Shown in pieces: positions 1 to 63,789 of a stretch of DNA of 63,789 nucleotides; position 1 is the first letter of the stretch, and each line of letters begins with the position of its first letter. This stretch comes from a virus. The notes beneath the pieces were generated by a model. That model was not told the origin of the DNA and ran no database searches. It saw only the letters and a program-made list of their open reading frames with translations. The stretch spans positions 1 to 63,789 of IMG/VR virus record IMGVR_UViG_3300043395_000803; one strand, 5' to 3'. The translations under genes and the position numbers were made by a program.

Positions 1-329
1 CGTTGGTGTCCGTCAACCAGTGGTTGATCGTGTAACCCTCGGGGATCGAACCGTTGTTCTTCAGCGCGTTGATGTCGTTGTCGGCGGTCGCCACGCGGAG
101 TTCGGTCTCCAACAGACGGGTCGCAACGAATTGCAGTGAAGGCGGAACGATCAGTTTCCGGGGCTTGGCAGCGATCAGCAGACCACGTTCGTCCGTCCAC
201 GCTGCGATCTGGATCACGGCGTTTTCAAGGGACGTTTCGTTGAGGTCAGCACCCACGGTCGGGCGGTTGCTGTTGGTGCCACCAGAGATCAGCGGATGCG
301 CCGTCGAGAACAGGCTCACACCGTCGCCG
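1..329. repeat. Terminal direct repeat, left copy (circular overlap)
   Basis: Bases 1-329 match 63461-63789 except at positions 50, 149, 161, 209 and 212. All five differences fall on third codon positions of the capsid gene and leave the protein unchanged. This is best read as a circular assembly overlap joining two strain variants. Confidence 0.95.
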
Positions 330-736
330 TAGGTCACGGCGGAGTTGAAGCCTTGGTTCAGGATGGCCGCAGCCTTGACCTGCTTGGTGTAAGCCATAGC
401 ACGGGCCAGAGCCTTGGTGTAACGGGCCGACAGAGAGTCGTACAGGTTGTCTTCCATCGCCTCTTCGGTGATGGAGAAACCCATAGCGATGGTCTCGTGG
501 TTGTACCGTGCAGTCCAGGCTTCTTGCGCGTTGTCATACGCAATGGCTTGGCCTTCAGGCTTAACCGGGGCGGCAGAGAAACCAGCCAGTTTGGTTTCTT
601 CTTCGAACGAACGCTCGGAAGTCTCGGTTTCGTAGATTTCCTTGTGTTCTTCGCCGTAACGCTTGTACTCCATGCCAAACAGGGCGTTCAGACCCGGCAG
701 GAGTTCCTTCAGTAGTTGGGCACGAGAAATTGCCAT
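1..736 (-). CDS. Major capsid protein, N-terminal part (cut by contig end)
   Basis: Main head shell subunit, gpT/HK97-like. The protein begins MAISRAQLLKELLPGLNALF, an N-terminus I know from capsid proteins of uncultured aquatic phages. The start is the ATG at 734-736, with AGGAGT about 9 bases upstream. The frame is open to base 1 and continues in the copy at the other end of the window. Joined across the circle the gene is 909 nt and encodes 302 residues. It lies 13 bases after the putative decoration protein in the head operon. The fold assignment rests on recognised sequence and position next to the scaffold, not on a search. Confidence 0.85.
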   Translation of the reverse strand, partial: MAISRAQLLKELLPGLNALFGMEYKRYGEEHKEIYETETSERSFEEETKLAGFSAAPVKPEGQAIAYDNAQEAWTARYNHETIAMGFSITEEAMEDNLYDSLSARYTKALARAMAYTKQVKAAAILNQGFNSAVTYGDGVSLFSTAHPLISGGTNSNRPTVGADLNETSLENAVIQIAAWTDERGLLIAAKPRKLIVPPSLQFVATRLLETELRVATADNDINALKNNGSIPEGYTINHWLTDTN

Positions 737-749
737 TTTGAATTACTCC

Positions 750-1625
750 TTACGCAAGCGCCGTAGCGTATTGATACGAGTGCCAGCCCTGGTTCCACTT
801 CACCAAGACTTCAGGGAAGCCGGTAAAGGTGAAACTGCTACCAGCGGTAGAAGCGGTCAGCGTCTTCGCCACGGTGACGGTCGTGCCATTCACGTTGGTC
901 ACATAGTTGAAGTCGCCAGGGGTTCCACCAGCAGTTGCATCGGGGCAGACCACCGCCATACCGGCCTGAAGGCCAGTGACAGCAGCGTCCAGCGTGATGG
1001 TCGTGGAGGCAGAAGTACCCGTGCCCGACACGGAGTAAGCCGTTTCAGGGACCACAGCAACGACGCGGAACGGCAGCGAACTGGTCGCCACACGGACGTT
1101 GCCGGTACCGTTGGTCGGGCCGTCACCAGACACAGCCATCTTGGAATTGCCCGTGACGGTGCTACCGGCAACGCCGGTAATCGCGTACACGTTGGTTCCA
1201 ACGAACGACTGGTTGGCATAGCCAATGGTCGAAGCGGTGTTGCTCTCGGTGGAGGTTTGACCAACCATCGCCACCTTGAACAGTGCCGAGGGATCATCCA
1301 CCACAAAAGCCACGATGTCGTTAGCCAGGATACTACCGGGGTAGTACTGGGCGAACAACTTCTGACCCGTCGAGGGGTTGGTGTAAGAACATCCGACAAA
1401 TACGCCGATAGCGCCAGCGATGACCGAGGTCGGGCTGGTTGCGGCGGAATAGCCGGTCTTGATGATGGTTCCGTCCGTCGTCAACTGCAACAGGTCGCCA
1501 TTGAACAAGGCGGTGCTGTAGTTTCGAGCAATCGGAATTTGTCGGATTGCTCCAGCATACGGTAGGCCATTCAACTCGTTGATGGCTTTGAAACCGTAGG
1601 GAGCGTCAACAACAGGGTATGCCAT
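750..1625 (-). CDS. Putative head decoration / virion structural protein
   Basis: 291 residues beginning MAYPVVDAPYGFKAINELNG. It resembles the 'DAPFGFKPI' proteins that sit beside the capsid gene in many aquatic phages. The middle and C-terminal parts are rich in Thr, Ser, Gly and Val (for example SGTGTSASTTITLDAAVTGL), as expected for beta-rich surface proteins. It lies directly upstream of the capsid gene, in the usual place for a decoration or head-stabilising protein. No catalytic motif is visible. The virion role is well supported by context; the exact job is inferred. Confidence 0.65.
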   Translation of the reverse strand: MAYPVVDAPYGFKAINELNGLPYAGAIRQIPIARNYSTALFNGDLLQLTTDGTIIKTGYSAATSPTSVIAGAIGVFVGCSYTNPSTGQKLFAQYYPGSILANDIVAFVVDDPSALFKVAMVGQTSTESNTASTIGYANQSFVGTNVYAITGVAGSTVTGNSKMAVSGDGPTNGTGNVRVATSSLPFRVVAVVPETAYSVSGTGTSASTTITLDAAVTGLQAGMAVVCPDATAGGTPGDFNYVTNVNGTTVTVAKTLTASTAGSSFTFTGFPEVLVKWNQGWHSYQYATALA

Positions 1626-1644
1626 TTGTGACTCCTAAGATGAT

Positions 1645-2091
1645 TTAACCACGTCCGAACTTCACCTCAGAACGCCGCTCCTTGAAGACGGGCATCCGGG
1701 GATCGTTCTCGCGCATGAAGGCGTTGTCGACCGACTGCATCTGCCCATCAGTTTGACGCTGATAGTACGAGTTGCGTTGTTCGACAAACTCTTTGGGTGT
1801 TTTGCAAAGCAAGAGTCCACCAATCTCGATGCTATCTGGGAACCGGGGCTTGTCCCCAGTTGCCATGATTTGGATTTCGGGATGCTCAGAGGCTTTTACA
1901 GGCTCCCAACCTTCGCGGAGTTTTGCGGAAACATGGCCTGGATCGGCAGTACCCAAAGTACTGATTCGAATCCAACGAAACTCGTAGCCGTCCTCGGGGT
2001 TGGGGCTCGGCAGCAGTTCAGGAAGCATCCACTGCTTGGGGCGCTCCATCTTTGCTCGGGTATCCAATTCACGGGGAGTACGTTCAGCCAT
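1645..2091 (-). CDS. Conserved head-operon protein, unknown function
   Basis: 148 residues, polar and without membrane segments. It includes the stretch EDGYEFRWIRISTLGTADP and ends in a basic FKERRSEVKFGRG tail. Its start overlaps the scaffold stop by 8 bases, so the two are probably translationally coupled. I recognise the type as a conserved companion of scaffold and capsid genes in aquatic phages but know no function. It may be a minor head or assembly protein. Confidence 0.7.
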   Translation of the reverse strand: MAERTPRELDTRAKMERPKQWMLPELLPSPNPEDGYEFRWIRISTLGTADPGHVSAKLREGWEPVKASEHPEIQIMATGDKPRFPDSIEIGGLLLCKTPKEFVEQRNSYYQRQTDGQMQSVDNAFMRENDPRMPVFKERRSEVKFGRG

Positions 2092-3031
2092 TTTGTTTCC
2101 TCATTTCTTCCGCAACCGCACGGGCGTACTGCTCATTCGTCAGTCCGAGCCGCTTGGCGATGTTCACTTGGGACTTGGTCAGCACGATTTTTTTGGGCGC
2201 TGTGCTTCGGTTCGCGGGTGCAACTACCGGTGATTTCTTTGGCTTCTCGGAGGTAAACGCATCCGGGAAGATTTGCCGCATACGTTGGTCGATGCGGTCA
2301 AAGTATTCATCACTCGCCAGTTTTACCCCACTTTCCACAAGTTTCCGATGCAGTGTCAGAGCAACAGCCGTCATCTCCTCGTTTGGCCCAAACCAGGGAT
2401 TGGCATCTTGCCACGCGGCTGATTTGGGATCGAGGACTACCGGCTCTTGTTGAACTGGTTGTGGTGCGGGTTGTACCACAGGTTTTTCTGCTTGAACAGG
2501 GGCCGGTTTGAAATTATTCACCCGGTCTGCTTTGATCTTTGCGGCAGTCAAAGCCTCCTGGGCTTCAACAATTCCGTCCGAATCACCTGACTCAAACGCA
2601 ATCTTGTACTTGCGCTTGGCCTCTTCCAACTCGTTTGCAACAACCTTTTTGGCCTGCTCCAAGAGCACTTGTTGGGTCTGCCCCTGCGAACTTTGGAGTT
2701 TTTTGTTCTCCTCTATAAGTTGTTGAGCAAGGCGAAGCGCCTCTTCGCGCTCACGGAAAGCAGCCTCTTTTGCCCGGCGCTCTTCGTGATAACCCTTAGA
2801 AAAGTGCTGGATGCGCTTTTTGACCCCTTCGGAATACTGGGCCAGTTCATCATCCGTAACTTCTGCCGGGGGTTCCTTCATCGGGGGGCGATCACGATCC
2901 TCTAAGGGAGTATCGTCAATCACCTCAACCTCGGGCTCTGCTTCGCCCTCGACTTCAAACTGGATTTCTTCCTGCTTCTTGTCCTCGACCTTTTCGTCCG
3001 GGAACTTGAATGCTTCTTGATCAAGCGGCAT
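2084..3031 (-). CDS. Capsid scaffolding protein
   Basis: 315 residues from the ATG at 3029-3031, which is preceded by AAGGAGG at ideal spacing; longer upstream readings lack this. The N-terminus is very acidic (EVEGEAEPEVEVIDDTP), the middle is a long charged helix likely to form a coiled coil (about residues 90-190), and the C-terminus is basic with a short helical segment (LTKSQVNIAKRLGLTNEQYA). Acidic-helical-basic architecture one gene upstream of the decoration and capsid genes is typical of internal scaffolds, whose basic tail binds the coat. No protease domain is visible. Confidence 0.75.
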   Translation of the reverse strand: MPLDQEAFKFPDEKVEDKKQEEIQFEVEGEAEPEVEVIDDTPLEDRDRPPMKEPPAEVTDDELAQYSEGVKKRIQHFSKGYHEERRAKEAAFREREEALRLAQQLIEENKKLQSSQGQTQQVLLEQAKKVVANELEEAKRKYKIAFESGDSDGIVEAQEALTAAKIKADRVNNFKPAPVQAEKPVVQPAPQPVQQEPVVLDPKSAAWQDANPWFGPNEEMTAVALTLHRKLVESGVKLASDEYFDRIDQRMRQIFPDAFTSEKPKKSPVVAPANRSTAPKKIVLTKSQVNIAKRLGLTNEQYARAVAEEMRKQNG

Positions 3032-3041
3032 GTGATCCTCC

Positions 3042-3446
3042 TTAAACGCGAGAGATGCCACGCGGGTCTTGCACCACGGCTTCCACGCTGTCATCGTTGA
3101 TGATGCGGAACTCACGCCCGTGAATCTTCACGCGGGTGCCCGTGTTGGGTCGAACCAAAACAAAGTCGCCCGGTTTGCACGATGGTCCACTGGGGAATCG
3201 GGTTTTATCGCCGTAGGCGTCCGGCCCCATCTTCATCACAAACAGCACTGGAGACATGACTTCCTCGAAGTGCATGGTCTGCCCTGACTTGACGATCCCA
3301 CTCTCATACTCACGGTCGATCTCTGGGAGAACGCACAGCAAGTGGTACGTTGCGGGTTCGGGAAGTTGCTTGGCCTTTTCCTCTGCCGTTTCAGGCAGGG
3401 TGGTCGGCACGGCGTCTTCGCCGGTACTCAGGAGGATTTCACTCAT
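3042..3446 (-). CDS. GroES-like co-chaperonin
   Basis: 134 residues from the ATG at 3444-3446, which overlaps the upstream gene by 8 bases. The region 33-128 follows the Cpn10 layout: LLCVLPEID, a mobile-loop-like DREYESGIVKSGQ (45-56), VLFVMKMGPDAYGD (67-80), CKPGDFVLVRPNTGTRVKIHG (90-110) and FRIINDDSVEAVV (113-125). Phage co-chaperonins such as T4 gp31 cap host GroEL so that the capsid protein can fold. Its place directly before scaffold and capsid genes supports that role. The first 30 residues are an acidic extension not found in bacterial GroES. Confidence 0.8.
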   Translation of the reverse strand: MSEILLSTGEDAVPTTLPETAEEKAKQLPEPATYHLLCVLPEIDREYESGIVKSGQTMHFEEVMSPVLFVMKMGPDAYGDKTRFPSGPSCKPGDFVLVRPNTGTRVKIHGREFRIINDDSVEAVVQDPRGISRV

Positions 3447-3636
3447 CTTCGTTTTGCTCCATCTTTCGCACGAGGTCGGTGATAAACATGTGTGCGGTTG
3501 AGAGACCCCGGACCTCACCACACATACTGCGGTACTCGGCATAGTCCCGAGCCGCACCATCTACGAGGGCACGGGCGATGGACTCCCGGTGCTCCTCAAT
3601 GTCTTTCAATACCACGGAAAACGCAGTGGTTGCCAT
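3439..3636 (-). CDS. Small conserved phage protein
   Basis: 65 residues, MATTAFSVVLKDIEEHRESI onwards, mostly helical. I chose the second of two close ATGs (3634-3636) because AAGGA lies 6 bases before it; the other ATG at 3642 is too close. It lies between the glycosyltransferase and the co-chaperonin with short overlaps. Similar proteins occur in many uncultured aquatic phages; function unknown. Confidence 0.7.
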   Translation of the reverse strand: MATTAFSVVLKDIEEHRESIARALVDGAARDYAEYRSMCGEVRGLSTAHMFITDLVRKMEQNEDE

Positions 3637-3638
3637 GA

Positions 3639-4580
3639 TCATTCCTTTGCTAAATGTTCTCGATACACATCCTGATTGATGGTTTCCGTTTTGTAATCAA
3701 TGCCACAGAACGCAGCATAGTCAGCAATCGTCCTCTGATTGCCAAGCCCATAGATTCCTTTGAGATCGCCAGTCAATACCTGCCTGACGCGCTTGAGAGA
3801 GTGCAACTTCAACTTCTCCCAGTTCTCATGGCGCTTCTTATCCGCGTGGCATTCCCAATGCGCCACTCGGTGGTCGCGGTCCCAGTTGTGATAAATGGGC
3901 ATGTTGGGGACATAGAAAATGTCCCAGCCGTGCGTGAATGAGCGCAGCGTGATGGTCTGCTCCTCGCCCTCAAAGTAAATCTGAGGGTCGTATGGAATCT
4001 CATCAACAAATTTGCCCCTGGAGAACAAGCATCCAGCGGCTGTGTACCACGCCTTTACGGGCCTTTTGATTGGCTCTGTCTGCGCCGCCACCATAAGAAT
4101 CAGCGCATCGTCACAGAACTTAACCGGAGGCTTGAAGATGTGGACCTTTGCCCCGTCTTCAATTTCCCTAACCGGCAAACTTTTCTCAAACCAAAACTTC
4201 TTGGGATACCCAGAGATGATTGGCTTGCTGAACTGCTCTTCCAGTGACTTGGCCTGCCCAATAAACCACTCATCCCAGTGCATGTCAAAGAGCATGTGGG
4301 AGTCAATCTGAAAGTACCAATCTTCTCCCTGGTAAAGCGACATCGCCAAGGCTCTGGCCCAGCAAACGCCGCGCGAGTCCTCGGGTTCAACGCCGATATA
4401 CCGGATGTACTTGCGTGCAAGAAGGCCCGGGTTAATTCTCCTGGCCTGCTCTCTTTGTTCTACAACACCGAATGTGATTCTGTTTGGGTACTTTGCCTTG
4501 GCTAACGCATCAGCAATTGTGGCTTTCAACAGGTCATCCTGATAGGCCGCAACGCTGATAAAGATCGTTTCCGTGCTCAT
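3639..4580 (-). CDS. GlcNAc-transferase-family glycosyltransferase (PF11397/GT60-like)
   Basis: 313 residues from the ATG at 4578-4580, in an ATGA overlap with the oxygenase gene. The family features appear in order: IFISVAAYQD (6-15), RGVCWARALAMSL (70-82), WYFQIDSHM (88-96), AAGCLFSRG (181-189), PYDP (196-199), FEGEE (203-207) and THGWD (216-220). QIDSH probably supplies the metal-binding Asp-x-His of a GT-A fold. Members of this family include the Dictyostelium enzyme that adds GlcNAc to hydroxyproline on Skp1. Here the partner is an adjacent 2OG oxygenase, so glycosylation of a hydroxylated phage or host protein is a reasonable inference. There is no signal peptide, so it should act in the cytoplasm. 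Confidence 0.85.
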   Translation of the reverse strand: MSTETIFISVAAYQDDLLKATIADALAKAKYPNRITFGVVEQREQARRINPGLLARKYIRYIGVEPEDSRGVCWARALAMSLYQGEDWYFQIDSHMLFDMHWDEWFIGQAKSLEEQFSKPIISGYPKKFWFEKSLPVREIEDGAKVHIFKPPVKFCDDALILMVAAQTEPIKRPVKAWYTAAGCLFSRGKFVDEIPYDPQIYFEGEEQTITLRSFTHGWDIFYVPNMPIYHNWDRDHRVAHWECHADKKRHENWEKLKLHSLKRVRQVLTGDLKGIYGLGNQRTIADYAAFCGIDYKTETINQDVYREHLAKE

Positions 4581-5071
4581 AAGCCAAAGAGTTGAATCGT
4601 GTTCCGAACCGGCGCGTCGGGCGTCGTTTGAAACACGCAATGATCAAGCGGCGTGACGATGTAGTTGGCGTGATTGAACTCGGGTTTCAGGCACTTAACT
4701 TCAGCGCCTTCTTTCCAAGCAAAGTACCCGCCGTAGTTCTCATCCCAATACTCATTGAGATGAATGGTCATGCCAAACTTCCATGAGTGATCTTGGTGCC
4801 AAGTGATGTAACTGCCCGGCATCATGCGGTGATAGACAGCGTAGATGTTGGCGTACTTGTTCAACTCTGGGTGAGCAACTTTGGCTTGAGCCGCCACATC
4901 TTGTCTCAAGTCTTCAGTCAGATCAAAGACCAAGATGGCCGCGCTTGACCTGATCAATTCCTTTTGCCATGAGGTGTGGTTTGTCCGGCAAGAAGATTGA
5001 TCCTTTGTGTATGCGTGCAACCGCTCAATGAGCGGCGCACTCAACACATCTCTAAAACTTTGTACGCTCAC
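4577..5071 (-). CDS. 2-oxoglutarate/Fe(II)-dependent oxygenase (prolyl-hydroxylase type)
   Basis: 164 residues. The GTG start at 5069-5071 overlaps the portal stop in GTGA, and the stop overlaps the glycosyltransferase ATG. The iron-binding residues appear as WHQDH (His92, Asp94) and His144 in PLDHCVFQ, and Arg156 in APVRNTIQLFG fits the 2OG anchor. The segment TIHLNEYWDENYGGYFAWK between them is the typical jelly-roll strand pair with the Gly-Gly turn. The domain spans nearly the whole protein. Likely reaction: hydroxylation of a protein side chain (Pro is most usual) with release of succinate and CO2. Substrate unknown; see the finding on the gene pair. Confidence 0.85.
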   Translation of the reverse strand: MSVQSFRDVLSAPLIERLHAYTKDQSSCRTNHTSWQKELIRSSAAILVFDLTEDLRQDVAAQAKVAHPELNKYANIYAVYHRMMPGSYITWHQDHSWKFGMTIHLNEYWDENYGGYFAWKEGAEVKCLKPEFNHANYIVTPLDHCVFQTTPDAPVRNTIQLFGL

Positions 5072-7488
5072 TGCTTCACCGCGCCTTTATTGGGGCGGGG
5101 CTTCATCACCGTCTTGATCATTTCGGCGCGAAGTTTCTTGTCGTTCTGCTGTGATTGAGCAGCAAGGCGGGCTTGCTCCTTCTGGGTTTCGATTGCAATG
5201 CGCTCTCGCTCAAGACGAATCTTTTCCTGAGCAATGGCGAAGTCGCGCTGGCTGTCCTGCTCTTTACGTTGCAGTTCTTGCATACGCAATTGCAGTTCTG
5301 CCTGCTGCATTTGCAGCATCGGGTTCTGCGCCATCTCTTGAGCCTGGGCTTGTTGAGCCTTGCCCATGTTGGACTGAAGCAGTTGCTGTGCGGCCTGAGC
5401 AACCAGACGGGAGATTTGCACCTCTGCTTGCTCATCCAGTTCAGCATCGGGCGGAGTAAGCGGAACGCCCAACTGTTCTTCAACCTGTTGACGGTACGCA
5501 AAGGCCATGTGCTCTGCGATGTGAGCCATGATGGCTGCGCCCATCTGTTGGGCCATCGGAGATTGACCAATCATCTGAGCAACCATCGGGTCTTGCATCA
5601 GCGCCATGTGAGTAGCGATGTGCGCCTGATGATCTTGGTAGATGAATGCCTTGGTCGGCTTGCCGGTCAGGAACGACATGTTCTCCGACACCGGATCGCG
5701 AGGCTTCTGGTCTTCCTCAATCGGAACCAACTTCTCGGCATTCTTGATACCAAGAACTTCCAACATCTGCCGGTGCAGGTTGGGTAGGTCATAGATTTGC
5801 GGAGCACCTTGGGCCAACTGGAGAGCGGCTTGATACTGCATGATCCGCTGCGCCATCGTGGAGGCGTTGGGATCAGAGACCGGGATCACCTCAACAAGAT
5901 CGTAGTCCTCTTGTTTTGCAGCACGATTTCCTCCCACGGGGATGTAGGAGTAATCCGGCGGCATGTAGTCCCGGATGATCTGCTTGAGGAGTTTGAACTC
6001 CATCTTCAGGCTTGCATGCACGCGAGCCTGAACAGCCGACATCGTCTTGAGTTGACGCTCAAGCAGAGCCAGGGTAGTACCCACCGGGGCTTGAGCCGAC
6101 ATGTCGCTGAACTTCAGATCAGCAATAGCCGCTAGGCGACGGCCTTCGTCGGTGATCTTGTCAAGGAGAACCGCGAGAACTTGGCTCGGTTCCTTGTACG
6201 GCAGCGGCATGATGTTGTCACGCAGCGCGCCAGACGGGATATCTACATCTCTAAATTCACCTGGGGCAATCGGCGTGTCGTCACCCTTGACTCGCAGACC
6301 CCGGGTCTTCAGCCCTCCGGGGAGGTTGGACAGTGTTCCCGCGTCTACCAGTTGGCGAATAATCGCGGTCCCTGCACGAGCATACCCACCAATAATATGA
6401 ATAAAACCAAGGCCATAAGCACCAAAACCAGGGATGTAAGTGTACTGAACGAAGTGCTGTCGCTTGAGTTTTCGGCGGTCTGATTCTTCCCAGTTTCGTC
6501 GGATAGACAGAACGGTTTGGGTTCCCCGCTCGATGGTGATGACGTAGGGTAGTCCGATTCCGGTTTCTTCTCCATCATCGTCTGTATCCTCATAGCCCTT
6601 CAGATTCCAATCGACGTGAATCTCAAGCACCTGATACCGATCATCATCGGTGAGGGTGTAGCCCTGTTCCTCAGCCTTCTTCTTCTCAATGTCTGTAAAG
6701 ACTCTGACCGGCTCGCCCAGTTCTGTTTGGCGATAGAAGCCAGCGGCCATCAACTTGTTCAGATCATTCTCAGTCTTACGCATCACATGGGTGACGCGCT
6801 CGGCTGTATATACATTAGCCGCTCCGTAGGGAATGATCAAGTCTTCTGCCTGGATGTAAGCAGCCACTTGTCGGCCAAGTGAAGGATCAAAATAAACCTT
6901 CTTGAACGCTGCACCAGCAAGACCGAGGGAGTACAAGAGTCTTTCATGCTCAGGACGGTACTCAATCATCTCGTCCGTGAGCCGGTAGTTCATGTCGTCC
7001 TTGACACGGTCGGCAGACTCTTCGTTCTTCCGAGTTACTTCACCAATGATCTGGGTCTTGACAGGACCCTGAGCCGGAAAAGTCTCCGTGATCATCTCGG
7101 ACTGAAAGCGAATGGCCGCTTCGGTCAGGATCGGGGAGTACACACCGCAGGCGCCAAGCCAGGGTTCTGCTCGTTCTTCGTACTTCATGCCAAGGACTTC
7201 GAGTCCCTTGACATACATGTCGGCCCAGTCTTTGCGACTGTTGATGTCCGCGTCTACAAGACCAACAAGATCAGAGGCCAGAGACTGAAGGTCGCCTTCT
7301 TCCATGTACTCTGCGAGGTTGGCATCAAAGTCTTCGGCAGTCTCTGCTTCTGGCTCCAACTCAATCTCCAACCCGCCCATCCCGATCTTGACAGATTCGG
7401 GGTCTTCAATTTCAATCTCAACCATTGGTTCATCTCCCATCTCTTCTGGGAGGAGGGGAACCATTGCCGGGTCGATATTGGTTGCCAT
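5068..7488 (-). CDS. Portal protein
   Basis: 806 residues, P22-portal type, forming the dodecameric DNA gate at the head vertex. The start is the ATG at 7486-7488 with GAGG 6 bases upstream; a TTG four codons earlier is less likely. The core shows ADMYVKGLEVLGMKYEERAE, FQSEMITETFPAQGPVKTQI and LLYSLGLAGAAFKKVYFDP, all typical of this portal family. The last 200 residues are a Gln/Ala/Met-rich helical barrel-like region (QQAELQLRMQELQRKEQDSQ) with a basic tail. The length matches large P22-like portals. It directly follows the large terminase gene. Confidence 0.9.
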   Translation of the reverse strand: MATNIDPAMVPLLPEEMGDEPMVEIEIEDPESVKIGMGGLEIELEPEAETAEDFDANLAEYMEEGDLQSLASDLVGLVDADINSRKDWADMYVKGLEVLGMKYEERAEPWLGACGVYSPILTEAAIRFQSEMITETFPAQGPVKTQIIGEVTRKNEESADRVKDDMNYRLTDEMIEYRPEHERLLYSLGLAGAAFKKVYFDPSLGRQVAAYIQAEDLIIPYGAANVYTAERVTHVMRKTENDLNKLMAAGFYRQTELGEPVRVFTDIEKKKAEEQGYTLTDDDRYQVLEIHVDWNLKGYEDTDDDGEETGIGLPYVITIERGTQTVLSIRRNWEESDRRKLKRQHFVQYTYIPGFGAYGLGFIHIIGGYARAGTAIIRQLVDAGTLSNLPGGLKTRGLRVKGDDTPIAPGEFRDVDIPSGALRDNIMPLPYKEPSQVLAVLLDKITDEGRRLAAIADLKFSDMSAQAPVGTTLALLERQLKTMSAVQARVHASLKMEFKLLKQIIRDYMPPDYSYIPVGGNRAAKQEDYDLVEVIPVSDPNASTMAQRIMQYQAALQLAQGAPQIYDLPNLHRQMLEVLGIKNAEKLVPIEEDQKPRDPVSENMSFLTGKPTKAFIYQDHQAHIATHMALMQDPMVAQMIGQSPMAQQMGAAIMAHIAEHMAFAYRQQVEEQLGVPLTPPDAELDEQAEVQISRLVAQAAQQLLQSNMGKAQQAQAQEMAQNPMLQMQQAELQLRMQELQRKEQDSQRDFAIAQEKIRLERERIAIETQKEQARLAAQSQQNDKKLRAEMIKTVMKPRPNKGAVKQ

Positions 7489-7496
7489 GTTAATCC

Positions 7497-9002
7497 TCAA
7501 TAATACGCCGCCTTGCGCGGCTGAACGAAGGGTTCATCTCTCTCGTCTGATTCGAGTTTGATCAAACCACCGGACCTAAAGCGAAGCATAGCCTGTACGG
7601 TCGAATCCACCAAGTCGTCATGCTCCGCATTTGGGAAAGCAGCCATCTGTTCGACCACCTCGTGCGCCCATCTCCGGTCTGGAATCCACACTTTTCCTGA
7701 TCTGAAGATGTCGGCCACTGAACTCAGGCGGGCAAACTTGTCATTCGGGACTTTTTTCGTCCCACGGGTGGGGGTGTACTCCGAAACAATGAGCCCCATC
7801 TGCCTCAATTCGTAAATAAGCGGGGCTCCGGCGGCTTTTGCCTCGATGAGACACACATCGGGCTCCCACTCCTTGTACATCTCGTAGGCTTTGTCCTTCA
7901 GTTCGGGAAATTCCATCCGTTTTTGGAAGGCATCCAACAAGATTAGGTGGGGATCGCGTTCATTTTCGTCCTTATTGAAGACTCCCCACGTCGTACAGGC
8001 CGAAAAGTCGGACCTTTCGTTCTTTGTGAAGGCCGTATCCCAAGATTGGATGATGAATTCGCACTGTGGAGGGTCATCTTTCTCCCAAATCTGCCACCAC
8101 TCCCGCTTGATCATTGCCCCTTCTTCGCCAGTTGGCGTTTGCTGATATTGAGCGTTCCATTTGGAGATCGGAAGTTCGGCTTTTAGGTCTTCTAAGAGGT
8201 TTAGCGGCCAGAATTCAGGCCAAAGTGGGTTCCCAGAAGGAAGAATCGCGGGGAATTCGATGACTTTCCACTCCTCATCCTTGCCTCTTTTGGCCGAATC
8301 CTTGAGAACCTGACCAATCAGGTCCCGATCCGACCACCTCGTAGCGATGATGATGATCGCTCCCCCTGGTTGAAGGCGCTGTCTGGGGCCAGAGGTGTAC
8401 CACTCATACGTTGAGTCATAAATTCCGGGGTTCCCAGCGGCCAAAGTCGCCTCTTGTTCCGAATGTGGATCATCAATGATCACCACATCCGCACCTCTAC
8501 CGGTCATGGTACCGCCTACACCAATAGCGAAATACTCCCCACGGTCATTCACAGCCCACCGGCCCGCACTCTTGGAGTCCTGCCTCAACCTTACATTCGG
8601 GAACACCTCGTGGTACTGCTCCGAATCCACCAAATTTCGGACCTTCCGGCCAAACCCAACAGCGAGTTCACTCGTATTTGAGGACTGCATCACCTTCTTG
8701 TCAGGGAACTTTCCAAGGAACCAAGCCGGAAACAGGAACGAACCAAACTCCGACTTCGTGTGCCGAGGCGGCATGCTAATAGCCAGCCTCTTAATAGACC
8801 CATCTGCTATACCCTCAAAGGCTTTTGCCACCACCGCATGGTGCCTCCCCGAGATAAACCCAGGCCACATCTTCTTCACAAAAGCCAAAAACGACCCCTG
8901 GCACTTCTCCCTCTCAAGAGCCATCTTGTACTCGTTGACCTGATGGAGCAACTTCTCCTGATCGGCCACACTCAACTGACTGATCAAATCGTCTAACTTC
9001 AT
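7497..9002 (-). CDS. terL: Terminase large subunit
   Basis: 501 residues. The start is the ATG at 9000-9002, in an ATGA overlap with the upstream gene. The ATPase part has a Walker A-like PPRHTKS (78-84), Walker B VVIIDDPH (173-180) and the coupling segment IIIIATRWSDRDLIG. The C-terminal RNase H-like nuclease shows acidic residues in IQSWDTAFT, VCLIEAKAAG and EHDDLVDS. It pumps DNA into the prohead through the portal and cuts it. The length and motif set are complete. Confidence 0.95.
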   Translation of the reverse strand: MKLDDLISQLSVADQEKLLHQVNEYKMALEREKCQGSFLAFVKKMWPGFISGRHHAVVAKAFEGIADGSIKRLAISMPPRHTKSEFGSFLFPAWFLGKFPDKKVMQSSNTSELAVGFGRKVRNLVDSEQYHEVFPNVRLRQDSKSAGRWAVNDRGEYFAIGVGGTMTGRGADVVIIDDPHSEQEATLAAGNPGIYDSTYEWYTSGPRQRLQPGGAIIIIATRWSDRDLIGQVLKDSAKRGKDEEWKVIEFPAILPSGNPLWPEFWPLNLLEDLKAELPISKWNAQYQQTPTGEEGAMIKREWWQIWEKDDPPQCEFIIQSWDTAFTKNERSDFSACTTWGVFNKDENERDPHLILLDAFQKRMEFPELKDKAYEMYKEWEPDVCLIEAKAAGAPLIYELRQMGLIVSEYTPTRGTKKVPNDKFARLSSVADIFRSGKVWIPDRRWAHEVVEQMAAFPNAEHDDLVDSTVQAMLRFRSGGLIKLESDERDEPFVQPRKAAYY

Positions 9003-9379
9003 TCCAAATTCCTGAAGTTGATGTACACAGGCCGGATCGTCCTCCCAGCCCCCTCCATCTTCTTCACCACCCCCAACTTCACCAGCCGGTTCACGATCTT
9101 GTGAACCCCACTCACCCCGCTTCTCCCAGTTACATACGCAATCTCCCTCACAGTCGGGCTGTACCCAAACCGCTTCCACCACTCATCAATCGCCAAAAAC
9201 ACTTCCTTCTGCGCCGGGCTCATCTCCATCTCCATACACTCACTCTCACTCCTGTCCCCCCTGCGAGCCCTCAATTCCCCTATCTGAACCCGTTTCCGCC
9301 TCTTATCCACATACTTATCCACAGAAACTGGGGATAACTTTTCCTCTCCGGCTGGTGCGATCTGGTGTACTTCAGTCAT
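8999..9379 (-). CDS. LexA-type winged-helix DNA-binding protein
   Basis: 126 residues. Residues 53-118 (MSPAQKEVFLAIDEWWKRFG ... SPTVREIAYVTG ... VHKIVNRLVKLGVVKKMEG) match the DNA-binding domain of LexA. The LexA protease domain is absent, so it cannot self-cleave. The ATG at 9377-9379 has no clear ribosome site; internal ATGs at 9235, 9229 or 9223, following GGAG-type sequence, would leave essentially only the domain. It sits between terS and terL with a 4-base overlap, so it could be a transcription regulator or a DNA-recognition partner of the terminase. A palindrome lies 32 bases upstream. Confidence 0.7.
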   Translation of the reverse strand: MTEVHQIAPAGEEKLSPVSVDKYVDKRRKRVQIGELRARRGDRSESECMEMEMSPAQKEVFLAIDEWWKRFGYSPTVREIAYVTGRSGVSGVHKIVNRLVKLGVVKKMEGAGRTIRPVYINFRNLE

Positions 9380-9410
9380 GCAAAGTGAGGAAAACGTTGT
9401 GATGAAACAA

Positions 9411-9438
9411 CAAACTAATGGAAATCTTCATTAGTTTG
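9411..9438. promoter_or_regulatory. Palindrome copy A (operator-like)
   Basis: A 28-base dyad with arms CAAACTAATG and CATTAGTTTG around GAAATCTT. It closes the terS gene: the right arm read on the minus strand gives the final Asn codon and TAA. It lies just upstream of the LexA-like gene. Two further copies occur at 14302-14327 and 27761-27786. The AT-rich stem without a U-tract argues against a normal terminator. Confidence 0.7.
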
Positions 9439-10252
9439 AGGTGGGTGCCTCATTTTTAGGCAAATCTAACTTTGACGGGGGGTCTCCCAAAAATGAGGGG
9501 GTGGGAGTCCCGCCAGAAAAAGAAGGGGGGGTGTCCGCAGAATTTTCGTCGTCAGCAGAGGAGGGGAAATCGGAAATGGGGTGGGGGGATGATCGTTCGT
9601 GGGGGATAGTATGTGTAGGGGGAGGGGCCACCATATCTGACGCATCGGGGGGTGGGGATAGGGTGGGGTCGACCTCCCCCCGGCTTCCGGAAAGTTCAGC
9701 CAGGAGGGAATCCGCTGCGCTGTCGATAACCTCGGCGTCATCCGCCTGGGATTTCAGCATCTCGCGCAACTGGGCCATGACTTGTGCGCGCGCGTCATCA
9801 CTTGATCGAATGGTGCGAACCTCTTTCCGCTCAGTAAATGCGGCCACCTCGGTTACCGACCCCAACACTTTGGCCGCCGCAGTAATTTGGCCGGGCTTAG
9901 ATTCCGGGTCGGTAATTACTTTCACCAGGGAATGAATCACCAGGGAACGCAGTCCTGCGGGGGTTTCATATTCCGCCGCCCTGATTGCGTGTTCTATTGC
10001 TTGGATCTCTGCACTCACCCTAGGATCGGCTGCGATGCGGTAAGGGTCGGCGCGGAGTGAATGCGGGCTGGCGTCGGCTTTGTATGCTTTGCGGTAGGCG
10101 TCCGCTTTGGTGTTTCCCTTCGCTACCTCCAGGGCGAACTTTCGCTGTTTGGGTGTTAGTTCCCGGTTTACCTCTCTTCCAAGGATTACCGAAACGGGAA
10201 CTGTATCTAGTGCGTCCTTCAATTGCTTTCGGGATAGTTTAGGGGGTTTCAT
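9431..10252 (-). CDS. terS: Terminase small subunit
   Basis: 273 residues from the ATG at 10250-10252. Residues 32-80 (LTPKQRKFALEVAKGNTKAD ... AYRKAYKAD ... RIAADPRVSAEIQAI) are the typical helix-turn-helix start of small terminase subunits, which recognise phage DNA and recruit the large subunit. After about residue 190 the protein becomes a Pro/Ser/Asp-rich, probably disordered tail, encoded by C-rich runs. No good ribosome site is seen; AAGGG lies 13 bases upstream. It is the first gene of the minus-strand late block, facing the plus-strand early genes. Confidence 0.85.
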   Translation of the reverse strand: MKPPKLSRKQLKDALDTVPVSVILGREVNRELTPKQRKFALEVAKGNTKADAYRKAYKADASPHSLRADPYRIAADPRVSAEIQAIEHAIRAAEYETPAGLRSLVIHSLVKVITDPESKPGQITAAAKVLGSVTEVAAFTERKEVRTIRSSDDARAQVMAQLREMLKSQADDAEVIDSAADSLLAELSGSRGEVDPTLSPPPDASDMVAPPPTHTIPHERSSPHPISDFPSSADDENSADTPPSFSGGTPTPSFLGDPPSKLDLPKNEAPTSN

Positions 10253-10439
10253 ACTGAGCCGCTGCCCTTCGGGCTGAACCAAACCGCCGCCATCATAGGT
10301 GAACAAGTGGAGAACATCAATAGCCCGCGCCTATCGCCCGGCCCGCACCGATAAAAACAATTCAATGGACTGGTGCATCCTGACTGCTACATTGTCACCC
10401 GTGCTGACTGTTAGCACCAACCCGAAAGGATCGCTCACT
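10253..10439. promoter_or_regulatory. Divergent intergenic region
   Basis: 187 bases between terS (minus) and the first early gene (plus), so promoters for both directions are expected here. I see a near-identical direct repeat CTGACTGCTA (10380-10389) and CTGACTGTTA (10404-10413) set 24 bases apart, and a short dyad GTGCT/AGCAC (10401-10417). TTGTCA at 10392-10397 could be a -35 box, but no convincing -10 box follows. Promoter function is inferred from gene orientation. Confidence 0.4.
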
Positions 10440-10688
10440 ATGTCATCCCTCATCGTTGTCACCTACCGCAAGCCCACCGACACAAGGGGCGCGCGGCTGC
10501 GCGTGACTTGCGGCGACTTCAAGCCCCAAACCCTGGCCTATCCCTACGGATATGACGGGTTCCGGGCATTTGAATGCGCCGCCCGCACCTATGCCGACTC
10601 TATGGGTTGGCATGGAATCAATCTCGCCGGCGGTTGGATCGGCACGGGTTCCGCCGGGTTCGCCCTTGTCCCCTACTCCACCAAGTGA
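10440..10688 (+). CDS. Small hypothetical protein
   Basis: 82 residues from the ATG at 10440-10442, after AAAGGA; a longer upstream reading is less likely. It begins MSSLIVVTYRKPTDTRGARL and has a central FRAFECAARTYADSMGW helix. Small, soluble and of unknown function. First gene of the early plus-strand run. Confidence 0.65.
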   Translation: MSSLIVVTYRKPTDTRGARLRVTCGDFKPQTLAYPYGYDGFRAFECAARTYADSMGWHGINLAGGWIGTGSAGFALVPYSTK

Positions 10689-10699
10689 AAGGAAACACC

Positions 10700-11107
10700 A
10701 TGCAAACCGAATTCCCTACCCTGCGCGACAAAATCCGCGCCGAATCCGCTGCCCGCGCTGCCCGCAATGCCGGATTCGAAGCCCTGGCGATTGAAGCCCA
10801 CGCCGCAGGACTGCGCGCCGTTGCGGAAACCGAATGCACCCCTATGGCCGTTTCAGATGGCCGCAACTTGTGGGTTGTCAATGATGGGCCGTGCGGCTTC
10901 GCCTGGGTCAAAGTGCCCGCGAATTCCGCTTTTGGCCGTTGGGCACTCAAGCGCGAACTGTTCCGCAAGTCCATCAGCGGGGGCGCGATGTTGTGGGTGA
11001 CTGATTTCAATCAGTCCCATCAGCGGAAACAAGCATATGCCCACGCATATGCGGAAACCCTCCGCGCCGCAGGGATTGAAGCATTCGCCGATTCCCGGCT
11101 CGACTGA
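10700..11107 (+). CDS. Hypothetical protein
   Basis: 135 residues from the ATG at 10700-10702 with AAAGGA upstream. It is Ala-rich and helical at the N-terminus, with a Trp-containing middle (DGRNLWVVNDGPCGFAWVK). No family recognised. Confidence 0.65.
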   Translation: MQTEFPTLRDKIRAESAARAARNAGFEALAIEAHAAGLRAVAETECTPMAVSDGRNLWVVNDGPCGFAWVKVPANSAFGRWALKRELFRKSISGGAMLWVTDFNQSHQRKQAYAHAYAETLRAAGIEAFADSRLD

Positions 11108-11120
11108 AAAGGGGCGCGCC

Positions 11121-11261
11121 ATGATTCGAGTCGCAATCCTGGCCGCTTCCGCCTTTGTGGCGGTTGTGGCCCTTTCCATTGTGTGGCCCTATGACTGCGC
11201 CACCGATACCGAATGCGAAGCCGCCGAAGCCGCACGTTGTCTCATTCTCTGCGAAAGGTAA
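11121..11261 (+). CDS. Small membrane protein, Cys-rich tail
   Basis: 46 residues after AAAAGGGG. Residues 3-22 (RVAILAASAFVAVVALSIVW) form a hydrophobic segment that could be a membrane anchor or a signal sequence. The short remainder holds four Cys and many Ala/Glu. No family recognised. Confidence 0.5.
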   Translation: MIRVAILAASAFVAVVALSIVWPYDCATDTECEAAEAARCLILCER

Positions 11262-11264
11262 CCC

Positions 11265-11570
11265 ATGAACACCCACACTCCCGGCCCGTGGGCGCAAGCC
11301 CAGTATTCGCCCGCCGATGTTGTAGCAGGCGAAAAAATCATGGTCGCGTCGGCCCGCTATGGGCTGAACGATGTTTCCCGCGAACAAGCAATTGCAAACG
11401 CCCGCCTTATCGCTGCCGCGCCGGAACTGCTGGCCGCCGTTCGGGGCTTGCTCATTTGCGTTTGGCCGCGCGGCGATGCCGAAACGCTCGACGCATACGA
11501 AACCCGCACGGCCATGCTCAAAGATCAAATTGCTAGGGCCGATGCCGCTATCGCCAAGGCCACAACCTAA
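11265..11570 (+). CDS. Conserved phage protein (HTPGPW ... NARLIAAAPELL type)
   Basis: 101 residues. It carries the two signatures of a protein type widespread in phages and prophages: NTHTPGPW at the N-terminus and AIANARLIAAAPELLAAV in the middle, followed by a helical tail. Function unknown. It starts 3 bases after the previous stop. Confidence 0.7.
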   Translation: MNTHTPGPWAQAQYSPADVVAGEKIMVASARYGLNDVSREQAIANARLIAAAPELLAAVRGLLICVWPRGDAETLDAYETRTAMLKDQIARADAAIAKATT

Positions 11571-11585
11571 CCCGGAGCCCTCAAC

Positions 11586-12251
11586 ATGGAAACCCTCGAA
11601 CAATTGCAAGCCCGCCACGCCGCCGAACTCCAAAAAGCCGCCGCCGCGCAAGCCCTCGCCGCCGAACTCCCGCGCGAACCCCTGCGCGTCATGGACACCC
11701 GGGATGCATGGTGGATTACCTACAAAACGCCGAACCCTGCCGCCGTGGCCGATATCGTGCGCGCCTTCGCGCCGCTGATCGTGCCGACTCTCGAATGGCG
11801 CGACGGGGTTTTATATCGCCAGCCCTTGGAACTCTACCCGGAGGGAATGCGCGAACGCGCAAACGCCGAGGGGCGCGAGGTTGTTTTCTCCCTGGACACG
11901 CACCAGGGGCGCGGGTTTGGCCCGTCGGTCAAATTTTGGTTTTATGCCCGCACCCCGTCGGGTGCGTTTGTCCGGGTGCATTGTGAACTGCCCGATTCCT
12001 ACCGAGCCGGGGCGCGATTGACCGCGCCTAAGTTTGACTCGCACGGCCACCCCACGGGTGACGGGAAAGCCGAGCCGAATCTAACCCTTCGGTCAATCTT
12101 TCACGACTCCATCGCGTGGAGCCCGAACACGCGCGGCTTAGATGCCCGCTACACCTACACCCTTTGCGATGATGGCCCCGAATACCGGGAAACGCTCGAA
12201 ATTCTGAACAACGCCGAATTGGCCGCTATGTGGCCGGGAGCGGGCGCATGA
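11586..12251 (+). CDS. Hypothetical protein
   Basis: 221 residues: an Ala/Gln-rich N-terminal helix, then a mixed region with KFWFYARTPSGAFVRVHCEL and LDARYTYTLCDDGPEYRETL. The stop overlaps the next start in ATGA. No family recognised. Confidence 0.65.
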   Translation: METLEQLQARHAAELQKAAAAQALAAELPREPLRVMDTRDAWWITYKTPNPAAVADIVRAFAPLIVPTLEWRDGVLYRQPLELYPEGMRERANAEGREVVFSLDTHQGRGFGPSVKFWFYARTPSGAFVRVHCELPDSYRAGARLTAPKFDSHGHPTGDGKAEPNLTLRSIFHDSIAWSPNTRGLDARYTYTLCDDGPEYRETLEILNNAELAAMWPGAGA

Positions 12252-12925
12252 ACTATTCATTTACCAGGGTATCGCAAAATGCGAAAACCGGGCCGATTCC
12301 CGTCACCAGTACCGAGCGGGCATCATGCCCGCCATCGTGCGCGCACTATCGAACCTCATGCTATGCCGAGGATTTTTACACCCGGCTTCATTGGAATCGA
12401 CTAGACCGCGCCGGGCTCAATTTGTCGCAACTGGCCGCGAGAATCGCCGCACTTCCACCGGGTCAATTGTGGCGAATGAATGTTTCGGGTGACCTACCGG
12501 GCGCGGGCGAGACTGTCGACCCCGTGGCCCTGGGTGAAATTGTCCGGGCGAATCGCGGGCGAAGGGGGTTCACCTACACCCACAAGAAAACGCAAAAGGC
12601 TATCGAGTGGGCGCGCCACGCGACTATGTGGGGGTTCACGGTCAACCTATCCGCCGACGACGCGGGCGAAGCCGATGCACTGGCAGTGCATGGGCTCCCC
12701 GTCGTTTGCGTTGTCCCGATGGACACGCCGAAGCATTCCGCAACCCCCGAGGGTCGCCCGATTGTGGTTTGCCCCGCGCAAACCGTCGAAGGTATGGACT
12801 GCGCGAATTGCGGTCTATGCCAACGGGCGAACCGCTCCACGATTATCGGATTCCGGGCGCATGGTGCGCGCGCCAGGATGGCCGACGAAAAAGCGCGCCG
12901 AGTCATTCCAATTTTGAGAGGATAA
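12248..12925 (+). CDS. Cys-rich phage protein, possibly GP88/DUF7227-like
   Basis: 225 residues from the ATG at 12248-12250. Two Cys clusters stand out: ASCPPSCAHYRTSCYAE near residues 25-41 and CPAQTVEGMDCANCGLC near 178-194. Between them is a motif-rich core (LPPGQLWRMNVSGDLPG, GRRGFTYTHKK). The arrangement resembles mycobacteriophage Gp88-like proteins whose Cys probably bind metal. That is recalled similarity only; function unknown. It overlaps the previous gene by 4 bases. Confidence 0.6.
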   Translation: MNYSFTRVSQNAKTGPIPVTSTERASCPPSCAHYRTSCYAEDFYTRLHWNRLDRAGLNLSQLAARIAALPPGQLWRMNVSGDLPGAGETVDPVALGEIVRANRGRRGFTYTHKKTQKAIEWARHATMWGFTVNLSADDAGEADALAVHGLPVVCVVPMDTPKHSATPEGRPIVVCPAQTVEGMDCANCGLCQRANRSTIIGFRAHGARARMADEKARRVIPILRG

Positions 12926-12927
12926 AC

Positions 12928-13116
12928 ATGGACACAACACCCCCAAAAGGTTTCGAGCGCATCCCATTGTGGGATGAGAAGCGCACCCAGTTTTCCCATT
13001 ACCGAAAGATTCCGCACGGGTGGGATTACTGGCGAGAGCGCCAGCCTCACCAGTTTCAGCGCGAAGTGTGGACATCCGATGCCGCGCGATGCATCACAAC
13101 CCACAAATTGCCATGA
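12928..13116 (+). CDS. Small hypothetical protein
   Basis: 62 residues, aromatic and basic (DYWRERQPHQFQREVW), after AGAGGA at good spacing. The stop overlaps the next ATG. Function unknown. Confidence 0.6.
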   Translation: MDTTPPKGFERIPLWDEKRTQFSHYRKIPHGWDYWRERQPHQFQREVWTSDAARCITTHKLP

Positions 13117-13280
13117 GTCCCGCCGATTTCATCCGCGCCGGGTATCGCCTGGAGCGTGCCCGGACAGCATCAACCTATGCCGCCGCATTGGAGCGAGTGC
13201 GCGCCATGCTCCGCGAGGCCGACGATAAAACAGAGGCGCGCTACCTCATCGAACGGGGCCGAAAGGAGGCCAGGACATGA
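13113..13280 (+). CDS. Small helical hypothetical protein
   Basis: 55 residues from the ATG at 13113-13115 in an ATGA overlap. It begins MSPADFIRAGYRLERARTAS and is Arg/Ala-rich and helical throughout. Function unknown. Confidence 0.6.
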   Translation: MSPADFIRAGYRLERARTASTYAAALERVRAMLREADDKTEARYLIERGRKEART

Positions 13281-13447
13281 AAAGAGAATGGTTAGAGATG
13301 CTGCGAGAGATGCGAAGCGAAGGCTACGCCGTGATCGTATGGACTCCCGAGGAACTTGGAGAGACTGACCGCGAATGGGTGGAGGATTGCTCCATCAGTT
13401 ACGGCAACGAATACCTGATACCGCAAGAGGCGACCAATGAAGATTGA
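13277..13447 (+). CDS. Small conserved phage protein
   Basis: 56 residues, MKREWLEMLREMRSEGYAVI onwards, containing the phrase YAVIVWTPEELG and, further on, GNEYLI. I know this type from other phage genomes without a function. It overlaps its neighbours by 4 and 11 bases. Confidence 0.65.
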   Translation: MKREWLEMLREMRSEGYAVIVWTPEELGETDREWVEDCSISYGNEYLIPQEATNED

Positions 13448-13733
13448 ACTACAGAACTTCAAGCATTCCGACTGGGCCAGCGAGGAAACCGACTGCTTCC
13501 GCGCCGACCTATGGATTGACGGAAAGTGGTTTGGAGAAGTGTCAAACGACGGGCATGGGGGCGGGCATCGATACACCAACCCAGCCGCGCGCCGGGTTCT
13601 CGACGCCGAGGCTGAGAGACTGCCGTCGTTTGTTTACGAAATGAACGGGGTCACACTGACGATCCCGCATGACGCCGATTCCCTGGTATCGAGACTTGTG
13701 AACCAACAACTTGACGCGAAAGTGAGGCACTGA
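13437..13733 (+). CDS. Hypothetical protein
   Basis: 98 residues: MKIELQNFKHSDWASEETDC, then a beta-rich middle with FGEVSNDGHGGGHRY and a helical end. The His/Gly cluster might bind metal, but nothing further supports that. It overlaps the previous gene by 11 bases. Confidence 0.65.
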   Translation: MKIELQNFKHSDWASEETDCFRADLWIDGKWFGEVSNDGHGGGHRYTNPAARRVLDAEAERLPSFVYEMNGVTLTIPHDADSLVSRLVNQQLDAKVRH

Positions 13734-13734
13734 A

Positions 13735-14097
13735 ATGGGATTCTTTTCTAAAACCTGCGCCAAGACGCACCTACCCATCGTGGCCGAGCCCGTGGGCATC
13801 CCGAAACTCAACCGAGTGGTTGCCCTGCTGCCCGACGGGCGGAAATTCACCGGGTCATACGACGGTTACGGACGGGTCGATGGGCATGATGAAGTTGCCG
13901 AGGCATGGGACAAGGTGAAGTTTGTTCTTGAGGCTTACTACGAAGGCGAGGAATACAAAGACCTCGGGAAATCGGGCGTCGAATTGGGGCAGGGCTATTT
14001 CATGGACAGAAAATTCCTGCACCATTGTTTGCTCAATGGGCCGTTCAAAGATCGAGCGGCATACACCCGCGCCTTCAAACGACTGGCGAACTGGTGA
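13735..14097 (+). CDS. Hypothetical protein
   Basis: 120 residues. MGFFSKTCAKTHLPIVAEP resembles the start of conserved phage proteins in which a CAKTHLP-like motif is followed by a VVALLPDGRKFTGSYDGYGR strand pair. No function known. Confidence 0.65.
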   Translation: MGFFSKTCAKTHLPIVAEPVGIPKLNRVVALLPDGRKFTGSYDGYGRVDGHDEVAEAWDKVKFVLEAYYEGEEYKDLGKSGVELGQGYFMDRKFLHHCLLNGPFKDRAAYTRAFKRLANW

Positions 14098-14279
14098 TGA
14101 CTGCTCAAGAGATTGACGACCTCGCGCGCGAAGCACTCGATGCCGCCGCGCGCCTCATCCAAGACCGGCTAGGCGTCCTGACGGGCGACCTCGCCGGGCT
14201 CTACTTCACAGGACAAACCTATGACCACACCATCGCAACCCTCGCCGGATACATCAAAGCCGAACTCTCCGAAGCCTGA
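14097..14279 (+). CDS. Small helical hypothetical protein
   Basis: 60 residues from the ATG at 14097-14099, overlapping the previous stop by one base. Acidic and helical (QEIDDLAREALDAAARLIQD). Last gene before an intergenic stretch with two inverted repeats. Confidence 0.6.
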   Translation: MTAQEIDDLAREALDAAARLIQDRLGVLTGDLAGLYFTGQTYDHTIATLAGYIKAELSEA

Positions 14280-14282
14280 CAA

Positions 14283-14302
14283 TTGGCCTTTCCCAAGGCC
14301 AA
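14283..14302. other. Short hairpin TTGGCCTT/AAGGCCAA
   Basis: An 8-bp perfect stem with a TCCC loop, 3 bases after the preceding stop codon. No U-tract follows on either strand, so termination would be weak or would need help. It abuts palindrome copy B. Confidence 0.5.
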
Positions 14303-14327
14303 AACTAATGGAAATTTCCATTAGTTT
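14302..14327. promoter_or_regulatory. Palindrome copy B (operator-like)
   Basis: A perfect 26-base palindrome with arms AAACTAATGGAAA and TTTCCATTAGTTT. It is followed at once by GGAGG, the ribosome site of the next gene, so a protein bound here could block both transcription and the message start. The sequence is shared with copies A and C. Confidence 0.7.
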
Positions 14328-14338
14328 GGAGGACGACC

Positions 14339-14539
14339 ATGCTCCCGAATGAGCACCATCCACTAACGGAGGCGTATCTGCGGAGTGTAAGCGTTCGCTC
14401 ACATGATGCGCTTCGAGAGGTATCGAGACTGATCTCGCACCTCGAAAAAATGTGTGACGAGGTGACTGTTGCCCAGTGCAAACTCGCCGCCGAAGTTTTG
14501 CTAGAGCGTGCCCCCAGGGCTATGATCGGGCATGGCTGA
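14339..14539 (+). CDS. Small hypothetical protein
   Basis: 66 residues, helical (VSRLISHLEKMCDEVTVAQC), with GGAGG 8 bases before the ATG. It lies directly downstream of palindrome B, which may control it. Function unknown. Confidence 0.6.
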   Translation: MLPNEHHPLTEAYLRSVSVRSHDALREVSRLISHLEKMCDEVTVAQCKLAAEVLLERAPRAMIGHG

Positions 14540-14732
14540 CAAGCAAATCTTCAGCGTCTACATCCTAGAGGATGAGGATGGGAGCGTGCGTGTCTTGGCG
14601 TCCAGCCAGGGCGCGCCCGGCAAAGCCTTTGAGGTTGGCCTTGAGATCATGGCAAACCTCAAGGCCGCAGAGTGTGAGCACCCCGATATGCTCACAGTCT
14701 CTCCCATCATCTGCTCGGAATCCCGGCAGTAA
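14532..14732 (+). CDS. Small hypothetical protein
   Basis: 66 residues, MADKQIFSVYILEDEDGSVR, acidic with a beta-strand start. It overlaps the previous gene by 8 bases and the convergent primase gene by 26 bases. Function unknown. Confidence 0.6.
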   Translation: MADKQIFSVYILEDEDGSVRVLASSQGAPGKAFEVGLEIMANLKAAECEHPDMLTVSPIICSESRQ

Positions 14733-15543
14733 TCATCGCCTTGTGCAAGGCCGTTGCCGCCTTGAAAAGACCCACTTGCCGGTGGAAATCGTTGAAGTCC
14801 TGGCCCGGCGTCGGGGGCATGAAGTAAGGCCACCCCGTTTCCTGCGCCGCCTTCTCCCCGGTCTTGCTCTCATCGTTGTCGGCCACAACGAAGCCGCGAG
14901 GGTAACGACTCGCCAACTTGACGAGATTCCCGGCAGAGAACGCGATATGCAGGGTGTACCGACGCTTCATCGAAGCCAAGGCCGCGCGTACCGATAGCGC
15001 CGTCGCGTACCCTTCCACCAATAAATGTGGCCCTTTGTTGTCGATAAGGTACTCCGCGCCCGTGGTGCGCTGACCCAGCAGGAACTTCTTGCTCCCGTCC
15101 TCACGGATCATTTGGCATCCGACGATCCGGCCATCGACGCGCATGGGGATGACGAGAATCTGCTCACCCTCGCTGACCCACACATTGCCGTAGTCCTCCT
15201 CGAAGCCCTTGGCCTTGAGGTAGGCGTGTCTTGCGGTCTGACATTCCTTGAGAATCCACGCCGCTTTCCTGGCTGCACTTTCCTGCTGCTGCCTGCGCCG
15301 CTGCTCCGCTTGCTCTGTGGCCCGGCGAATCTTTGCCATGTCCACGCCAGCGTCAGACTTCCAGACCACCACATCCTGATTGACCGCCCAGTTTTGCAGG
15401 AAAGCATGGTCGCCCATGAACTTGACCGCCCCGTTGCGTTTGTTGGGGTGATCCTCGGTGCGATACCGACGCCACACCCCAATCGGAGGTACGGAATCCA
15501 ACATGATGCCCATCGAACGGGCAAAGGTTACAAGGTCGCTCAT
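14707..15543 (-). CDS. Toprim-domain DNA primase
   Basis: 278 residues. The Toprim fold is shown by LLVEGYATALSV (176-182 carry the catalytic Glu) and FVVADNDES (219-224, Asp-x-Asp), followed by a GQDFND motif common in phage primases. The N-terminal part (WRRYRTEDHPNKRNGAVKFM) resembles the non-zinc front half of primase-helicase proteins. It synthesises RNA primers for phage replication and is encoded in an ATGA overlap with the helicase gene. No fused helicase domain, so the two functions are split. Confidence 0.8.
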   Translation of the reverse strand: MSDLVTFARSMGIMLDSVPPIGVWRRYRTEDHPNKRNGAVKFMGDHAFLQNWAVNQDVVVWKSDAGVDMAKIRRATEQAEQRRRQQQESAARKAAWILKECQTARHAYLKAKGFEEDYGNVWVSEGEQILVIPMRVDGRIVGCQMIREDGSKKFLLGQRTTGAEYLIDNKGPHLLVEGYATALSVRAALASMKRRYTLHIAFSAGNLVKLASRYPRGFVVADNDESKTGEKAAQETGWPYFMPPTPGQDFNDFHRQVGLFKAATALHKAMITAGIPSR

Positions 15544-17009
15544 GCTCTTTGCTTGCCTTTCAGGAATGCGATCAGTCTGTGCTTTACGAACTTCTCAAAC
15601 TCAGCCGTCGGGGGTTTGGTTCTCCTTTCGTCTAGGTTCCTGGGCCACACGCCGAACTTGTCTCGATAGGTATGCGCCGCCCGGCCATTGCTCCAGCCGC
15701 TGTTGAAGACTTTGTATTTGCACATCGCCCAGAAGTCTTCGCGGTTGATGCCGCCACTGCTGAACAGTTCTTCCATCTGCCCAGGCACAGCCGCCACCTG
15801 ACTGCGACGCTGACGGACATGGCCGCAATGCAAACAAGTGTCAGAGTTACCCGGCCACAGAGCCCCGCACTTCGGGCACTTCGCCGCCTCCTTCTCCTTC
15901 TGCGTCTTCTCCTTCCTGGCCTTCTCTTTCGAGTCATCCAAGTCAGTCACGCCACCATCGAAGATCGAATCCCAGTCCTCTCGGAAGCGCAGATAGTTGC
16001 CTGAGTGGTCGAGCCACACGGCGAACTCCTTGCCCGGATACCCGCGCATGATTCTCCCCATCTGCTGAATGTGTGAGGACAGCGACTTCGAGAATGGCCG
16101 GGCAGAGATACCGATCAATACATCAGGGACATCAAACCCTTTTGTGAGAATGTCCGTGGCAATGAGCCCATTGATGTCCGTGTCCGGCTTGCTGAACTCT
16201 TCGATCACATCGCGCTTGAACTGATCGTCGTCCCGGTATGAGATGCTGATGAAGTTGTACCCGGCCTGTTGGAACTTCGAGGCGAGATCGGCTGCGTGCT
16301 CCACGCCTGCGGCAAAGACGATGGTCTTGACGGGCTTGCCAAATATCTCGTGGGTCTTCTGAATCCACTCGGCCACCACATCCCCGGTTATCTTCATGCC
16401 TCGGGTCTGCGCTTCGTCCTGGCTCCACTCGCCCGCCACCTTCTTCGCGCCCGTCATGTCGATCTCTTTGGCGACGAACACGCGCAACGGAGCCAGCACC
16501 TTCTGATCCACCAAGTCTTTGGTGGTGACTGTGCTGACCACGTTGTCATAGACCTTGCCGATACCCTTGGTGAAAGGCGTAGCGGTCAGGCCAATGACCA
16601 TCACATCCTGATGCTTCTTGATGAACTCCACTGTCTGCTTCCGCATGGCGTGGCACTCATCAACGATGAGAAGTTTGAGTCCAGGGAATGAGCCGCGCTT
16701 CTCAAGCGTTTGGGCCGAACAGACTTGGATGTTCTCGGACGGGCGATACCTCCAGTGTCCCGCCTGCATCACCCCGTGGTCGATCTTGTATCGCTCAAGC
16801 CGTTGGCTTGTCTGGTCGCACAGAATGATTCGATCAAGCAACATCGCTGCCCTGTTGCCCCGCTTCTTGGTGGCCTCAAGCAATGCGATTGCCATCTCAG
16901 TTTTCCCGGAACCCGTGGGCGAGTAAAGGACTTGCGCTCTCTTTCCCTCTGCAAATCCTTCGCGCAATCGCTCAAGACATTCCTTCTGGTATCCACGCAG
17001 TTCAAGCAC
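15540..17009 (-). CDS. Superfamily 2 DNA helicase with C-terminal zinc finger
   Basis: 489 residues. I chose the GTG at 17007-17009 because AAAGG precedes it at good spacing and it overlaps the upstream stop by 8 bases. Motifs: PTGSGKT (31-37), VDECH (116-120), TATPF (142-146) and the arginine-finger motif QQMGRIMRG. After the helicase core come a Lys/Glu-rich linker and a CPKCG ... CLHCG zinc finger, then a basic C-terminal domain. It fits the single-polypeptide DEAD/DEAH helicases that phages use with a separate primase. Confidence 0.88.
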   Translation of the reverse strand: MLELRGYQKECLERLREGFAEGKRAQVLYSPTGSGKTEMAIALLEATKKRGNRAAMLLDRIILCDQTSQRLERYKIDHGVMQAGHWRYRPSENIQVCSAQTLEKRGSFPGLKLLIVDECHAMRKQTVEFIKKHQDVMVIGLTATPFTKGIGKVYDNVVSTVTTKDLVDQKVLAPLRVFVAKEIDMTGAKKVAGEWSQDEAQTRGMKITGDVVAEWIQKTHEIFGKPVKTIVFAAGVEHAADLASKFQQAGYNFISISYRDDDQFKRDVIEEFSKPDTDINGLIATDILTKGFDVPDVLIGISARPFSKSLSSHIQQMGRIMRGYPGKEFAVWLDHSGNYLRFREDWDSIFDGGVTDLDDSKEKARKEKTQKEKEAAKCPKCGALWPGNSDTCLHCGHVRQRRSQVAAVPGQMEELFSSGGINREDFWAMCKYKVFNSGWSNGRAAHTYRDKFGVWPRNLDERRTKPPTAEFEKFVKHRLIAFLKGKQRA

Positions 17010-17487
17010 TTTTGTACCTTTCACCGCGAACGACTCGTTGCATCGTTGATTGCGCGACCGCATATTCCTTTGCTAATCGGTACATGGTCTTGCCTTGGGC
17101 GTACTCTGCGCGAATGGTTCTTACCTGATCTTCCGTGAATCTGGCTTTGGGATGCGCGGAACCTACGACATGAGGATTGCGGGGTGGCTTGCTGTTCCGG
17201 CCCTTGGCGATCATGTCGCGCACGTTGTCGTGATTCGTGCCGACGAACAGATGGTGCGGGTTGCAGCAGGACGGCGTATCGCACCGATGGCAGACGAACA
17301 TCCCTGGCGGAATCTCGCCCACGAAATGCCGGTAGGTGATGCGGTGCGCCCTGTCGTTGGGGTCGCCACGCCTGCCGGTTCCGACGATCCCATATCCGGC
17401 TTGGTTCACAGCGCCGGTAAAAACCCAGCATCCGCTGAACGGGATGCGGATTACCTTGGACAACACTCTTTCGATTGCTGATTTCAT
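17002..17487 (-). CDS. HNH homing-type endonuclease
   Basis: 161 residues from the ATG at 17485-17487, after AGGAG. The HNH_3-type core runs over residues 20-95, with RAHRITY and CHRCDTPSCCNPHHL (66-80). The C-terminus (ARFTEDQVRTIRAEYAQGKT ... MYRLAKEYAVAQSTMQRVV) is a helix-turn-helix, as in many free-standing homing nucleases. It sits between the ParB-like and helicase genes, overlapping the latter by 8 bases, and looks like an invading selfish gene. Confidence 0.88.
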   Translation of the reverse strand: MKSAIERVLSKVIRIPFSGCWVFTGAVNQAGYGIVGTGRRGDPNDRAHRITYRHFVGEIPPGMFVCHRCDTPSCCNPHHLFVGTNHDNVRDMIAKGRNSKPPRNPHVVGSAHPKARFTEDQVRTIRAEYAQGKTMYRLAKEYAVAQSTMQRVVRGERYKSA

Positions 17488-17534
17488 TTGGTTTCTCCTG
17501 CCGGGACACAGGCCACCCGGCGTTGGCACTCCGA

Positions 17535-18365
17535 TTACTTGTCCTTGAGTTGCTTTTGCATCATCGTTATTTGTTTGCGCATCTGTGCATTCTCACCTTG
17601 GAAGGTGTCCCTGCTCTTGGTCACGGCATCCAGTTGAATCTCCAATTGCCTGATCTGCTCCCGCAGTTCGGAGATGGTTTGCTCTGCGAGTTTCTTCTCC
17701 TCGTCTGTGGCGTCAAGCGCCGCAACCGCGAGTCGGTCAGAGAGGTTCCGATTCTCCTGCTCCAGTTGCTGAATCCGCTCCGTCTGGGCGTCTTCCATCA
17801 ACATCTCAAACTCGTCGGGCTCGTCCGCCTTCGGCTGTTCCTTGGCCTTCTTGTTTTCCGTCGTGGCCTTGCGCTCCACCACCTTACCAGTCTTCGTCGT
17901 CATCTTGATGGTGTCTGGGCGCTCGATACCCATCTCGTCGCGCACCTTCTTGACCAGGGTCGAACTTGCGTCGCATTGACGAGCGATCTCACTCAAAGGT
18001 TTCTTCGACAACAAAGGGTGACGCAACAAGACCTCGATGTTCCTGCGCCGATCCGACACCGACAAGCGCGCGCCGTTCTTGTTGTTCGCACCAACGCTGA
18101 ACCACAGGGCATCATCGAATGTGCCCTGCAACACCTCGGCCTTGATGCTTGCTCGGCCCAATATCTTGTGCGCCTCAAGCCGGTGCCAGCCGCTGGTCAG
18201 CAAATAGTTCACCCCGTTCCAATGGACTGTGATTGGGTTGAACTCGTCGCCGTTCTCCATGTCACGGGCATACGCCTCGGCAAGACCATCCACCATGTGG
18301 ACGCGCGGTTGCAGGCCCGGATCGAGAACGATGGCCGCTATGTTGAGTACCTTGATCTCGTTCAC
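17535..18365 (-). CDS. ParB-like DNA-binding protein with coiled-coil tail
   Basis: 276 residues from the GTG at 18363-18365, which forms a GTGA overlap with the upstream stop and has GAGGAG 9 bases before it; the ATG at 18404 is possible but lacks this. The ParB/Srx-type domain covers about residues 3-85 (AIVLDPGLQPR, ITVHWNGVNYLLTSGWHRLEA), followed by a helix-turn-helix (LSEIARQCDASSTLVKKVRD). The last 80 residues form a long Gln/Glu-rich coiled coil. In phages such proteins serve replication or regulation. It heads the replication operon. Confidence 0.8.
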   Translation of the reverse strand: MNEIKVLNIAAIVLDPGLQPRVHMVDGLAEAYARDMENGDEFNPITVHWNGVNYLLTSGWHRLEAHKILGRASIKAEVLQGTFDDALWFSVGANNKNGARLSVSDRRRNIEVLLRHPLLSKKPLSEIARQCDASSTLVKKVRDEMGIERPDTIKMTTKTGKVVERKATTENKKAKEQPKADEPDEFEMLMEDAQTERIQQLEQENRNLSDRLAVAALDATDEEKKLAEQTISELREQIRQLEIQLDAVTKSRDTFQGENAQMRKQITMMQKQLKDK

Positions 18366-18511
18366 TTGCTCATGCTCCTCAGTTGCCAGCCCAGCAGGAA
18401 CCATCTCCAGTAGGTCTGTGTGTTCTTGTTCGGGTACTTGCTGCCGTCCCACTTCGTGGGCTTCTTTCCCTTGCTGATCAGCAGTGCCTCGAATGCCTGT
18501 CGTGCATCCAT
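18362..18511 (-). CDS. Small basic protein
   Basis: 49 residues from the ATG at 18509-18511, with AAAGGAG upstream. Basic and Trp-rich (TYWRWFLLGWQLRS). First gene behind the promoter at 18565-18592. Function unknown. Confidence 0.6.
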   Translation of the reverse strand: MDARQAFEALLISKGKKPTKWDGSKYPNKNTQTYWRWFLLGWQLRSMSK

Positions 18512-18564
18512 CTGTGCTCCTTTGTTGGTGCGCTTTGGTACGAAACCTCTTGCGCGGGGATACA

Positions 18565-18592
18565 AATATACACTAGACTGCACCTGCGTCAA
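18565..18592 (-). promoter_or_regulatory. Sigma70-like promoter of the replication operon
   Basis: On the minus strand TTGACG (18592-18587) and TATATT (18570-18565) are separated by 16 bases. The predicted start lies about 45 bases before the first gene of the operon running to 14707. A host-like -35/-10 pair fits expression by host RNA polymerase, in keeping with the lack of a phage polymerase gene. Confidence 0.6.
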
Positions 18593-18622
18593 GCATCGAC
18601 GCGCACAGTTCAAGGAGAAAAC

Positions 18623-18784
18623 ATGAACGATTACATCCCCCTGATCGCCATCGTCGGCTCTGTGGCCGCATGGCTTACACACATCTTCACTTGCTTCTCT
18701 GAGGGGCTGTGGGGCTTCCTCATCGCGGGCGCCCTGCTCTTCCCGATTGGCATCCTTCACGGCATCTACCTGTGGTTTAGGTGA
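18623..18784 (+). CDS. Small membrane protein, two hydrophobic segments
   Basis: 53 residues after AAGGAG. The hydrophobic stretches at about 5-24 (IPLIAIVGSVAAWLTHIFTC) and 29-51 (LWGFLIAGALLFPIGILHGI) are likely membrane helices. First of four tiny membrane proteins in this run. Function unknown. Confidence 0.6.
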   Translation: MNDYIPLIAIVGSVAAWLTHIFTCFSEGLWGFLIAGALLFPIGILHGIYLWFR

Positions 18785-18791
18785 GGTAACC

Positions 18792-18983
18792 ATGAGCAAC
18801 GACGCAAAGAAGACGATGCCCTGGATTCCCGTGGGTCATCCTGATTTCAAGTGGCGATCAGGCGCGGATGTGCAGGCTACATGGCATCGCTACACCGGAT
18901 GGACTCCGCCCAGCGCGGGCCGGGAGCCTGTGTATGTGGAGGCCCGCACGCCAGAGTGGGCTAAGGTGAGGAGGGTGAAGTGA
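18792..18983 (+). CDS. Small hypothetical protein
   Basis: 63 residues, MSNDAKKTMPWIPVGHPDFK, soluble, Trp- and Pro-rich, ending in a basic tail. The stop shares a base with the next start. Function unknown. Confidence 0.55.
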   Translation: MSNDAKKTMPWIPVGHPDFKWRSGADVQATWHRYTGWTPPSAGREPVYVEARTPEWAKVRRVK

Positions 18984-19102
18984 TGCAACGCTACGAAGAC
19001 GATGGGCTTGACGAACTGGGATGGCTTGCCGCCATGCTTGGCGCGTTGGGCTTTCTGTTTTTTGCCCTGGTGTACTTCCTGCACTGGGCTGGGTTGCTAT
19101 GA
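18983..19102 (+). CDS. Tiny membrane protein
   Basis: 39 residues: an acidic front (QRYEDDGLDELG) and one hydrophobic helix (WLAAMLGALGFLFFALVYFL). It overlaps both neighbours by 1 to 4 bases, which supports it as a real gene. Confidence 0.55.
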   Translation: MQRYEDDGLDELGWLAAMLGALGFLFFALVYFLHWAGLL

Positions 19103-19218
19103 GGCGGCTGACTGACTGGCTTGCCACAGCATGGCTCCTTGCGGCCTTGCTCGTGGTGTTCCTCGCCCCGTTCGTGACGGTGGCGGTGTTAGTCACTTAC
19201 TTGTGGGGGATGGTATGA
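19099..19218 (+). CDS. Tiny membrane protein
   Basis: 39 residues almost wholly hydrophobic after a basic start (RRLTDWLATAWLLAALLVVF). ATGA overlaps with both neighbours argue for real translation. Function unknown. Confidence 0.55.
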   Translation: MRRLTDWLATAWLLAALLVVFLAPFVTVAVLVTYLWGMV

Positions 19219-19541
19219 AACAACCAGAAGCCCTGCGCTTGGCTGATGCGCTTGATTACAAGTGGTTTCGGTGGGGCGCTGACGAAATTGATGAGAGGAA
19301 AGCCGCCGCCGAACTGCGCCGCCTGAGTGCTGAGAACGATGCGCTGCGCGAAGCCAACGAAGCCTTCGCCAAACGACAAGAGTGGTGGAACGAGAAGATG
19401 TTTGCGCTTGAAACGCTGAACGCGGAACTGTTGATGGCGTTGAAATACATCGACAAAGAGTTCCGCAAACACGGGCGGCAGCATTGGCCTGAAGCCGTGA
19501 AAGCCCGCGCAGCCATCGCAAAAGCAGGAGAGAAGGCATGA
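19215..19541 (+). CDS. Coiled-coil phage protein
   Basis: 108 residues. The LADALDYKWFRWGADEIDER opening and the ELRRLSAENDALREANEAFA coiled coil resemble conserved phage proteins of unknown role. ATGA overlaps on both sides. Confidence 0.6.
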   Translation: MKQPEALRLADALDYKWFRWGADEIDERKAAAELRRLSAENDALREANEAFAKRQEWWNEKMFALETLNAELLMALKYIDKEFRKHGRQHWPEAVKARAAIAKAGEKA

Positions 19542-19663
19542 ACTGCGAAATTTCCCCGGGGTTCCTGTTTGGAACCATCATCAGCATCATCATCGGCAGC
19601 GCCATCGGCGGCGTCATCTGGGGCTTCGTTGAAGCATGGTGGAAGGACAGACATGGATCGTGA
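19538..19663 (+). CDS. Tiny membrane protein
   Basis: 41 residues with one Ile/Gly-rich helix (FLFGTIISIIIGSAIGGVIW) and a charged tail. Small-residue spacing suggests helix packing or oligomerisation. It overlaps the next gene by 11 bases. Confidence 0.5.
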   Translation: MNCEISPGFLFGTIISIIIGSAIGGVIWGFVEAWWKDRHGS

Positions 19664-19988
19664 CACCATCATCCGACTGGCGCGGCAAGCGGGGGCCTTT
19701 CCAGAACTGTCTGCGACCCCGGAAAAAGACGTGGTGTTCCTTAAACGCTTCGCTGCCCTTGTTGCCGCTGCCGAGCGTGAGAAGGTAGCCCGGTGGATGA
19801 TGGAGCGTGGTTACGCCACGGGCCACGGAGACACCACGGAAGACCTGCTGACGGAGTTGGAGTGGCAGGTGCGCGAGAGCGAACGCAAGGCGTGTGCGAA
19901 GGCGTGTGATGACTTGACCGCAAACGAAGCGCAAAGAGTCGCACTCATGGAAGCGAGCCGCCGCATCAGAGAAAGGAGCAATAAATGA
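19653..19988 (+). CDS. Conserved phage protein, 'RDTIIRLARQAG' type
   Basis: 111 residues. The MDRDTIIRLARQAGAF start and the RFAALVAAAEREKVA helix mark a protein type common in phages of Burkholderiales-like hosts. A second, shorter relative lies at 20215-20463. Function unknown. Confidence 0.65.
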   Translation: MDRDTIIRLARQAGAFPELSATPEKDVVFLKRFAALVAAAEREKVARWMMERGYATGHGDTTEDLLTELEWQVRESERKACAKACDDLTANEAQRVALMEASRRIRERSNK

Positions 19989-20218
19989 GTAAAGGTTTGT
20001 TCGATGACGTGCCCATCCACAACCCAGACCGAGACAAGGCGTGGGAGCGGATCATCAAGCGCAAGGATATGAAGGCGATGATGAAGAAGGTCGAAGGATG
20101 CAAGTTCCCGCTTGATGGTTCTTACGACCTGTGGTGCATCGCTTGGAACATGGCATGGACTAAAGGGCACGAGGCCGGATGGGACTCGCGTGGCGAATGG
20201 GAAAAGGAGAAGACATGA
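19985..20218 (+). CDS. Small hypothetical protein
   Basis: 77 residues, basic in the middle (RIIKRKDMKAMMKKVEG) with an aromatic stretch YDLWCIAWNMAWTKGHEAGW. ATGA overlaps with both neighbours. It lies between the two related 'RDxIIRL' genes. Confidence 0.6.
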   Translation: MSKGLFDDVPIHNPDRDKAWERIIKRKDMKAMMKKVEGCKFPLDGSYDLWCIAWNMAWTKGHEAGWDSRGEWEKEKT

Positions 20219-20463
20219 CCCGCGACGACATCATCCGACTGTCTCGGGAAGCCGGGTTTGCTGACGGCGTGCCAGAGATCGTAGGGCTTGAAGGATTTGC
20301 CCGGTTCGCGGCCCTGGTTGCAGAACAAGAGCGGGAAGAGATGGGCAAAGATTTCTTAGATTTTTACCGAATGATGGTGATGCTCGGGGACAAGGAGTCT
20401 GCAATAACAACAGAGCACTGCATGAGTCTGATCAGAATGAGAAGCAAAAGGAAACCAACATGA
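20215..20463 (+). CDS. Conserved phage protein, second 'RDDIIRLSREAG' copy
   Basis: 82 residues. MTRDDIIRLSREAGFADG and RFAALVAEQEREEM match the gene at 19653, so the two are likely diverged duplicates. The C-terminal half differs. Function unknown. Confidence 0.6.
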   Translation: MTRDDIIRLSREAGFADGVPEIVGLEGFARFAALVAEQEREEMGKDFLDFYRMMVMLGDKESAITTEHCMSLIRMRSKRKPT

Positions 20464-20714
20464 ACCAATATATGCACGAAGCCTACGAATGCTTGGTCAC
20501 CAAACTCAAGGGGACCATCAAGGAACTGACCAACAAGATGGACGAACGGTACTGTGCCGACAACACGGCCATCAGCATGCTGCTGGACTTCGTCCTCGAA
20601 CACCACGGGCCGCAAGTCGCCAAGCAACTGGCAGAAGAAATAGATGAAGCAGGTGGCTACGAAGTTGCCGACTACCTGCGCGACAAGATGGAAGAGAAAG
20701 GACTCGAACCATGA
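20460..20714 (+). CDS. Small hypothetical protein
   Basis: 84 residues, acidic and helical (MDERYCADNTAISMLLDFVL). ATGA overlaps on both sides. No family recognised. Confidence 0.6.
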   Translation: MNQYMHEAYECLVTKLKGTIKELTNKMDERYCADNTAISMLLDFVLEHHGPQVAKQLAEEIDEAGGYEVADYLRDKMEEKGLEP

Positions 20715-20908
20715 GCGAACAATCAAGCAGACGAATCGAAGACCCGGATGTGCTCATGGTTGACGCGCTTCATCACATCACTTGCTGCCTTCTTAACGAG
20801 ACACACGTCAATGGCGGGCCAACGATACGTGAAGAAGACATCGAACATCTTTGGCAGGCAGTACACGCCCTGAGCCTTGCCTACCTGCGCCCCAGGAAGA
20901 TCGTATGA
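20711..20908 (+). CDS. Small hypothetical protein
   Basis: 65 residues, MSEQSSRRIEDPDVLMVDAL onwards, with His/Cys residues (LHHITCCLLNETHVNG). ATGA overlaps on both sides. Function unknown. Confidence 0.55.
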   Translation: MSEQSSRRIEDPDVLMVDALHHITCCLLNETHVNGGPTIREEDIEHLWQAVHALSLAYLRPRKIV

Positions 20909-21078
20909 GAGAAGAACCCTGCGAACACCGCAAGGTTGACATGTATTACGACATGGAAACTAAGAAGCCCGTCCTGTGGGCCTGCCGGAACTGCATGTTG
21001 CAGTTCGTACCCGTACAAAAGGAAAACGAAGATGAAACACATCACCCTCTTGATGAGATGCCACGAACTCCTGCGTAG
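20905..21078 (+). CDS. Small putative zinc-binding protein
   Basis: 57 residues. CEHRKVDMYYDMETKKPVLW followed by ACRNC gives a Cys/His ... Cys-x2-Cys pattern that could hold zinc. It overlaps the next gene by 47 bases. Function unknown. Confidence 0.5.
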   Translation: MREEPCEHRKVDMYYDMETKKPVLWACRNCMLQFVPVQKENEDETHHPLDEMPRTPA

Positions 21079-21304
21079 AGTTGATACCGTCACGCCCGAA
21101 GGCCGGGTCACCCAGGACGGGGACCGGCTGGCAAAAGACATCAACGACTACATCAACCACATCAGCAGCCACACCCACGACTGTTGGTCCTGGGGGCCAG
21201 AGCATTACATGTGCGCCTACGAACGAGTCAAAGAACTAGAGCAGAAGATCAAGGATCAACAGGATGTTCAAACTCCCGCAGTACACATGGGACAAGGATC
21301 GTGA
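21032..21304 (+). CDS. Hypothetical protein
   Basis: 90 residues from the ATG at 21032-21034 behind AAAAGGAAAA. Helical, with a His/Trp-rich middle (SSHTHDCWSWGPEHYMC). It overlaps both neighbours by about 40 bases in another frame, an unusually long overlap here. Confidence 0.5.
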   Translation: MKHITLLMRCHELLRRVDTVTPEGRVTQDGDRLAKDINDYINHISSHTHDCWSWGPEHYMCAYERVKELEQKIKDQQDVQTPAVHMGQGS

Positions 21305-21539
21305 ACTCTGTAAGAGATGCAAACATTACCAACCGAGCATCGACCGTCCTCGCCTGTACTCGGGCGCACTGGTCATGCGATGCGCCGCCAACCCATTCAA
21401 AGCCAGTAAAGGAATCGGAACCTGCATCGACAACCGAACCCGTGGGCCGTGCGGTAAGGAAGGGCGATTGTTCGTTGCCGCCGGGAATCCGGTAATACCC
21501 GAATCAATATCGTTCGGACAAAAGGTTCCCCAAGGGTGA
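21264..21539 (+). CDS. Putative zinc-ribbon-like phage protein
   Basis: 91 residues. ELCKRCKHYQP, LVMRCAANPF and GTCIDNRTRGPCG place Cys pairs in a ribbon-like order. Proteins of this type with 'CKHYQPS ... C' are known from phages without a function. Last gene of the plus-strand run from 18623. Confidence 0.6.
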   Translation: MFKLPQYTWDKDRELCKRCKHYQPSIDRPRLYSGALVMRCAANPFKASKGIGTCIDNRTRGPCGKEGRLFVAAGNPVIPESISFGQKVPQG

Positions 21540-21776
21540 CAGCCCGGCTGTTCATCCCTGCCCAGAGGGCACGCGATTGTGCCTTCCCAGCAAACCCTTG
21601 AGGCAGCGATTCCTTCGATGGAGCGTTTGTCGTCACCGCTTGCCGCTCCGTCTTCCCCGGTCCCTCGCTGACAGGCCGGACGGCTATGCCCCGGGGTGTA
21701 CGGGAGCCGGTGTTTCCTGGGTGCGGCCCATGCAAGCCCATTGCTAACGCGCCCTGACGACGACTAGGTAGCACCA
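21540..21776. other. Intergenic stretch, no gene seen
   Basis: 237 bases with no supported coding region. A small dyad GGCAC/GTGCC occurs near 21569-21584 and there are several GC-rich short dyads. It lies downstream of the early operon and of the structured RNA terminator. Confidence 0.5.
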
Positions 21777-21893
21777 AAGAAAAAACCGCTAAGACAGACC
21801 CCGGTGGCAACATCCCTCTAGTGGGAGGGAGTACCCCTTACGGGGTCGGAGTCTGACTTAGCGGTTCTCTCTGCCAGTTGCCACACAAGCAGT
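21777..21893 (-). ncRNA. Candidate structured RNA with pseudoknot potential
   Basis: Read on the minus strand, a 10-bp stem AACCGCTAAG/CTTAGCGGTT (21866-21857 with 21793-21784) encloses a second stem CAGAC/GTCTG and two hairpins (ACCCC-GTAA-GGGGT; TCCCTC-loop-GAGGGA). The outer stem ends directly in TTTTCTTTGG, as in an intrinsic terminator. A leader segment GTGGCAAC (21884-21877) is exactly complementary to GTTGCCAC (21811-21804) inside the loop, so it could form a pseudoknot or an alternative fold. A promoter lies just upstream at 21900-21929. No known RNA family is recognised. The RNA is inferred; the pairings are seen directly. Confidence 0.55.
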
Positions 21894-21899
21894 ACCCGA

Positions 21900-21929
21900 A
21901 TTTTGGGACATGTCCCATTTCTTTGTCAA
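21900..21929 (-). promoter_or_regulatory. Promoter with operator-like palindrome in the spacer
   Basis: On the minus strand a perfect TTGACA (21929-21924) is followed after 18 bases by CAAAAT (21905-21900, 4 of 6 matches to TATAAT). The 14-base perfect palindrome TGGGACATGTCCCA (21904-21917) fills most of the spacer. A protein bound there would block RNA polymerase, a typical repressor layout. It would drive the structured RNA. Confidence 0.5.
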
Positions 21930-21935
21930 GCGGGC

Positions 21936-21960
21936 AAAAAAATCCCCGCCGGAGCGGGGG
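21936..21960 (-). terminator. Intrinsic terminator
   Basis: Minus strand: stem CCCCGC/GCGGGG with a 4-base loop (21944-21959), followed by A and seven T (21943-21936). It ends the RusA/PP-loop transcript about 85 bases after the last stop codon. Confidence 0.85.
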
Positions 21961-22043
21961 AACTCAACTTCAAGGAGAGGAGAAACAACTTGAACCACGG
22001 CATCTCTGCCGTACCCCGATTGTCCTGCTCCGCCTTCGGCTGG

Positions 22044-22838
22044 TCAATCCCCGCAGAAGCAAGGAATCCCTTCATCCATCCCGGCAAACATGTCAGCCTG
22101 ATCCTGGCTGAACTTCAGCATCGACCCGTAACTGGGCCGGTCACTGCGGAAGGTGGCCCCGATCTTCTCCTCCTGAGCCGCCCACCAGACAGCCCGCTCG
22201 GGACGATCCTTGATCAAAGACATGATCTGGTTCGGCCCCTTGAGGAAACACAGGTCACAGTTCCCCAGAGCCGTGATCCCGTCCCGGAAGGTCAAGCCAA
22301 GGTCGAAAGGACTGTTCTTCCAGAACGCCTGCACATCCACCTGCGTCACGCCCGCATCTGCCAGCGGCACCAGCAGGTTCCTCGCCCGCAGTTTGGGCAA
22401 ACGCCTGGGCTCATCAGCCCTGACCCCAATCATCATCTCTGCATCCTCAATCCCCTTGGAATCAAGGTATCTGTTGATCGCCTTGGCCTTCAACTCCTCA
22501 GTGCAGAACCGGGCCACAGGGTTGGGCAGGTAACTCTTGTTCTCAATCAGCGCAGCAAACGGCTCCCCCTGCCTGGAAGCAGAGGAAAAGTCAACGACCT
22601 CAAATCGTGGTATTTGAGCCCGGTACTCCAGCCAAACGATGGGTACACCCCACTCCCGGCTGCACCGATCCACGAACTCAAGGGTCGCCTCCTCCTCCTT
22701 GCCGGTGTTGGCAAAGCAGACAACAGCGTCAGAAGGTAGCCCTTGGTTCTCCTGCAAGACCCGCCACAGCATGTAGGCACTGGTCCGCCCACCGGAGAAG
22801 GAGATGCAGGTCGGGCCTGAAATTGCAAAGGGGTTCAA
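22044..22838 (-). CDS. PAPS-reductase-like PP-loop protein
   Basis: 264 residues. The PP-loop SFSGGRTS (13-20) near the N-terminus binds the ATP or PAPS phosphates; FANTGKEEEATLEFVDRC and RFCTEELKAKAINRYL follow as in PAPS-reductase-family proteins. Cys groups CDLCF and IPCFCGD in the C-terminal part could bind Fe-S or act as sulfur relay. Phage members are thought to serve sulfur metabolism or nucleic-acid thiolation (compare DndC), but no other dnd-like gene is seen here. It is cotranscribed with rusA via an ATGA overlap. Confidence 0.8.
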   Translation of the reverse strand: MNPFAISGPTCISFSGGRTSAYMLWRVLQENQGLPSDAVVCFANTGKEEEATLEFVDRCSREWGVPIVWLEYRAQIPRFEVVDFSSASRQGEPFAALIENKSYLPNPVARFCTEELKAKAINRYLDSKGIEDAEMMIGVRADEPRRLPKLRARNLLVPLADAGVTQVDVQAFWKNSPFDLGLTFRDGITALGNCDLCFLKGPNQIMSLIKDRPERAVWWAAQEEKIGATFRSDRPSYGSMLKFSQDQADMFAGMDEGIPCFCGD

Positions 22839-23179
22839 CTGAGCACCTCTATTCCAACCTTGACGAATCCGCCGATCTCCTCGGCCTTCTCAATCGTGAT
22901 CCGCCACTTGCTGTCGTCCACCTTCAGGACATCCACCAGCCCGTCTATCCCGGCCTTGAAGCGCGCCAGACAGTTGTCCAGATCAATGGCCCTGCGGCTG
23001 GGCGGATAGAAGGTCAGCGTCACATGCAAGCCCTTGGCCTCTATCGGCCTAGCCCCCTGGCTCAGAGCCGTCCAAGCACAAGCCTGCCGGTAGGACTTCT
23101 TCGCCTTCGCCAACTGCGCCCAGTGAATGCGGGCATTCGGGCTCAGTTCCTTCAGCGGCCACGGCATCGTAAATTCCAT
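22835..23179 (-). CDS. rusA: RusA-type Holliday junction resolvase
   Basis: 114 residues. The family's catalytic pattern is present: AIDLDN (Asp66, Asp68, Asn69), Lys75, Asp79 and VDD (88-89). It cuts four-way junctions during phage recombination, alongside the annealing protein and nuclease encoded on the other strand. The ATG at 23177-23179 falls where transcription should begin (-10 box TATAAC at 23191-23186), so the message may be leaderless or translation may begin at the in-frame ATG at 23167. Confidence 0.85.
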   Translation of the reverse strand: MEFTMPWPLKELSPNARIHWAQLAKAKKSYRQACAWTALSQGARPIEAKGLHVTLTFYPPSRRAIDLDNCLARFKAGIDGLVDVLKVDDSKWRITIEKAEEIGGFVKVGIEVLS

Positions 23180-23231
23180 GTACCTGTTATATCACAAGGG
23201 GCTTGACAGGTACAGACCTACCAGTTAGCAT
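23179..23231. promoter_or_regulatory. Divergent promoter/operator
   Basis: Plus strand: perfect TTGACA (23203-23208), 17-base spacer, TAGCAT (23226-23231), for the recombination operon. Minus strand: TATAAC (23191-23186) for rusA, with a poor -35. A 9-bp inverted repeat TGTACCTGT (23179-23187) / ACAGGTACA (23206-23214) overlaps the plus -35 and the minus start, so one bound regulator could silence both directions. Confidence 0.6.
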
Positions 23232-23259
23232 CACTTCCCTCCTACCTGAAAGGACACAC

Positions 23260-23508
23260 ATGATAGACAAGAAAAAACTGGAGACAGTTTTCAAGATCGC
23301 AGATATCGCAACCAAGATTGTCGATGTCACTCAAGACAACTCCGACGATGACTTTGTCCGTATGAAGGCTGCGGCCTTGGCTCTTGTTTCCATCTGCGGC
23401 TCTAGGGATATGGACGACATGCAGATGTGCAGGCTTGTCTTCGAAACCTATCACGAGATGACCGACTGGCAACGAACAGGCCCAAGAACAGAGGAGACCA
23501 AGCAATGA
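23260..23508 (+). CDS. Small hypothetical protein
   Basis: 82 residues from the ATG at 23260-23262 after GAAAGGA. Acidic and helical (KIADIATKIVDVTQDNSDDD). First gene of the recombination operon, just behind its promoter. Function unknown. Confidence 0.6.
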   Translation: MIDKKKLETVFKIADIATKIVDVTQDNSDDDFVRMKAAALALVSICGSRDMDDMQMCRLVFETYHEMTDWQRTGPRTEETKQ

Positions 23509-24374
23509 AACTCACCAACAACTTCAACCTGCCGGACACCTTCGTCAATGTGATCCGCCGCCCTCAGTACACCAAGGGTGACGCGCAGATCAGCGCCACG
23601 GAAATCCTCAACAGCCCCAGGATCGTAGCCCTCAAGCGCAAGCACTGGGATGAACTTGAGGAAGACGCATCAGACATGGTCTGGTCGCTCTTCGGCTCTG
23701 CTGTCCACAATGTTCTGGAGCACGGCAAGGACGCCCATCACATCGTGGAGGAGCGCATCTTCACCGAGTTCGAGGGATGGAAGATCAGCGGTGCTATCGA
23801 CCTGCAAGAAGTCTACGAAGACGGCACCATCATCTCCGACTACAAAGTCACGGGTGCCTGGGCCGTGATGAACGAGAAGCAGGACTGGCACAACCAACTC
23901 AACACCTACGCATGGTTGCTTGAGCGGGTGAAGAAGCAGCCAGTCAAATCCTTGCAGATTGTTGCCATCATCCGCGACTGGTCACGCCGGGATGCACAGA
24001 CCAAGGACTCTTACCCAAAGTCACCGGTCACGGTCATCTCGATCCCGCTGTGGCCGTATGAACAGCGTGAGCAGTATGTGGCCGAGCGGCTGCGCCTGCA
24101 CAACGAAGCATTCTTTGCGATTCATTCAGGAGAAGGAATGCCTGAATGCACCGCTGAAGAAATGTGGGAGAAGCCCACAACCTATGCTGTTATGAAAGAA
24201 GGCGGCAAACGCGCCAAGAGTGTCCATGAGACACAGGAGGAAGCGGAAAAGGCAAACCCAGGTAAAGGCTACTTTATCGAGGTGCGCCAAGGCGGTCGGA
24301 CTCGGTGCGAATCATTCTGCCAAGTCTCGGCCTTTTGTTCTCAGTACCAAAACTATCTCAAGGAATCAACATGA
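23505..24374 (+). CDS. PD-(D/E)XK exonuclease (RecB/Cas4-like)
   Basis: 289 residues in an ATGA overlap. The nuclease core reads GSAVH (64-68), GAIDL (Asp99), ISDYKVT (Asp112-x-Lys114) and QLNTYAWLL (Gln131, Tyr135), matching the RecB-like order. The C-terminus has Cys268, Cys272 and Cys278, suggestive of the Fe-S-binding end of Cas4/AddB-type enzymes, though only three Cys are seen there. It likely resects DNA ends for the downstream annealing protein. Confidence 0.85.
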   Translation: MKLTNNFNLPDTFVNVIRRPQYTKGDAQISATEILNSPRIVALKRKHWDELEEDASDMVWSLFGSAVHNVLEHGKDAHHIVEERIFTEFEGWKISGAIDLQEVYEDGTIISDYKVTGAWAVMNEKQDWHNQLNTYAWLLERVKKQPVKSLQIVAIIRDWSRRDAQTKDSYPKSPVTVISIPLWPYEQREQYVAERLRLHNEAFFAIHSGEGMPECTAEEMWEKPTTYAVMKEGGKRAKSVHETQEEAEKANPGKGYFIEVRQGGRTRCESFCQVSAFCSQYQNYLKEST

Positions 24375-24763
24375 ACCTCGTTCACCTGACCATTTCTGAA
24401 GCCGATCTCCCCTTCCTGATGGAAGCCATCAACCTTCGTTCTATGTCCTTGCAAGAGGAACTGCGCTGTCAGGTCATTGAGCAGCGTCAGCGCCTGGAAG
24501 CCAAGCAAGAGGCCGAGCGGAAAGCCAAACTTGCAGAAGTTACGCCCGCCCAGACTATCCACATTGATGCAATCAGCCCTCTAGAAAAAGCCATCACCGT
24601 GACGGAAGAAGCCAAGCCCTCGCTTGCCGAGCGCCGCGCCGCCCTGAAGAAACTGTTGAGCACCAAGGAAGGCCGCGCACTGTCCATCGCTGAGATCGCC
24701 CGCCAGACGGGGGTCTCCTATGTCACCGCCCGCAAGGCAGTTGTTTCCAAGAGGAAGAACTAA
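24371..24763 (+). CDS. Helix-turn-helix protein
   Basis: 130 residues. The N-terminal half is a charged helix (QEELRCQVIEQRQRLEAKQE). The C-terminal 40 residues contain a helix-turn-helix (LSIAEIARQTGVSYVTARKA). It sits between nuclease and annealing protein with overlaps on both sides; perhaps a regulator or accessory DNA-binding protein. Confidence 0.6.
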   Translation: MNLVHLTISEADLPFLMEAINLRSMSLQEELRCQVIEQRQRLEAKQEAERKAKLAEVTPAQTIHIDAISPLEKAITVTEEAKPSLAERRAALKKLLSTKEGRALSIAEIARQTGVSYVTARKAVVSKRKN

Positions 24764-25467
24764 TGGAAAACCAGTTCGCAGCACTGGCCGCAATTGATGT
24801 CTCAAAGCACATCGAGAAGAAGGGCAACCTGTCCTACCTCTCCTGGCCGTGGGCGGTAGAGAAACTCATGCGCGCAGACCCGATGGCATGTTGGGAATTC
24901 CACGCGCCTGAGATATATGGCGAAAGCATGATGGTGTCCTGCACCGTCACCGCTTTTGGCAAGCCCATCAAGATGCACCTGCCCGTCATGGATCACCGCA
25001 ACCAAGCGGCCAAGAACCCTGACGCAGTCCTCATCAACAAGAACATGATGCGCTGTTTGGTCAAGGCCATCGCGTGTCACGGTCTGGGCTTGCACATCTA
25101 CGCAGGCGAAGACCTTCCCCTTGATGAAGACGGCAACAGGCAGGAGAAGCCCAAGGCCCAGCCCAGGCCTGAGCCCAAGGCAGAGCGCGTCACGCCAAAG
25201 GTCATCGAGGGCAAGGAAACGGACTGGAAGATGAAGATCACCATGCTTGGTGAGAACGACAACCCCGAGGATTGGATCGGCGTTCTCAACGACATGACGA
25301 GCATCGCCCTGTCCACGGCCACCTCCACCAGTCAGGTAATGGCAATCTTCAAGGCCAACGCAGACATCTTCAACAAGGCAAAGGCAATTGACGCAGCAGC
25401 CTACGACAAGTTGCTCGACAAGTTCAAAGAAGCCAAAGCCAAATTCGCAGCAAAGGAAACCGAATGA
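24763..25467 (+). CDS. DUF1071/Sak3-like ssDNA annealing protein
   Basis: 234 residues. The family signature is clear: GNLSYLSWPWAVEKLM, MVSCTVTAFGKPIKMHLPVM, INKNMMRCLVKAIACHGLGL and HIYAGEDLP. DUF1071 proteins are Rad52-like recombinases that pair complementary strands. The C-terminal third is a Pro/Lys linker followed by a helical domain. It lies between a nuclease and SSB, the standard phage recombination order. Confidence 0.85.
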   Translation: MENQFAALAAIDVSKHIEKKGNLSYLSWPWAVEKLMRADPMACWEFHAPEIYGESMMVSCTVTAFGKPIKMHLPVMDHRNQAAKNPDAVLINKNMMRCLVKAIACHGLGLHIYAGEDLPLDEDGNRQEKPKAQPRPEPKAERVTPKVIEGKETDWKMKITMLGENDNPEDWIGVLNDMTSIALSTATSTSQVMAIFKANADIFNKAKAIDAAAYDKLLDKFKEAKAKFAAKETE

Positions 25468-25835
25468 ACTCCATCACAGTCGCTGGCTCTCTGGGCCGAG
25501 ATGCAGAACTGAAGTACCTCAACAACGGAGATGCCATCAGCGCCTTCTCCGTGGCCGACAGCCAGGGCAAAGACAAGCACACCATTTGGTGGAACTGCAC
25601 CATCTATGGCAAGCGCGCCGAATCCCTGAACCAGTATCTGGTCAAGGGTCAAGCCGTCACCGTGGCCGGGCACATCACCGAGCGCGAGTACACCGACAAG
25701 AACGGCAACGAGCGCAAGGCTATGGAGATTCGCGTCACCGACGTGATGCTCCAAGGCCGCAAGCAAGAGTCCGCTCCTAAGCCTGCCAAGCAGGAAGAGA
25801 AGGCTGACTACGACGACTCTGATGTCCCCTTCTAG
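25464..25835 (+). CDS. ssb: Single-stranded DNA-binding protein
   Basis: 123 residues: an OB-fold (NSITVAGSLGRDAELKYLNN, NCTIYGKRAESLNQYLVKGQ, VTVAGHITEREYTDKNG), a Lys/Pro/Gln-rich linker and an acidic tip ending DDSDVPF that recruits partner proteins. Full length for a short phage SSB. ATGA overlap with the annealing gene. Confidence 0.93.
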   Translation: MNSITVAGSLGRDAELKYLNNGDAISAFSVADSQGKDKHTIWWNCTIYGKRAESLNQYLVKGQAVTVAGHITEREYTDKNGNERKAMEIRVTDVMLQGRKQESAPKPAKQEEKADYDDSDVPF

Positions 25836-25843
25836 GAGGTCAC

Positions 25844-26128
25844 ATGGTACGCATTTTTTCTGATGTCAATGGATCAGGCGACTTTGTTATTCAAACAACT
25901 TGCCTGGACACCGATACTTTTCTTACTGAGTTTGCGGAAGCCTTCGATGCTGCGGTTGTCAAAGCAAACGATGGCGGCATGACGGCAATGGGCATTCTCA
26001 AGAACGCCATGCCGATTGCCTACAAACTTTCTGGCTACAAGGCTGACAACGTGCAGGAGCAGCGCACTTTGGTGTGCGGGACGATCTCCCCCAACTCTTG
26101 CGAGGTGGTCGCAAGTGCAGGCCGGTGA
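25844..26128 (+). CDS. Hypothetical protein
   Basis: 94 residues after AGGAGG. MVRIFSDVNGSGDFVIQTTC opens a strand-rich part, then helices follow. It overlaps the next gene by 14 bases. No family recognised. Confidence 0.6.
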   Translation: MVRIFSDVNGSGDFVIQTTCLDTDTFLTEFAEAFDAAVVKANDGGMTAMGILKNAMPIAYKLSGYKADNVQEQRTLVCGTISPNSCEVVASAGR

Positions 26129-26639
26129 ACTGTGGTGGGCAGGGAAAGAAGAAACCCTGTCCGCAAAACTTGACAAGATGGCACCTTCTTGTCTGTCTCT
26201 TGAGCAGGTGTTCCTGGCATCGCTTAAAAAAGCCCCGACCAGAGAACACGCAGTTTTTGATCCAACACCGCTCAAGAGAGATGACATTGAAGAACGAATG
26301 ATCTTGTTCTCACAATGGAAGATGAGCATGGAAGCAACAATTGCGTCAGTCGAATCAACTCAACGCGCACAAGCCGCGATTGACAATCTTAGGAAAACTC
26401 TGAACGAGTTCCGAGGAGCCATCAAGAATGATTTGAGTTCTATGAAGGCCGCTAGTGAACGGGTTCAGAATGAAGTCCTTCAGATGCAGGACAAGTACCG
26501 AAAGGCCCAAGACATCCTGACCACGCCGGACTTCATGAAAGCCATTGAGAATGCCGAGCGCATGGCTGCTGCCCTTGAGGCAATACAGAAGTTGACCGAA
26601 ACAAAGGTCAGCGTTGCAGTCTTTGGTGGCGGTAAGTAA
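26115..26639 (+). CDS. Coiled-coil hypothetical protein
   Basis: 174 residues from the GTG at 26115-26117, with GAGG upstream; no ATG suits. Residues about 80-165 form a long coiled coil (AAIDNLRKTLNEFRGAIKND, ASERVQNEVLQMQDKYRKAQ). Function unknown. Confidence 0.55.
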   Translation: MQAGELWWAGKEETLSAKLDKMAPSCLSLEQVFLASLKKAPTREHAVFDPTPLKRDDIEERMILFSQWKMSMEATIASVESTQRAQAAIDNLRKTLNEFRGAIKNDLSSMKAASERVQNEVLQMQDKYRKAQDILTTPDFMKAIENAERMAAALEAIQKLTETKVSVAVFGGGK

Positions 26640-27055
26640 TGGAAACTCTCCAGTTTGAAGCCGTCAAGGTCGCGCTCAAGCAGGACAAGACAGGGTACAT
26701 CCTGACCCTCAATGTCCACCCGGACGAGATTCCGGTTGACTTGATGCGCGACTTCGTGGGTGCCCGCTATCAAGTGGTCATGGTCCGGCTCAACGGCGAA
26801 GACAAGCCAATGAACCGGGAGCATGAGTACGCCCGTGATCCCGTCAGGGTAGCAGGCATCCTATGTCGTGATGACTTGTTTGCTAATTGGCTCTTCGAGC
26901 GCGGGCAGATTCTGGATACAGATGAAGCCAGCGTAGTCGAATGGCTCAAGGAGCGACTGCACATCAAGTCCCGCACAGAACTCAAGGATCGGCCCGCAGC
27001 CGTCAAGGAGTTGTTTGCAATCGAACAGGAATACAAGCAATGGACAAACGCCTGA
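26639..27055 (+). CDS. Conserved phage protein
   Basis: 138 residues in a TAATG overlap. METLQFEAVKVALKQDKTGY, then VAGILCRDDLFANWLFERG, a stretch shared with other phage proteins of unknown function near SSB genes. It overlaps the next gene by 16 bases. Confidence 0.65.
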   Translation: METLQFEAVKVALKQDKTGYILTLNVHPDEIPVDLMRDFVGARYQVVMVRLNGEDKPMNREHEYARDPVRVAGILCRDDLFANWLFERGQILDTDEASVVEWLKERLHIKSRTELKDRPAAVKELFAIEQEYKQWTNA

Positions 27056-27351
27056 TCCCGTACTCGGTGCATCTGCCCGAGGAGATATACAAGAAACTCA
27101 AAGCCGCAGCCGGAGAGCGCAAGGCATCAGCCCTGGTGCGAGATGCCATCACCCTCATCATCGAGGGCGACGACTCCTTCAACGGCGGCTACAACAAAGC
27201 CATTCGAGATGTGATTTCAACCGTCCACGACGACCCTTGGTGCAAGAGCGTTGGCATCTTAGGGAAGACGGTTGCAGAGCATATCGAAGCACTGGTTGAA
27301 CCAATGATCGTCCCTCAAAACACGAAAGGTAAACGCCGTGGAAAGGAATGA
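27040..27351 (+). CDS. Putative ribbon-helix-helix DNA-binding protein
   Basis: 103 residues. The N-terminal part (IPYSVHLPEEIYKKLKAAAG, RKASALVRDAITLII) looks like a ribbon-helix-helix: a short beta strand followed by two helices. The C-terminal half is mixed and ends in a basic tail. A transcription regulator is possible. Confidence 0.55.
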   Translation: MDKRLIPYSVHLPEEIYKKLKAAAGERKASALVRDAITLIIEGDDSFNGGYNKAIRDVISTVHDDPWCKSVGILGKTVAEHIEALVEPMIVPQNTKGKRRGKE

Positions 27352-27514
27352 ACTACACGACTGGTCTGCCTATCTACTGACGGTAGACCAACACCTCAGA
27401 CAACTCAACGACAAGTTGCTCCACAAGAACTACGATGTTCTTCCGCACATTGTTCAGATTAAAGAGGCGCTGGATAAGACTCTGGTCTGGGTCTCGGAAC
27501 AAAGTGAACAATAA
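27338..27514 (+). CDS. Small hypothetical protein
   Basis: 58 residues from the GTG at 27338-27340 after AAAGG. Acidic and helical (LHDWSAYLLTVDQHLRQLND). It overlaps both neighbours by 14 and 11 bases, as expected for this compact operon. Confidence 0.5.
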   Translation: MERNELHDWSAYLLTVDQHLRQLNDKLLHKNYDVLPHIVQIKEALDKTLVWVSEQSEQ

Positions 27515-27767
27515 ACTGACCGCAGCCGAACGCCGCCACCTCGCCAGGGTAAAGGAACTACCCTGCGGGGTGTGCGGCGAGCCCGGCCCGAGCGACGCCC
27601 ATCACATAGAACAGCATCTCCAGTACCTGTGCATACCTCTATGCAAGGACTGCCACCAGGGGTCTTTGAACGGAATACACGGGCAAAGACGCATCTGGGC
27701 GGTCTACAAGAAGACCGAGGAGATTGTCCTCAATGACACGATCCGGCGACTTTTGGACGAAAACTAA
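27504..27767 (+). CDS. Ref-like RecA-dependent HNH nuclease
   Basis: 87 residues from the GTG at 27504-27506. LPCGVCGEPGPSDAHHIEQH, IPLCKDCHQGSLNGIHGQRR and a C-terminal IRRLL helix match the C-terminal nuclease domain of phage P1 Ref, including the paired Cys and the HHI/CxxCH metal-site residues. Ref cuts DNA at RecA-made D-loops, which fits the recombination operon. The last codons (Asn-stop) lie in palindrome C. Confidence 0.75.
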   Translation: MNNKLTAAERRHLARVKELPCGVCGEPGPSDAHHIEQHLQYLCIPLCKDCHQGSLNGIHGQRRIWAVYKKTEEIVLNDTIRRLLDEN

Positions 27768-27786
27768 TGGAAATCTTCATTAGTTT
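27761..27786. promoter_or_regulatory. Palindrome copy C at convergent gene ends
   Basis: Arms AAACTAATGGAAA and TCTTCATTAGTTT, almost identical to copies A and B. The left arm gives the Asn-stop of the Ref-like gene on the plus strand; the right arm gives the Asn-stop of the giant gene on the minus strand. Both convergent genes therefore end inside one element of 26 bases. Confidence 0.75.
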
Positions 27787-30700
27787 GCAGGTTTCTTAGG
27801 GGTTTCCTCTAACTTCTTGACCTGATCGTTCAGCCGTTTCATCTGGTTGGTGATCAGGTTTTCCTTGGCCTTCACCGCCTCGCGGGACGCCCCCTTCTCC
27901 ACCAATTCCTTGCGCTGTTTGCGAAGTTCGCGGATATTGCGCTCGGTCTCCCGGGCTGATTCAACCAGCCGCAACTTGGGGTTCTCCTTGACGAACTCGG
28001 TCACCGATTCCTTGCGGGACTGACGACCTTTGAGTTGGTTGTCAAGGATGTTTAGTTCCTCAAGGTTTTTGTAGAACCGAGCCGATTCTGCGTAGCCTGC
28101 CTTGGTGTCGCCATAGAACCGACCTGCCAACGGGATGTTGTACGGCGCAAGTTCTTCGCCCGTGATCATTGCTTCCGTAGTCTTGGTGGCCTTGAGAATT
28201 TCTCGGCCAAGACCGCCGGTCACTTGACCAGCCAAGTAATCAATTTGATCCGGCGTCGGACTGAACACCCCAGGCTTGTCTTTGTCACCACCAGAAGCAA
28301 GGTTCAAATAGTACGAAATCTGACGGCTAATCCAAGACGCATTCTCTCTGGCGCGCGTGTAGCCTGGGGTCGGGTCCAGTTTGCTGACATCTTCACGGGC
28401 GATCTTCTTGCCCGTCCAATCGCGGTTTTCTGTCAGAGCCACGATGGGGTCAGCGATAGTCGGCGCAATCGTCTGAGCAGATAGACCAGCATTGCCAATT
28501 GGGTTGAAAGCATCAAGGATCACATCAGCAAGATGCACAATCCGCTTGGCCGGGTCTTTACCGCCAGCAATCATCCACTCGGTCAGGATGCGACCAATCG
28601 CAGGGATGACGTGGTAGCCCAGCGGCAGGGGCCAAGCCAGATACTTGCCATCCCCAATCGGAATGATGAGGTTCCGATCCTTCACAAAGTCAGGCGGCTC
28701 GTTCTCGTCATACCCCATCGCAGCCAATGCGATGGCCTGGGCCGTGCCGATCAGCAAGCCACCATAAATCACTGCTTTACCGGCCTTGGTCAGACGCAGG
28801 CTCGTGATATCCCCAGGCCGTTCCATCTTGGCGACGGTCTGAAGCAGACGTGTCGTGCCCTGAACAGCAGAGTTGAAGAAGGCATACAGGGCACCAACCT
28901 GCACCGCGACTTGACCTTTGCGGTTGAAGTTAACCGTCAGGTTCTTGGCAAGACTGGCCGCGCGCTCTTTGCTCATGCCCGCATCAAGACCGGCCTTGTA
29001 TGCGCTCAAGCGAACAGCGTTCTCAAGAGTCTCGTTGTAGTCAGCAAGCCACCCAAAGATTGCGTTGCCCCCACGACGAACGACGCCCTGGTTCATCCGG
29101 TCGATCTCACGTTGCAATGCTTCAGCCCGCTCTTGCGAACGGCTGAACATGTCGCGGTATCCCGTCTGTCCACCCTGAGCCTGAAAGTCCCGCCACAGAT
29201 CGGCCCACTGCTTAGTGGCGGGCTGCGCCCCAGCGCGCTCTCTGCGAAGCGTGGAGTAGATGCCGGACATGGCACCAGCGATGTTGACCGGAGACAAAAC
29301 CTTAGCCCTAGAGTCCGCCAACTCAGTCCCAGACAACTGGATCGCAGCGCCTTGGAAGTCACGCAAGAAGTTGTAGGGACCGAAGATAGGGTTGTACTGC
29401 GTGTTGATGCTTGCGAACCACCGGGTCAGCGAAGCCACAAGTGACATGGCAGTGCCCAGTTGATCGGCGTCCATGTTCTTCAGTGACGATACCATCCGCG
29501 CAGCGCGGGGGTTCTGGGTGTTAAAGAACACATACCGATCCTGCCCGTTGACCCGAGCAGCAAGCACGTTGCCTGCGCCACGCAGCACAGGGTTCACTCG
29601 CTTGGTAACCAAGCCGGTCTGAGGATCGACAACAGTAGCAGCAGGCTCTTCCATCAAGCCTTCCGCATCCTGTTGCGTCAGGCCCATGTTGATCAGTTCA
29701 TCAACCGCTTTCTTCTTGGAAGTCTTGGCTTGCGGGTTGACGGCCAGCCACACTTCCGAGTTCGGGTTTTGCACGGCCAAGCCATACACTGCCACAGCAA
29801 CGCGGTTCTTCTCGCCACGCACGATGGCGCGCTCACGCTGCATGATGATGTTGGGCAGGATGTCCACAACAGTGCGGCGAGAACCCGTTGCACGGCGAGA
29901 GGACGGGCCGCGAACGCTGTAGCCCAAGCCCGTGCCAGTTCCGACCGTGGTGCTGTACTCCACATCGCCACGGTTCAACGGCACATAGTTGGGGGCTGCG
30001 CTTTCCCAAGAGTCAATCGTTGACCGCTCTTCAAGCCCGCTGTCCACCAGATACTCGCGGGTGCCCTTGGTGATGCCATCCACCATCTTGGCAAGCCGCT
30101 CATACTTCCTGCGCTGCTCGGGCGTCAGGTTATTTAGGTAAGCCTGGGCATCAGCCGTGTCGATACCAGAGCCACCGGAGAAAGGCGTTCCATCGTCAGG
30201 ATAGGCAGGGTTGACCTTGGCAATCTGGATATTGCGCTCTTCAGCAAACCGGTTGTGCAGGTACTCCTCAAGGTCGGCAATTGAAACGTCTTCCTCGTTC
30301 ATTGCCTCCAGCAGAGGACGAACCTCTTCACGCAGGAAGTTTGCAGTCTCCCTGGCCGTGCGACCGTGATACAACTCTTCTTGCAGGTAGGCGTCCCACC
30401 GATCCTCGATGCCACCAGCCGCTTCCTCAATCGCATCAACAGCGCGCTTGAGATCAATCTGCTTGTTCTGCAACCGATAGATCAGGTCGGCATCCAACTT
30501 GGTTTCATCGGGCATCGTCCAGGCCGCAAGGGGTTTGCGCCCGTAGATGTTTTTCCCAATCTGCAAGTAGTCTTCCTGCGAAGACAGCATGTCCCTGCTG
30601 ACAAACTTACCGTCGGCTTTGCTCAGACTATCAAGCGCCTTGATCAACGGCGCATCAGAACGCATGCCGAACATGCCCTTGATGCGCTCACCCAGTTCCT

Positions 30701-33700
30701 TGAGCCAGTTCTTCAGCCGGGCAAGCACTCCACCTTGGACTGCCTCATACCGACCGCGCACGATCTCAGAACCGTTGACGGCCCAGAACTCGGACGGGTT
30801 GACGAACTGATAGTTATCCATCTTGACCAGCCCAAGCCGCAACATCTCGATGGCGACGCGGTAACTGCGGTCATACAGGTTGGTGTCTACACCCATCCCT
30901 GACAGCATCAGGATGAACTTCGGGGCGTCCTTTAGGTATCTGACGGAGCCAGTGCCGAGGTGGTGGTTCATCAGCGCCTCGAAGAAGAACTTCTCCTCCG
31001 GGGTCTTGGCCTTCTTCTGAGCCGCCACCAAAGAGCGCAACCATGCTTTGCGGATGGCTTGCTGTACTTCAGCAGGCATCATGCGCTCAAGGTGGTGCAG
31101 GATTTCGTGGACGATGGTGCTGTCATTAGCAGCGCCCTTCATCAGCACCATGATGCGCTGCAGCGTGGCGTACATCCCAGCAGTGCCACCCTTCTTTGGA
31201 GTTTTGATGGCAATACCCAGGTCGCCCACCAGATTCTCGTTCTGAAGGATGAACCACTCTGCTAGGTTGACACTCTCTTCAGAGAGTTCGCCACGACGCT
31301 TGGCCTCAAGCAAACGCTGACGGATGTAGTCTGCGCCACGCACTCGTGCGGCAGCAGCCTTGTCGTATTTGCTTTCCTCATCAGCCTTGACAGCGGCATC
31401 AACCTCTTCAACAAACTTCTCGGGCGTGATCTTGCCGTCTTCGCGCTGGCGGTTCAGCGTCTTGACCTTGCGCTTGAGCGACGGAGAACGGTTGGACTGC
31501 TCCCCGGCAATCGGCTCTTGGGAGGAGAAGTCATAGCCCTTCGGCTGATCGGTGTCGATACTGTAGAGGAACTGCTCACGCTCACCGTACACCGGGTTCT
31601 TGACCAGCACAAACCGACCAACTTGCAACGCCTCATCGGCGGACAACACGGGCCGCTTGCTGTCGCGGGCATAGAAGTATGAATGGCGCAGCGGATCAAG
31701 GCTGACCTGCACCCAATCCGGGTTGTCGAGGTTCTGCTGAATGAGCCGGAAGGTTTCTTCCGGCGACATGTTGACCCATTCGCCCTCCATTGTTTGCTGG
31801 GGCTTCTTCTCGTCAACCGACTTCAAATACTCTTCGCCGGTCTTTTTGCGACGGAGTTCGGGTTCTGCCTGCTGGGCAATAAGAAACGCCTCATCCTCGC
31901 GGCGGATAGCCATCTTCACATTCTTGATGGCCCCAGTTGAGCGGTAACTAAGGTTGTCACCAGCCGTAGCATTCTCAAGGGGAGCACCCTTGTGAATGGA
32001 AACAACACTTCCGTTGACGCCGTTTGCCTTACCCCACTCAAGGGCCGGGATGTCCATGCGAAGACCAACGCGAGTGCCATCAGCGATGGGAGCATTGACC
32101 TTATCCGGGTCTTTCTTCTGCTTGATCTTCTTGGTAAGGATTTCGGTCATCATGCCGTCTTCAACCGGCGGCTCCATGACTCCACCAAGAACAGTCGTGA
32201 TCGGCAGGTATGCCTCTACATATTCGTCGTACTCAGCCTTAGTAATGCGCCCTGCTGCCAACTCGCGCGCGGCCATAACCAACTGAGTCTTGCGTCCTTT
32301 CTTCGGTTCAAACCCTTCGGGCACAGGCAATAGAGGGGGTTGCTTCTTTTCAGCAACTTCTGGGCTTGCACCTTTGGCCGCAGCACGAAGGTCCGCTTCG
32401 GCCTGCTTGTAATCCCGGCTGAAGTAGTACGGCTCATCAACAACGCTTGAGATTTCCTCGTAGGTCATGCCCGCATTCACCGCCTCCTCGAAGACGGCAC
32501 GGTCCATCAAGTCATACTTGTTGGAGATCGCAAGCACTGGGTTGTCCACAGCGTTGTTCGCCATGAAGAAGGCGTAGGCAAATCCTTCCGGCGTTACGCT
32601 GCGGGCATTCTTTGTAGCCTGGGACTTGCCGCCATACATGCGGTGCATCTTCGATCCCTCTGTCGCTTCGACAGGGGCAATCGGCATATCGGCATTGAAC
32701 CGACCCCACAGCAGAGTCTTCTTGGTGTACGGATCACCGAAGTGATTTGGGTTCCATGAAGACCTCCAGGGCGGCAGGCCGGTCAGTTTCTCAATCCGTC
32801 CGACAGGGTTCTCAATCGCCCAGACGGAAGGCTTGAAGTATTCGATTGTCGCCAAAGTTTGACGGACCAACTCGACCGACTCCAGTGTGCGGCCATCCTC
32901 ATCCTTCGCAGCAAAGTGACGGGCACCACTGGAAGCAAAGTCAGTGCAAGGGCAAGCAGCCAAGATTGCGTAAATGTCCTGGCCCTCAAACGCACCAAAG
33001 ATGTCGTTGAAGAAGTCAGCGGAAAACTTATTGACATCCCCGAATTCAGGATCAGTCTGAATATCAAAACGGTAGACCTGATACCCAGCCGCATCCCAAG
33101 GCATGCTCCATTCGCCCGTCAGGTCAAACAGAGACAAAACAATTTTGTTGGCATTGACGCCGGTATCGCCTTGCTCAAAGGCATGCTGCTTCCACTTGGC
33201 GATTTCCTGCTTGGCTTCAGCCAAGGTCATGTAGCCACGATCCTTGGTGTAGACGCGGACCTTATCCTCAATCCGCACAACTTCGTTCTTGGTGGGCGGA
33301 TCAAAGACTCGGGTTTCCCGCTCATCTTCCTGGCTTTGCTCGGCATCCTTGAAGGCACCAGCAACTTCTTTCACCTCTTCATCAGAGGCTCCACGGAATC
33401 CGGTGTCGTTCTCGTCCACCGCCTCACCGGGCTTTGCTTCAGCCTTCTTTTCTGCCTTCTCTTCGACAGGAGCCAACTCCATCTGCCCACGGGCCGCAGC
33501 CTCATCAGCAGCGCGCTCACTGCCGGTCAGCACAAACTCTTCAGCGGGCGGAACCTCGGCAGGCTTGGCTTGCTCTTCCTTGCGGGCGCGCTCTTCACGC
33601 TCGGCCTTGGCGCGCAACTCTTCGGGCGTCTGCGTGGTCAGCACCGGGGGCGCAGCGCCGCGCTCGGCACGAATCTCGGCGATCAGTTCAGGATTGACAG

Positions 33701-36700
33701 ACCAGTTATCCCACGCTGCCTTCATCTGCCGCAGTTCGTTGATGCGGTTGTTGACAGCCTGGGGATCGCGGATGTCGATGCCTTCGGAAGCAGCCAACTG
33801 AGGATTGCGGGCAGCACCAGAGATGGCGGACAGACGGGTCTGGATTTCCTTCTGCTTGCGACCGGCGATCTTTGCCATCTCCTCTGCCTCTTTCATGGCA
33901 GAGTCGTCAAAGCCAAACATGTCGGTCGTGGTGTCCGCTTCCCCAGCCAGGGCGCGGACAGCCTGCATCATGTTGACGGCAGTCGCAGCAGACTTGCCAT
34001 CAGCAACAGCCTTGATGCCTACGCTTTGGAGCCGGGCATCGCCGGGCGCGTTGATTGCGATGAGGTACGCAGCCTCATCAGGGATTTGGTCGGCACGGAC
34101 ACCGGCAATGAGTTCATCACTTCCGTCATTTGCGATTGAGAAAGCCCGCTTGCCCGGCGCTCTTGCCAGTAATCCTCGTGCGTTTGCCGTTTCCCGGTCG
34201 AGCCCTGTGCCTTTGAAGTAGTTGACATAGTCCTTTACCTTTCCTTGACCGTCACGAATGTTGAGTTCTGCATCCAATACAGCAGCCATGTCACGGGTGA
34301 ATCCCTTGGACTCATCGTGAATCTGCGCCGGGATGGTCTTCTCACCACTGCGCTTTGCAAGATCAAAGCGATGCCGACCGGAGATGATCTCCATCCGGCC
34401 ATCAGTCCTGCGCCAAACCTGAATAGGCGCAACACCCGTGCGCTCGAACTTACCGCCCAGCGCCTCAACGATGCCTTCCTTGTCTGCGCCCGTCTTGAAC
34501 TGCGGCACATCTTCTGACAGGGTCAGTTGATTGACCGGAACTTCAACAACCGCCTGACGAGGAATTTCTGTCTGAGGCGGCAGCGGTTCAACCTGAAGCG
34601 CATCTTTAGCCGCTTCTTGTACTGGCTCGCTGGGCTCCAGTTCTTTCTTTGGAATAACAATGTACTCGCGTCCGTTGGTGGTGACAAAACTCACCCCATC
34701 GTAGCCTTGATCTCGCGCGGCATTGACAATGTCAGCCATGCCTTGATCTTGGCGAAGGCCCAAAGCAGTTTTTGCGTCTGTCCAACGAGGCACGTCCAAC
34801 AGTTTGTTAAACGTGACCTCCGTTTCTTGAATGTTGCCTTCGGCACCGGCATACATCTCCGCAATCTTCCGGTCGGGAGACATGAACCGTGCGTCGCCAA
34901 CAGTTGGCTGACCTTCCTTGCCTTTCTGAATTCCACGGAACAGTTTGACTCTTTCCGTTTGAGCAGGCGGAACCTCGGCAGGCTTGGCTTCCTTAGCAGA
35001 AGGCGCAGTGCCCTTTTCTATTACGCCGCCAGTGTTCGTGACACGATTGCCATCGGCATCGGTATAAAACTGAGGGGCCAAACGAACCCAGATTTGATCT
35101 AGGCCCATTGCTTTACCAGACTCAGGCTCTCCTTGGATTGGCTCAGGAAGAATTGCGGTTACGTTTCCACTCTTATCACGAATGACTCGAACAACCTTTA
35201 CCCGGTCGCCGGTCTTACTACCATCATCTGTAATAATAGTGTCGCCTTCTTCGATAGAGTTGGCGAGTTCTTGAGCCTGCTGTTGACGGCCTTGCGGAGT
35301 ATCAGCAACCTGTATAGGGTTAGGATTCTTCCAAACCACAGGCCCCTCTGCTGCACGCTCAAGTTCCTCAATTGCAGACTGTTGCTCACGCATAGTCGCA
35401 GGAGCGGCAGGTGAAGGGGCGGGAGCGCCCTCAAGCGCAGGTTCAACGCGCTCGCCAGGAACTGGGGGCACAGGACGTTCCTCAAACCTCGGCTCAATCC
35501 GTTCGGCAGGGGCCGGAGTAACTGGAGGAGCGGGGGGCGCGGCAGGAGGGGAAACCTCGGGAGCCTTCCTCGATTCTTGGATGGTGCTAAGTGCGGTAGT
35601 GCCAACGGCTTGAGGCCCAGCGCCCAGGGCTTCGGCAACGATGTCGCCCAGTTTAAATTCACCGGTTGCTTGTTGAGCAGCCGCCTCACCTGCGGCTTCC
35701 AACCCGACTTCACCCGCAACGTTTACCGCACCACGGCCAATGTTTCGCGCAAGTTGCCCAGGCCGCAAAGGACGGGCAACCAAACCGCTAAGAGCATCAG
35801 CGGCTGCGATCACCGTGCCACGGGTAACCGCTTTTTTCCCTGCTTGCTTCAGGAACTCTGGGTCACGCAACTTGGCGTCAATCGCCCTCTCATCCTTCAT
35901 GTTGACGTTTGCATCTCGCAACGAATCAACCAAGGACGAGAAGTATTCGACCGGGAAACTGCCGGTTGCAAGGCCGGTCATCATGCCTGCAAGACCGCCG
36001 CGCAGCAGAACGCCAGCAGCACCGCCGATCAACGACGGGAGGACGTTGGGCGCAGACTCAACAGACAGTTGCTGGGCAATACCCAACGGGTCTTTGAGGA
36101 ACGCCTCCTTCGCAGCCTGATAGTCGCCCTTATTGAGCGACTGGATCATCTGATCGGCCAAAGGATTCCGGGCGTACTGCTGCTGCTCCGCGCCATAGGA
36201 AACTACCTTGGCTATGTTGGACGGCAACACCCTCTCAAACTGAGCGCGGACTTTTGCCCTCTGCTCAGGCGACATGTCTTGATAGCCAACCGGGTCTTCG
36301 GATGCGGGGACAGTCTCACCCCGATCAATCCTGTCAAACACAGCCAAGTTCTCAGCAGTGCCCTTTGCCGTACCTGCAAAGTAACTTTGCTGAAGCCCTG
36401 CAAGGCCAGACTTAAACTGCTCTGGGACAAGCCCAAGGTTAAGCCCGGTGGTTCGATTGCGGTCAGCAATAGCCTCAATGCTCGACTCTGCCGCTTCCAA
36501 AGTGCGGGCGGCTTCATCCTGGGCAAGACGGCGCTTGATACGTTCCTGCTCAGGAACCATGTCCATGATGTCCCCAATCGTGGGAGAGACATCAGGGAAC
36601 TGCACACGGGGAGCCGGACCTGCCGCTGGTGCAGCAGGCTGACGAGGTGCAGGTTGTTGCTGCGCGGCGGCTAGGATGCCCATCAGACCCTCACGGCCTT

Positions 36701-37055
36701 GGGTTATCTCACGGCGGCGCTGATCCTCAACGGATAGGTCGGCAAGGATTCTCTTGGCCGCATCAGCACGGATGCCTCTGCCCATAGAGGCTTCTTGCAA
36801 AGCGGCACGGCGCTGCTCAGGAGGTAGGTTGCCGTACTCCGAGCGAACTTGCTCCACGAACTCCGGGCGGAGCATGAAGCCCGCAGGCATGGACGGGCGC
36901 TGATCCAGCCCAGCCTGTACGGCAAGAGTTTGAGGAGGACTAACTGGCGCTGCCGGTGCTTGCTCACCAAGGTGAGACAGAATTTTCGCCTTGGCCGCTG
37001 CCGGGTCAGTTTCAACAAGTTCGTAAAACTGACCTTTGTATTCGTAGACCGGCAT
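27780..37055 (-). CDS. Giant polyvalent (virion-injected) protein
   Basis: 3091 residues, one uninterrupted frame. Parts in order: an N-terminal segment with hydrophobic Gly-rich stretches (about 335-460) and a Pro-rich linker (about 500-560); an ADP-ribosyltransferase-like segment (about 700-803: LFRGIQKG, YDGVSF); a ParB-like domain (about 860-1060: IISGRHRFDLAKRSG); a cytosine-methyltransferase-like domain (about 1300-1470, AACPCTDF near 1368 and ENPVG near 1414); a zincin-type protease motif HEILHHLE (1983-1990); and a long C-terminal LPD38-like region (about 2250-2990). This matches the polyvalent proteins that phages package and eject with their DNA to protect it and act on the host. 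Domain borders are approximate. Confidence 0.8.
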   Translation of the reverse strand: MPVYEYKGQFYELVETDPAAAKAKILSHLGEQAPAAPVSPPQTLAVQAGLDQRPSMPAGFMLRPEFVEQVRSEYGNLPPEQRRAALQEASMGRGIRADAAKRILADLSVEDQRRREITQGREGLMGILAAAQQQPAPRQPAAPAAGPAPRVQFPDVSPTIGDIMDMVPEQERIKRRLAQDEAARTLEAAESSIEAIADRNRTTGLNLGLVPEQFKSGLAGLQQSYFAGTAKGTAENLAVFDRIDRGETVPASEDPVGYQDMSPEQRAKVRAQFERVLPSNIAKVVSYGAEQQQYARNPLADQMIQSLNKGDYQAAKEAFLKDPLGIAQQLSVESAPNVLPSLIGGAAGVLLRGGLAGMMTGLATGSFPVEYFSSLVDSLRDANVNMKDERAIDAKLRDPEFLKQAGKKAVTRGTVIAAADALSGLVARPLRPGQLARNIGRGAVNVAGEVGLEAAGEAAAQQATGEFKLGDIVAEALGAGPQAVGTTALSTIQESRKAPEVSPPAAPPAPPVTPAPAERIEPRFEERPVPPVPGERVEPALEGAPAPSPAAPATMREQQSAIEELERAAEGPVVWKNPNPIQVADTPQGRQQQAQELANSIEEGDTIITDDGSKTGDRVKVVRVIRDKSGNVTAILPEPIQGEPESGKAMGLDQIWVRLAPQFYTDADGNRVTNTGGVIEKGTAPSAKEAKPAEVPPAQTERVKLFRGIQKGKEGQPTVGDARFMSPDRKIAEMYAGAEGNIQETEVTFNKLLDVPRWTDAKTALGLRQDQGMADIVNAARDQGYDGVSFVTTNGREYIVIPKKELEPSEPVQEAAKDALQVEPLPPQTEIPRQAVVEVPVNQLTLSEDVPQFKTGADKEGIVEALGGKFERTGVAPIQVWRRTDGRMEIISGRHRFDLAKRSGEKTIPAQIHDESKGFTRDMAAVLDAELNIRDGQGKVKDYVNYFKGTGLDRETANARGLLARAPGKRAFSIANDGSDELIAGVRADQIPDEAAYLIAINAPGDARLQSVGIKAVADGKSAATAVNMMQAVRALAGEADTTTDMFGFDDSAMKEAEEMAKIAGRKQKEIQTRLSAISGAARNPQLAASEGIDIRDPQAVNNRINELRQMKAAWDNWSVNPELIAEIRAERGAAPPVLTTQTPEELRAKAEREERARKEEQAKPAEVPPAEEFVLTGSERAADEAAARGQMELAPVEEKAEKKAEAKPGEAVDENDTGFRGASDEEVKEVAGAFKDAEQSQEDERETRVFDPPTKNEVVRIEDKVRVYTKDRGYMTLAEAKQEIAKWKQHAFEQGDTGVNANKIVLSLFDLTGEWSMPWDAAGYQVYRFDIQTDPEFGDVNKFSADFFNDIFGAFEGQDIYAILAACPCTDFASSGARHFAAKDEDGRTLESVELVRQTLATIEYFKPSVWAIENPVGRIEKLTGLPPWRSSWNPNHFGDPYTKKTLLWGRFNADMPIAPVEATEGSKMHRMYGGKSQATKNARSVTPEGFAYAFFMANNAVDNPVLAISNKYDLMDRAVFEEAVNAGMTYEEISSVVDEPYYFSRDYKQAEADLRAAAKGASPEVAEKKQPPLLPVPEGFEPKKGRKTQLVMAARELAAGRITKAEYDEYVEAYLPITTVLGGVMEPPVEDGMMTEILTKKIKQKKDPDKVNAPIADGTRVGLRMDIPALEWGKANGVNGSVVSIHKGAPLENATAGDNLSYRSTGAIKNVKMAIRREDEAFLIAQQAEPELRRKKTGEEYLKSVDEKKPQQTMEGEWVNMSPEETFRLIQQNLDNPDWVQVSLDPLRHSYFYARDSKRPVLSADEALQVGRFVLVKNPVYGEREQFLYSIDTDQPKGYDFSSQEPIAGEQSNRSPSLKRKVKTLNRQREDGKITPEKFVEEVDAAVKADEESKYDKAAAARVRGADYIRQRLLEAKRRGELSEESVNLAEWFILQNENLVGDLGIAIKTPKKGGTAGMYATLQRIMVLMKGAANDSTIVHEILHHLERMMPAEVQQAIRKAWLRSLVAAQKKAKTPEEKFFFEALMNHHLGTGSVRYLKDAPKFILMLSGMGVDTNLYDRSYRVAIEMLRLGLVKMDNYQFVNPSEFWAVNGSEIVRGRYEAVQGGVLARLKNWLKELGERIKGMFGMRSDAPLIKALDSLSKADGKFVSRDMLSSQEDYLQIGKNIYGRKPLAAWTMPDETKLDADLIYRLQNKQIDLKRAVDAIEEAAGGIEDRWDAYLQEELYHGRTARETANFLREEVRPLLEAMNEEDVSIADLEEYLHNRFAEERNIQIAKVNPAYPDDGTPFSGGSGIDTADAQAYLNNLTPEQRRKYERLAKMVDGITKGTREYLVDSGLEERSTIDSWESAAPNYVPLNRGDVEYSTTVGTGTGLGYSVRGPSSRRATGSRRTVVDILPNIIMQRERAIVRGEKNRVAVAVYGLAVQNPNSEVWLAVNPQAKTSKKKAVDELINMGLTQQDAEGLMEEPAATVVDPQTGLVTKRVNPVLRGAGNVLAARVNGQDRYVFFNTQNPRAARMVSSLKNMDADQLGTAMSLVASLTRWFASINTQYNPIFGPYNFLRDFQGAAIQLSGTELADSRAKVLSPVNIAGAMSGIYSTLRRERAGAQPATKQWADLWRDFQAQGGQTGYRDMFSRSQERAEALQREIDRMNQGVVRRGGNAIFGWLADYNETLENAVRLSAYKAGLDAGMSKERAASLAKNLTVNFNRKGQVAVQVGALYAFFNSAVQGTTRLLQTVAKMERPGDITSLRLTKAGKAVIYGGLLIGTAQAIALAAMGYDENEPPDFVKDRNLIIPIGDGKYLAWPLPLGYHVIPAIGRILTEWMIAGGKDPAKRIVHLADVILDAFNPIGNAGLSAQTIAPTIADPIVALTENRDWTGKKIAREDVSKLDPTPGYTRARENASWISRQISYYLNLASGGDKDKPGVFSPTPDQIDYLAGQVTGGLGREILKATKTTEAMITGEELAPYNIPLAGRFYGDTKAGYAESARFYKNLEELNILDNQLKGRQSRKESVTEFVKENPKLRLVESARETERNIRELRKQRKELVEKGASREAVKAKENLITNQMKRLNDQVKKLEETPKKPAN

Positions 37056-37063
37056 GATTTAAC

Positions 37064-38440
37064 TTAATCGAGTTTGATCGGATTCTGTCTCGTCCCCTTT
37101 GGCGCTGCAACAGGAGCAGGTGCCGGAGCAGACCCGGCAGGATTACCAGTCAATCGCTCAAGCGCCTTGGCCCGCTTCTCGGCTTCCGGCAACTCTGCAA
37201 ACGCAGGATCGCGGCGGCTCATGTCCGTGACCAAGCGGGCAACGGTACGGTTGAACTCACCGGAGGTAATCCCTGTAGGAACCTGAGAGCCATCAGACAT
37301 GATCAAGATGACGCTGCCATCAGGCCCGGAAATTGTCTTCTGAACCCGAGCCGCTTTGCCCGTGGTGCCAGCCCCTTGCGATGCAGCAACTCTTTCCCTG
37401 ATGCCCTGAAGCCGCATGTCCTGACCGCGACGGCGGGTTTCCTCAGTCTCTGCCGCACGTTCGCTGCGACCGTACTCCATGCCCATTTGACGGCGGAAGT
37501 CCACCTCTTTTAGTTCGCGCTGCTGACGAAGCCGCTCTGCTTCCATCAAGTCTCTCTGCGCGGCATCAAACCTACCATTGGCGGTCTCAAATCGAGCCTT
37601 GTCCAACAGACGGCGCTCCTTGGCGGCTGAGTTTTGGATGTCAAAGCGCAACTCATTCATGCGCTCAACAGCCGCCTCAATTGCCTTCTCATTGCGGATG
37701 ACGCTCTCAGCGCCAGTACGCATGGCTTCACCGAAACGCGCACCACGCGCTCCAAGGAAGAACTGACGACGGGCATCCTCTTGCTGTTGCGCCTGCCTGC
37801 GGGCGGCAAGATCGGCGTAATACTTGGCCTGCTCATCCCCACGGGATTGAATGCGCTGGGCCTCCGCCGCCATGTAGTTCGGATCAATCCCCTGACTTTG
37901 CAAGAACTGACGCCGGATTTCCTCCGCCTCTTTTGCTTTCTTCAGCGCATCCTCGCCTTTGATCTCACGAGCCTGGGCGCGTCGAAGAGCCTCAAGGCCA
38001 AGGGCAAACTGCGCCTCGGGAGTTTCTTCTCCTACGTCAATCGGGGCGGGCTGTGCAGCCGAACCAGCCTGGGCAGGCTCAACAACGAGACTATCTTCGT
38101 CACCGTTGTAGCCGACGATGCCGCCATAGGCAAAGTTGCCAATCGGCGGACTCATCGCCTCCAGGCCACCGACTTGCTGTTGCTGCATGGCATTGTTCAT
38201 CAGCGCCTCTTGCGCCTTCTGCCTTTGCATCGCTTCAATCTGCCCAGCAAGCCCAGCCTGTTGCGCTGCCTGAGCCATCCCCATCATCGGGGCAGTTGCC
38301 TGCTGCATCAGTTTTGCAGCAACGGTAGGCGTACCGTCAGGAGTAGTGGGTTGGAACTGCCCGGACTGCGCCGCCTGCCCGAGCATCATTACCCCAAGAA
38401 GCGCCTCGGGAATCTGGGTTTGCTGTTCTTGCATAGCCAT
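37064..38440 (-). CDS. Putative internal virion protein, coiled coil
   Basis: 458 residues. The Gln/Ala/Met-rich N-terminus holds a GNFAYGGIVGYNGDE motif common in virion proteins of aquatic podoviruses. The middle (about 140-340) is a long Arg/Glu/Ala coiled coil. The C-terminus has a small strand-rich unit (GPDGSVILIMSDGSQVPTG) and a Pro/Ala tail. It lies next to the giant polyvalent gene, so both may form the ejected internal core. Confidence 0.6.
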   Translation of the reverse strand: MAMQEQQTQIPEALLGVMMLGQAAQSGQFQPTTPDGTPTVAAKLMQQATAPMMGMAQAAQQAGLAGQIEAMQRQKAQEALMNNAMQQQQVGGLEAMSPPIGNFAYGGIVGYNGDEDSLVVEPAQAGSAAQPAPIDVGEETPEAQFALGLEALRRAQAREIKGEDALKKAKEAEEIRRQFLQSQGIDPNYMAAEAQRIQSRGDEQAKYYADLAARRQAQQQEDARRQFFLGARGARFGEAMRTGAESVIRNEKAIEAAVERMNELRFDIQNSAAKERRLLDKARFETANGRFDAAQRDLMEAERLRQQRELKEVDFRRQMGMEYGRSERAAETEETRRRGQDMRLQGIRERVAASQGAGTTGKAARVQKTISGPDGSVILIMSDGSQVPTGITSGEFNRTVARLVTDMSRRDPAFAELPEAEKRAKALERLTGNPAGSAPAPAPVAAPKGTRQNPIKLD

Positions 38441-38451
38441 TTGCAGCCTCT

Positions 38452-39369
38452 TTAGGGAGCCTTGGGTGCCGGATTCGTAGCCGGAGCGTTTGCAGGAGTG
38501 TTCGGGAACAAAATTTTGTACAAGGTCTCAAGCCCGCCCTGTGCGTTAAGCAGTTGCACAAACGGACTCTCTTCCTGATACGAAACATTCTGTGCAGCAA
38601 ACGGCATGTTCTGAAGCATGGACTGCTGAAATTGCAGTTGCTTGTACGGATAGTCCCGCTGTTGTTGGAACTCAGCAATATCCGCCCCGATGCCCTCCGC
38701 CTCGATGGCTCGCTGTGCTGCACCTGCGCTACCCAACATTCCAGCAAGACCCATAGCCTGGGCCTGCTCTTTGTTGTACTGATCCATCGCCTTGTCATAG
38801 GCGGTGGCGTAGCCTTGGCCGATGGTCTTACCCATCGTGTTCAGCAGGTTGCGCTGCAACTCAGCATCAAGGATTGCCTGTCGACCACCGCCAAATGCTC
38901 CGGCTTTGGTCATCCTAGAAGCATTCTGCATCTGCTCAATTTGAGACTGGCGCCGCAGTTCCTCCAGTTGCGGCTGAAGCACATTCTGGAGATACGGGTT
39001 CATGTACTGACCGGTGATGCCCGTAGGGGCAGCCGTGGTCTGCATGGGTCCGGTGGTCGAAGCCGTCGGGATAGTCGGCGCACCGGTAGAGGTGAACGAC
39101 TGCCCCAGTTGCCCAGGGAATCCCATCTTCTCAAGACCACTAAAGTATTGCGTCTGAAGAGAAGAAGGACCGGCAGTCAGCGGTCCTTGGTAGGTCTGAT
39201 ACGGCTGCTCTGTCAAAGCCGCCGTCTTGCCCAGCATGTCAGTGACATACGGTGCAGCCCACGAAGACAGGGTCTGCTCTTGACCAGACACCCTACCGGC
39301 AGTTGTGCCGCCGGCTCCGGCTGAACTGGCCGCGCTACCGGCGGTAGGAAAAAAGTTTGAGAGCGTCAT
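38452..39369 (-). CDS. Putative internal virion protein
   Basis: 305 residues. The conserved stretch YMNPYLQNVLQPQLEELRRQ followed by MTKAGAFGGGRQAILDAEL is a signature I know from podovirus-like aquatic phages, in virion clusters. The rest is Ala/Gln/Thr-rich. Start ATG at 39367-39369 after AAGGAT. The exact role is unknown. Confidence 0.6.
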   Translation of the reverse strand: MTLSNFFPTAGSAASSAGAGGTTAGRVSGQEQTLSSWAAPYVTDMLGKTAALTEQPYQTYQGPLTAGPSSLQTQYFSGLEKMGFPGQLGQSFTSTGAPTIPTASTTGPMQTTAAPTGITGQYMNPYLQNVLQPQLEELRRQSQIEQMQNASRMTKAGAFGGGRQAILDAELQRNLLNTMGKTIGQGYATAYDKAMDQYNKEQAQAMGLAGMLGSAGAAQRAIEAEGIGADIAEFQQQRDYPYKQLQFQQSMLQNMPFAAQNVSYQEESPFVQLLNAQGGLETLYKILFPNTPANAPATNPAPKAP

Positions 39370-39378
39370 GTTTAATCC

Positions 39379-40221
39379 TTACGCAAGTTTGTTCAGTTCA
39401 CGGTCAGCGCCGGACGGCTTGCCGCGCTTGGCCTTCTTTGCCTGCGCCTCGATGCGGTCAAGCATTGCATAGAGTTTCCTCGCACCAGCATCAGAGGAGC
39501 CGTTGCCAATCTCCGAAACCACACGGGCCGGGATCACGAACTCGCCATCTGCCAACATGGCCTTTTGGCCGGAACCGGCAAACTGAGCAGGGATGGAATC
39601 CGATACGCCATCACCGTTCCCCTTGAGGTACCGGCCCTTGGCAAGCATCTCCAAACCGCCAACCATTCGACCGCCATCAGCAGCAGAGATGGTTTCTGTT
39701 TGTTCTTGATTTGGTGCGGGCGCAGGAGCCGGTGCTGTTGCGACTGCGGGCAAATATCTGCTCGGGGCAAAGTATGTAATTCCCCCTTGCCCTGGGCGGT
39801 ATCCTGATGGGCGCTGCTGGGCAAACGGCACCTGCTGCCGTTCAAACGTGTACTTGGGGATCGTGCCTTGGAAGCCTACTCGGGTGGTCGGTGCGTTGAA
39901 AAAACCAGACCTGTTGCCAAGGGCTGCTAACGCCAAAAGTGGTAGCCCGCCCAAATCTCCCTTTGGATTAAGGAACGTCTTCAGAAGTCCGCCAACGTCT
40001 TTGACACCGCCACCAAGAGTCTTGAGGATGGAAGAAAGATCAAAACCGCTCGCCCCACTATTAGCACCATAGTCGTATGTCGGGTTGTACGGCACATCTC
40101 CAGAACCGAAGTCCATGTAGTCTGACCCCAAGTTGCCAGTTGACATGCTGCCTGGGTCGCCAAATTCAAAGCCACCAGTGTTTGGACTGCTGCCGGGATC
40201 ACCGTATTCAAATCCGTTCAT
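39379..40221 (-). CDS. Putative virion protein
   Basis: 280 residues from the ATG at 40219-40221. The N-terminus repeats FEYGDPGS / FEFGDPGS twice. The C-terminal part has KAMLADGEFVIPARVVSEIG and ARKLYAMLDRIEAQAKKAKR, a module widespread in virion proteins of this phage type. It lies between the Thr-Pro repeat protein and the internal virion proteins. Confidence 0.6.
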   Translation of the reverse strand: MNGFEYGDPGSSPNTGGFEFGDPGSMSTGNLGSDYMDFGSGDVPYNPTYDYGANSGASGFDLSSILKTLGGGVKDVGGLLKTFLNPKGDLGGLPLLALAALGNRSGFFNAPTTRVGFQGTIPKYTFERQQVPFAQQRPSGYRPGQGGITYFAPSRYLPAVATAPAPAPAPNQEQTETISAADGGRMVGGLEMLAKGRYLKGNGDGVSDSIPAQFAGSGQKAMLADGEFVIPARVVSEIGNGSSDAGARKLYAMLDRIEAQAKKAKRGKPSGADRELNKLA

Positions 40222-40222
40222 A

Positions 40223-43200
40223 TCAGGCCTTTCCAATAATTTGCATCAGTTCTTCGATGGTCGCAGCAGGATTTTCCTGTGACAACGCAATGATTTGATC
40301 CACGGCATCCTGCGTCATATTTTCGTCCGCAGACCCTTGTAGCGCAAGTTCCATAGCATCCCGGGCTTTTGCCGCGCGGCCTTGGAAATCCGTCACGTCC
40401 GCCATTGACTGGGCGCGCTTGCCCGGCTGTCCGTACTTCATTGCCTCGTAGTAAAAGGCTTCGTACTTTGGAAGTTCGGACAGTTGGCTTACCTGTTGCT
40501 GCCGCATAGGCATAGCCCGAGGTACGGCAACAGGCGTAACCCTTGGCGCCACCTTGGGCGTCACCACCGGAGTCACTTTCGGGGTGACCACGGGAGTTAC
40601 TGTCGGGGTGACCGTAGGAGTAACGGTAGGCGTGACAGTGGGTGTCACGGTTGGCGTTACGGTGGGGGTAACTGTCGGCGTAACCGTGGGAGTCACCGTC
40701 GGAGTGACCGTGGGCGTAACGGTAGGCGTAACCGTTGGTGTGACGGTAGGCGTCACAGTCGGGGTCACCGTGGGAGTTACGGTTGGTGTCACTGTTGGAG
40801 TAACAGTGGGCGTCACGGTGGGGGTGACTGTTGGTGTGGCCGTCGGCGTCACAGTCGGAGTGACTGTTGGTGTGGCCGTAGGAGTGACAGTAGGGGTGAC
40901 CGTGGGGGTCACTGTAGGAGTTACTGTCGGGGTCACAGTAGGCGTTGCCGTTGGAGTGACGGTTGGAGTCACCGTCGGTGTAACCGTTGGAGTGACGGTT
41001 GGGGTAACCGTGGGTGTGACTGTGGGAGTCACAGTCGGGGTGACTGTCGGGGTTACGGTTGGAGTGACCGTGGGTGTGACGGTAGGGGTAACCGTCGGAG
41101 TAACCGTTGGCGTGACGTCTGGAGTAACCGTAGGCGTTACTGTTGGAGTAATGGCGGGCGCAACCGTCGGCGTTATCGTGGGCGTAACAGTTGGGGTGAC
41201 AGTGGGAGTTACCGTTGGCGTAACGGCGGGGGTAACCGTTGGCGTTACTGTTGGCGTAACAATTGGAGTTACTTCTTTGGGCGGTGTTACTTCTTTGGGT
41301 ATCACATCCTCCTTCGAAACCCCAGGGGTTTGCGGGGTAGTCATAACACCTTCCTTTGGCACGCCGAGGTCACCCGCAGTCAGCACATTACCAAACATGT
41401 CCGTAAGGATAGGAGTGCCCGTTGCAATCGTGGGGCCAGTCTTGGTGCCTGTATTTAGCACCAGATCGGTCAGGTCGGTAATATCTTTTGGCAGGCGCGT
41501 ACCCGTGACCGTGACAGTTTGATCAACCGATCCAGGGATATATGGAGCAGCGTTGGGGTCGTACCCGCCATAATACTTACCCGTGATGCGGTTGTACTCC
41601 CACTGCAAATTGGGATCGTTCGGCGTCTTAGACAGTTCGGCTTCGACCAGCGGCAACCAATCGGCAAGTTGTATAGCAGCACTATAGGTATTAGCGTAAT
41701 CATCTGTCAGGGCTGCACCGCCACGCCGCACTCTATTGATAAGGTCAGATACGGTTGGGGGTTTTGTGCCTGTAACATCCCGGGCTTCTACATCAATAAC
41801 ATCGCCGGGCTTGGTGGTTGTTTGCCCTCCTGGCTTATTAAGAAGTTTGTTTATATCTTCTGCGCCCTGGGCAACCCCGCCGTACAACTCATTCCAAAAC
41901 TTAATTGCCCCGGACGGGTCTGTCTTGTACGCAAGCCGTTCTATATCTTCAGGGGTAAATGAATACCTCTGATTCCCGACCTGATAAGAAAAACTGCCAG
42001 ACGCATCTCTGGTAACCGGCACGGGCACAATCTTGCCCGCTTCATCCATGATCCCGTAGAAGATGTCACCGGTTTTGATGTTAAGGTTGACGCCCGGATT
42101 TATTTTTGTAGAGACCTTGCCATCGCCGGATGTCTGCACCATCCCATAGTCATCATCGGGATCGTAGACACTGACGCCCCCGGCAAGGGAATACACCGGG
42201 TCACTGATGATGTTTGCCGCAGTAGTTGTAGTTGGCGCTGTCGTAGGCGGCTGTGTACCCGGGGGGCGGCTTGCCATCGCAGCAGACAACTGCTGCGATG
42301 CGGTGAGGATAGCGTTCAGGTTACCGGAGGTAATTGCTTGCGCCAGAGAGACAGCACGTCCGGCAACGACGGTATCCGGGCTATCAGCCAACTGCCCAAG
42401 CGACGCCAGGGCTTGACCGTATTGGCCGTTCTGTATGGCCGTAATGGCTGAAGCCCCCTTGAGTGCGTCGCCAAAAGTAAAGTTGGTGCCGCCAATCGTG
42501 GTGTTTAGAACGTCCTTACCAAGTTCACTGCCTGCCGCCGCTGAAAGTAACGCACCCCAATTCTCGTTCTTGATAGCATTGGCAATGTTTGCGCCGGTCG
42601 AGATATTTGCAAACGTAGAAGTCGGAACACCCGCAAGGTTGCCCGTGTTGACAACTGCTCCGCTGATTGGGTCAATTGCCGTGGCAGCGCCGGACAGACC
42701 CGCGAGCGCACCTGCACCGGCGGCGATTGCCCCGAGATAGTTGCCCTGTCCAGCCTGAAATGCGGCGTTGGCAAGCATGCCCCACGGCCCAAGAGCCGGG
42801 GCAATCATTGAGAAAATGGTCCCTACGGGAGCCTTCCATTCTTCGGAATAATCAAATCCTTTTGGTTGGCCGACAATCTTACCGTCTGCACCAAATTGAT
42901 AAACGATTCCGCTATCGCCGCCGGTAAAGTAGCGCACCTCACTGCCAGTTATGTTTCCGGCGTCGTCGTATGTCAGTTTCGTCTGAAGCGGCAGTCCTCG
43001 ATCATTCTTTGTTTCTTGAAACGCCTCAAACCCGCCACCCGTGCGATTACCGGAAAAGTCATACCCAATCGGCATTGACCGCACGGTGTAGTTACCGACT
43101 TGTACGCCGGGGTCGTTGTAAGTAGAAGCCTCACCCATCAAGTTTGCCTGGGCATAACTGTTTCGTAATTGATCGGCAATACTTGGGTCTTTACTTAGCA

Positions 43201-43888
43201 GCGTGGATAACAAATCTTGCGGCTTTGCAGACGCCGCCGCGCTGATTGCTGAGGCGGTTGTGTTTTGGGTGGTCGGCGTTGGCGTGGGTGCCGTAGGGGC
43301 GGGGGTTGGAGTTGTGGGCGTTGGCGTTGGCGAAACACCAAGATCACCCGCCGTCAGTGTCTGACCGGACGTATCCGTGATGACCGGCGTCGTCGGCGTT
43401 ACTGGGGTTGGGACTGTCGGTGTGGGTGTAGGAGTAGGTGTGGGCACCGTACCTATAACCGTATCTTGCAAAATACTTTGCAAGTCCTCTGGGGTGTAAT
43501 CGCCGCTCCTATAGAGATTAAGTAACTCTTGACGGTCAAACTGTGTAGGGGCAATGGTAGTAGTTGCCGCCGTGGGGGCCGTGGTAGTCGGCGCGGTAGT
43601 AGCCGTCGTAGAAGGCGGTTGCGTACCTGTTGCCCGATAGTAATCGGCCAACGTGAAGTTGGTACCGAGGGCGCTGTTCCACTCAGAGATAGTTTGCTCC
43701 GGGCTCCACCCCTGCTGCGCTGCATACTGAAGGCCGCGCACAGTAGCAGCAGCATGATCACCGGGGCTCCCGGCGTACATATAAGACTTGAAATCAAACG
43801 GAGCCGGGGCAGCGGCCTCACCGCCGCCGACGATATTCAACAGGTCGTTTTCTGTCGGCTCGCGCTCATCGAAGTAGTTCATCGCCAT
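40223..43888 (-). CDS. Large virion protein with Thr-Val-Thr-Pro repeat
   Basis: 1221 residues. An N-terminal domain (GWSPEQTISEWNSALGTNFT) is followed by Thr/Pro linkers, a middle domain with YDFSGNRTGGGFEAFQETKN-type text, a hydrophobic Gly/Ala-rich stretch (ALGPWGMLANAAFQAGQGNY) and, from about residue 870 to 1111, an almost unbroken array of about 60 TVTP units. A short helical C-terminal domain closes it. The repeat should form an extended, stiff, possibly glycosylated stalk. Position among tail and internal proteins suggests a virion role; a fibre or a tape-like spacer are both possible. Confidence 0.6.
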   Translation of the reverse strand: MAMNYFDEREPTENDLLNIVGGGEAAAPAPFDFKSYMYAGSPGDHAAATVRGLQYAAQQGWSPEQTISEWNSALGTNFTLADYYRATGTQPPSTTATTAPTTTAPTAATTTIAPTQFDRQELLNLYRSGDYTPEDLQSILQDTVIGTVPTPTPTPTPTVPTPVTPTTPVITDTSGQTLTAGDLGVSPTPTPTTPTPAPTAPTPTPTTQNTTASAISAAASAKPQDLLSTLLSKDPSIADQLRNSYAQANLMGEASTYNDPGVQVGNYTVRSMPIGYDFSGNRTGGGFEAFQETKNDRGLPLQTKLTYDDAGNITGSEVRYFTGGDSGIVYQFGADGKIVGQPKGFDYSEEWKAPVGTIFSMIAPALGPWGMLANAAFQAGQGNYLGAIAAGAGALAGLSGAATAIDPISGAVVNTGNLAGVPTSTFANISTGANIANAIKNENWGALLSAAAGSELGKDVLNTTIGGTNFTFGDALKGASAITAIQNGQYGQALASLGQLADSPDTVVAGRAVSLAQAITSGNLNAILTASQQLSAAMASRPPGTQPPTTAPTTTTAANIISDPVYSLAGGVSVYDPDDDYGMVQTSGDGKVSTKINPGVNLNIKTGDIFYGIMDEAGKIVPVPVTRDASGSFSYQVGNQRYSFTPEDIERLAYKTDPSGAIKFWNELYGGVAQGAEDINKLLNKPGGQTTTKPGDVIDVEARDVTGTKPPTVSDLINRVRRGGAALTDDYANTYSAAIQLADWLPLVEAELSKTPNDPNLQWEYNRITGKYYGGYDPNAAPYIPGSVDQTVTVTGTRLPKDITDLTDLVLNTGTKTGPTIATGTPILTDMFGNVLTAGDLGVPKEGVMTTPQTPGVSKEDVIPKEVTPPKEVTPIVTPTVTPTVTPAVTPTVTPTVTPTVTPTITPTVAPAITPTVTPTVTPDVTPTVTPTVTPTVTPTVTPTVTPTVTPTVTPTVTPTVTPTVTPTVTPTVTPTVTPTATPTVTPTVTPTVTPTVTPTVTPTATPTVTPTVTPTATPTVTPTVTPTVTPTVTPTVTPTVTPTVTPTVTPTVTPTVTPTVTPTVTPTVTPTVTPTVTPTVTPTVTPTVTPTVTPTVTPVVTPKVTPVVTPKVAPRVTPVAVPRAMPMRQQQVSQLSELPKYEAFYYEAMKYGQPGKRAQSMADVTDFQGRAAKARDAMELALQGSADENMTQDAVDQIIALSQENPAATIEELMQIIGKA
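40553..41275. repeat. 12-bp coding repeat (TVTP units)
   Basis: About 60 tandem 12-base units on the minus strand encode Thr-Val-Thr-Pro. The third codon bases vary freely while the amino acids hold, apart from a few Val-to-Ala or Ile changes, so selection acts on the protein repeat. The antisense strand is open for 322 codons only because of this periodicity. Confidence 0.9.
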
Positions 43889-43892
43889 AGTC

Positions 43893-45266
43893 TTACTGCG
43901 TCAGATCGTAGAAGGAGATTGAACCGACGCCATCGCCTTTGGTGGCTCCAGATACCGTCCGCACGGCCAGGGTAAGCGTGTCACTGACCCCCGCGATGGA
44001 GGCACCCAACTGCAAATCCCAGTTGTAGGACACCGTGGAAGACGTGTTGATCGTGCCGCCGCTGCCGGTGCTGGTGACGTAATCCGTTTGCACGATGGTG
44101 CCGCCGGACAGGGCAGTAGCCGCAACATCGTAGTCCACGTTAGAGTCCGAAGGCACCGTTGCCGCCCAGGTCGCACTGGTCAGCGTGGCATTCTTAATTA
44201 GCGCCACCTCATAGTTTTGACTGGTCAAGGGCAGGAACTGCGTCCGATTGGGAAGAACCACAGAACCTGTGCGCCCAGAGGCCAAGCGGATGGACACGAT
44301 TGGGTAGAACGCCGCCGTGTCGATATTGGTAAACGCTGTGGTGCGACGCGCCACATGGTCGATGGAGGTCTGCTCAAACCCACCCTCAGACACCACCGAA
44401 CAGCAGATGGCCTTCATGGATGCCGCAACAGCAGAGGTTGTGGTCACAATCTCGTACCTGACCGGCAGAATGGCCGTCGTCATGTAAACATTGGTGATGT
44501 CGTTGGCGTTGTTGAACGTGTGGCAGACGATGTACTCACCGTTGATGATGAAGCCGCACCGGACCGACCCGACACCGAGCCACTCAAAGTCCATCCACAG
44601 AATCTGCGCCTTGCTCGGGTCAAGCGTGTAGCCGGAAGCGCCAGAGCCGTCCAACTTATCGCCGTTCCAACTGCTTTGGTTTACCGTCCGGGCATCCGAC
44701 ACCGCTCCCGTTACATAAGAGCGCAGGACAAACGAATAGGTGCCATCCACTCGTTGGAAGAACACCCCGTTTTGATCGTTGTAGTATCCCACCCGCTGCG
44801 TGAGGTTCAGGCTCTGGCTGCTGTCCATCACGAAGGTGGCAAGCACCAACAACCCCTTACCGGGCTGATACGGCATGGAGCGATAGGACTGCCGCTTGAC
44901 CGAGCCCACACCGGCCCCGGTGACTTCCATCTTCACTGCCGCTTCGTTGGGCAAGAACGTAGTTGTACCCGTGCCGGTTGTGGCTACATCAAATTGATTA
45001 TCGGCAGCGTAGCGATTCTGGCTGTCAAAGAGCGTGTAGGGCTGACTGACCCGCAGCCGCCCAAAGGCGTCCGTGTTGGTGCCGCCGATGGAAATTGGGA
45101 TGGGGGATGCAGTTGTCACGATTCGACTCAGCAGTGAATTAAGCCGGTTGAAGTACAGACGCAGGACGTTGTTAAGCGCCTCTTGATACCGAGAGTCATA
45201 GCCCCCCGGAGCCAGTGGCAGGTTGGGTGGCGCAGGGACGGTTGCATCTTCAATAATGAAACTCAT
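43893..45266 (-). CDS. Putative tail/virion structural protein
   Basis: 457 residues from the ATG at 45264-45266, two bases after the upstream stop. Beta-rich with TDAFGRLRVSQPYTLFDSQN, QSYRSMPYQPGKGLLVLATF and VDGTYSFVLRSYVTG, a pattern I know from phage virion proteins with a jelly-roll-like middle. No enzymatic motif. Role by context: tail or receptor-binding structure. Confidence 0.6.
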   Translation of the reverse strand: MSFIIEDATVPAPPNLPLAPGGYDSRYQEALNNVLRLYFNRLNSLLSRIVTTASPIPISIGGTNTDAFGRLRVSQPYTLFDSQNRYAADNQFDVATTGTGTTTFLPNEAAVKMEVTGAGVGSVKRQSYRSMPYQPGKGLLVLATFVMDSSQSLNLTQRVGYYNDQNGVFFQRVDGTYSFVLRSYVTGAVSDARTVNQSSWNGDKLDGSGASGYTLDPSKAQILWMDFEWLGVGSVRCGFIINGEYIVCHTFNNANDITNVYMTTAILPVRYEIVTTTSAVAASMKAICCSVVSEGGFEQTSIDHVARRTTAFTNIDTAAFYPIVSIRLASGRTGSVVLPNRTQFLPLTSQNYEVALIKNATLTSATWAATVPSDSNVDYDVAATALSGGTIVQTDYVTSTGSGGTINTSSTVSYNWDLQLGASIAGVSDTLTLAVRTVSGATKGDGVGSISFYDLTQ

Positions 45267-45268
45267 AT

Positions 45269-47113
45269 CTAGCGCCTGCCGTCCATGCGAACGTCGATTC
45301 GCGGCGAGCCCAACTGCCACGCCACGCCAAGCGCATCAGACTGGGCTTTCATAATCAACTGACGCCCGCGCACCCGGATGTAAACGATGTTGGTGAACTG
45401 CTCAATCGGCACGGTGGCGCTACGCGTGACTGCTGCGCTGCTCGACCCACCCAGGGACTGAGGCGTGTTAAACCCGGAGCCAGAACCCTTCATTGGGATC
45501 AGCGTCATCGTAATAGACGGGTTAGACGCAGTAGACCCGGAGAACGTCACGTCAGGCAGCATGCGCCAGATGAACCCGAAGTTCTGCCCGTCCTCGATGT
45601 CAAATTCGGCGGACTCGATGTAGGCATTGATCGCCACGGGCGTGCCGTTGACGTTATCGTCCACCCCATTTTCATGCAGCACGATGTTGTTGAGGTAGGT
45701 CGTCGCAATCGGGTAGTCCAACGTACCGGAATCTAGCCATGCTGTGCGGGCCATCGTGCCGTAGTACCAAATCTTCTCAAGGTAGTTGTAGACTACATAC
45801 CGATCTACCGTAATGGAATTAGCCGAGCAGTAAAACCACCAGACCTCGTTGAAGCCCTCGTTAGTCCCGGCAAAGAACTGGGCACCCTGAGACTGATTGA
45901 TGTCGCCAAAGACATACCGGCGCAGATCGCAGGGGAGCGTTTGCACGCGACCGTCGTAGGCATAGAACTTGTCCACACCCATCCAGTACACCACGCCAGA
46001 TGCCACGATGGCTGCGTTCTGACTCTCAATCGAGATGTTGTCGCCAAGCAGTTGAGCGCCCCAGACTTCTGGAGCACCCAGATACTGCAAGGAATAGACA
46101 GCAGAGTCCGTGAACACCACAATTTCTTGACGGGTCTGGACTGCCGTGACGATCTCTGACCCGTGAGACAGGCGCAGGCTACCGGCTTGGTTAGTGGCTG
46201 TAGGAGTCCAGTCCGTTGCGCTTTCCTGATCCGACCACCGAATCAATAACGGGTCTTGCGCCGCAGAGCCGATCTCGTTGCATCCGAAGGCAAACACAAA
46301 CCGACTGATGTCGGACACATAGATTTCGTTCTGTACGGTGGGCACACCGTTGGCCCCGGACAGACTGGAAAGCAGGACACCACGGGTACTCACGCCACTC
46401 GTGGCATCCCAGTAATACATGCCGCCACCGCGAGGCCCGAAGATCAGGTCTTCGCCAAAGTTCATCTGGCTCCACAAGCGAATCGACGTGTTGGACGAAC
46501 CGCCAACACCCCACGTACCGGAACTCCATGCACCGGCACCCCAACCCGCCAACGGAACTGCAATAGCCGGGCCTGTGTTGATCTGATACGCCGCAGAAAC
46601 TGCTGAACCGCCCGTTGATACCGCAGGGATGGCCGAGGCCGTGGTAATCGTGTACGAGCCGGAGTTGATGACCGTGATCTGGAACTCGCCGTTGAGCAGG
46701 GATGCGTATGTACCCGTGACGCCGCTGAAGGTTACAAAGTCCCCCGTGATTGCTCCATGCGACGAAGCCGTGACCGTGACCGTTGTGGTTCCGTTGCCTG
46801 TGAAGGGGTCAGCACCAAGAGTGACCGTGGTTCGCAGCGGCGTGACATCGTTGTACATCCCGCCCTGTTCAATATAGAACTTGAGGTTGGTGCCAACACC
46901 GATGAGGTTGACCGAACTCAGCGTCAACCAGTTCCACAGAGAGCGGCACACCCCGAGGAATGTAGATGTAGAAAGCGGTGCCCACCCCCCGATCTTCTCA
47001 GGAGTACCTTGGCGGAAACGTACCTTATCGCACTCATACCAACCGTTCTCGTTGGTATAGCGGGTGTTCTCTCTGTTCACCCCTGGGCGGAGTTGCAGAC
47101 GCTTTAGTGGCAC
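45269..47113 (-). CDS. Putative tail protein (P22 gp10-like)
   Basis: 614 residues from the GTG at 47111-47113, with GGAG 6 bases upstream. It begins PLKRLQLRPGVNRENTRYTN and continues WYECDKVRFRQGTPEKIGGW, the hallmark of a tail protein found throughout aquatic podoviruses and related in layout to the P22 packaged-DNA-stabilisation protein gp10. It is beta-rich, with repeated blades that may form a propeller (VYWMGVDKFYAYDGRVQTLP). It probably plugs or extends the portal. Confidence 0.65.
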   Translation of the reverse strand: MPLKRLQLRPGVNRENTRYTNENGWYECDKVRFRQGTPEKIGGWAPLSTSTFLGVCRSLWNWLTLSSVNLIGVGTNLKFYIEQGGMYNDVTPLRTTVTLGADPFTGNGTTTVTVTASSHGAITGDFVTFSGVTGTYASLLNGEFQITVINSGSYTITTASAIPAVSTGGSAVSAAYQINTGPAIAVPLAGWGAGAWSSGTWGVGGSSNTSIRLWSQMNFGEDLIFGPRGGGMYYWDATSGVSTRGVLLSSLSGANGVPTVQNEIYVSDISRFVFAFGCNEIGSAAQDPLLIRWSDQESATDWTPTATNQAGSLRLSHGSEIVTAVQTRQEIVVFTDSAVYSLQYLGAPEVWGAQLLGDNISIESQNAAIVASGVVYWMGVDKFYAYDGRVQTLPCDLRRYVFGDINQSQGAQFFAGTNEGFNEVWWFYCSANSITVDRYVVYNYLEKIWYYGTMARTAWLDSGTLDYPIATTYLNNIVLHENGVDDNVNGTPVAINAYIESAEFDIEDGQNFGFIWRMLPDVTFSGSTASNPSITMTLIPMKGSGSGFNTPQSLGGSSSAAVTRSATVPIEQFTNIVYIRVRGRQLIMKAQSDALGVAWQLGSPRIDVRMDGRR

Positions 47114-47187
47114 GTTACACTCCAATCGTCATTGACAAGGAGAACACTATGTGTGTTTATCGCTTGCGGCATATCGGTATTCTCCCG

Positions 47188-47691
47188 TCAAGACAGGAAA
47201 AGGGCAATCTCGGCTTCACGCCGTTTTACCAGACCGGGCAACACTTTGCCACCACCCATCGTCCATTGGCGAAAGGCGTCTGCCGCCCCATTCCAGTCGT
47301 CCCGGTTGGCCCGCATCCTGATCTGGCTTCTCTGAAGGTTGCCTAGCCCTGCATTGAAGGCAAAACTGACCAGAGCGTCAAAAGAGCCTTGACGCCCAGA
47401 TACACCGGGAACAAGTCGAAGAACACCGCGTTCAAAAGTCCCGACATCATCACGGAATAGTTCGTCAATCTCCGTCTTGGTCCAGACACGGTTGTCCTCC
47501 GGCTTCAGCGGGAACTCGTTGCGAAGCATCCCGGTGTAGCCTTCCTTGCGGATAACCGGGAGCCTGATCTGCTCTTGATACAGGACATGGCCGTAGCCAA
47601 TCGTCCAGATATGGGCGGGGCAAAGGTAGGGTTTACTCCTAAAGCCCTCGTACTTGTGCATGAGGGTTTCCCCTGCACTGCTCAGTTTCAC
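47188..47691 (-). CDS. Endolysin, glycoside hydrolase family 24 lysozyme
   Basis: 167 residues from a GTG that overlaps the holin stop. The catalytic Glu15 sits in YEGFRSKPYLCPAHIWTIGYGH-type text, with Cys24 at the place of the usual Asp20 of T4 lysozyme and Thr30 matching Thr26, giving a Glu-Cys-Thr triad. FNAGLGNLQRSQIR and GLVKRREAEIALF complete the fold. It cleaves peptidoglycan at the end of infection. No signal peptide, so it needs the holin next to it. Confidence 0.9.
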   Translation of the reverse strand: MKLSSAGETLMHKYEGFRSKPYLCPAHIWTIGYGHVLYQEQIRLPVIRKEGYTGMLRNEFPLKPEDNRVWTKTEIDELFRDDVGTFERGVLRLVPGVSGRQGSFDALVSFAFNAGLGNLQRSQIRMRANRDDWNGAADAFRQWTMGGGKVLPGLVKRREAEIALFLS

Positions 47692-48191
47692 TTCTTACTC
47701 CACTGGCGCGACCCGAACCAGTAGCCGATGATGCCGCCAAGGATAGCCATCTCGTCGGCAGAGAAGATCAGGTCGGAATACCGGATCACATCGTCAATGT
47801 TCTGGATGAGCGTTGGGTGCTGCCACAGGTACCACGCCATGAAGGCGTTGATGGCGACCAACTCAAACACGAAGATGTAGGTCACCGTGGGGCGCACCGT
47901 GCCGGTGTAGTTCACCACCCACTTTGATGCCTTGTCCATGATCTTCTGGTCGTGCGCCAGAGCCGCCTCGGTCATCCGAGCGTCGGTTTCCATCGCCACC
48001 TGTTCGGTGCGAATCTCTTCCATCCGGGCCTGGGCGGCAAAACCTGCCGCTGCCAGTTGCAATTCGCGTTCGGTCTGAACCTGAGCCAACTTCAGTTCAT
48101 GGGCTTGGTCTGCCTTGTTTTGGAAGTACTCAAGCAGTTTGGGCAGGCCCGAGAGCAGCAGCCCGCCGAGGGTGGAAAGAAGCGACAGCAT
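47688..48191 (-). CDS. Holin (3TM / GTA-holin family)
   Basis: 167 residues. One N-terminal hydrophobic segment, a charged Gln/Glu-rich middle and two helices near the C-terminus in VRPTVTYIFVFELVAINAFM and MAILGGIIGYWFGSRQW match the 'holin of 3TMs' family. It makes the inner-membrane hole for the endolysin. GTGA overlap with the endolysin gene. Confidence 0.8.
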   Translation of the reverse strand: MLSLLSTLGGLLLSGLPKLLEYFQNKADQAHELKLAQVQTERELQLAAAGFAAQARMEEIRTEQVAMETDARMTEAALAHDQKIMDKASKWVVNYTGTVRPTVTYIFVFELVAINAFMAWYLWQHPTLIQNIDDVIRYSDLIFSADEMAILGGIIGYWFGSRQWSKK

Positions 48192-48695
48192 TTAAGCCCC
48201 CAGTGCAAAGAAGAACAGAAGCACCCCGACCGCACCCACCCCAACAGAAGCGTAGAACAGACTCAGGGTAACGGCCAGGATGGCCGCAGAGGACAGGACG
48301 ATGGCGAGTTGCAGCGCCATGCCGGAATAGGAGTACCACGAAGATTTAGCCTTTGCCGCATCCCGCGCCGCCTCCGCTTCACGAGCCTTGGCTTCGATCT
48401 CCACCATGTCATCCTTCAGACGAATGGCTTGCTTGTCGAAGGTGTCGGCAGACTTCCCGCCCTGCTCGGCGGCGATGGAGTACATCGAGGCGCGGACGTT
48501 CTTGGTGCCGTACCAAGTCCACAGGTTGTTTGCCGCTATGGTGCCGTTAAGAACCGCAGAAGAGTTTCGTCCGGCAAAGTAATTTGTAACAGCAAGCAGT
48601 AGAGCAAGCAGGCTAATAGAAACCGCAGCAAGAGCCTTGACATGGGCTTCCCTCTCTGACCGGCTTGCGCCCTCCGGCGGCTTCTTGAAACTCAT
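48192..48695 (-). CDS. Membrane protein, DUF4337-like
   Basis: 167 residues: a membrane helix at about 21-42, a charged middle with AANNLWTWYGTKNVRASMYS, then two C-terminal helices (LQLAIVLSSAAILAVTLSLF, VGAVGVLLFFFALGA). The layout and the Trp/Tyr-rich motif resemble DUF4337. It lies inside the lysis cassette, so an accessory lysis or superinfection role is possible. Confidence 0.55.
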   Translation of the reverse strand: MSFKKPPEGASRSEREAHVKALAAVSISLLALLLAVTNYFAGRNSSAVLNGTIAANNLWTWYGTKNVRASMYSIAAEQGGKSADTFDKQAIRLKDDMVEIEAKAREAEAARDAAKAKSSWYSYSGMALQLAIVLSSAAILAVTLSLFYASVGVGAVGVLLFFFALGA

Positions 48696-49186
48696 TTCTG
48701 CACCTTGTCAATGATGTAGTAACCCACCGCAATGAGTGCGGTCAGGAGAAAGGCGATAGCCGCCCCGTACTTGGCGTTGAGCATGAACTCCTTTTGCCGA
48801 ATACGATGCTCACGCTCCTTCTTTTCGCGCTCCTTCTTCAGCCGGATGCGCTCCATGATCATCTCGTTGTACACGTTCTCACCGTAGTGAGCGATGATCA
48901 GAATCTTGAGTTCGTACTCCTGCTTGACCAACGCCTGCTTGTGCATCGTGATCTGCAAGGCTTCCTGCTCGATGCTGTCGTCGTGCAGCAGGCGCTTGAA
49001 TACGGACGGCTTCTTGTTGGCCTTTTCGGTGGCGAGGCGGTTGAAGTCTCCGAATGCGCCGTACCATTTACCGATCTGACCGGCAACGTCCTGAATTTCG
49101 CGGCCCGTGGCAACGAGTTTCTTAACGGCTCCGAACGCAGCATTCGCCGCTGATACTGCCGCGAGAATGCCGGTTATTGGCTCCAT
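48692..49186 (-). CDS. Membrane-anchored helical protein in lysis cassette
   Basis: 164 residues. A long charged helix (MIMERIRLKKEREKKEREHR) leads to one C-terminal membrane helix (YGAAIAFLLTALIAVGYYII). The N-terminus is Ala-rich and mildly hydrophobic. ATGA overlap with the next gene. It could be a spanin-like or holin-accessory protein; no lipobox is seen. Confidence 0.5.
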   Translation of the reverse strand: MEPITGILAAVSAANAAFGAVKKLVATGREIQDVAGQIGKWYGAFGDFNRLATEKANKKPSVFKRLLHDDSIEQEALQITMHKQALVKQEYELKILIIAHYGENVYNEMIMERIRLKKEREKKEREHRIRQKEFMLNAKYGAAIAFLLTALIAVGYYIIDKVQK

Positions 49187-49399
49187 CTACAGCCCAAAGA
49201 ACTTCTTGACCACCTCTGCCATTGCGCCGGGGCCGAGCAGGACCGCGCCCAGAGTGATGTACAGCCAGACTTCGATGTTTCGCATCCGCTTGCTGCCATC
49301 GTCAAGACGTTTTTCAATCGCCTCGTACCTCTGGGCGCAAACCTGCTCATGGCCCGTCAACCGCGCCTCCACTTCGGGAATCAACTTCAGATCGTGCAT
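49187..49399 (-). CDS. Small membrane protein, XhlA-like layout
   Basis: 70 residues: a helical charged front (GHEQVCAQRYEAIEKRLDDG) and one membrane helix (IEVWLYITLGAVLLGPGAMA). This resembles XhlA-type lysis accessory proteins. It overlaps the homing nuclease gene by 13 bases. Confidence 0.55.
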   Translation of the reverse strand: MHDLKLIPEVEARLTGHEQVCAQRYEAIEKRLDDGSKRMRNIEVWLYITLGAVLLGPGAMAEVVKKFFGL

Positions 49400-49902
49400 G
49401 ATGAGTGATACTTTCTCTTTGCCTGCAAGTACATCTGATGCGCCTCATCAGGGGTATCAAAGTACCCAAGATGCATTTTCTTGCCGTTAACCTGAATGTA
49501 AGAGGAAAACCTGTTTGTGCCTTTAAAGAAAGACACGCCCATAAATCCAGTTGAATTATGTTTTGGCGGCTTTATGTGGTTTTGATTGTTTTGTTGATGC
49601 GTAACAGACCTGAGATTGCACATCCTGTTATCAAGGCCATTACCGTTGATATGGTCAATTTCTTCTGGAATGTAACCATGCACAAACAACCATGCCAAGC
49701 GATGTGCCCGATCTCGATAGCCACCAAAACCAATTTGCAAATAGCGCCCATTGACAACGCCAACCCTTGAACCCGCCTTTCGAGGGCCTGAGTTTTTCAA
49801 GCGAATAAATTCGCCGGTGTCGGGGTTGTACGAAAGATGCTCCAACAGAGCATCTCTCATCGCCGCTTGTTTAGCAATCTTGGCTTCGACCGACTCTTCC
49901 AT
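49387..49902 (-). CDS. HNH homing-type endonuclease with AP2 domain
   Basis: 171 residues from the ATG at 49900-49902. HNH_3 core RAHRLAWLFVHGYIPEEIDH with NGLDNRMCNLRSVTHQQNNQ, then an AP2-like DNA-binding unit (TGFMGVSFFKGTNRFSSYIQ ... KKMHLGYFDTPDEAHQMY). This is the classic make-up of free-standing phage HNH homing nucleases. It interrupts the lysis cassette. Confidence 0.9.
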   Translation of the reverse strand: MEESVEAKIAKQAAMRDALLEHLSYNPDTGEFIRLKNSGPRKAGSRVGVVNGRYLQIGFGGYRDRAHRLAWLFVHGYIPEEIDHINGNGLDNRMCNLRSVTHQQNNQNHIKPPKHNSTGFMGVSFFKGTNRFSSYIQVNGKKMHLGYFDTPDEAHQMYLQAKRKYHSSCTI

Positions 49903-50084
49903 CACTGCACCGGCTCGTCTTTAATGTCATTGGCTTGGGGCACCGGCACCTGCGGCGTAGCCTGCGACTGAATCTCAGCCACCAGGGGGAACACTTCGGC
50001 GTAAGGCCGGGTGCCCAGGTATTGCAAGATGGCGTTGACCAGACCCAGGGTCAGGGTGATGGGGGTGTCGTTAGTGGGTTGCAT
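49902..50084 (-). CDS. Small conserved phage protein
   Basis: 60 residues after AAGGAG. ITLTLGLVNAILQYLGTRPY followed by a short helix and a Pro-rich tail. The type occurs in other aquatic phages near fibre and lysis genes; function unknown. Confidence 0.6.
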   Translation of the reverse strand: MQPTNDTPITLTLGLVNAILQYLGTRPYAEVFPLVAEIQSQATPQVPVPQANDIKDEPVQ

Positions 50085-50093
50085 GTGTACTCC

Positions 50094-50333
50094 TTATTCG
50101 TTGGCAGCGATGGCAGCGTTCAGGGGGGCAAGGTCTTGACCCTGCATCCACTCCTTGGCGACCATGATCTTCAGGTGCTCGACGTTGCGCTTTTTGCAAT
50201 CGGCCCAGTCGGCATCGTCCATGCCTTCGGGCTTACCGGCGTTCAGCAGGTTCACCGAGTCCATCGCGGCGCTGTAGTGGCGTGCGACTTCTTCAGCGGT
50301 CGGGGTTTCAACAGGGGTTGCGACTTCAGGCAT
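50094..50333 (-). CDS. Small hypothetical protein
   Basis: 79 residues after AAAGGA, acidic and helical, with a Pro/Thr-rich start (PEVATPVETPTAEEVARHYS). It follows the S74 fibre gene. Function unknown. Confidence 0.6.
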   Translation of the reverse strand: MPEVATPVETPTAEEVARHYSAAMDSVNLLNAGKPEGMDDADWADCKKRNVEHLKIMVAKEWMQGQDLAPLNAAIAANE

Positions 50334-50352
50334 TTCAATTTCCTTTCAAAAA

Positions 50353-53300
50353 TTACATTGCAGCAATAACAAACGCCAACAGTTCATCGTAACGAACGCC
50401 AAAGCGGGTTACCTTTACGGCATTTGGGGTTTCTGAGGTGTAAGGCTCGTTTGGCCGAGCCTCAGATATTCCATCCACTTCATACCAAGTATCAGAGCAA
50501 AACAATCCATAACGATTTGGGTCAAGACCTTCAGAAACAAAAGCGGCCTGAACGTCTTGAGCAATTACTCCAACATGAATTCGAGCGCCGACGCCTTTCT
50601 TAACAACAGCATCCTTAAAGCGAAACTTCTTGATAAGAGATTTAATGCGAACGGCGACACGTTTTTCTGCATCATCCAAATCAGCAATGTCTTGCTTGCT
50701 GTTAGCATCAGAAGTGTTAATCGTGCCAGAGGTTGCGTAGATAGTGTTCCAGCGATTTGTTGCTGTTCCGCAATTGGCATTTCCATCTGTACTGGTATAG
50801 AGAGCCGTTCCGACAAACACCAAGTTGTAGGTCGAGGAGTTGATTTGCATCCTCGGATTCCCATCCCCATCCGACAGCACGATCCAGTTGTTGGCAGTGC
50901 GGATGTCGAGGCCACCTTGGTTGCCGTTGTATTGACCAAGGATGGTGTTCTTTGCGCCAGTCGTGATGTAGTAACCGGCTTGATTTCCAACCATTGTGTT
51001 GGAGGTGCCCGTAATACTGAAGCCTGCCTGATAGCCGACATAAACAGCGCCTGCTGCGCCAGTAGTCCCGCTATACCCCGCCTGATAACCAACAGCAGTG
51101 TTGTTTGCGGCAGTGGTGTTCTTCGCCAAAGCACCAATACCGACGCCCGTGTTATTTGCACCTGTCGTGTTTGCCTGAAGCGCCGCCTCCACAGTGCCAT
51201 CATTGCCGCCAACAGCCACGTTTGATTGGCCGGTTGTGTTGGAATACAAGGTGTATGCGCCAACCGCAGTAATTTTTCCCGTTGTGTTGGAGTAGCCAGA
51301 TGCCCAACCAATGAAAGTGTTTTGACCGGCAGTCGTATTACTATACCCCGCCTGATAACCAACAGCGGTGTTGTTGGAAGCGGTGGTGTTGGCTTGGAGC
51401 GCCTCCCTACCGATGGCGGTGTTTTGTGCGCCAGTAGTGTTGGAATATAAACCCGCGTACCCGACGGCAGTGTTGCTTGAGGCGGTTGTGTTGAAACGCA
51501 GCGCCAAGTCACCGACGGCCACGTTATACGAACCCGTGGTGTTCACCACCAAAAGATCAGCGCCGCCAATAGCAGTGTTGGAAACGCCGGTTGTATTTCC
51601 TTCCAAACTTGAAAGGCCGACCGCTACGTTCCTTGAACCCGTCGTGTTGGAATAAAGCGCGTTGACGCCAACTGCGGTATTCGTGATGCCGGAAGTGTTG
51701 AAGAGCAAAGCGTTTGAGCCAACCGCCGTAATATTGGCAGAGGTGTTGGAAGTCGCCGCGCGGTAACCGATGGCAGTGACGCCGCTATTGGCGGCAACTG
51801 TGTAAGCCGCCTGATAACCAACAGCGGTGTTGTTGTTGCCGGTGGTGTTGGAAAAGAGAGCAGACTGACCAACCGCTACGTTGTTGATGCCGGTGGTGTT
51901 GGAGTACAGGGAGAAACCGCCGAGCGCGGAGTTGTCCCCTCCGGTTGTGGTTGAGTATCCGGCTTGATAACCAACCCCGGTATTAGTACTTGCGGTTGTT
52001 GCTCTGAAAGCCTGCAAACCGACTGCAACGTTATAAACGCCCGTCGAATTAAGTCTGAGAGCCTCATACCCAACAGCGGTGTTGTTTGACCCAGTGCCAG
52101 TCGTATAACCCGCCTGATAGCCAATAAAAGTGTTGGCCCCTGCGTTATTAGAGTACCCCGCCTGATACCCAACAGCAGTGTTGTTGGAGGCGGTGGTGTT
52201 GGAGTAGAGCGCGAGACTGCCGAGCGCAGTGTTGTTGTTACCTGTGGTGTTGAAGCGAAGGGCTTGGCTTCCGACTGCAACGATGTCTGAACCAGTCGTG
52301 TTAGAAGTCGCAGCCAAATACCCCATGACCGCGATTGGAGTGCCAGTCGTAGTCGAGTACCCCGCTTGATAACCAACGGCGGTATTGTTAGAGGCGGTGG
52401 TGTTGGAGTAAAGAGCCAGTGTTCCAACTGCCGTGTTGTATGAGCCGGTGGTGTTGCCATTAAGTGCACCAGAACCAACCCCGACATTATAGGCTCCAGT
52501 GGTTATAGACTGACCAGTATAATAACCAAGCAACGTGTTGTCATTGCCGGTGGTTACTCGGAAACCGGCATGAGAACCTGAAATGGTGTTGTTGGACGCC
52601 GTGTTTGTTCCGCCAAAACCATACCCGGCCGCTTGACCAAAAATTGAATTATCACTGCCGGTTGTTAAGGTATACGCCCCTCCTTGCCCAACAACCGTGT
52701 TATTTGTACCAGTTGTATTGCTATACGCCGCCTGATGTCCCACGGCGGTGTTGTTGGAAGCGGTGGTGTTGTTGGCGAGCGCAGAATCTCCGATGCCCGT
52801 GTTGTTATTGCCACTCAGAGTGGTAACGTTCCCACCCATTGAGTTGTAGCCAAAACCAGTATTTGATTGTCCCGTTGTGCTGCCGTAGCCCGAATATGCG
52901 CCACCAAACGCATTGCGCGTGCCCGTGGTGTTGTAATAACCCGCCTGATAGCCAACGGCGGTGTTATTGGAAGCGGTGGTGTTGGCTTGAAGTGCGCGGT
53001 GGCCAATTGCCGTGTTATAAGAGCCAGTAGTATTGTTTTGAAGCGCGGCGCCGTCAACGCCGTATGCGCCCCCACCTATAGCCGTATTATTAGTACCCGT
53101 TGTATTGGAGAAAAGAGTAAGGTATCCAAATGCAGTATTGTCTGAGGCCGTACTTACTTTAAGCGCGTTGTGGCCGAAAGCGGTCACGCCGTTCGCGGTA
53201 GATGCCGTATATCCTGTTTGAGCGCCGAAGTAGTTGTTCGCTGTGCCAGTAGTATTGCTATACCCCGCCTGATAGCCGACAGCCGTGTTGTTGGAGGCGG

Positions 53301-54543
53301 TGGTGTTGGAGTAGAGCGCCGACTTTCCAATAGCCACATTGAAGTTGCCTGTGGTGTTGGTGGTCAGCGCATAGGTGCCCAAGCCAACGTTTGACGCCCC
53401 TGTTGTGTTGGCGTACATGGCTTGCCAACCAAAGGCTTCATTTGTAGTGCCTGAAGTGGATGAGTACAGGGACTGATAACCAACAGCGGTTTGATATGAG
53501 CCTGTAGCCAAATAACCGGACTGCACTCCAATATAGGTGTTTTGAATCCCAGTGCTGTTTGTATAAGCAGCCTGATAGCCGACAGCAGTGTTGTTGGAGG
53601 CGGTGGTGTTGGTGTTAAGGGCATTTACGCCTACGGCTGTATTGTTTGAGCCAGAGGTGTTGCCTGTAAGGGCGGCATCACCAATAGCGGTGTTAGCGCT
53701 TCCTGTTGCAGTGCCGCTTGAACCAGCAAGAGTAGAAATACCAACAGCAGTGTTACTTGAACCTGTAGTGTATAGAGCCGCAAAATAGCCAACAGCAGTA
53801 TTGCGAGAACCTGTTGCATTTACAGCCAGCGCTGTATTACCCACCGCAGTGTTGGTGGACACAGCACCCGCGCCACGGCCTACGGTGATGCCGTAAACAG
53901 TCAGGTCAGTGCCGGAGTACAGCAGGTTGGCCGAACTGGTGAGGTTGCCGCCCGTAGTGGTGTAGACCACCCGGCCAGTGGTAAGGGAGGAATCGGTCAG
54001 GTCAGCAACGGTCAGCGTGGTGCCGTTGAAGGTCATGTTGGCAGAGCCTGCCAGGACACCAGACGAATTAAATTGAACCTGTGTGTTGGAGCCCCCGGCA
54101 CCCAAGACCGTGGTTGCCACCTTCACGAAGTCCGAACCGTTCCAGGCAATCAGTGCCTTCTCGCCAGACACCATCGTGACGCCCGTGGTCGGGCCTGCAC
54201 CCACCACCTTGACTGACTGCGAAGTCGATGTGGAATTCAAAACAAGATACTGACGGCTTGATGCGGGCGCCGTGATGGTGAGCAGCGACGCCGGGTTTCC
54301 GGTGCAGTTGATGATGGCGTACTGGGCAGAGCCAGAAGAGCCCGTCCCAACCTGCGTCAACGCCGTGCCGTTGGTGACCGTGAGCGTTACCGCTGTCTGG
54401 CTACCGCTGATTGTCTGGGTGCCTTCGACGGCGGAATCTAAATATGAAGTAATATAATCATTAACGGTACTTCCCCAAGTTCCTTGTAATTCACCAGTAA
54501 CTGGAAGCGCAAGGCCGAGAAGAGGAGAATATGAGGTCGGCAT
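50353..54543 (-). CDS. Tail fibre with S74 intramolecular chaperone
   Basis: 1396 residues. The N-terminal 150 residues (YSPLLGLALPVTGELQGTWG) fit a tail-attachment domain. The middle is about 40 copies of a 23-residue unit close to NNTAVGYQAGYSNTTG, resembling YadA-head or bacterial adhesin repeats and likely a trimeric beta-roll shaft. The last 110 residues (SDANSKQDIADLDDAEK ... FGVRYDELLAFVIAAM) form a Peptidase_S74 chaperone, which folds the trimer and then cuts itself off; the Ser and Lys of SDANSK are the likely catalytic pair. Confidence 0.88.
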   Translation of the reverse strand: MPTSYSPLLGLALPVTGELQGTWGSTVNDYITSYLDSAVEGTQTISGSQTAVTLTVTNGTALTQVGTGSSGSAQYAIINCTGNPASLLTITAPASSRQYLVLNSTSTSQSVKVVGAGPTTGVTMVSGEKALIAWNGSDFVKVATTVLGAGGSNTQVQFNSSGVLAGSANMTFNGTTLTVADLTDSSLTTGRVVYTTTGGNLTSSANLLYSGTDLTVYGITVGRGAGAVSTNTAVGNTALAVNATGSRNTAVGYFAALYTTGSSNTAVGISTLAGSSGTATGSANTAIGDAALTGNTSGSNNTAVGVNALNTNTTASNNTAVGYQAAYTNSTGIQNTYIGVQSGYLATGSYQTAVGYQSLYSSTSGTTNEAFGWQAMYANTTGASNVGLGTYALTTNTTGNFNVAIGKSALYSNTTASNNTAVGYQAGYSNTTGTANNYFGAQTGYTASTANGVTAFGHNALKVSTASDNTAFGYLTLFSNTTGTNNTAIGGGAYGVDGAALQNNTTGSYNTAIGHRALQANTTASNNTAVGYQAGYYNTTGTRNAFGGAYSGYGSTTGQSNTGFGYNSMGGNVTTLSGNNNTGIGDSALANNTTASNNTAVGHQAAYSNTTGTNNTVVGQGGAYTLTTGSDNSIFGQAAGYGFGGTNTASNNTISGSHAGFRVTTGNDNTLLGYYTGQSITTGAYNVGVGSGALNGNTTGSYNTAVGTLALYSNTTASNNTAVGYQAGYSTTTGTPIAVMGYLAATSNTTGSDIVAVGSQALRFNTTGNNNTALGSLALYSNTTASNNTAVGYQAGYSNNAGANTFIGYQAGYTTGTGSNNTAVGYEALRLNSTGVYNVAVGLQAFRATTASTNTGVGYQAGYSTTTGGDNSALGGFSLYSNTTGINNVAVGQSALFSNTTGNNNTAVGYQAAYTVAANSGVTAIGYRAATSNTSANITAVGSNALLFNTSGITNTAVGVNALYSNTTGSRNVAVGLSSLEGNTTGVSNTAIGGADLLVVNTTGSYNVAVGDLALRFNTTASSNTAVGYAGLYSNTTGAQNTAIGREALQANTTASNNTAVGYQAGYSNTTAGQNTFIGWASGYSNTTGKITAVGAYTLYSNTTGQSNVAVGGNDGTVEAALQANTTGANNTGVGIGALAKNTTAANNTAVGYQAGYSGTTGAAGAVYVGYQAGFSITGTSNTMVGNQAGYYITTGAKNTILGQYNGNQGGLDIRTANNWIVLSDGDGNPRMQINSSTYNLVFVGTALYTSTDGNANCGTATNRWNTIYATSGTINTSDANSKQDIADLDDAEKRVAVRIKSLIKKFRFKDAVVKKGVGARIHVGVIAQDVQAAFVSEGLDPNRYGLFCSDTWYEVDGISEARPNEPYTSETPNAVKVTRFGVRYDELLAFVIAAM
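50930..53870. repeat. 69-bp coding repeats of the fibre shaft
   Basis: Dozens of roughly 69-base units on the minus strand encode NNTAVGYQAxYxNTTG-type repeats. Several neighbours are nearly identical in DNA (phrases such as gcctgataaccaacagcggt recur), so recombination between units could readily change shaft length. Confidence 0.85.
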
Positions 54544-54544
54544 T

Positions 54545-55336
54545 TTATAAACCCTTTGTCAAATAAACATGCGCTTTGCGCTGTTTAATTAGTAAAACCA
54601 TTTTCTTGCTAACCCCAAATTGTTCTGCTGTTTTCAACAAAGACAAGGGGCTGTAGAAAATATCTTTCACGGTTTGCTCAGACAGTTTGGCGTTGGGGCC
54701 GCGTTTGCCCCGTTTTGATTCCGCCAGTTTTTTCAATGCTTCAACGCGGTGTGCATCCAGTATGCGCTTGGCTTGCGCTTTGCGCTCTTCGGTCATAGGC
54801 TGTTTGCGCGTGCCTTGACCTGCCTTAACCGGTGGGTACTTATCATTGAGGTGCTGCCAACGCTCTCCGCGCCGCGCATCTCGCAGCGTGTCCCTGGCAA
54901 TCTCCGCCCCAAACCGTTCCTGCACCATTTCAAGAACCGCTGAGTTTGGCTTGTCCCAGTGGGCCGGGTCGCGGATAAACGCTACCATCTCTTCGGTCAA
55001 CTTGGCGTTGTAAAGGTCTTCGCCCTTCTGCTGATCAACAGTGCCATGCTTGTGGCCGTGATCGGTTAGGTTGTAACCGCCGTCCTTGGCGTGGGCTTTG
55101 AGTTCACCAATCAGCCTGATCTCAGCAGCCCGCAGGTCTTCGATGGACGTGGCCCTGTAAGTCACCTCAATAGAGAACTTATCTGCCCCATACTTGCGCA
55201 TGGCCCGATACAGCGGCTTGTCCACATCCGTATTTGCCGCCGACAAATGCTGCCGCCACCGAACCTTAAGCGGTCCCGTCGTCAGACCGACGTACACGCG
55301 GTCATTGACTGTGTTGGTGATCTTGTAGACAAACAT
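54545..55336 (-). CDS. GIY-YIG homing-type endonuclease
   Basis: 263 residues. The GIY-YIG domain occupies the first 90: FVYKITN (2-8), VYVGLTTG (14-21), RWRQHLSAA and AEIRLIGELKA with the catalytic Glu. The C-terminal part is basic with a helix-turn-helix near the end (LLKTAEQFGVSKKMVLLIKQ). It lies between the two fibre genes with a one-base gap to the S74 fibre gene. Typical mobile phage nuclease. Confidence 0.9.
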   Translation of the reverse strand: MFVYKITNTVNDRVYVGLTTGPLKVRWRQHLSAANTDVDKPLYRAMRKYGADKFSIEVTYRATSIEDLRAAEIRLIGELKAHAKDGGYNLTDHGHKHGTVDQQKGEDLYNAKLTEEMVAFIRDPAHWDKPNSAVLEMVQERFGAEIARDTLRDARRGERWQHLNDKYPPVKAGQGTRKQPMTEERKAQAKRILDAHRVEALKKLAESKRGKRGPNAKLSEQTVKDIFYSPLSLLKTAEQFGVSKKMVLLIKQRKAHVYLTKGL

Positions 55337-55343
55337 CCAGGCT

Positions 55344-56432
55344 CTAATCCGTGTTGATGGTCGTCCAACCGGGCGATTGCGTGGTGCTCACGCTCTGCCA
55401 CGAAGGCGACTGGGTGTTGCCGATATTCTGCCAATTTGCCGTCTGGGTGTCACTCACATTTGCCCACCCGGCAGACTGCGTGTTTCCAATCCCGCCCCAA
55501 TTGGCGGTCTGGGTGTCGTCAATGATTTCCCACAGCGGCCTGCCGCCGATGGTGTCCGTGGCCGTAGCGAGTTCTTGGATGGAAGCGAAGAACCGTGCCT
55601 CTGCGCTTGGAGTATCCGTGCCGGTGGCAGTCTCTGCAACCACAGCGCCAAACGTAGCCCCGGAAGAAACCGCGTCCGTGCCCGTAGCAGATTCGGAAAC
55701 AGCGGCCCCAAGTGTGGCAGCGGCGGAAACCGTGTCCGAGGCGGAAGCCGTCTCGTCAATGGCGCTGTTGAACAGGAAAGCAGATTGAAGCGCATCTGTC
55801 CCCGTAGCAGCCTCGGTGATCGCTGCACCGTAGGTCGGCGTGGACGAAACGTCGTCTGTACCCGTGGCGGATTCTGTGACTGCACACCCATACGTCGGGA
55901 TGGCCGAGATGTCATCCGTACCCGTCGCAGACTCAGAAACCACGCCGCCAAACGTGGCCGCAGTAGAGATAGCGTCCGTGCCAGTGGCGGACTCAGAGAT
56001 CGTCGCGCCGAGCGTAGCGATGGAGGAAACATCGTCCGTACCCGTGGCGGACTCAGAGATAGCCCCACCGAAGGTGGCCGAAGAAGAAACCGCGTCTGTG
56101 CCTGTAGCGGCTTCAGTTATGGTCCCGGCGTAAGTAGGCGTGGCCGAGATGTCGTCTGTGCCGGTGGCGCTCTCTGAAAGCGAAGCCCCAAACGTAACCG
56201 CAGCGGAAGTAGTGTCCGTCCCGGTGGCGGACTCAGAAACAGCCGCGCCAAACGTGGCTAAAGAAGAAACTGTGTCTGTGCCGGTGGCTGTCTCAGAAAG
56301 AGAAGAAGCGAAGGTAACAGCGGAGGAAGGGGCGTCCGTCCCGGTAGCCGACTCAGCGACGGCCCGGTCATAAACGGAATCACCCCAACCGGCCTGACCC
56401 CAGGTGCCGGAACCCCATCCGCCTTCTGCCAC
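55344..56432 (-). CDS. Repeat-rich tail fibre-like protein
   Basis: 362 residues from the GTG at 56430-56432, with GAGG upstream. After a Trp/Gly-rich start (GGWGSGTWGQAGWGDSVYD) come about 14 units of 20 residues near SESATGTDAVSSAATFGAAV. The C-terminus switches to 10-residue units of the NTQSAGWANV kind, found in other phage fibres. Likely a fibre or surface spike. Confidence 0.65.
   Translation of the reverse strand: MAEGGWGSGTWGQAGWGDSVYDRAVAESATGTDAPSSAVTFASSLSETATGTDTVSSLATFGAAVSESATGTDTTSAAVTFGASLSESATGTDDISATPTYAGTITEAATGTDAVSSSATFGGAISESATGTDDVSSIATLGATISESATGTDAISTAATFGGVVSESATGTDDISAIPTYGCAVTESATGTDDVSSTPTYGAAITEAATGTDALQSAFLFNSAIDETASASDTVSAAATLGAAVSESATGTDAVSSGATFGAVVAETATGTDTPSAEARFFASIQELATATDTIGGRPLWEIIDDTQTANWGGIGNTQSAGWANVSDTQTANWQNIGNTQSPSWQSVSTTQSPGWTTINTD
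55600..56370. repeat. 60-bp coding repeats (ESATGTD units)
   Basis: About 13 units of 60 bases on the minus strand. DNA identity between units is high around the phrase for SESATGTD, giving scope for slippage and copy-number change. Confidence 0.85.
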
Positions 56433-56441
56433 CGTTCATCC

Positions 56442-57014
56442 TCAACCGGCGAGGCTGAAGGTGTACGTGACCGCGAGAATATCGCCGCTCACCACCGAAC
56501 GGTCGCCGGGGCTAGAGAAAGCCTTCTCCGAGAACAGAGTACCCGTCGTGCCGCCCTTGGCCGAACCGGAGGTCAGGAACGCACCGCCCACCGTGCCCGT
56601 GGCGTTGATGGTGAAGTTGGCCGGGGTGCCCGAGTTGGTCACCACCGAGGGGTTGGCGTTGGTCGCAGCCGTGAAGGTGGGAGCCACACGGGTGGAGTTG
56701 CTGTAGCCCGTGAACTCAGTCCAACCCTTGGACGACATCGTGTCCGTGGCACTCGTGGTCACGCCGGGGCCAGTGATCAGGCCCAGATACCACGTCGTAA
56801 TCTGCGTAGTAGAGGTCAGCGCCACACCGGCCATGTATTGCAGGCCGACGTTGACCACGAGGTTGTCTTCCTCAACAACCCACTTCAGGCTGCCGTCCTT
56901 GTCAAAGCACTCCAGTTTGTAGCGGCCCACAGCCGTGGCCTGCTCTTGGCCCTGTGCTCCTGCGATCAAGCCGCTTGCAACGAAGTCTGCGGCCTTGGCG
57001 ATTTCGGTGGTCAT
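56442..57014 (-). CDS. Virion structural protein
   Basis: 190 residues after AAGGAG. KLECFDKDGSLKWVVEEDNL followed by NVGLQYMAGVALTSTTQITT is a beta-rich module known from aquatic phage virions. No enzymatic motif. Located between fibre and connector genes. Confidence 0.6.
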   Translation of the reverse strand: MTTEIAKAADFVASGLIAGAQGQEQATAVGRYKLECFDKDGSLKWVVEEDNLVVNVGLQYMAGVALTSTTQITTWYLGLITGPGVTTSATDTMSSKGWTEFTGYSNSTRVAPTFTAATNANPSVVTNSGTPANFTINATGTVGGAFLTSGSAKGGTTGTLFSEKAFSSPGDRSVVSGDILAVTYTFSLAG

Positions 57015-57024
57015 TTGATGCTCC

Positions 57025-57444
57025 TTAATTGGAAGACCGGATCAAGGCACTGTTGGCGTCGTTGACCGGCATAACGATGGTGAAGGTGGCCGTCGAGGTC
57101 TTGTCTGACCCGAAGTCCAACACGGCGATGGAACGGTTGGCTTTACTGGAGTTGTAGATCAGGGCACACCGTGCTGTAAACACACCGGGGTTCCACTCCA
57201 CATTGTCGAAGTCCACGAAAGCCGTGTACCCAGAACTGCTGATGGTCGTGCCGGTCAGCGTCTTGCCGCCCGCCGAATATCCAGTCCCCGTGATCTCTGC
57301 CGTCGTGTTGTAGGCCGTGGTCTCTTCGTTTAGATCAGCGTTGCCGTTGTACAAAGCAATCTTCAGGACATCCGTCGTCAGATCATGGATGCCCTGGTAC
57401 AACTCCTTCTTAAAGGAGGTGGTCTGCGTTTGAACGATTGGCAT
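57025..57444 (-). CDS. Virion structural protein
   Basis: 139 residues. FKKELYQGIHDLTTDVLKIA and ALYNGNADLNEETTAYNTTA match a type of small beta-rich virion protein common in aquatic phages. It overlaps the adaptor-like gene by one base. Confidence 0.6.
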   Translation of the reverse strand: MPIVQTQTTSFKKELYQGIHDLTTDVLKIALYNGNADLNEETTAYNTTAEITGTGYSAGGKTLTGTTISSSGYTAFVDFDNVEWNPGVFTARCALIYNSSKANRSIAVLDFGSDKTSTATFTIVMPVNDANSALIRSSN

Positions 57445-58109
57445 CAGCCCACCTTCACCCTAACCTGCCCGTTCCTGTAGGCGTCTTGACGGTTCTTGCC
57501 ATCGCCCAGTTGCTTCAACAGGATCAGAGACTGTGCGAACTGCTGCTCGTACATGGTAACCACATCGGGCTCTTCCTTCATAAACCGAGCGGCTTCGACC
57601 ATCACGCCGTTAAACAGCACAGAGTCAAAGTTGTCGCCAAGCCACGAAGTGCCGCTAGGATTAAGTACCGTATCTGCAATTGAAACCGGGTAGTAGAAGT
57701 AGTGCAACTCCACCGACAGACTGGCGCTAGGGGTCGGCCCAACAATAAACGTCAACTCATTCGCATCATCTGATCGGGGGCCGAAGATGGCGTAGTACCG
57801 AGGAGTGCCGGTGCTCGTGGGCGTGGGATACGCCTGACGGATGAAGTTCACGTCCTTATCAAGCAAATACTCATACGACCCATCCGCCAGGATAACCGCC
57901 ATCGAAAAGACGGACAGGAAATCTGATGGGCACTGAAGGTACTTGTTGTTGGCCGTGAGCGTGCCAGTGACGTTCTTGCGAAGTGCAGGCAGTTGGACGG
58001 TGTTGTAGATTTTTTGTTCAGCCAACTTCGTCATAGTGGCGAAGTCAGTCGCGGAGAACGAGTTCTCCGTGTAATCTTCAACGTTGGTCTTTAACTGCGT
58101 GTAGTTCAC
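57444..58109 (-). CDS. Putative head-tail connector/adaptor protein
   Basis: 221 residues from a GTG in a GTGA overlap. MTKLAEQKIYNTVQLPALRK, YLQCPSDFLSVFSMAVI and YEYLLDKDVNFIRQAYPTPT match a conserved virion protein that I associate with the adaptor ring below the portal. Mixed helical ends with a beta-rich middle fit. The assignment rests on family recall and position. Confidence 0.6.
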   Translation of the reverse strand: MNYTQLKTNVEDYTENSFSATDFATMTKLAEQKIYNTVQLPALRKNVTGTLTANNKYLQCPSDFLSVFSMAVILADGSYEYLLDKDVNFIRQAYPTPTSTGTPRYYAIFGPRSDDANELTFIVGPTPSASLSVELHYFYYPVSIADTVLNPSGTSWLGDNFDSVLFNGVMVEAARFMKEEPDVVTMYEQQFAQSLILLKQLGDGKNRQDAYRNGQVRVKVG

Positions 58110-58366
58110 GCCATCGGCCCCCGAGCCATCACACCCTTGGTTGCTGCCCCCGTACCACGAATCTTGATACCCGAGGTCTTGGGTTCAGGGTCATACCCGT
58201 CGCGGGTGATATTGCCCACGGACATGTTTACACGGTTGGCAGCAGTGGGCTCTTTCTGAGTCCCGTTGCCCAGGGCAACCTTGCCGCCCTTCATCGTGTG
58301 GGGCTCGGCATAGACGGAGGCATCCCCGACTTCCTTGCCGCCCATCTTTTTGCTGAACTTAGCCAT
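58106..58366 (-). CDS. Small Lys/Gly-rich protein
   Basis: 86 residues from the ATG at 58364-58366. MAKFSKKMGGKEVGDASVYA, basic, with KVALGNGTQKEPTAANRVNM. One of a series of small basic proteins in this virion region; possibly packaged. Function unknown. Confidence 0.6.
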   Translation of the reverse strand: MAKFSKKMGGKEVGDASVYAEPHTMKGGKVALGNGTQKEPTAANRVNMSVGNITRDGYDPEPKTSGIKIRGTGAATKGVMARGPMA

Positions 58367-58367
58367 A

Positions 58368-58541
58368 TCAGCCACCCTTCTTGTAGGTGAACGAAGACTT
58401 CTTCTGGTTGGCAACCTTTGCCAGACCGCGACCGAGTTCGCGCATCTGCTGATTGGTTTTGCCACCCTTGGCGAGTTTCGTCATGGGTTTGCCCGGGTGC
58501 ATGTGCTTCTCATGCGCGTGAACAGCCTTCTTTGCGTCCAT
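58368..58541 (-). CDS. Small Lys-rich protein
   Basis: 57 residues, strongly basic (KKAVHAHEKHMHPGKPMTKL), containing AKGGKTNQQMRELGRGLAKV and a Lys-rich end. The second of two adjacent ATGs is preferred because AGGAG lies 6 bases before it. Unknown function. Confidence 0.55.
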   Translation of the reverse strand: MDAKKAVHAHEKHMHPGKPMTKLAKGGKTNQQMRELGRGLAKVANQKKSSFTYKKGG

Positions 58542-58550
58542 CATTTGCTC

Positions 58551-58967
58551 CTACGTCACCGTGATTGATACTGTACCAACAGAGGTCGTTGCCACCAAGT
58601 AGTTTGGTGTCAGGCCCGCATCATTTGCTCTTGCTCCGCCAACCGGACTCCAGCCCCACTGAATATCCCGGGAACCCCCAGTTGGAAATCCCTGCTCTGG
58701 GTTTGCGATATTGATCTCCAGACTGTTTGTTCCGGCGGTCTTGTACGTCGAATCACGGCGCGGGTTACGGACTGCCTGCGGATCATCCACCGGGTACATG
58801 CCCAGTTGCAACTGCGGATGATCTGGGTCCCAACATTCCTCGCAGACAAGCAGATTGAAACGCTTGGTCTTGATGACCTCTTCCTTCAGGCGCTTCAATT
58901 TAAACTGGGCGCCGCATCGATCACACATGGCAATCGACCGCTTGCCAGAAGCAAACCGATTACCCAT
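58551..58967 (-). CDS. Zinc-ribbon virion-cluster protein
   Basis: 138 residues from the ATG at 58965-58967. MCDRCGAQFKLKRLKEEVIK with LLVCEECWDPDHPQLQLGMY gives two Cys-x2-Cys knuckles of a zinc ribbon; the C-terminus is beta-rich. The pairing with DPDHPQL is a known phage type. It overlaps the LAGLIDADG gene by 8 bases. Confidence 0.65.
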   Translation of the reverse strand: MGNRFASGKRSIAMCDRCGAQFKLKRLKEEVIKTKRFNLLVCEECWDPDHPQLQLGMYPVDDPQAVRNPRRDSTYKTAGTNSLEINIANPEQGFPTGGSRDIQWGWSPVGGARANDAGLTPNYLVATTSVGTVSITVT

Positions 58968-59424
58968 TTGCGACCTCCAGATACACCTTCTGAGCCTTGC
59001 GGATGTCGCGCAGGGCAATCATTACCTGCTCGCGCTTGGCTCGCACATCCTCTGGGATCGGGTTGTTTCCGCAGAAACGGGTGCCGACGTGCGGGAATTC
59101 CAAGGCGATGCGAACCTGTTCTGCCTTGACCACGGTGTACGGCTGAATAGCCCGCAGGAAGGCATGAGCCTCCACGCTGCTTGCCTTCCACCGCCACACC
59201 AATGCAGCCCCACGCTTGCGCTCATAGGAGTCTGAGGTGGCAGTCTTATCCGGCGTGACATTGCCGCCAAACCGCTGTTTAAGCAGGTGCAGTGCGGTCG
59301 GGTCTTGTTGAGTCACGGATGTAAACAGGCTATGAAACTTGCCGTTGTTCCGTGGATTGACCAACACGCAGCCCTCTCCATCGAAGAAGCCTGCTGCCCA
59401 CGCCAGGAAGATTTTGTCTTCCAT
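58960..59424 (-). CDS. LAGLIDADG-type homing endonuclease
   Basis: 154 residues from the ATG at 59422-59424. WAAGFFDGEGCVLV (9-22) is the LAGLIDADG helix; only one copy is seen, so it should work as a dimer. The VTQQDPTALHLLKQRFGGNV region fits the same fold. It is inserted between two virion genes with overlaps of 1 and 8 bases. Confidence 0.85.
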   Translation of the reverse strand: MEDKIFLAWAAGFFDGEGCVLVNPRNNGKFHSLFTSVTQQDPTALHLLKQRFGGNVTPDKTATSDSYERKRGAALVWRWKASSVEAHAFLRAIQPYTVVKAEQVRIALEFPHVGTRFCGNNPIPEDVRAKREQVMIALRDIRKAQKVYLEVANG

Positions 59425-60356
59425 TACGTAGTCGCTCCACCAATGAACTGTTGACGCGGCACAAACCGGATTGCAGCCTTTTCCCGGTCCTCGTCTGCTG
59501 CCAACTGCCATGCCTCTTCGTACTGAGACTTCAGGATGGGCAGGCGGTCGTAGGCATCAGGAATCTTCATGCCCATGTAGTAGGACAAGCCTGCCACCAT
59601 GCATGGGATGAACCGGAACGGGACATCTGCCACGTCCACACCCTGACCGGCATCCTGCGTCCGGCGCAGTCTCCAGTACACCAGGGTGTAGGTGGTCGAG
59701 TTGTCCGGCACCGGCCAGACTGTCACACAGGGAACCTGCGCCCAGTAGACCGTACTACCCAGAACATGGATTGCTGCCGTCGTCCCTTGCTGGCCCCGGA
59801 AGCAGTTGTACAGCGTATTGCCTGTGATGTACCCGTAGACGATGATTTCGTTGTCGATCTTGATGAACCCTTGGGCGGGCAGACCGGCAGTCGAAGACAG
59901 CGTAATCGTGGTTTCCGTGGCAGAAATCTGAGCAGGTAGCGTTGCCCCAATTGGGGAGATCATCCCGTTGTTGCGCTGCACCAGAATCTGAATCGGGCGC
60001 GAAGTGGTCAACTTGTTCGGGATCGTCGCGTAAGTGCTGATGCTAATCCGAGTGATGTTTAAATCAGCCTGATTGCTGCTGCTGTTGGCCTGCGTGCGAA
60101 TCTGATGCTCAAGCAGGTCCACCGTGTCGTTGGGCAGGGCATACGTCATCTGGTTGTAGACCAGGGTGATCGTCCCCTGCTCCATCGTCCACATGTTGAT
60201 GCCACGGTTTGCCCAGTCGGCAAAGAGCAGGTTCAGACTGCGACGGGCAGTCCGAAGATCGTAGCCCGTGCGAAGTTCTGAGCCACAACGCTCAAAGGCT
60301 TCTTCCACGACCTCAGAGAGATCGAGGTTGAATACAGCGGTGCCTGAAGTTGTCAT
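59424..60356 (-). CDS. Putative tail tube / head completion protein
   Basis: 310 residues. VVEEAFERCGSELRTGYDLR, TARRSLNLLFADWANRGINM and VDLLEHQIRTQ mark a well conserved virion protein of aquatic podoviruses whose helical front resembles head-completion or tail-tube proteins. A beta-rich middle (LPAQISATETTITLSSTAGL) may be a small surface domain. Role by recall and position. Confidence 0.6.
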   Translation of the reverse strand: MTTSGTAVFNLDLSEVVEEAFERCGSELRTGYDLRTARRSLNLLFADWANRGINMWTMEQGTITLVYNQMTYALPNDTVDLLEHQIRTQANSSSNQADLNITRISISTYATIPNKLTTSRPIQILVQRNNGMISPIGATLPAQISATETTITLSSTAGLPAQGFIKIDNEIIVYGYITGNTLYNCFRGQQGTTAAIHVLGSTVYWAQVPCVTVWPVPDNSTTYTLVYWRLRRTQDAGQGVDVADVPFRFIPCMVAGLSYYMGMKIPDAYDRLPILKSQYEEAWQLAADEDREKAAIRFVPRQQFIGGATT

Positions 60357-60357
60357 G

Positions 60358-60531
60358 TCACTTCATCTTTTTCAGCGTCTGGGCCAAACGAGCACGCTGT
60401 CCCATCTTGCCCGGAGCCTTGGCTGCTTTAGCCAACTTCTTGGCGGGGATGGTTTGACCTTCCTTGACACCAAGAGCAGAGCGCAGGGCTCCAGGCTTTT
60501 TGATGGCTTTCTGAATCCACTTCTCAGCCAT
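60358..60531 (-). CDS. Small very basic protein
   Basis: 57 residues, MAEKWIQKAIKKPGALRSAL onwards, over a quarter Lys/Arg, ending AQTLKKMK. I know close relatives in other phages, always small and basic. It may bind DNA or be packaged; function unknown. Confidence 0.65.
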   Translation of the reverse strand: MAEKWIQKAIKKPGALRSALGVKEGQTIPAKKLAKAAKAPGKMGQRARLAQTLKKMK

Positions 60532-60533
60532 GA

Positions 60534-60782
60534 TTACTTCCTTGCGGTTTTTGCCGACTGAACAAATGCTTCATCCGTTGGAGCGCCTTTTGAACCCGGC
60601 TTACGCATGCGTTCACCAGACCCTTCAGCGATGCGCTTACGCTTTGCATGAATGTTGGCATACAGACCTACCTTCCCGCCTTCGGCATATTCCGTGAAAT
60701 CCGTGTTGTCACGGCGCTTCTTGACGACCCCTTTGGGCATCTTGGCGGGGTTGATACAACCCATTCCACGACTGGCTCTCAT
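60534..60782 (-). CDS. Small basic virion-cluster protein
   Basis: 82 residues from the ATG at 60780-60782 in an ATGA overlap. MRASRGMGCINPAKMPKGVV then GLYANIHAKRKRIAEGSGER and MRKPGSKGAPTDEAF, a conserved run in many aquatic phages. Function unknown. Confidence 0.7.
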   Translation of the reverse strand: MRASRGMGCINPAKMPKGVVKKRRDNTDFTEYAEGGKVGLYANIHAKRKRIAEGSGERMRKPGSKGAPTDEAFVQSAKTARK

Positions 60783-61189
60783 ACCATCTTCCCGCGAGTC
60801 TTGCCTTTTGTGACACAACCATCAGCACGAGAAGATGCTGATCCGCCTTTGGCATATCGCCCTTCAGGAACTGTTCCACGAGTCTCGCGCTTAATTTCCG
60901 CAGCAGCCTCGCGTTGTGCAGCCTGTGCTTTTTTAGCAGCCGACGGGCTATAAGGCGGAGCCTTCTTGCCGGGCTTCATGTCTTTTGCACCTTCTGCGGC
61001 CTTGTTGTATGCGGCTAAAGCAGCACGTCCAGAAGGCGTGTAATCCTCATAGCCAAAATACTCTGGCCGTTTGCGGTAGGCAATAAGTTCCTCTGCCTCT
61101 GCAACATCTTTAGGCTTACCCTCATCCGGCATTGGGGGCTCACCCATTTCGGCGCGGTAAACGCCGCCTTTGGCATATTTGCTCTTCAT
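60779..61189 (-). CDS. Basic protein with ADGC-KGKTRG motif
   Basis: 136 residues, Lys/Ala-rich. It ends SSRADGCVTKGKTRGKMV, the same motif that appears twice in the neighbouring gene at 61191. AYNKAAEGAKDMKPGKKAPP in the middle suggests a flexible DNA-binding tail. Function unknown. Confidence 0.65.
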   Translation of the reverse strand: MKSKYAKGGVYRAEMGEPPMPDEGKPKDVAEAEELIAYRKRPEYFGYEDYTPSGRAALAAYNKAAEGAKDMKPGKKAPPYSPSAAKKAQAAQREAAAEIKRETRGTVPEGRYAKGGSASSRADGCVTKGKTRGKMV

Positions 61190-61190
61190 T

Positions 61191-61628
61191 TCAGCACTTC
61201 CCGCCCATAGCCATCTTCACTTGCATGCCACGGGTCTTGCCACGCTGGGCGCAACCATCAGCCTGCTTGTGACCAGCGGCCAAACCGCCTGCGGCCATCT
61301 TGACTTCCATGCCGCGAGTCTTGCCCTTCTTGGCAATACCGTCGGCTTGCTTGTGACCGGCAGACAGGCCACCACGAGCCATGCCCTTCATCTCACCCAT
61401 CTCATGCTTGATCATGGACCTGGGAGCGCCCTTCTTCTTCATAAAAGCGATCTCTTTGCCAACCATCTTCTTAGATTCCATTTCGCCACCTCCGGCAAAT
61501 TTGCGGCCCTTATCGGCCTGGATGAACTCTTCCCCCACGGATTGAGGGACGCCTACTTTCTTGGCGAACTTGGGGTTGTTAGCCACCGCCGCCATGAATC
61601 TGTGCTGCTTTCCGCTTGTGCTTGGCAT
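61191..61628 (-). CDS. Basic protein with duplicated QADG-KGKTRG motif
   Basis: 145 residues. MPSTSGKQHRFMAAVANNPK, then two tandem copies near the C-terminus of AGHKQADGxAxxGKTRGMxV followed by KMAxGG, and a final Cys. The motif is common in small phage virion-cluster proteins and shared with the neighbour. Function unknown. Confidence 0.7.
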   Translation of the reverse strand: MPSTSGKQHRFMAAVANNPKFAKKVGVPQSVGEEFIQADKGRKFAGGGEMESKKMVGKEIAFMKKKGAPRSMIKHEMGEMKGMARGGLSAGHKQADGIAKKGKTRGMEVKMAAGGLAAGHKQADGCAQRGKTRGMQVKMAMGGKC

Positions 61629-61629
61629 C

Positions 61630-61884
61630 TCAACAGTTCCACGCCCGCAAGGATTTGTTAATCCTCGAATTCGGATCGTTTGCGGTCTTTTCGCTCGTCA
61701 ACTTCTTTTTCATGCCCTTCATACGGGCGCAAAAAGAGTCGCGGCGTGGACCGCCCTCCGGTTGAGGGGGTTTCAGTCCCGGCTTCCCTGGATTCGCGGC
61801 GTTGTAGGAGGCTCGCCCCTTGGCGTTCAAGCCGCCCTTGGGGTTCTTCCCTTCCTTGCGTTGCCATGCCGGGGTCTTAGCCAT
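61630..61884 (-). CDS. DUF6321-like small basic protein
   Basis: 84 residues. MAKTPAWQRKEGKNPKGGLN, AKGRASYNAANPGKPGLKPP and PRRDSFCARMKGMK match the DUF6321 layout I recall from aquatic phages. It overlaps the upstream gene by 8 bases. Function unknown. Confidence 0.7.
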   Translation of the reverse strand: MAKTPAWQRKEGKNPKGGLNAKGRASYNAANPGKPGLKPPQPEGGPRRDSFCARMKGMKKKLTSEKTANDPNSRINKSLRAWNC

Positions 61885-62158
61885 AGAACACCACTGCCGT
61901 TGTAGCGGTGCCAGATACGGTTACATGAAGGTTGGTCGAGCAGAGTACGCCCTCTCCGGGGAACGTCATGGCAAACGGAGTACCGCTTGCAAGCGTCGTG
62001 GTGGAGAAAACCGTTGTTCCGCTTGCCCCGCCGTCACGAATAACAACCGTGCCCGTAGCAGAACCGGGCGTAACAAACACACCCTTGCAACGGGTACGGT
62101 CGTTAAACACCGTGGCCGTGGCAGAAACATACCCGGCTTTAACGTCGGTTTGCATCAT
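61877..62158 (-). CDS. Small beta-rich virion protein
   Basis: 93 residues. MQTDVKAGYVSATATVFNDR, then Gly/Thr/Val-rich strands (ATGTVVIRDGGASGTTVFST). No catalytic motif. Typical of minor virion or decoration proteins near head fibres. Confidence 0.6.
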   Translation of the reverse strand: MMQTDVKAGYVSATATVFNDRTRCKGVFVTPGSATGTVVIRDGGASGTTVFSTTTLASGTPFAMTFPGEGVLCSTNLHVTVSGTATTAVVFYG

Positions 62159-62173
62159 GGTGATGCGCTCCTA

Positions 62174-62506
62174 TTAAGAGGCCGTGGTGATGGCGATCCA
62201 AGCAGCAGAACCGCGCACATAGATGCGGTCGTTGGTGGTGGTGCCGTCGGTACGCAGGTACAGCGAACCTTGAGCAGCCGTCACGGTCGGAGCGCCAGAA
62301 CCCACGAAGATGCCCAGGTTGGCCGTGGAAGAAATCTGGATTGCCGACATGCCGCCCGCAGCAGGAGCCGTGCCGCTATCAGCGGTCAGGTTACCCGTGG
62401 CAGAGACAGAAGTTGCGGTGACCGTAGTTGCGGTGACAGCGCCAGTAAGAGCACCAACAAAACCATTGGTCGAAGTTACCGGGCCGGAGAAGGTAGTGGA
62501 AGCCAT
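62174..62506 (-). CDS. Head-fibre-like protein
   Basis: 110 residues. A Thr/Val/Ala-rich stalk (GALTGAVTATTVTATSVSAT) leads to a small beta domain with GSLYLRTDGTTTNDRIYVRG and AAWIAITT, a C-terminal unit shared by many phage fibres. Located just beyond the capsid gene, it is probably a surface fibre of the head. Confidence 0.65.
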   Translation of the reverse strand: MASTTFSGPVTSTNGFVGALTGAVTATTVTATSVSATGNLTADSGTAPAAGGMSAIQISSTANLGIFVGSGAPTVTAAQGSLYLRTDGTTTNDRIYVRGSAAWIAITTAS

Positions 62507-62595
62507 GCTTCAATTCCTCAAATTGCGCTTGCTGTCTGTGAGGTCAGTCCGCCAAGCCGGTCAGCAAGCAGTTGGTGATCTTGGGACTGGTGTGT

Positions 62596-63204
62596 TTATA
62601 CACCGGGGGTCGGGTTGGGGTCAACGAGTTTGTTGGACTTCTTGAGGTTCTCCATCTGGGTAATCACCCGTAGATTCCATGGCACGTGCAGTCCGCAAAC
62701 CTCTGGGCTAATCAAAGGGACAATGTGATCCACAACGTACCGCTCCCCCGTTACCTGCGTTAGCCTAACCGCTTGGACATACAACTGCCGCATGGTGGCA
62801 CGTTCTTCCTTGGTTATCCATGGAGGAGTGGCGTTTCTATGCCGCCGCTTACGTACGTTGTTTAACGTGTTGTAGTACTCTGGGTTGGTGCGCTTGTGCT
62901 TACTCTTGTATTGACGTTTCTCTTGATCGGGGCGGGCGTTAGCACGGGCAACCACCACCTCCTTGTTGCGTTCGTAATACTCCCGCTTGGCCTTCTGTCC
63001 GGCCTCCGACTGGTTGTACTGGCGGAAGTACTCTGCACGGGTTTGGTTGCCCTTCTCCCACTCCACCTTCAGGCATCCCACGCAGGCTCCCTTGGTTTTG
63101 CGTGGGGCAATGTGCCCGTGCTTGCAGGGCTCCCCAGTGAAGTAGTACTTGGCCCCCGTGGCCTTGGCTTCGGCGCGGGTCTTGGGTAGGTTGGTGATGT
63201 CCAT
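62596..63204 (-). CDS. HNH homing-type endonuclease
   Basis: 202 residues from the ATG at 63202-63204 after AGGAG. YFTGEPCKHGHIAPR with GACVGCLKVEWEKGN forms a zinc-binding front, a basic helical linker follows, and RYVVDHIVPLISPEVCGLHV with NLRVITQMENLKKSN is the HNH core. It is inserted next to the capsid gene, downstream of the capsid terminator. Confidence 0.88.
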   Translation of the reverse strand: MDITNLPKTRAEAKATGAKYYFTGEPCKHGHIAPRKTKGACVGCLKVEWEKGNQTRAEYFRQYNQSEAGQKAKREYYERNKEVVVARANARPDQEKRQYKSKHKRTNPEYYNTLNNVRKRRHRNATPPWITKEERATMRQLYVQAVRLTQVTGERYVVDHIVPLISPEVCGLHVPWNLRVITQMENLKKSNKLVDPNPTPGV

Positions 63205-63240
63205 GTGGGCTCCTGATATACGATACGGGTAATCATAGCC

Positions 63241-63269
63241 CAAAGAAAAGGGGGGCGCAAGCCCCCCTT
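63241..63269 (-). terminator. Strong intrinsic terminator after the capsid gene
   Basis: Minus strand: a 9-bp perfect stem AAGGGGGGC/GCCCCCCTT with a TTGC loop (63269-63248), then TTCTTTG. It lies 18 bases after the capsid stop codon and should end the highly expressed head transcript. Its tail resembles that of the structured RNA terminator at 21777. Confidence 0.88.
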
Positions 63270-63287
63270 CTCAACACCGTTTCGGTA

Positions 63288-63789
63288 TCAGGCTCCGGGG
63301 GAACCGAAGATACCGAGCGGATCAGAAACGCCAAACGAGTAGCGTTCACGAGCCTTGTAACGGGCGTTGCCGGTATCGAAGTCTCCGTCCATGGAAGTAC
63401 TCATGGGAGTACGGATGAAGTGCTTCAGACCGTTGGGCACGTCCGTGGTCAGGAACCAAGCGTTGGTGTCCGTCAACCAGTGGTTGATCGTGTAACCCTC
63501 GGGGATCGAGCCGTTGTTCTTCAGCGCGTTGATGTCGTTGTCGGCGGTCGCCACGCGGAGTTCGGTCTCCAACAGACGGGTCGCAACGAATTGCAGTGAA
63601 GGCGGAACAATCAGTTTCCGAGGCTTGGCAGCGATCAGCAGACCACGTTCGTCCGTCCACGCTGCGATTTGAATCACGGCGTTTTCAAGGGACGTTTCGT
63701 TGAGGTCAGCACCCACGGTCGGGCGGTTGCTGTTGGTGCCACCAGAGATCAGCGGATGCGCCGTCGAGAACAGGCTCACACCGTCGCCG
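63288..63789 (-). CDS. Major capsid protein, C-terminal part (cut by contig end)
   Basis: Continues the capsid frame from the window start: 502 bases to the stop codon, including 329 bases duplicated at 1-329. Visible text includes LFSTAHPLISGGTNSNRPTV, LETELRVATADNDINALKN and MSTSMDGDFDTGNARYKARE, typical of phage capsid C-terminal domains, ending GIFGSPGA. Joined with 1-736 the protein has 302 residues. Confidence 0.85.
   Translation of the reverse strand, partial: GDGVSLFSTAHPLISGGTNSNRPTVGADLNETSLENAVIQIAAWTDERGLLIAAKPRKLIVPPSLQFVATRLLETELRVATADNDINALKNNGSIPEGYTINHWLTDTNAWFLTTDVPNGLKHFIRTPMSTSMDGDFDTGNARYKARERYSFGVSDPLGIFGSPGA
63461..63789. repeat. Terminal direct repeat, right copy (circular overlap)
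   Basis: Matches bases 1-329 with five synonymous differences. See the left copy. Confidence 0.95.

What the first reader, a model, noticed from the sequence alone, without database searches (positions are those of the whole stretch)
21777..21929. Structured RNA candidate with own promoter, operator in the spacer, pseudoknot and terminator
Seen on the minus strand: TTGACA-N18-CAAAAT, a perfect 14-base palindrome filling the spacer, then an approximately 115-base region with a 10-bp closing stem, an inner 5-bp stem, two GC-rich hairpins, an 8-bp exact leader-to-loop complement interleaved with the closing stem, and a T-run. Interleaved pairing means either a pseudoknot or a switch between two folds, one of which is the terminator. 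No protein-coding frame explains it. It could be a regulatory RNA, a ribozyme-like element or an anti-host RNA.
Basis: partly seen in the sequence, partly recalled or inferred. Interest (0 to 1): 0.72.

Follow-up and report, generated by a model that had tools for sequence, protein, structure and literature searches.

The report
Pseudoknotted phage RNA with hypervariable lock
The spot is a real, previously uncatalogued small RNA gene found in hundreds of environmental bacterial viruses: it starts at its own promoter, folds into a knot whose locking letters change fast but always stay complementary, ends in its own stop signal, and nearly always sits just in front of a second structured RNA whose production it probably controls.

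Summary
Observation confirmed. Window 21773-21929 (minus strand) is a sigma70-type promoter followed by a ~115-nt RNA: 5' hairpin, 10-bp closing stem that is also the terminator, inner 9-bp stem, two hairpins, and an 8-bp pseudoknot between the 5' hairpin loop and an internal strand. No Rfam family matches. In 87 sequences the pseudoknot pairs in 95.7% of cells, and 5 of its 7 pairs show two-sided compensatory changes; in the sister class 46 different lock words keep their complement. The lock often differs between RNAs whose main stems are identical. All hits found in bacterial genomes were chance. The window palindrome recurs in promoters of other classes, so an operator is plausible.

New here: right after the terminator (median 9 nt, 66 of 71 loci) lies a second structured RNA, in some phages Rfam's Betaproteobacteria-1; in V. 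breoganii phages tRNAs follow instead. No promoter fits between. I favour a conditional terminator gating the downstream RNA (about 0.5); a trans-acting RNA is the main rival (0.33). Function is untested.

The parts
21924..21929 (-). -35 hexamer TTGACA
   Evidence: 72 non-redundant relatives score 9.58/12 for a sigma70 promoter at this place against 6.76 in shuffles
21904..21917 (.). perfect palindrome TGGGACATGTCCCA, candidate operator (12 spacer bases plus 2 of the -10)
   Evidence: exact or RY-equivalent copies in RNA-1 promoters of L048, L149, L250, one mismatch in L196
21900..21905 (-). -10 hexamer CAAAAT; inferred start of transcription about 21893
   Evidence: -10 ends 12-17 nt before the pseudoknot strand in most relatives
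21871..21892 (-). P0, 5' hairpin whose loop carries the lock strand
   Evidence: hairpin flank of the lock strand recurs
21877..21884 (-). PK5, 5' pseudoknot (lock) strand GTGGCAAC
21857..21866 (-). P1a, 5' strand of the closing/terminator stem
21847..21855 (-). P2a, 5' strand of the inner stem
21833..21846 (-). P3 hairpin ACCCC-GUAA-GGGGU
21812..21831 (-). P4 hairpin, variable in length and sequence, A-rich loop in relatives
21804..21811 (-). PK3, internal pseudoknot strand GTTGCCAC, abuts P2b
21795..21803 (-). P2b, 3' strand of the inner stem
21784..21793 (-). P1b, 3' strand of the closing/terminator stem
21780..21785 (-). T6 run of the intrinsic terminator
21520..21776 (-). RNA-2, second conserved structured noncoding RNA right after the terminator (approximate ends)
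   Evidence: 34 predicted pairs, 24 with two-sided changes in 20 sequences; not reached by RF02932 in this window

Best explanation
The site encodes RNA-1, a ~115-nt structured phage RNA that starts at its own, probably operator-controlled, sigma70 promoter and ends at a terminator formed by its own closing stem. The 5' hairpin loop locks by a 7-8-bp pseudoknot onto a strand just inside that stem. (Conserved fold, pseudoknot, promoter and terminator: shown by comparison. Transcription: inferred.) It is the promoter-proximal part of a two-RNA cassette: a second structured RNA, RNA-2, or tRNAs, starts within about 10-25 nt after the U-run and has no room for its own promoter. RNA-1 therefore most likely works in cis as a conditional terminator that sets how much polymerase goes on into RNA-2, with the pseudoknot tuning how the terminator stem forms during transcription (inferred). 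The lock word diversifies fast while keeping its own complement, which would keep each RNA from pairing with other phages' copies (speculative). The terminated RNA-1 may itself also be a stable product.
For: Fold z -6.7. 73 non-redundant relatives from a capped scan with at least 119 matching stretches; RNAalifold 26 pairs, 12 with two-sided changes; on 87 sequences covariation 0.342 against 0.160 shuffled (0/500) and 0.05-0.13 for slid partners, pseudoknot 95.7% paired although it was not in the covariance model. Partner-shuffle tests: class A 7.41 against 5.19 nt, class B 7.17 against 3.39 with 46 words. Lock words differ in 67% (A) and 53% (B) of pairs with identical or nearly identical stem strands, lowest divergence bin. 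Promoter 9.58/12 against 6.76. RNA-2 follows in 66 of 71 loci, median 9 nt after the T-run, also after classes B, D and E; tRNA-Trp follows at once in V. breoganii phages. Class C of the same architecture sits between a promoter-like -10 and the ribosome-binding site of a ParB-like gene, the place of an attenuator.
Against: No conserved alternative (antiterminator) pairing for P1 was seen. The terminators look strong everywhere, so RNA-1 may be the main product. RNA-1 and RNA-2 types mix freely, so no specific RNA-1/RNA-2 pairing is required; complementarity of the lock loop to the post-terminator strand exceeds shuffled partners only weakly (4.95 against 4.37, 1 of 300) and is absent in this window. 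RNA-2 also exists without RNA-1, for example after the primase gene in Acidovorax phage AP1. Some RNA-2 models were trained on part of the loci counted. No transcript data.
Confidence: 0.5

Rival explanations
1. RNA-1 is a free-standing trans-acting small RNA: a compact pseudoknotted RNA, released by its own terminator, that binds a host or phage protein (decoy, inhibitor or chaperone client); RNA-2 next to it is a separate RNA of the same RNA island.
For: Own promoter and strong terminator in nearly all members; very different gene neighbours upstream and downstream, including convergent genes in this window; compact fold without an exposed seed; phages only; tRNA genes nearby in L002, L069 and V. 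breoganii phages.
Against: Does not explain why another stable RNA starts directly after the terminator in 66 of 71 loci without room for a promoter.
Confidence: 0.33
2. Ligand-sensing attenuator (riboswitch-like) controlling the downstream transcript.
For: Pseudoknotted leader directly in front of a terminator; class C sits in a ParB-like gene's 5' UTR.
Against: No invariant unpaired pocket-like core was found; the apparently invariant CCGACCCC/CACCGGGGTC block was imposed by the search pattern and diverges in other classes; the lock word is hypervariable.
Confidence: 0.08
3. Only an elaborate terminator: the fold insulates the downstream region and the RNA itself has no role.
For: Closing stem plus T-run is a standard intrinsic terminator; it often follows the end of another transcription unit.
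Against: A plain terminator needs no own promoter starting at P0, nor a co-evolving 7-nt pseudoknot.
Confidence: 0.06
4. Self-cleaving ribozyme or mimic of a known RNA (tRNA, tmRNA, 6S RNA, CRISPR repeat).
Against: No Rfam family up to E = 10 gives a meaningful hit; no tRNA or tmRNA found.
Confidence: 0.03

Closest known systems
Betaproteobacteria-1 RNA (Rfam RF02932)
   Same: Structured noncoding RNA of the same phages; lies directly downstream of an RNA-1 in L249 and L237
   Different: It is the neighbour, not this RNA: different consensus structure; no match to 21773-21929 nor to the window at E up to 10
Lambda PR' leader / tR' (lambda 6S RNA, Q-dependent antitermination), from general knowledge
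   Same: Promoter, short leader RNA, strong terminator in front of the transcript that matters
   Different: No antiterminator protein or qut-like site identified; pseudoknot and hypervariable lock have no counterpart
GOLLD and ROOL RNAs (PMC12286853)
   Same: Structured RNAs of unknown function in phages, often near tRNA islands
   Different: Those are several hundred nt or more; this one is ~115 nt, terminator-closed, with a single loop-to-strand lock; no Rfam hit
Type III toxin-antitoxin RNA (ToxI; PMC5772629 abstract)
   Same: Pseudoknotted RNA; in that system, from general knowledge, a terminator separates it from the downstream gene
   Different: No toxin gene directly downstream, another structured RNA instead; no Rfam match
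c4 antisense RNA, manA and wcaG motifs (PMC2864571)
   Same: Structured RNAs found in phages by comparative genomics
   Different: No Rfam match; different architecture and hosts

Membership tests
Betaproteobacteria-1 RNA RF02932 | Covariance-model score above gathering 49.4 bits at the RNA-1 site | tested here: not met
   no match in the window; the neighbour of RNA-1 in L249 scores 103 bits
Any of 4227 Rfam 15 families | Match at gathering score | tested here: not met
   whole window; local search to E = 10, only chance-level hits
tRNA or tmRNA | ARAGORN or Rfam match | tested here: not met
Intrinsic-terminator-closed small RNA gene | Promoter, short noncoding transcript, G+C-rich stem followed by U-run | tested here: met
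   transcription itself not tested
Pseudoknotted RNA | Interleaved helix kept by compensatory changes | tested here: met
Transcription attenuator with antiterminator | Mutually exclusive conserved antiterminator pairing | tested here: inconclusive
   None seen in the folds and alignments; the PK5-to-P1 linker has a narrow length peak at 12-14 nt in both classes, so competition between pseudoknot and stem is possible but unproven
Lambda-type antiterminated leader | Antiterminator protein and its site | not tested
   no candidate protein was sought systematically
Type III toxin-antitoxin | Toxin gene directly downstream of the RNA terminator | tested here: not met
   Downstream is noncoding RNA-2, then convergent genes
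Self-cleaving ribozyme | Match to a known ribozyme family; cleavage | tested here: not met

The most novel reading that the evidence does not exclude
A superfamily of phage RNAs in which a hypervariable, always self-complementary pseudoknot word acts as an identity lock on a built-in terminator, gating modular downstream noncoding RNAs (RNA-2 types, tRNAs), spread across phages of freshwater Betaproteobacteria and marine Gammaproteobacteria: an RNA-level self/non-self or dose-control device without known precedent.
Probability: 0.35. Interest if true: 0.92.

Novelty: categorically new. Interest (0 to 1): 0.78.

Why it matters
It adds an abundant structured RNA class, absent from Rfam, to phage biology, with a pseudoknot proven by covariation and a co-evolving lock that changes in sequences whose stems do not. 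It comes in tandem with a second RNA, one type of which Rfam already lists as an sRNA, which makes both testable together. Relatives in cultured Pseudoalteromonas and Vibrio phages make experiments possible at once. If the gating idea holds, phages control noncoding RNA output with a folded, self-recognising terminator.

Tried and rejected
Rfam at gathering score and at E up to 10: nothing for RNA-1. Presence in bacterial genomes: 26 pattern hits in 84,980 species genomes are all chance, lacking the closing stem and terminator; one 35-bit model hit in 369 genomes is an ordinary terminator hairpin; that taxon sample was not chosen to hold the hosts, so it is weak evidence. Opposite-strand model hits are mirror images of the stems. 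Trans targets of the lock loop inside this phage: no excess of complementary sites. A switch pairing of the lock loop with the post-terminator strand: present in some loci, only weak statistics, absent in the window. RNA-2 of the window by single-sequence folding: not unusual (z +0.5), so only the comparative evidence supports it. Literature searches found no description of this RNA in the open library; the paper I believe first described Betaproteobacteria-1 is not held. The repressor for the palindrome was not identified.

Full report
The observation. On the minus strand of a 63,789-base IMG/VR virus record, 21773-21929 holds TTGACA-N18-CAAAAT, a perfect palindrome across most of the spacer, and an RNA with a 5' hairpin, a 10-bp closing stem, a 9-bp inner stem, two hairpins and a T6 run. 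An 8-bp exact complement joins the 5' hairpin loop to a strand just inside the inner stem, interleaved with both stems. The RNA folds at -66.5 kcal/mol, z -6.7, 0/200 shuffles. Rfam has nothing, ARAGORN nothing.

Relatives. One GenBank phage, a spring-water siphovirus assembly (MW202545), gave the first homologue: the same promoter, stems and pseudoknot with compensatory changes. The blocks CCGACCCC and CACCGGGGTC look invariant because the pattern demanded them. The same pattern in 84,980 bacterial and archaeal genomes gave 26 hits, none with the closing stem or terminator.

Structure. RNAalifold on the 73 gives 26 nested pairs, 12 with two-sided changes. A covariance model without the pseudoknot was built and used to align 87 members. 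On that alignment the pseudoknot pairs in 95.7% of cells; 5 of 7 pairs change on both sides, one position showing G-C 30, A-U 24, C-G 16, U-A 8; covariation for the whole structure is 0.342 against 0.160 shuffled (0/500) and 0.05-0.13 when partners are slid. In an alignment-free test the lock is 7.41 nt long within a sequence and 5.19 with partners exchanged. A U-G wobble sits at one of two neighbouring positions of the inner stem in nearly every sequence.

Wider family. Loci fetched by neighbouring proteins rather than by the RNA contain diverged members. An architecture scan found 79 terminator-plus-lock elements in 158 such loci against 10 in shuffled copies. They fall into classes that I call A (window), B, C, D and E. 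Its pattern is short enough that some raw matches could be chance, but the lock was not part of the pattern. Lock words differ in 67% (A) and 53% (B) of sequence pairs in the lowest bin of stem divergence, so the lock evolves faster than the stems while staying self-complementary. The linker from lock to closing stem peaks at 12-14 nt in both classes. Relatives of class B exist in cultured phages: Pseudoalteromonas BS5, HS2, Pq0; Vibrio breoganii 1.085.O and others; Vibrio NF, with a second varying complement.

Promoter and operator. In 72 relatives the best promoter match averages 9.58 of 12 against 6.76 in shuffles, with the -10 mostly ending 12-17 nt before the lock strand, so the transcript should begin at P0. 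Dyads in the promoter are modestly enriched (mean arm 2.23 against 1.69, maximum of 50 shuffles 2.18). The window's palindrome is also in the promoter of L149 and, with one mismatch, L196, and its equivalent TAGGACATGTCCTA in L250, although L250 and L196 are class D.

The neighbour. In 66 of 71 class A loci a second conserved noncoding RNA begins a median 9 nt after the T-run (part of these loci trained the models). In the window it is 21520-21776; aligned with 19 others it has 34 predicted pairs, 24 with two-sided changes. One type is Rfam's Betaproteobacteria-1. RNA-1 classes and RNA-2 types combine freely. RNA-2 also occurs alone after the primase gene, as in Acidovorax phage AP1, which suggests Burkholderiales hosts. 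In V. breoganii phages tRNA-Trp starts right after the RNA-1 T-run.

Interpretation. Shown by comparison: a conserved RNA, its pseudoknot, promoter and terminator, and its tandem with a second RNA. Inferred: transcription, and that read-through of RNA-1's terminator is the way into RNA-2, since no promoter fits. I therefore favour a conditional terminator in cis; a trans-acting RNA is the main rival because the promoter and terminator make a complete gene. Speculative: that the lock's diversification avoids cross-pairing between phages. Gene context of the window: a PAPS-reductase-like gene upstream, then PD-(D/E)XK nuclease, Sak annealing protein and SSB; a ParB-like gene (named from the matching position in other phages), HNH, helicase and Toprim primase on the other side.

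Novelty. No Rfam family, tRNA, tmRNA or described phage RNA in the open library matches. By analogy it works like a promoter-proximal terminator leader, but it is not a member of any family tested. I call the RNA class categorically new, noting that its function is unproven.

Noticed in passing
window 21520-21776 (minus); L002 6110-6330; L249 6692-6809: RNA-2: a second structured RNA of at least six sequence types directly after RNA-1, one of them Rfam RF02932; the RNA-2 of this window is not recognised by RF02932.
   Followed up: partly
L232 3779, L235 4613, L241 4573, L245 4580, L249 2876, L253 4464: Class C terminator-plus-lock element (TTGGCGG/CCGCCAA) right in front of the ribosome-binding site of a gene, in several loci the ParB-like one, with a second possible loop pairing (GGGTA/TACCC): looks like a cis attenuator.
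   Followed up: partly
L243 1864, L250 8339, L255 7960, L259 8406: Class D elements have a near-constant lock (GGCTTGGT or ATTGGT) plus a second hypervariable hexamer pairing (CACAGA, CGATAC, CAGTAC, CGTAGA ...) kept by compensation.
   Followed up: partly
L012, L013, L014, L028, L040, L065, L087, L100 downstream of RNA-1: RNA-2 carries inserted hairpin-bounded modules at differing places (for example GATGATGGTGA ... CACCATCATC), as if noncoding modules were exchanged.
   Followed up: no
L002 6092, L019 10447, L032 2852, L056 10233: The strand right after the RNA-1 T-run often repeats the internal lock strand and so could pair with the leader loop; weak statistics.
   Followed up: partly
L428 1501-1751 (MG592460): In Vibrio breoganii phages RNA-1 is immediately followed by tRNA-Trp and tRNA-Arg without an intervening promoter.
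   Followed up: yes
L002 5945-6402 (MW202545): Deposited hypothetical protein genes UOF78434.1 and UOF78433.1 overlie RNA-1 and RNA-2 and are probably spurious.
   Followed up: no
window 27780-37055, 40223-43888, 50353-54543: Very long open frames: 3091 aa; 1221 aa with a long PTVT repeat; 1396 aa with NTAVGYQAGYSNTTG-like repeats.
   Followed up: no
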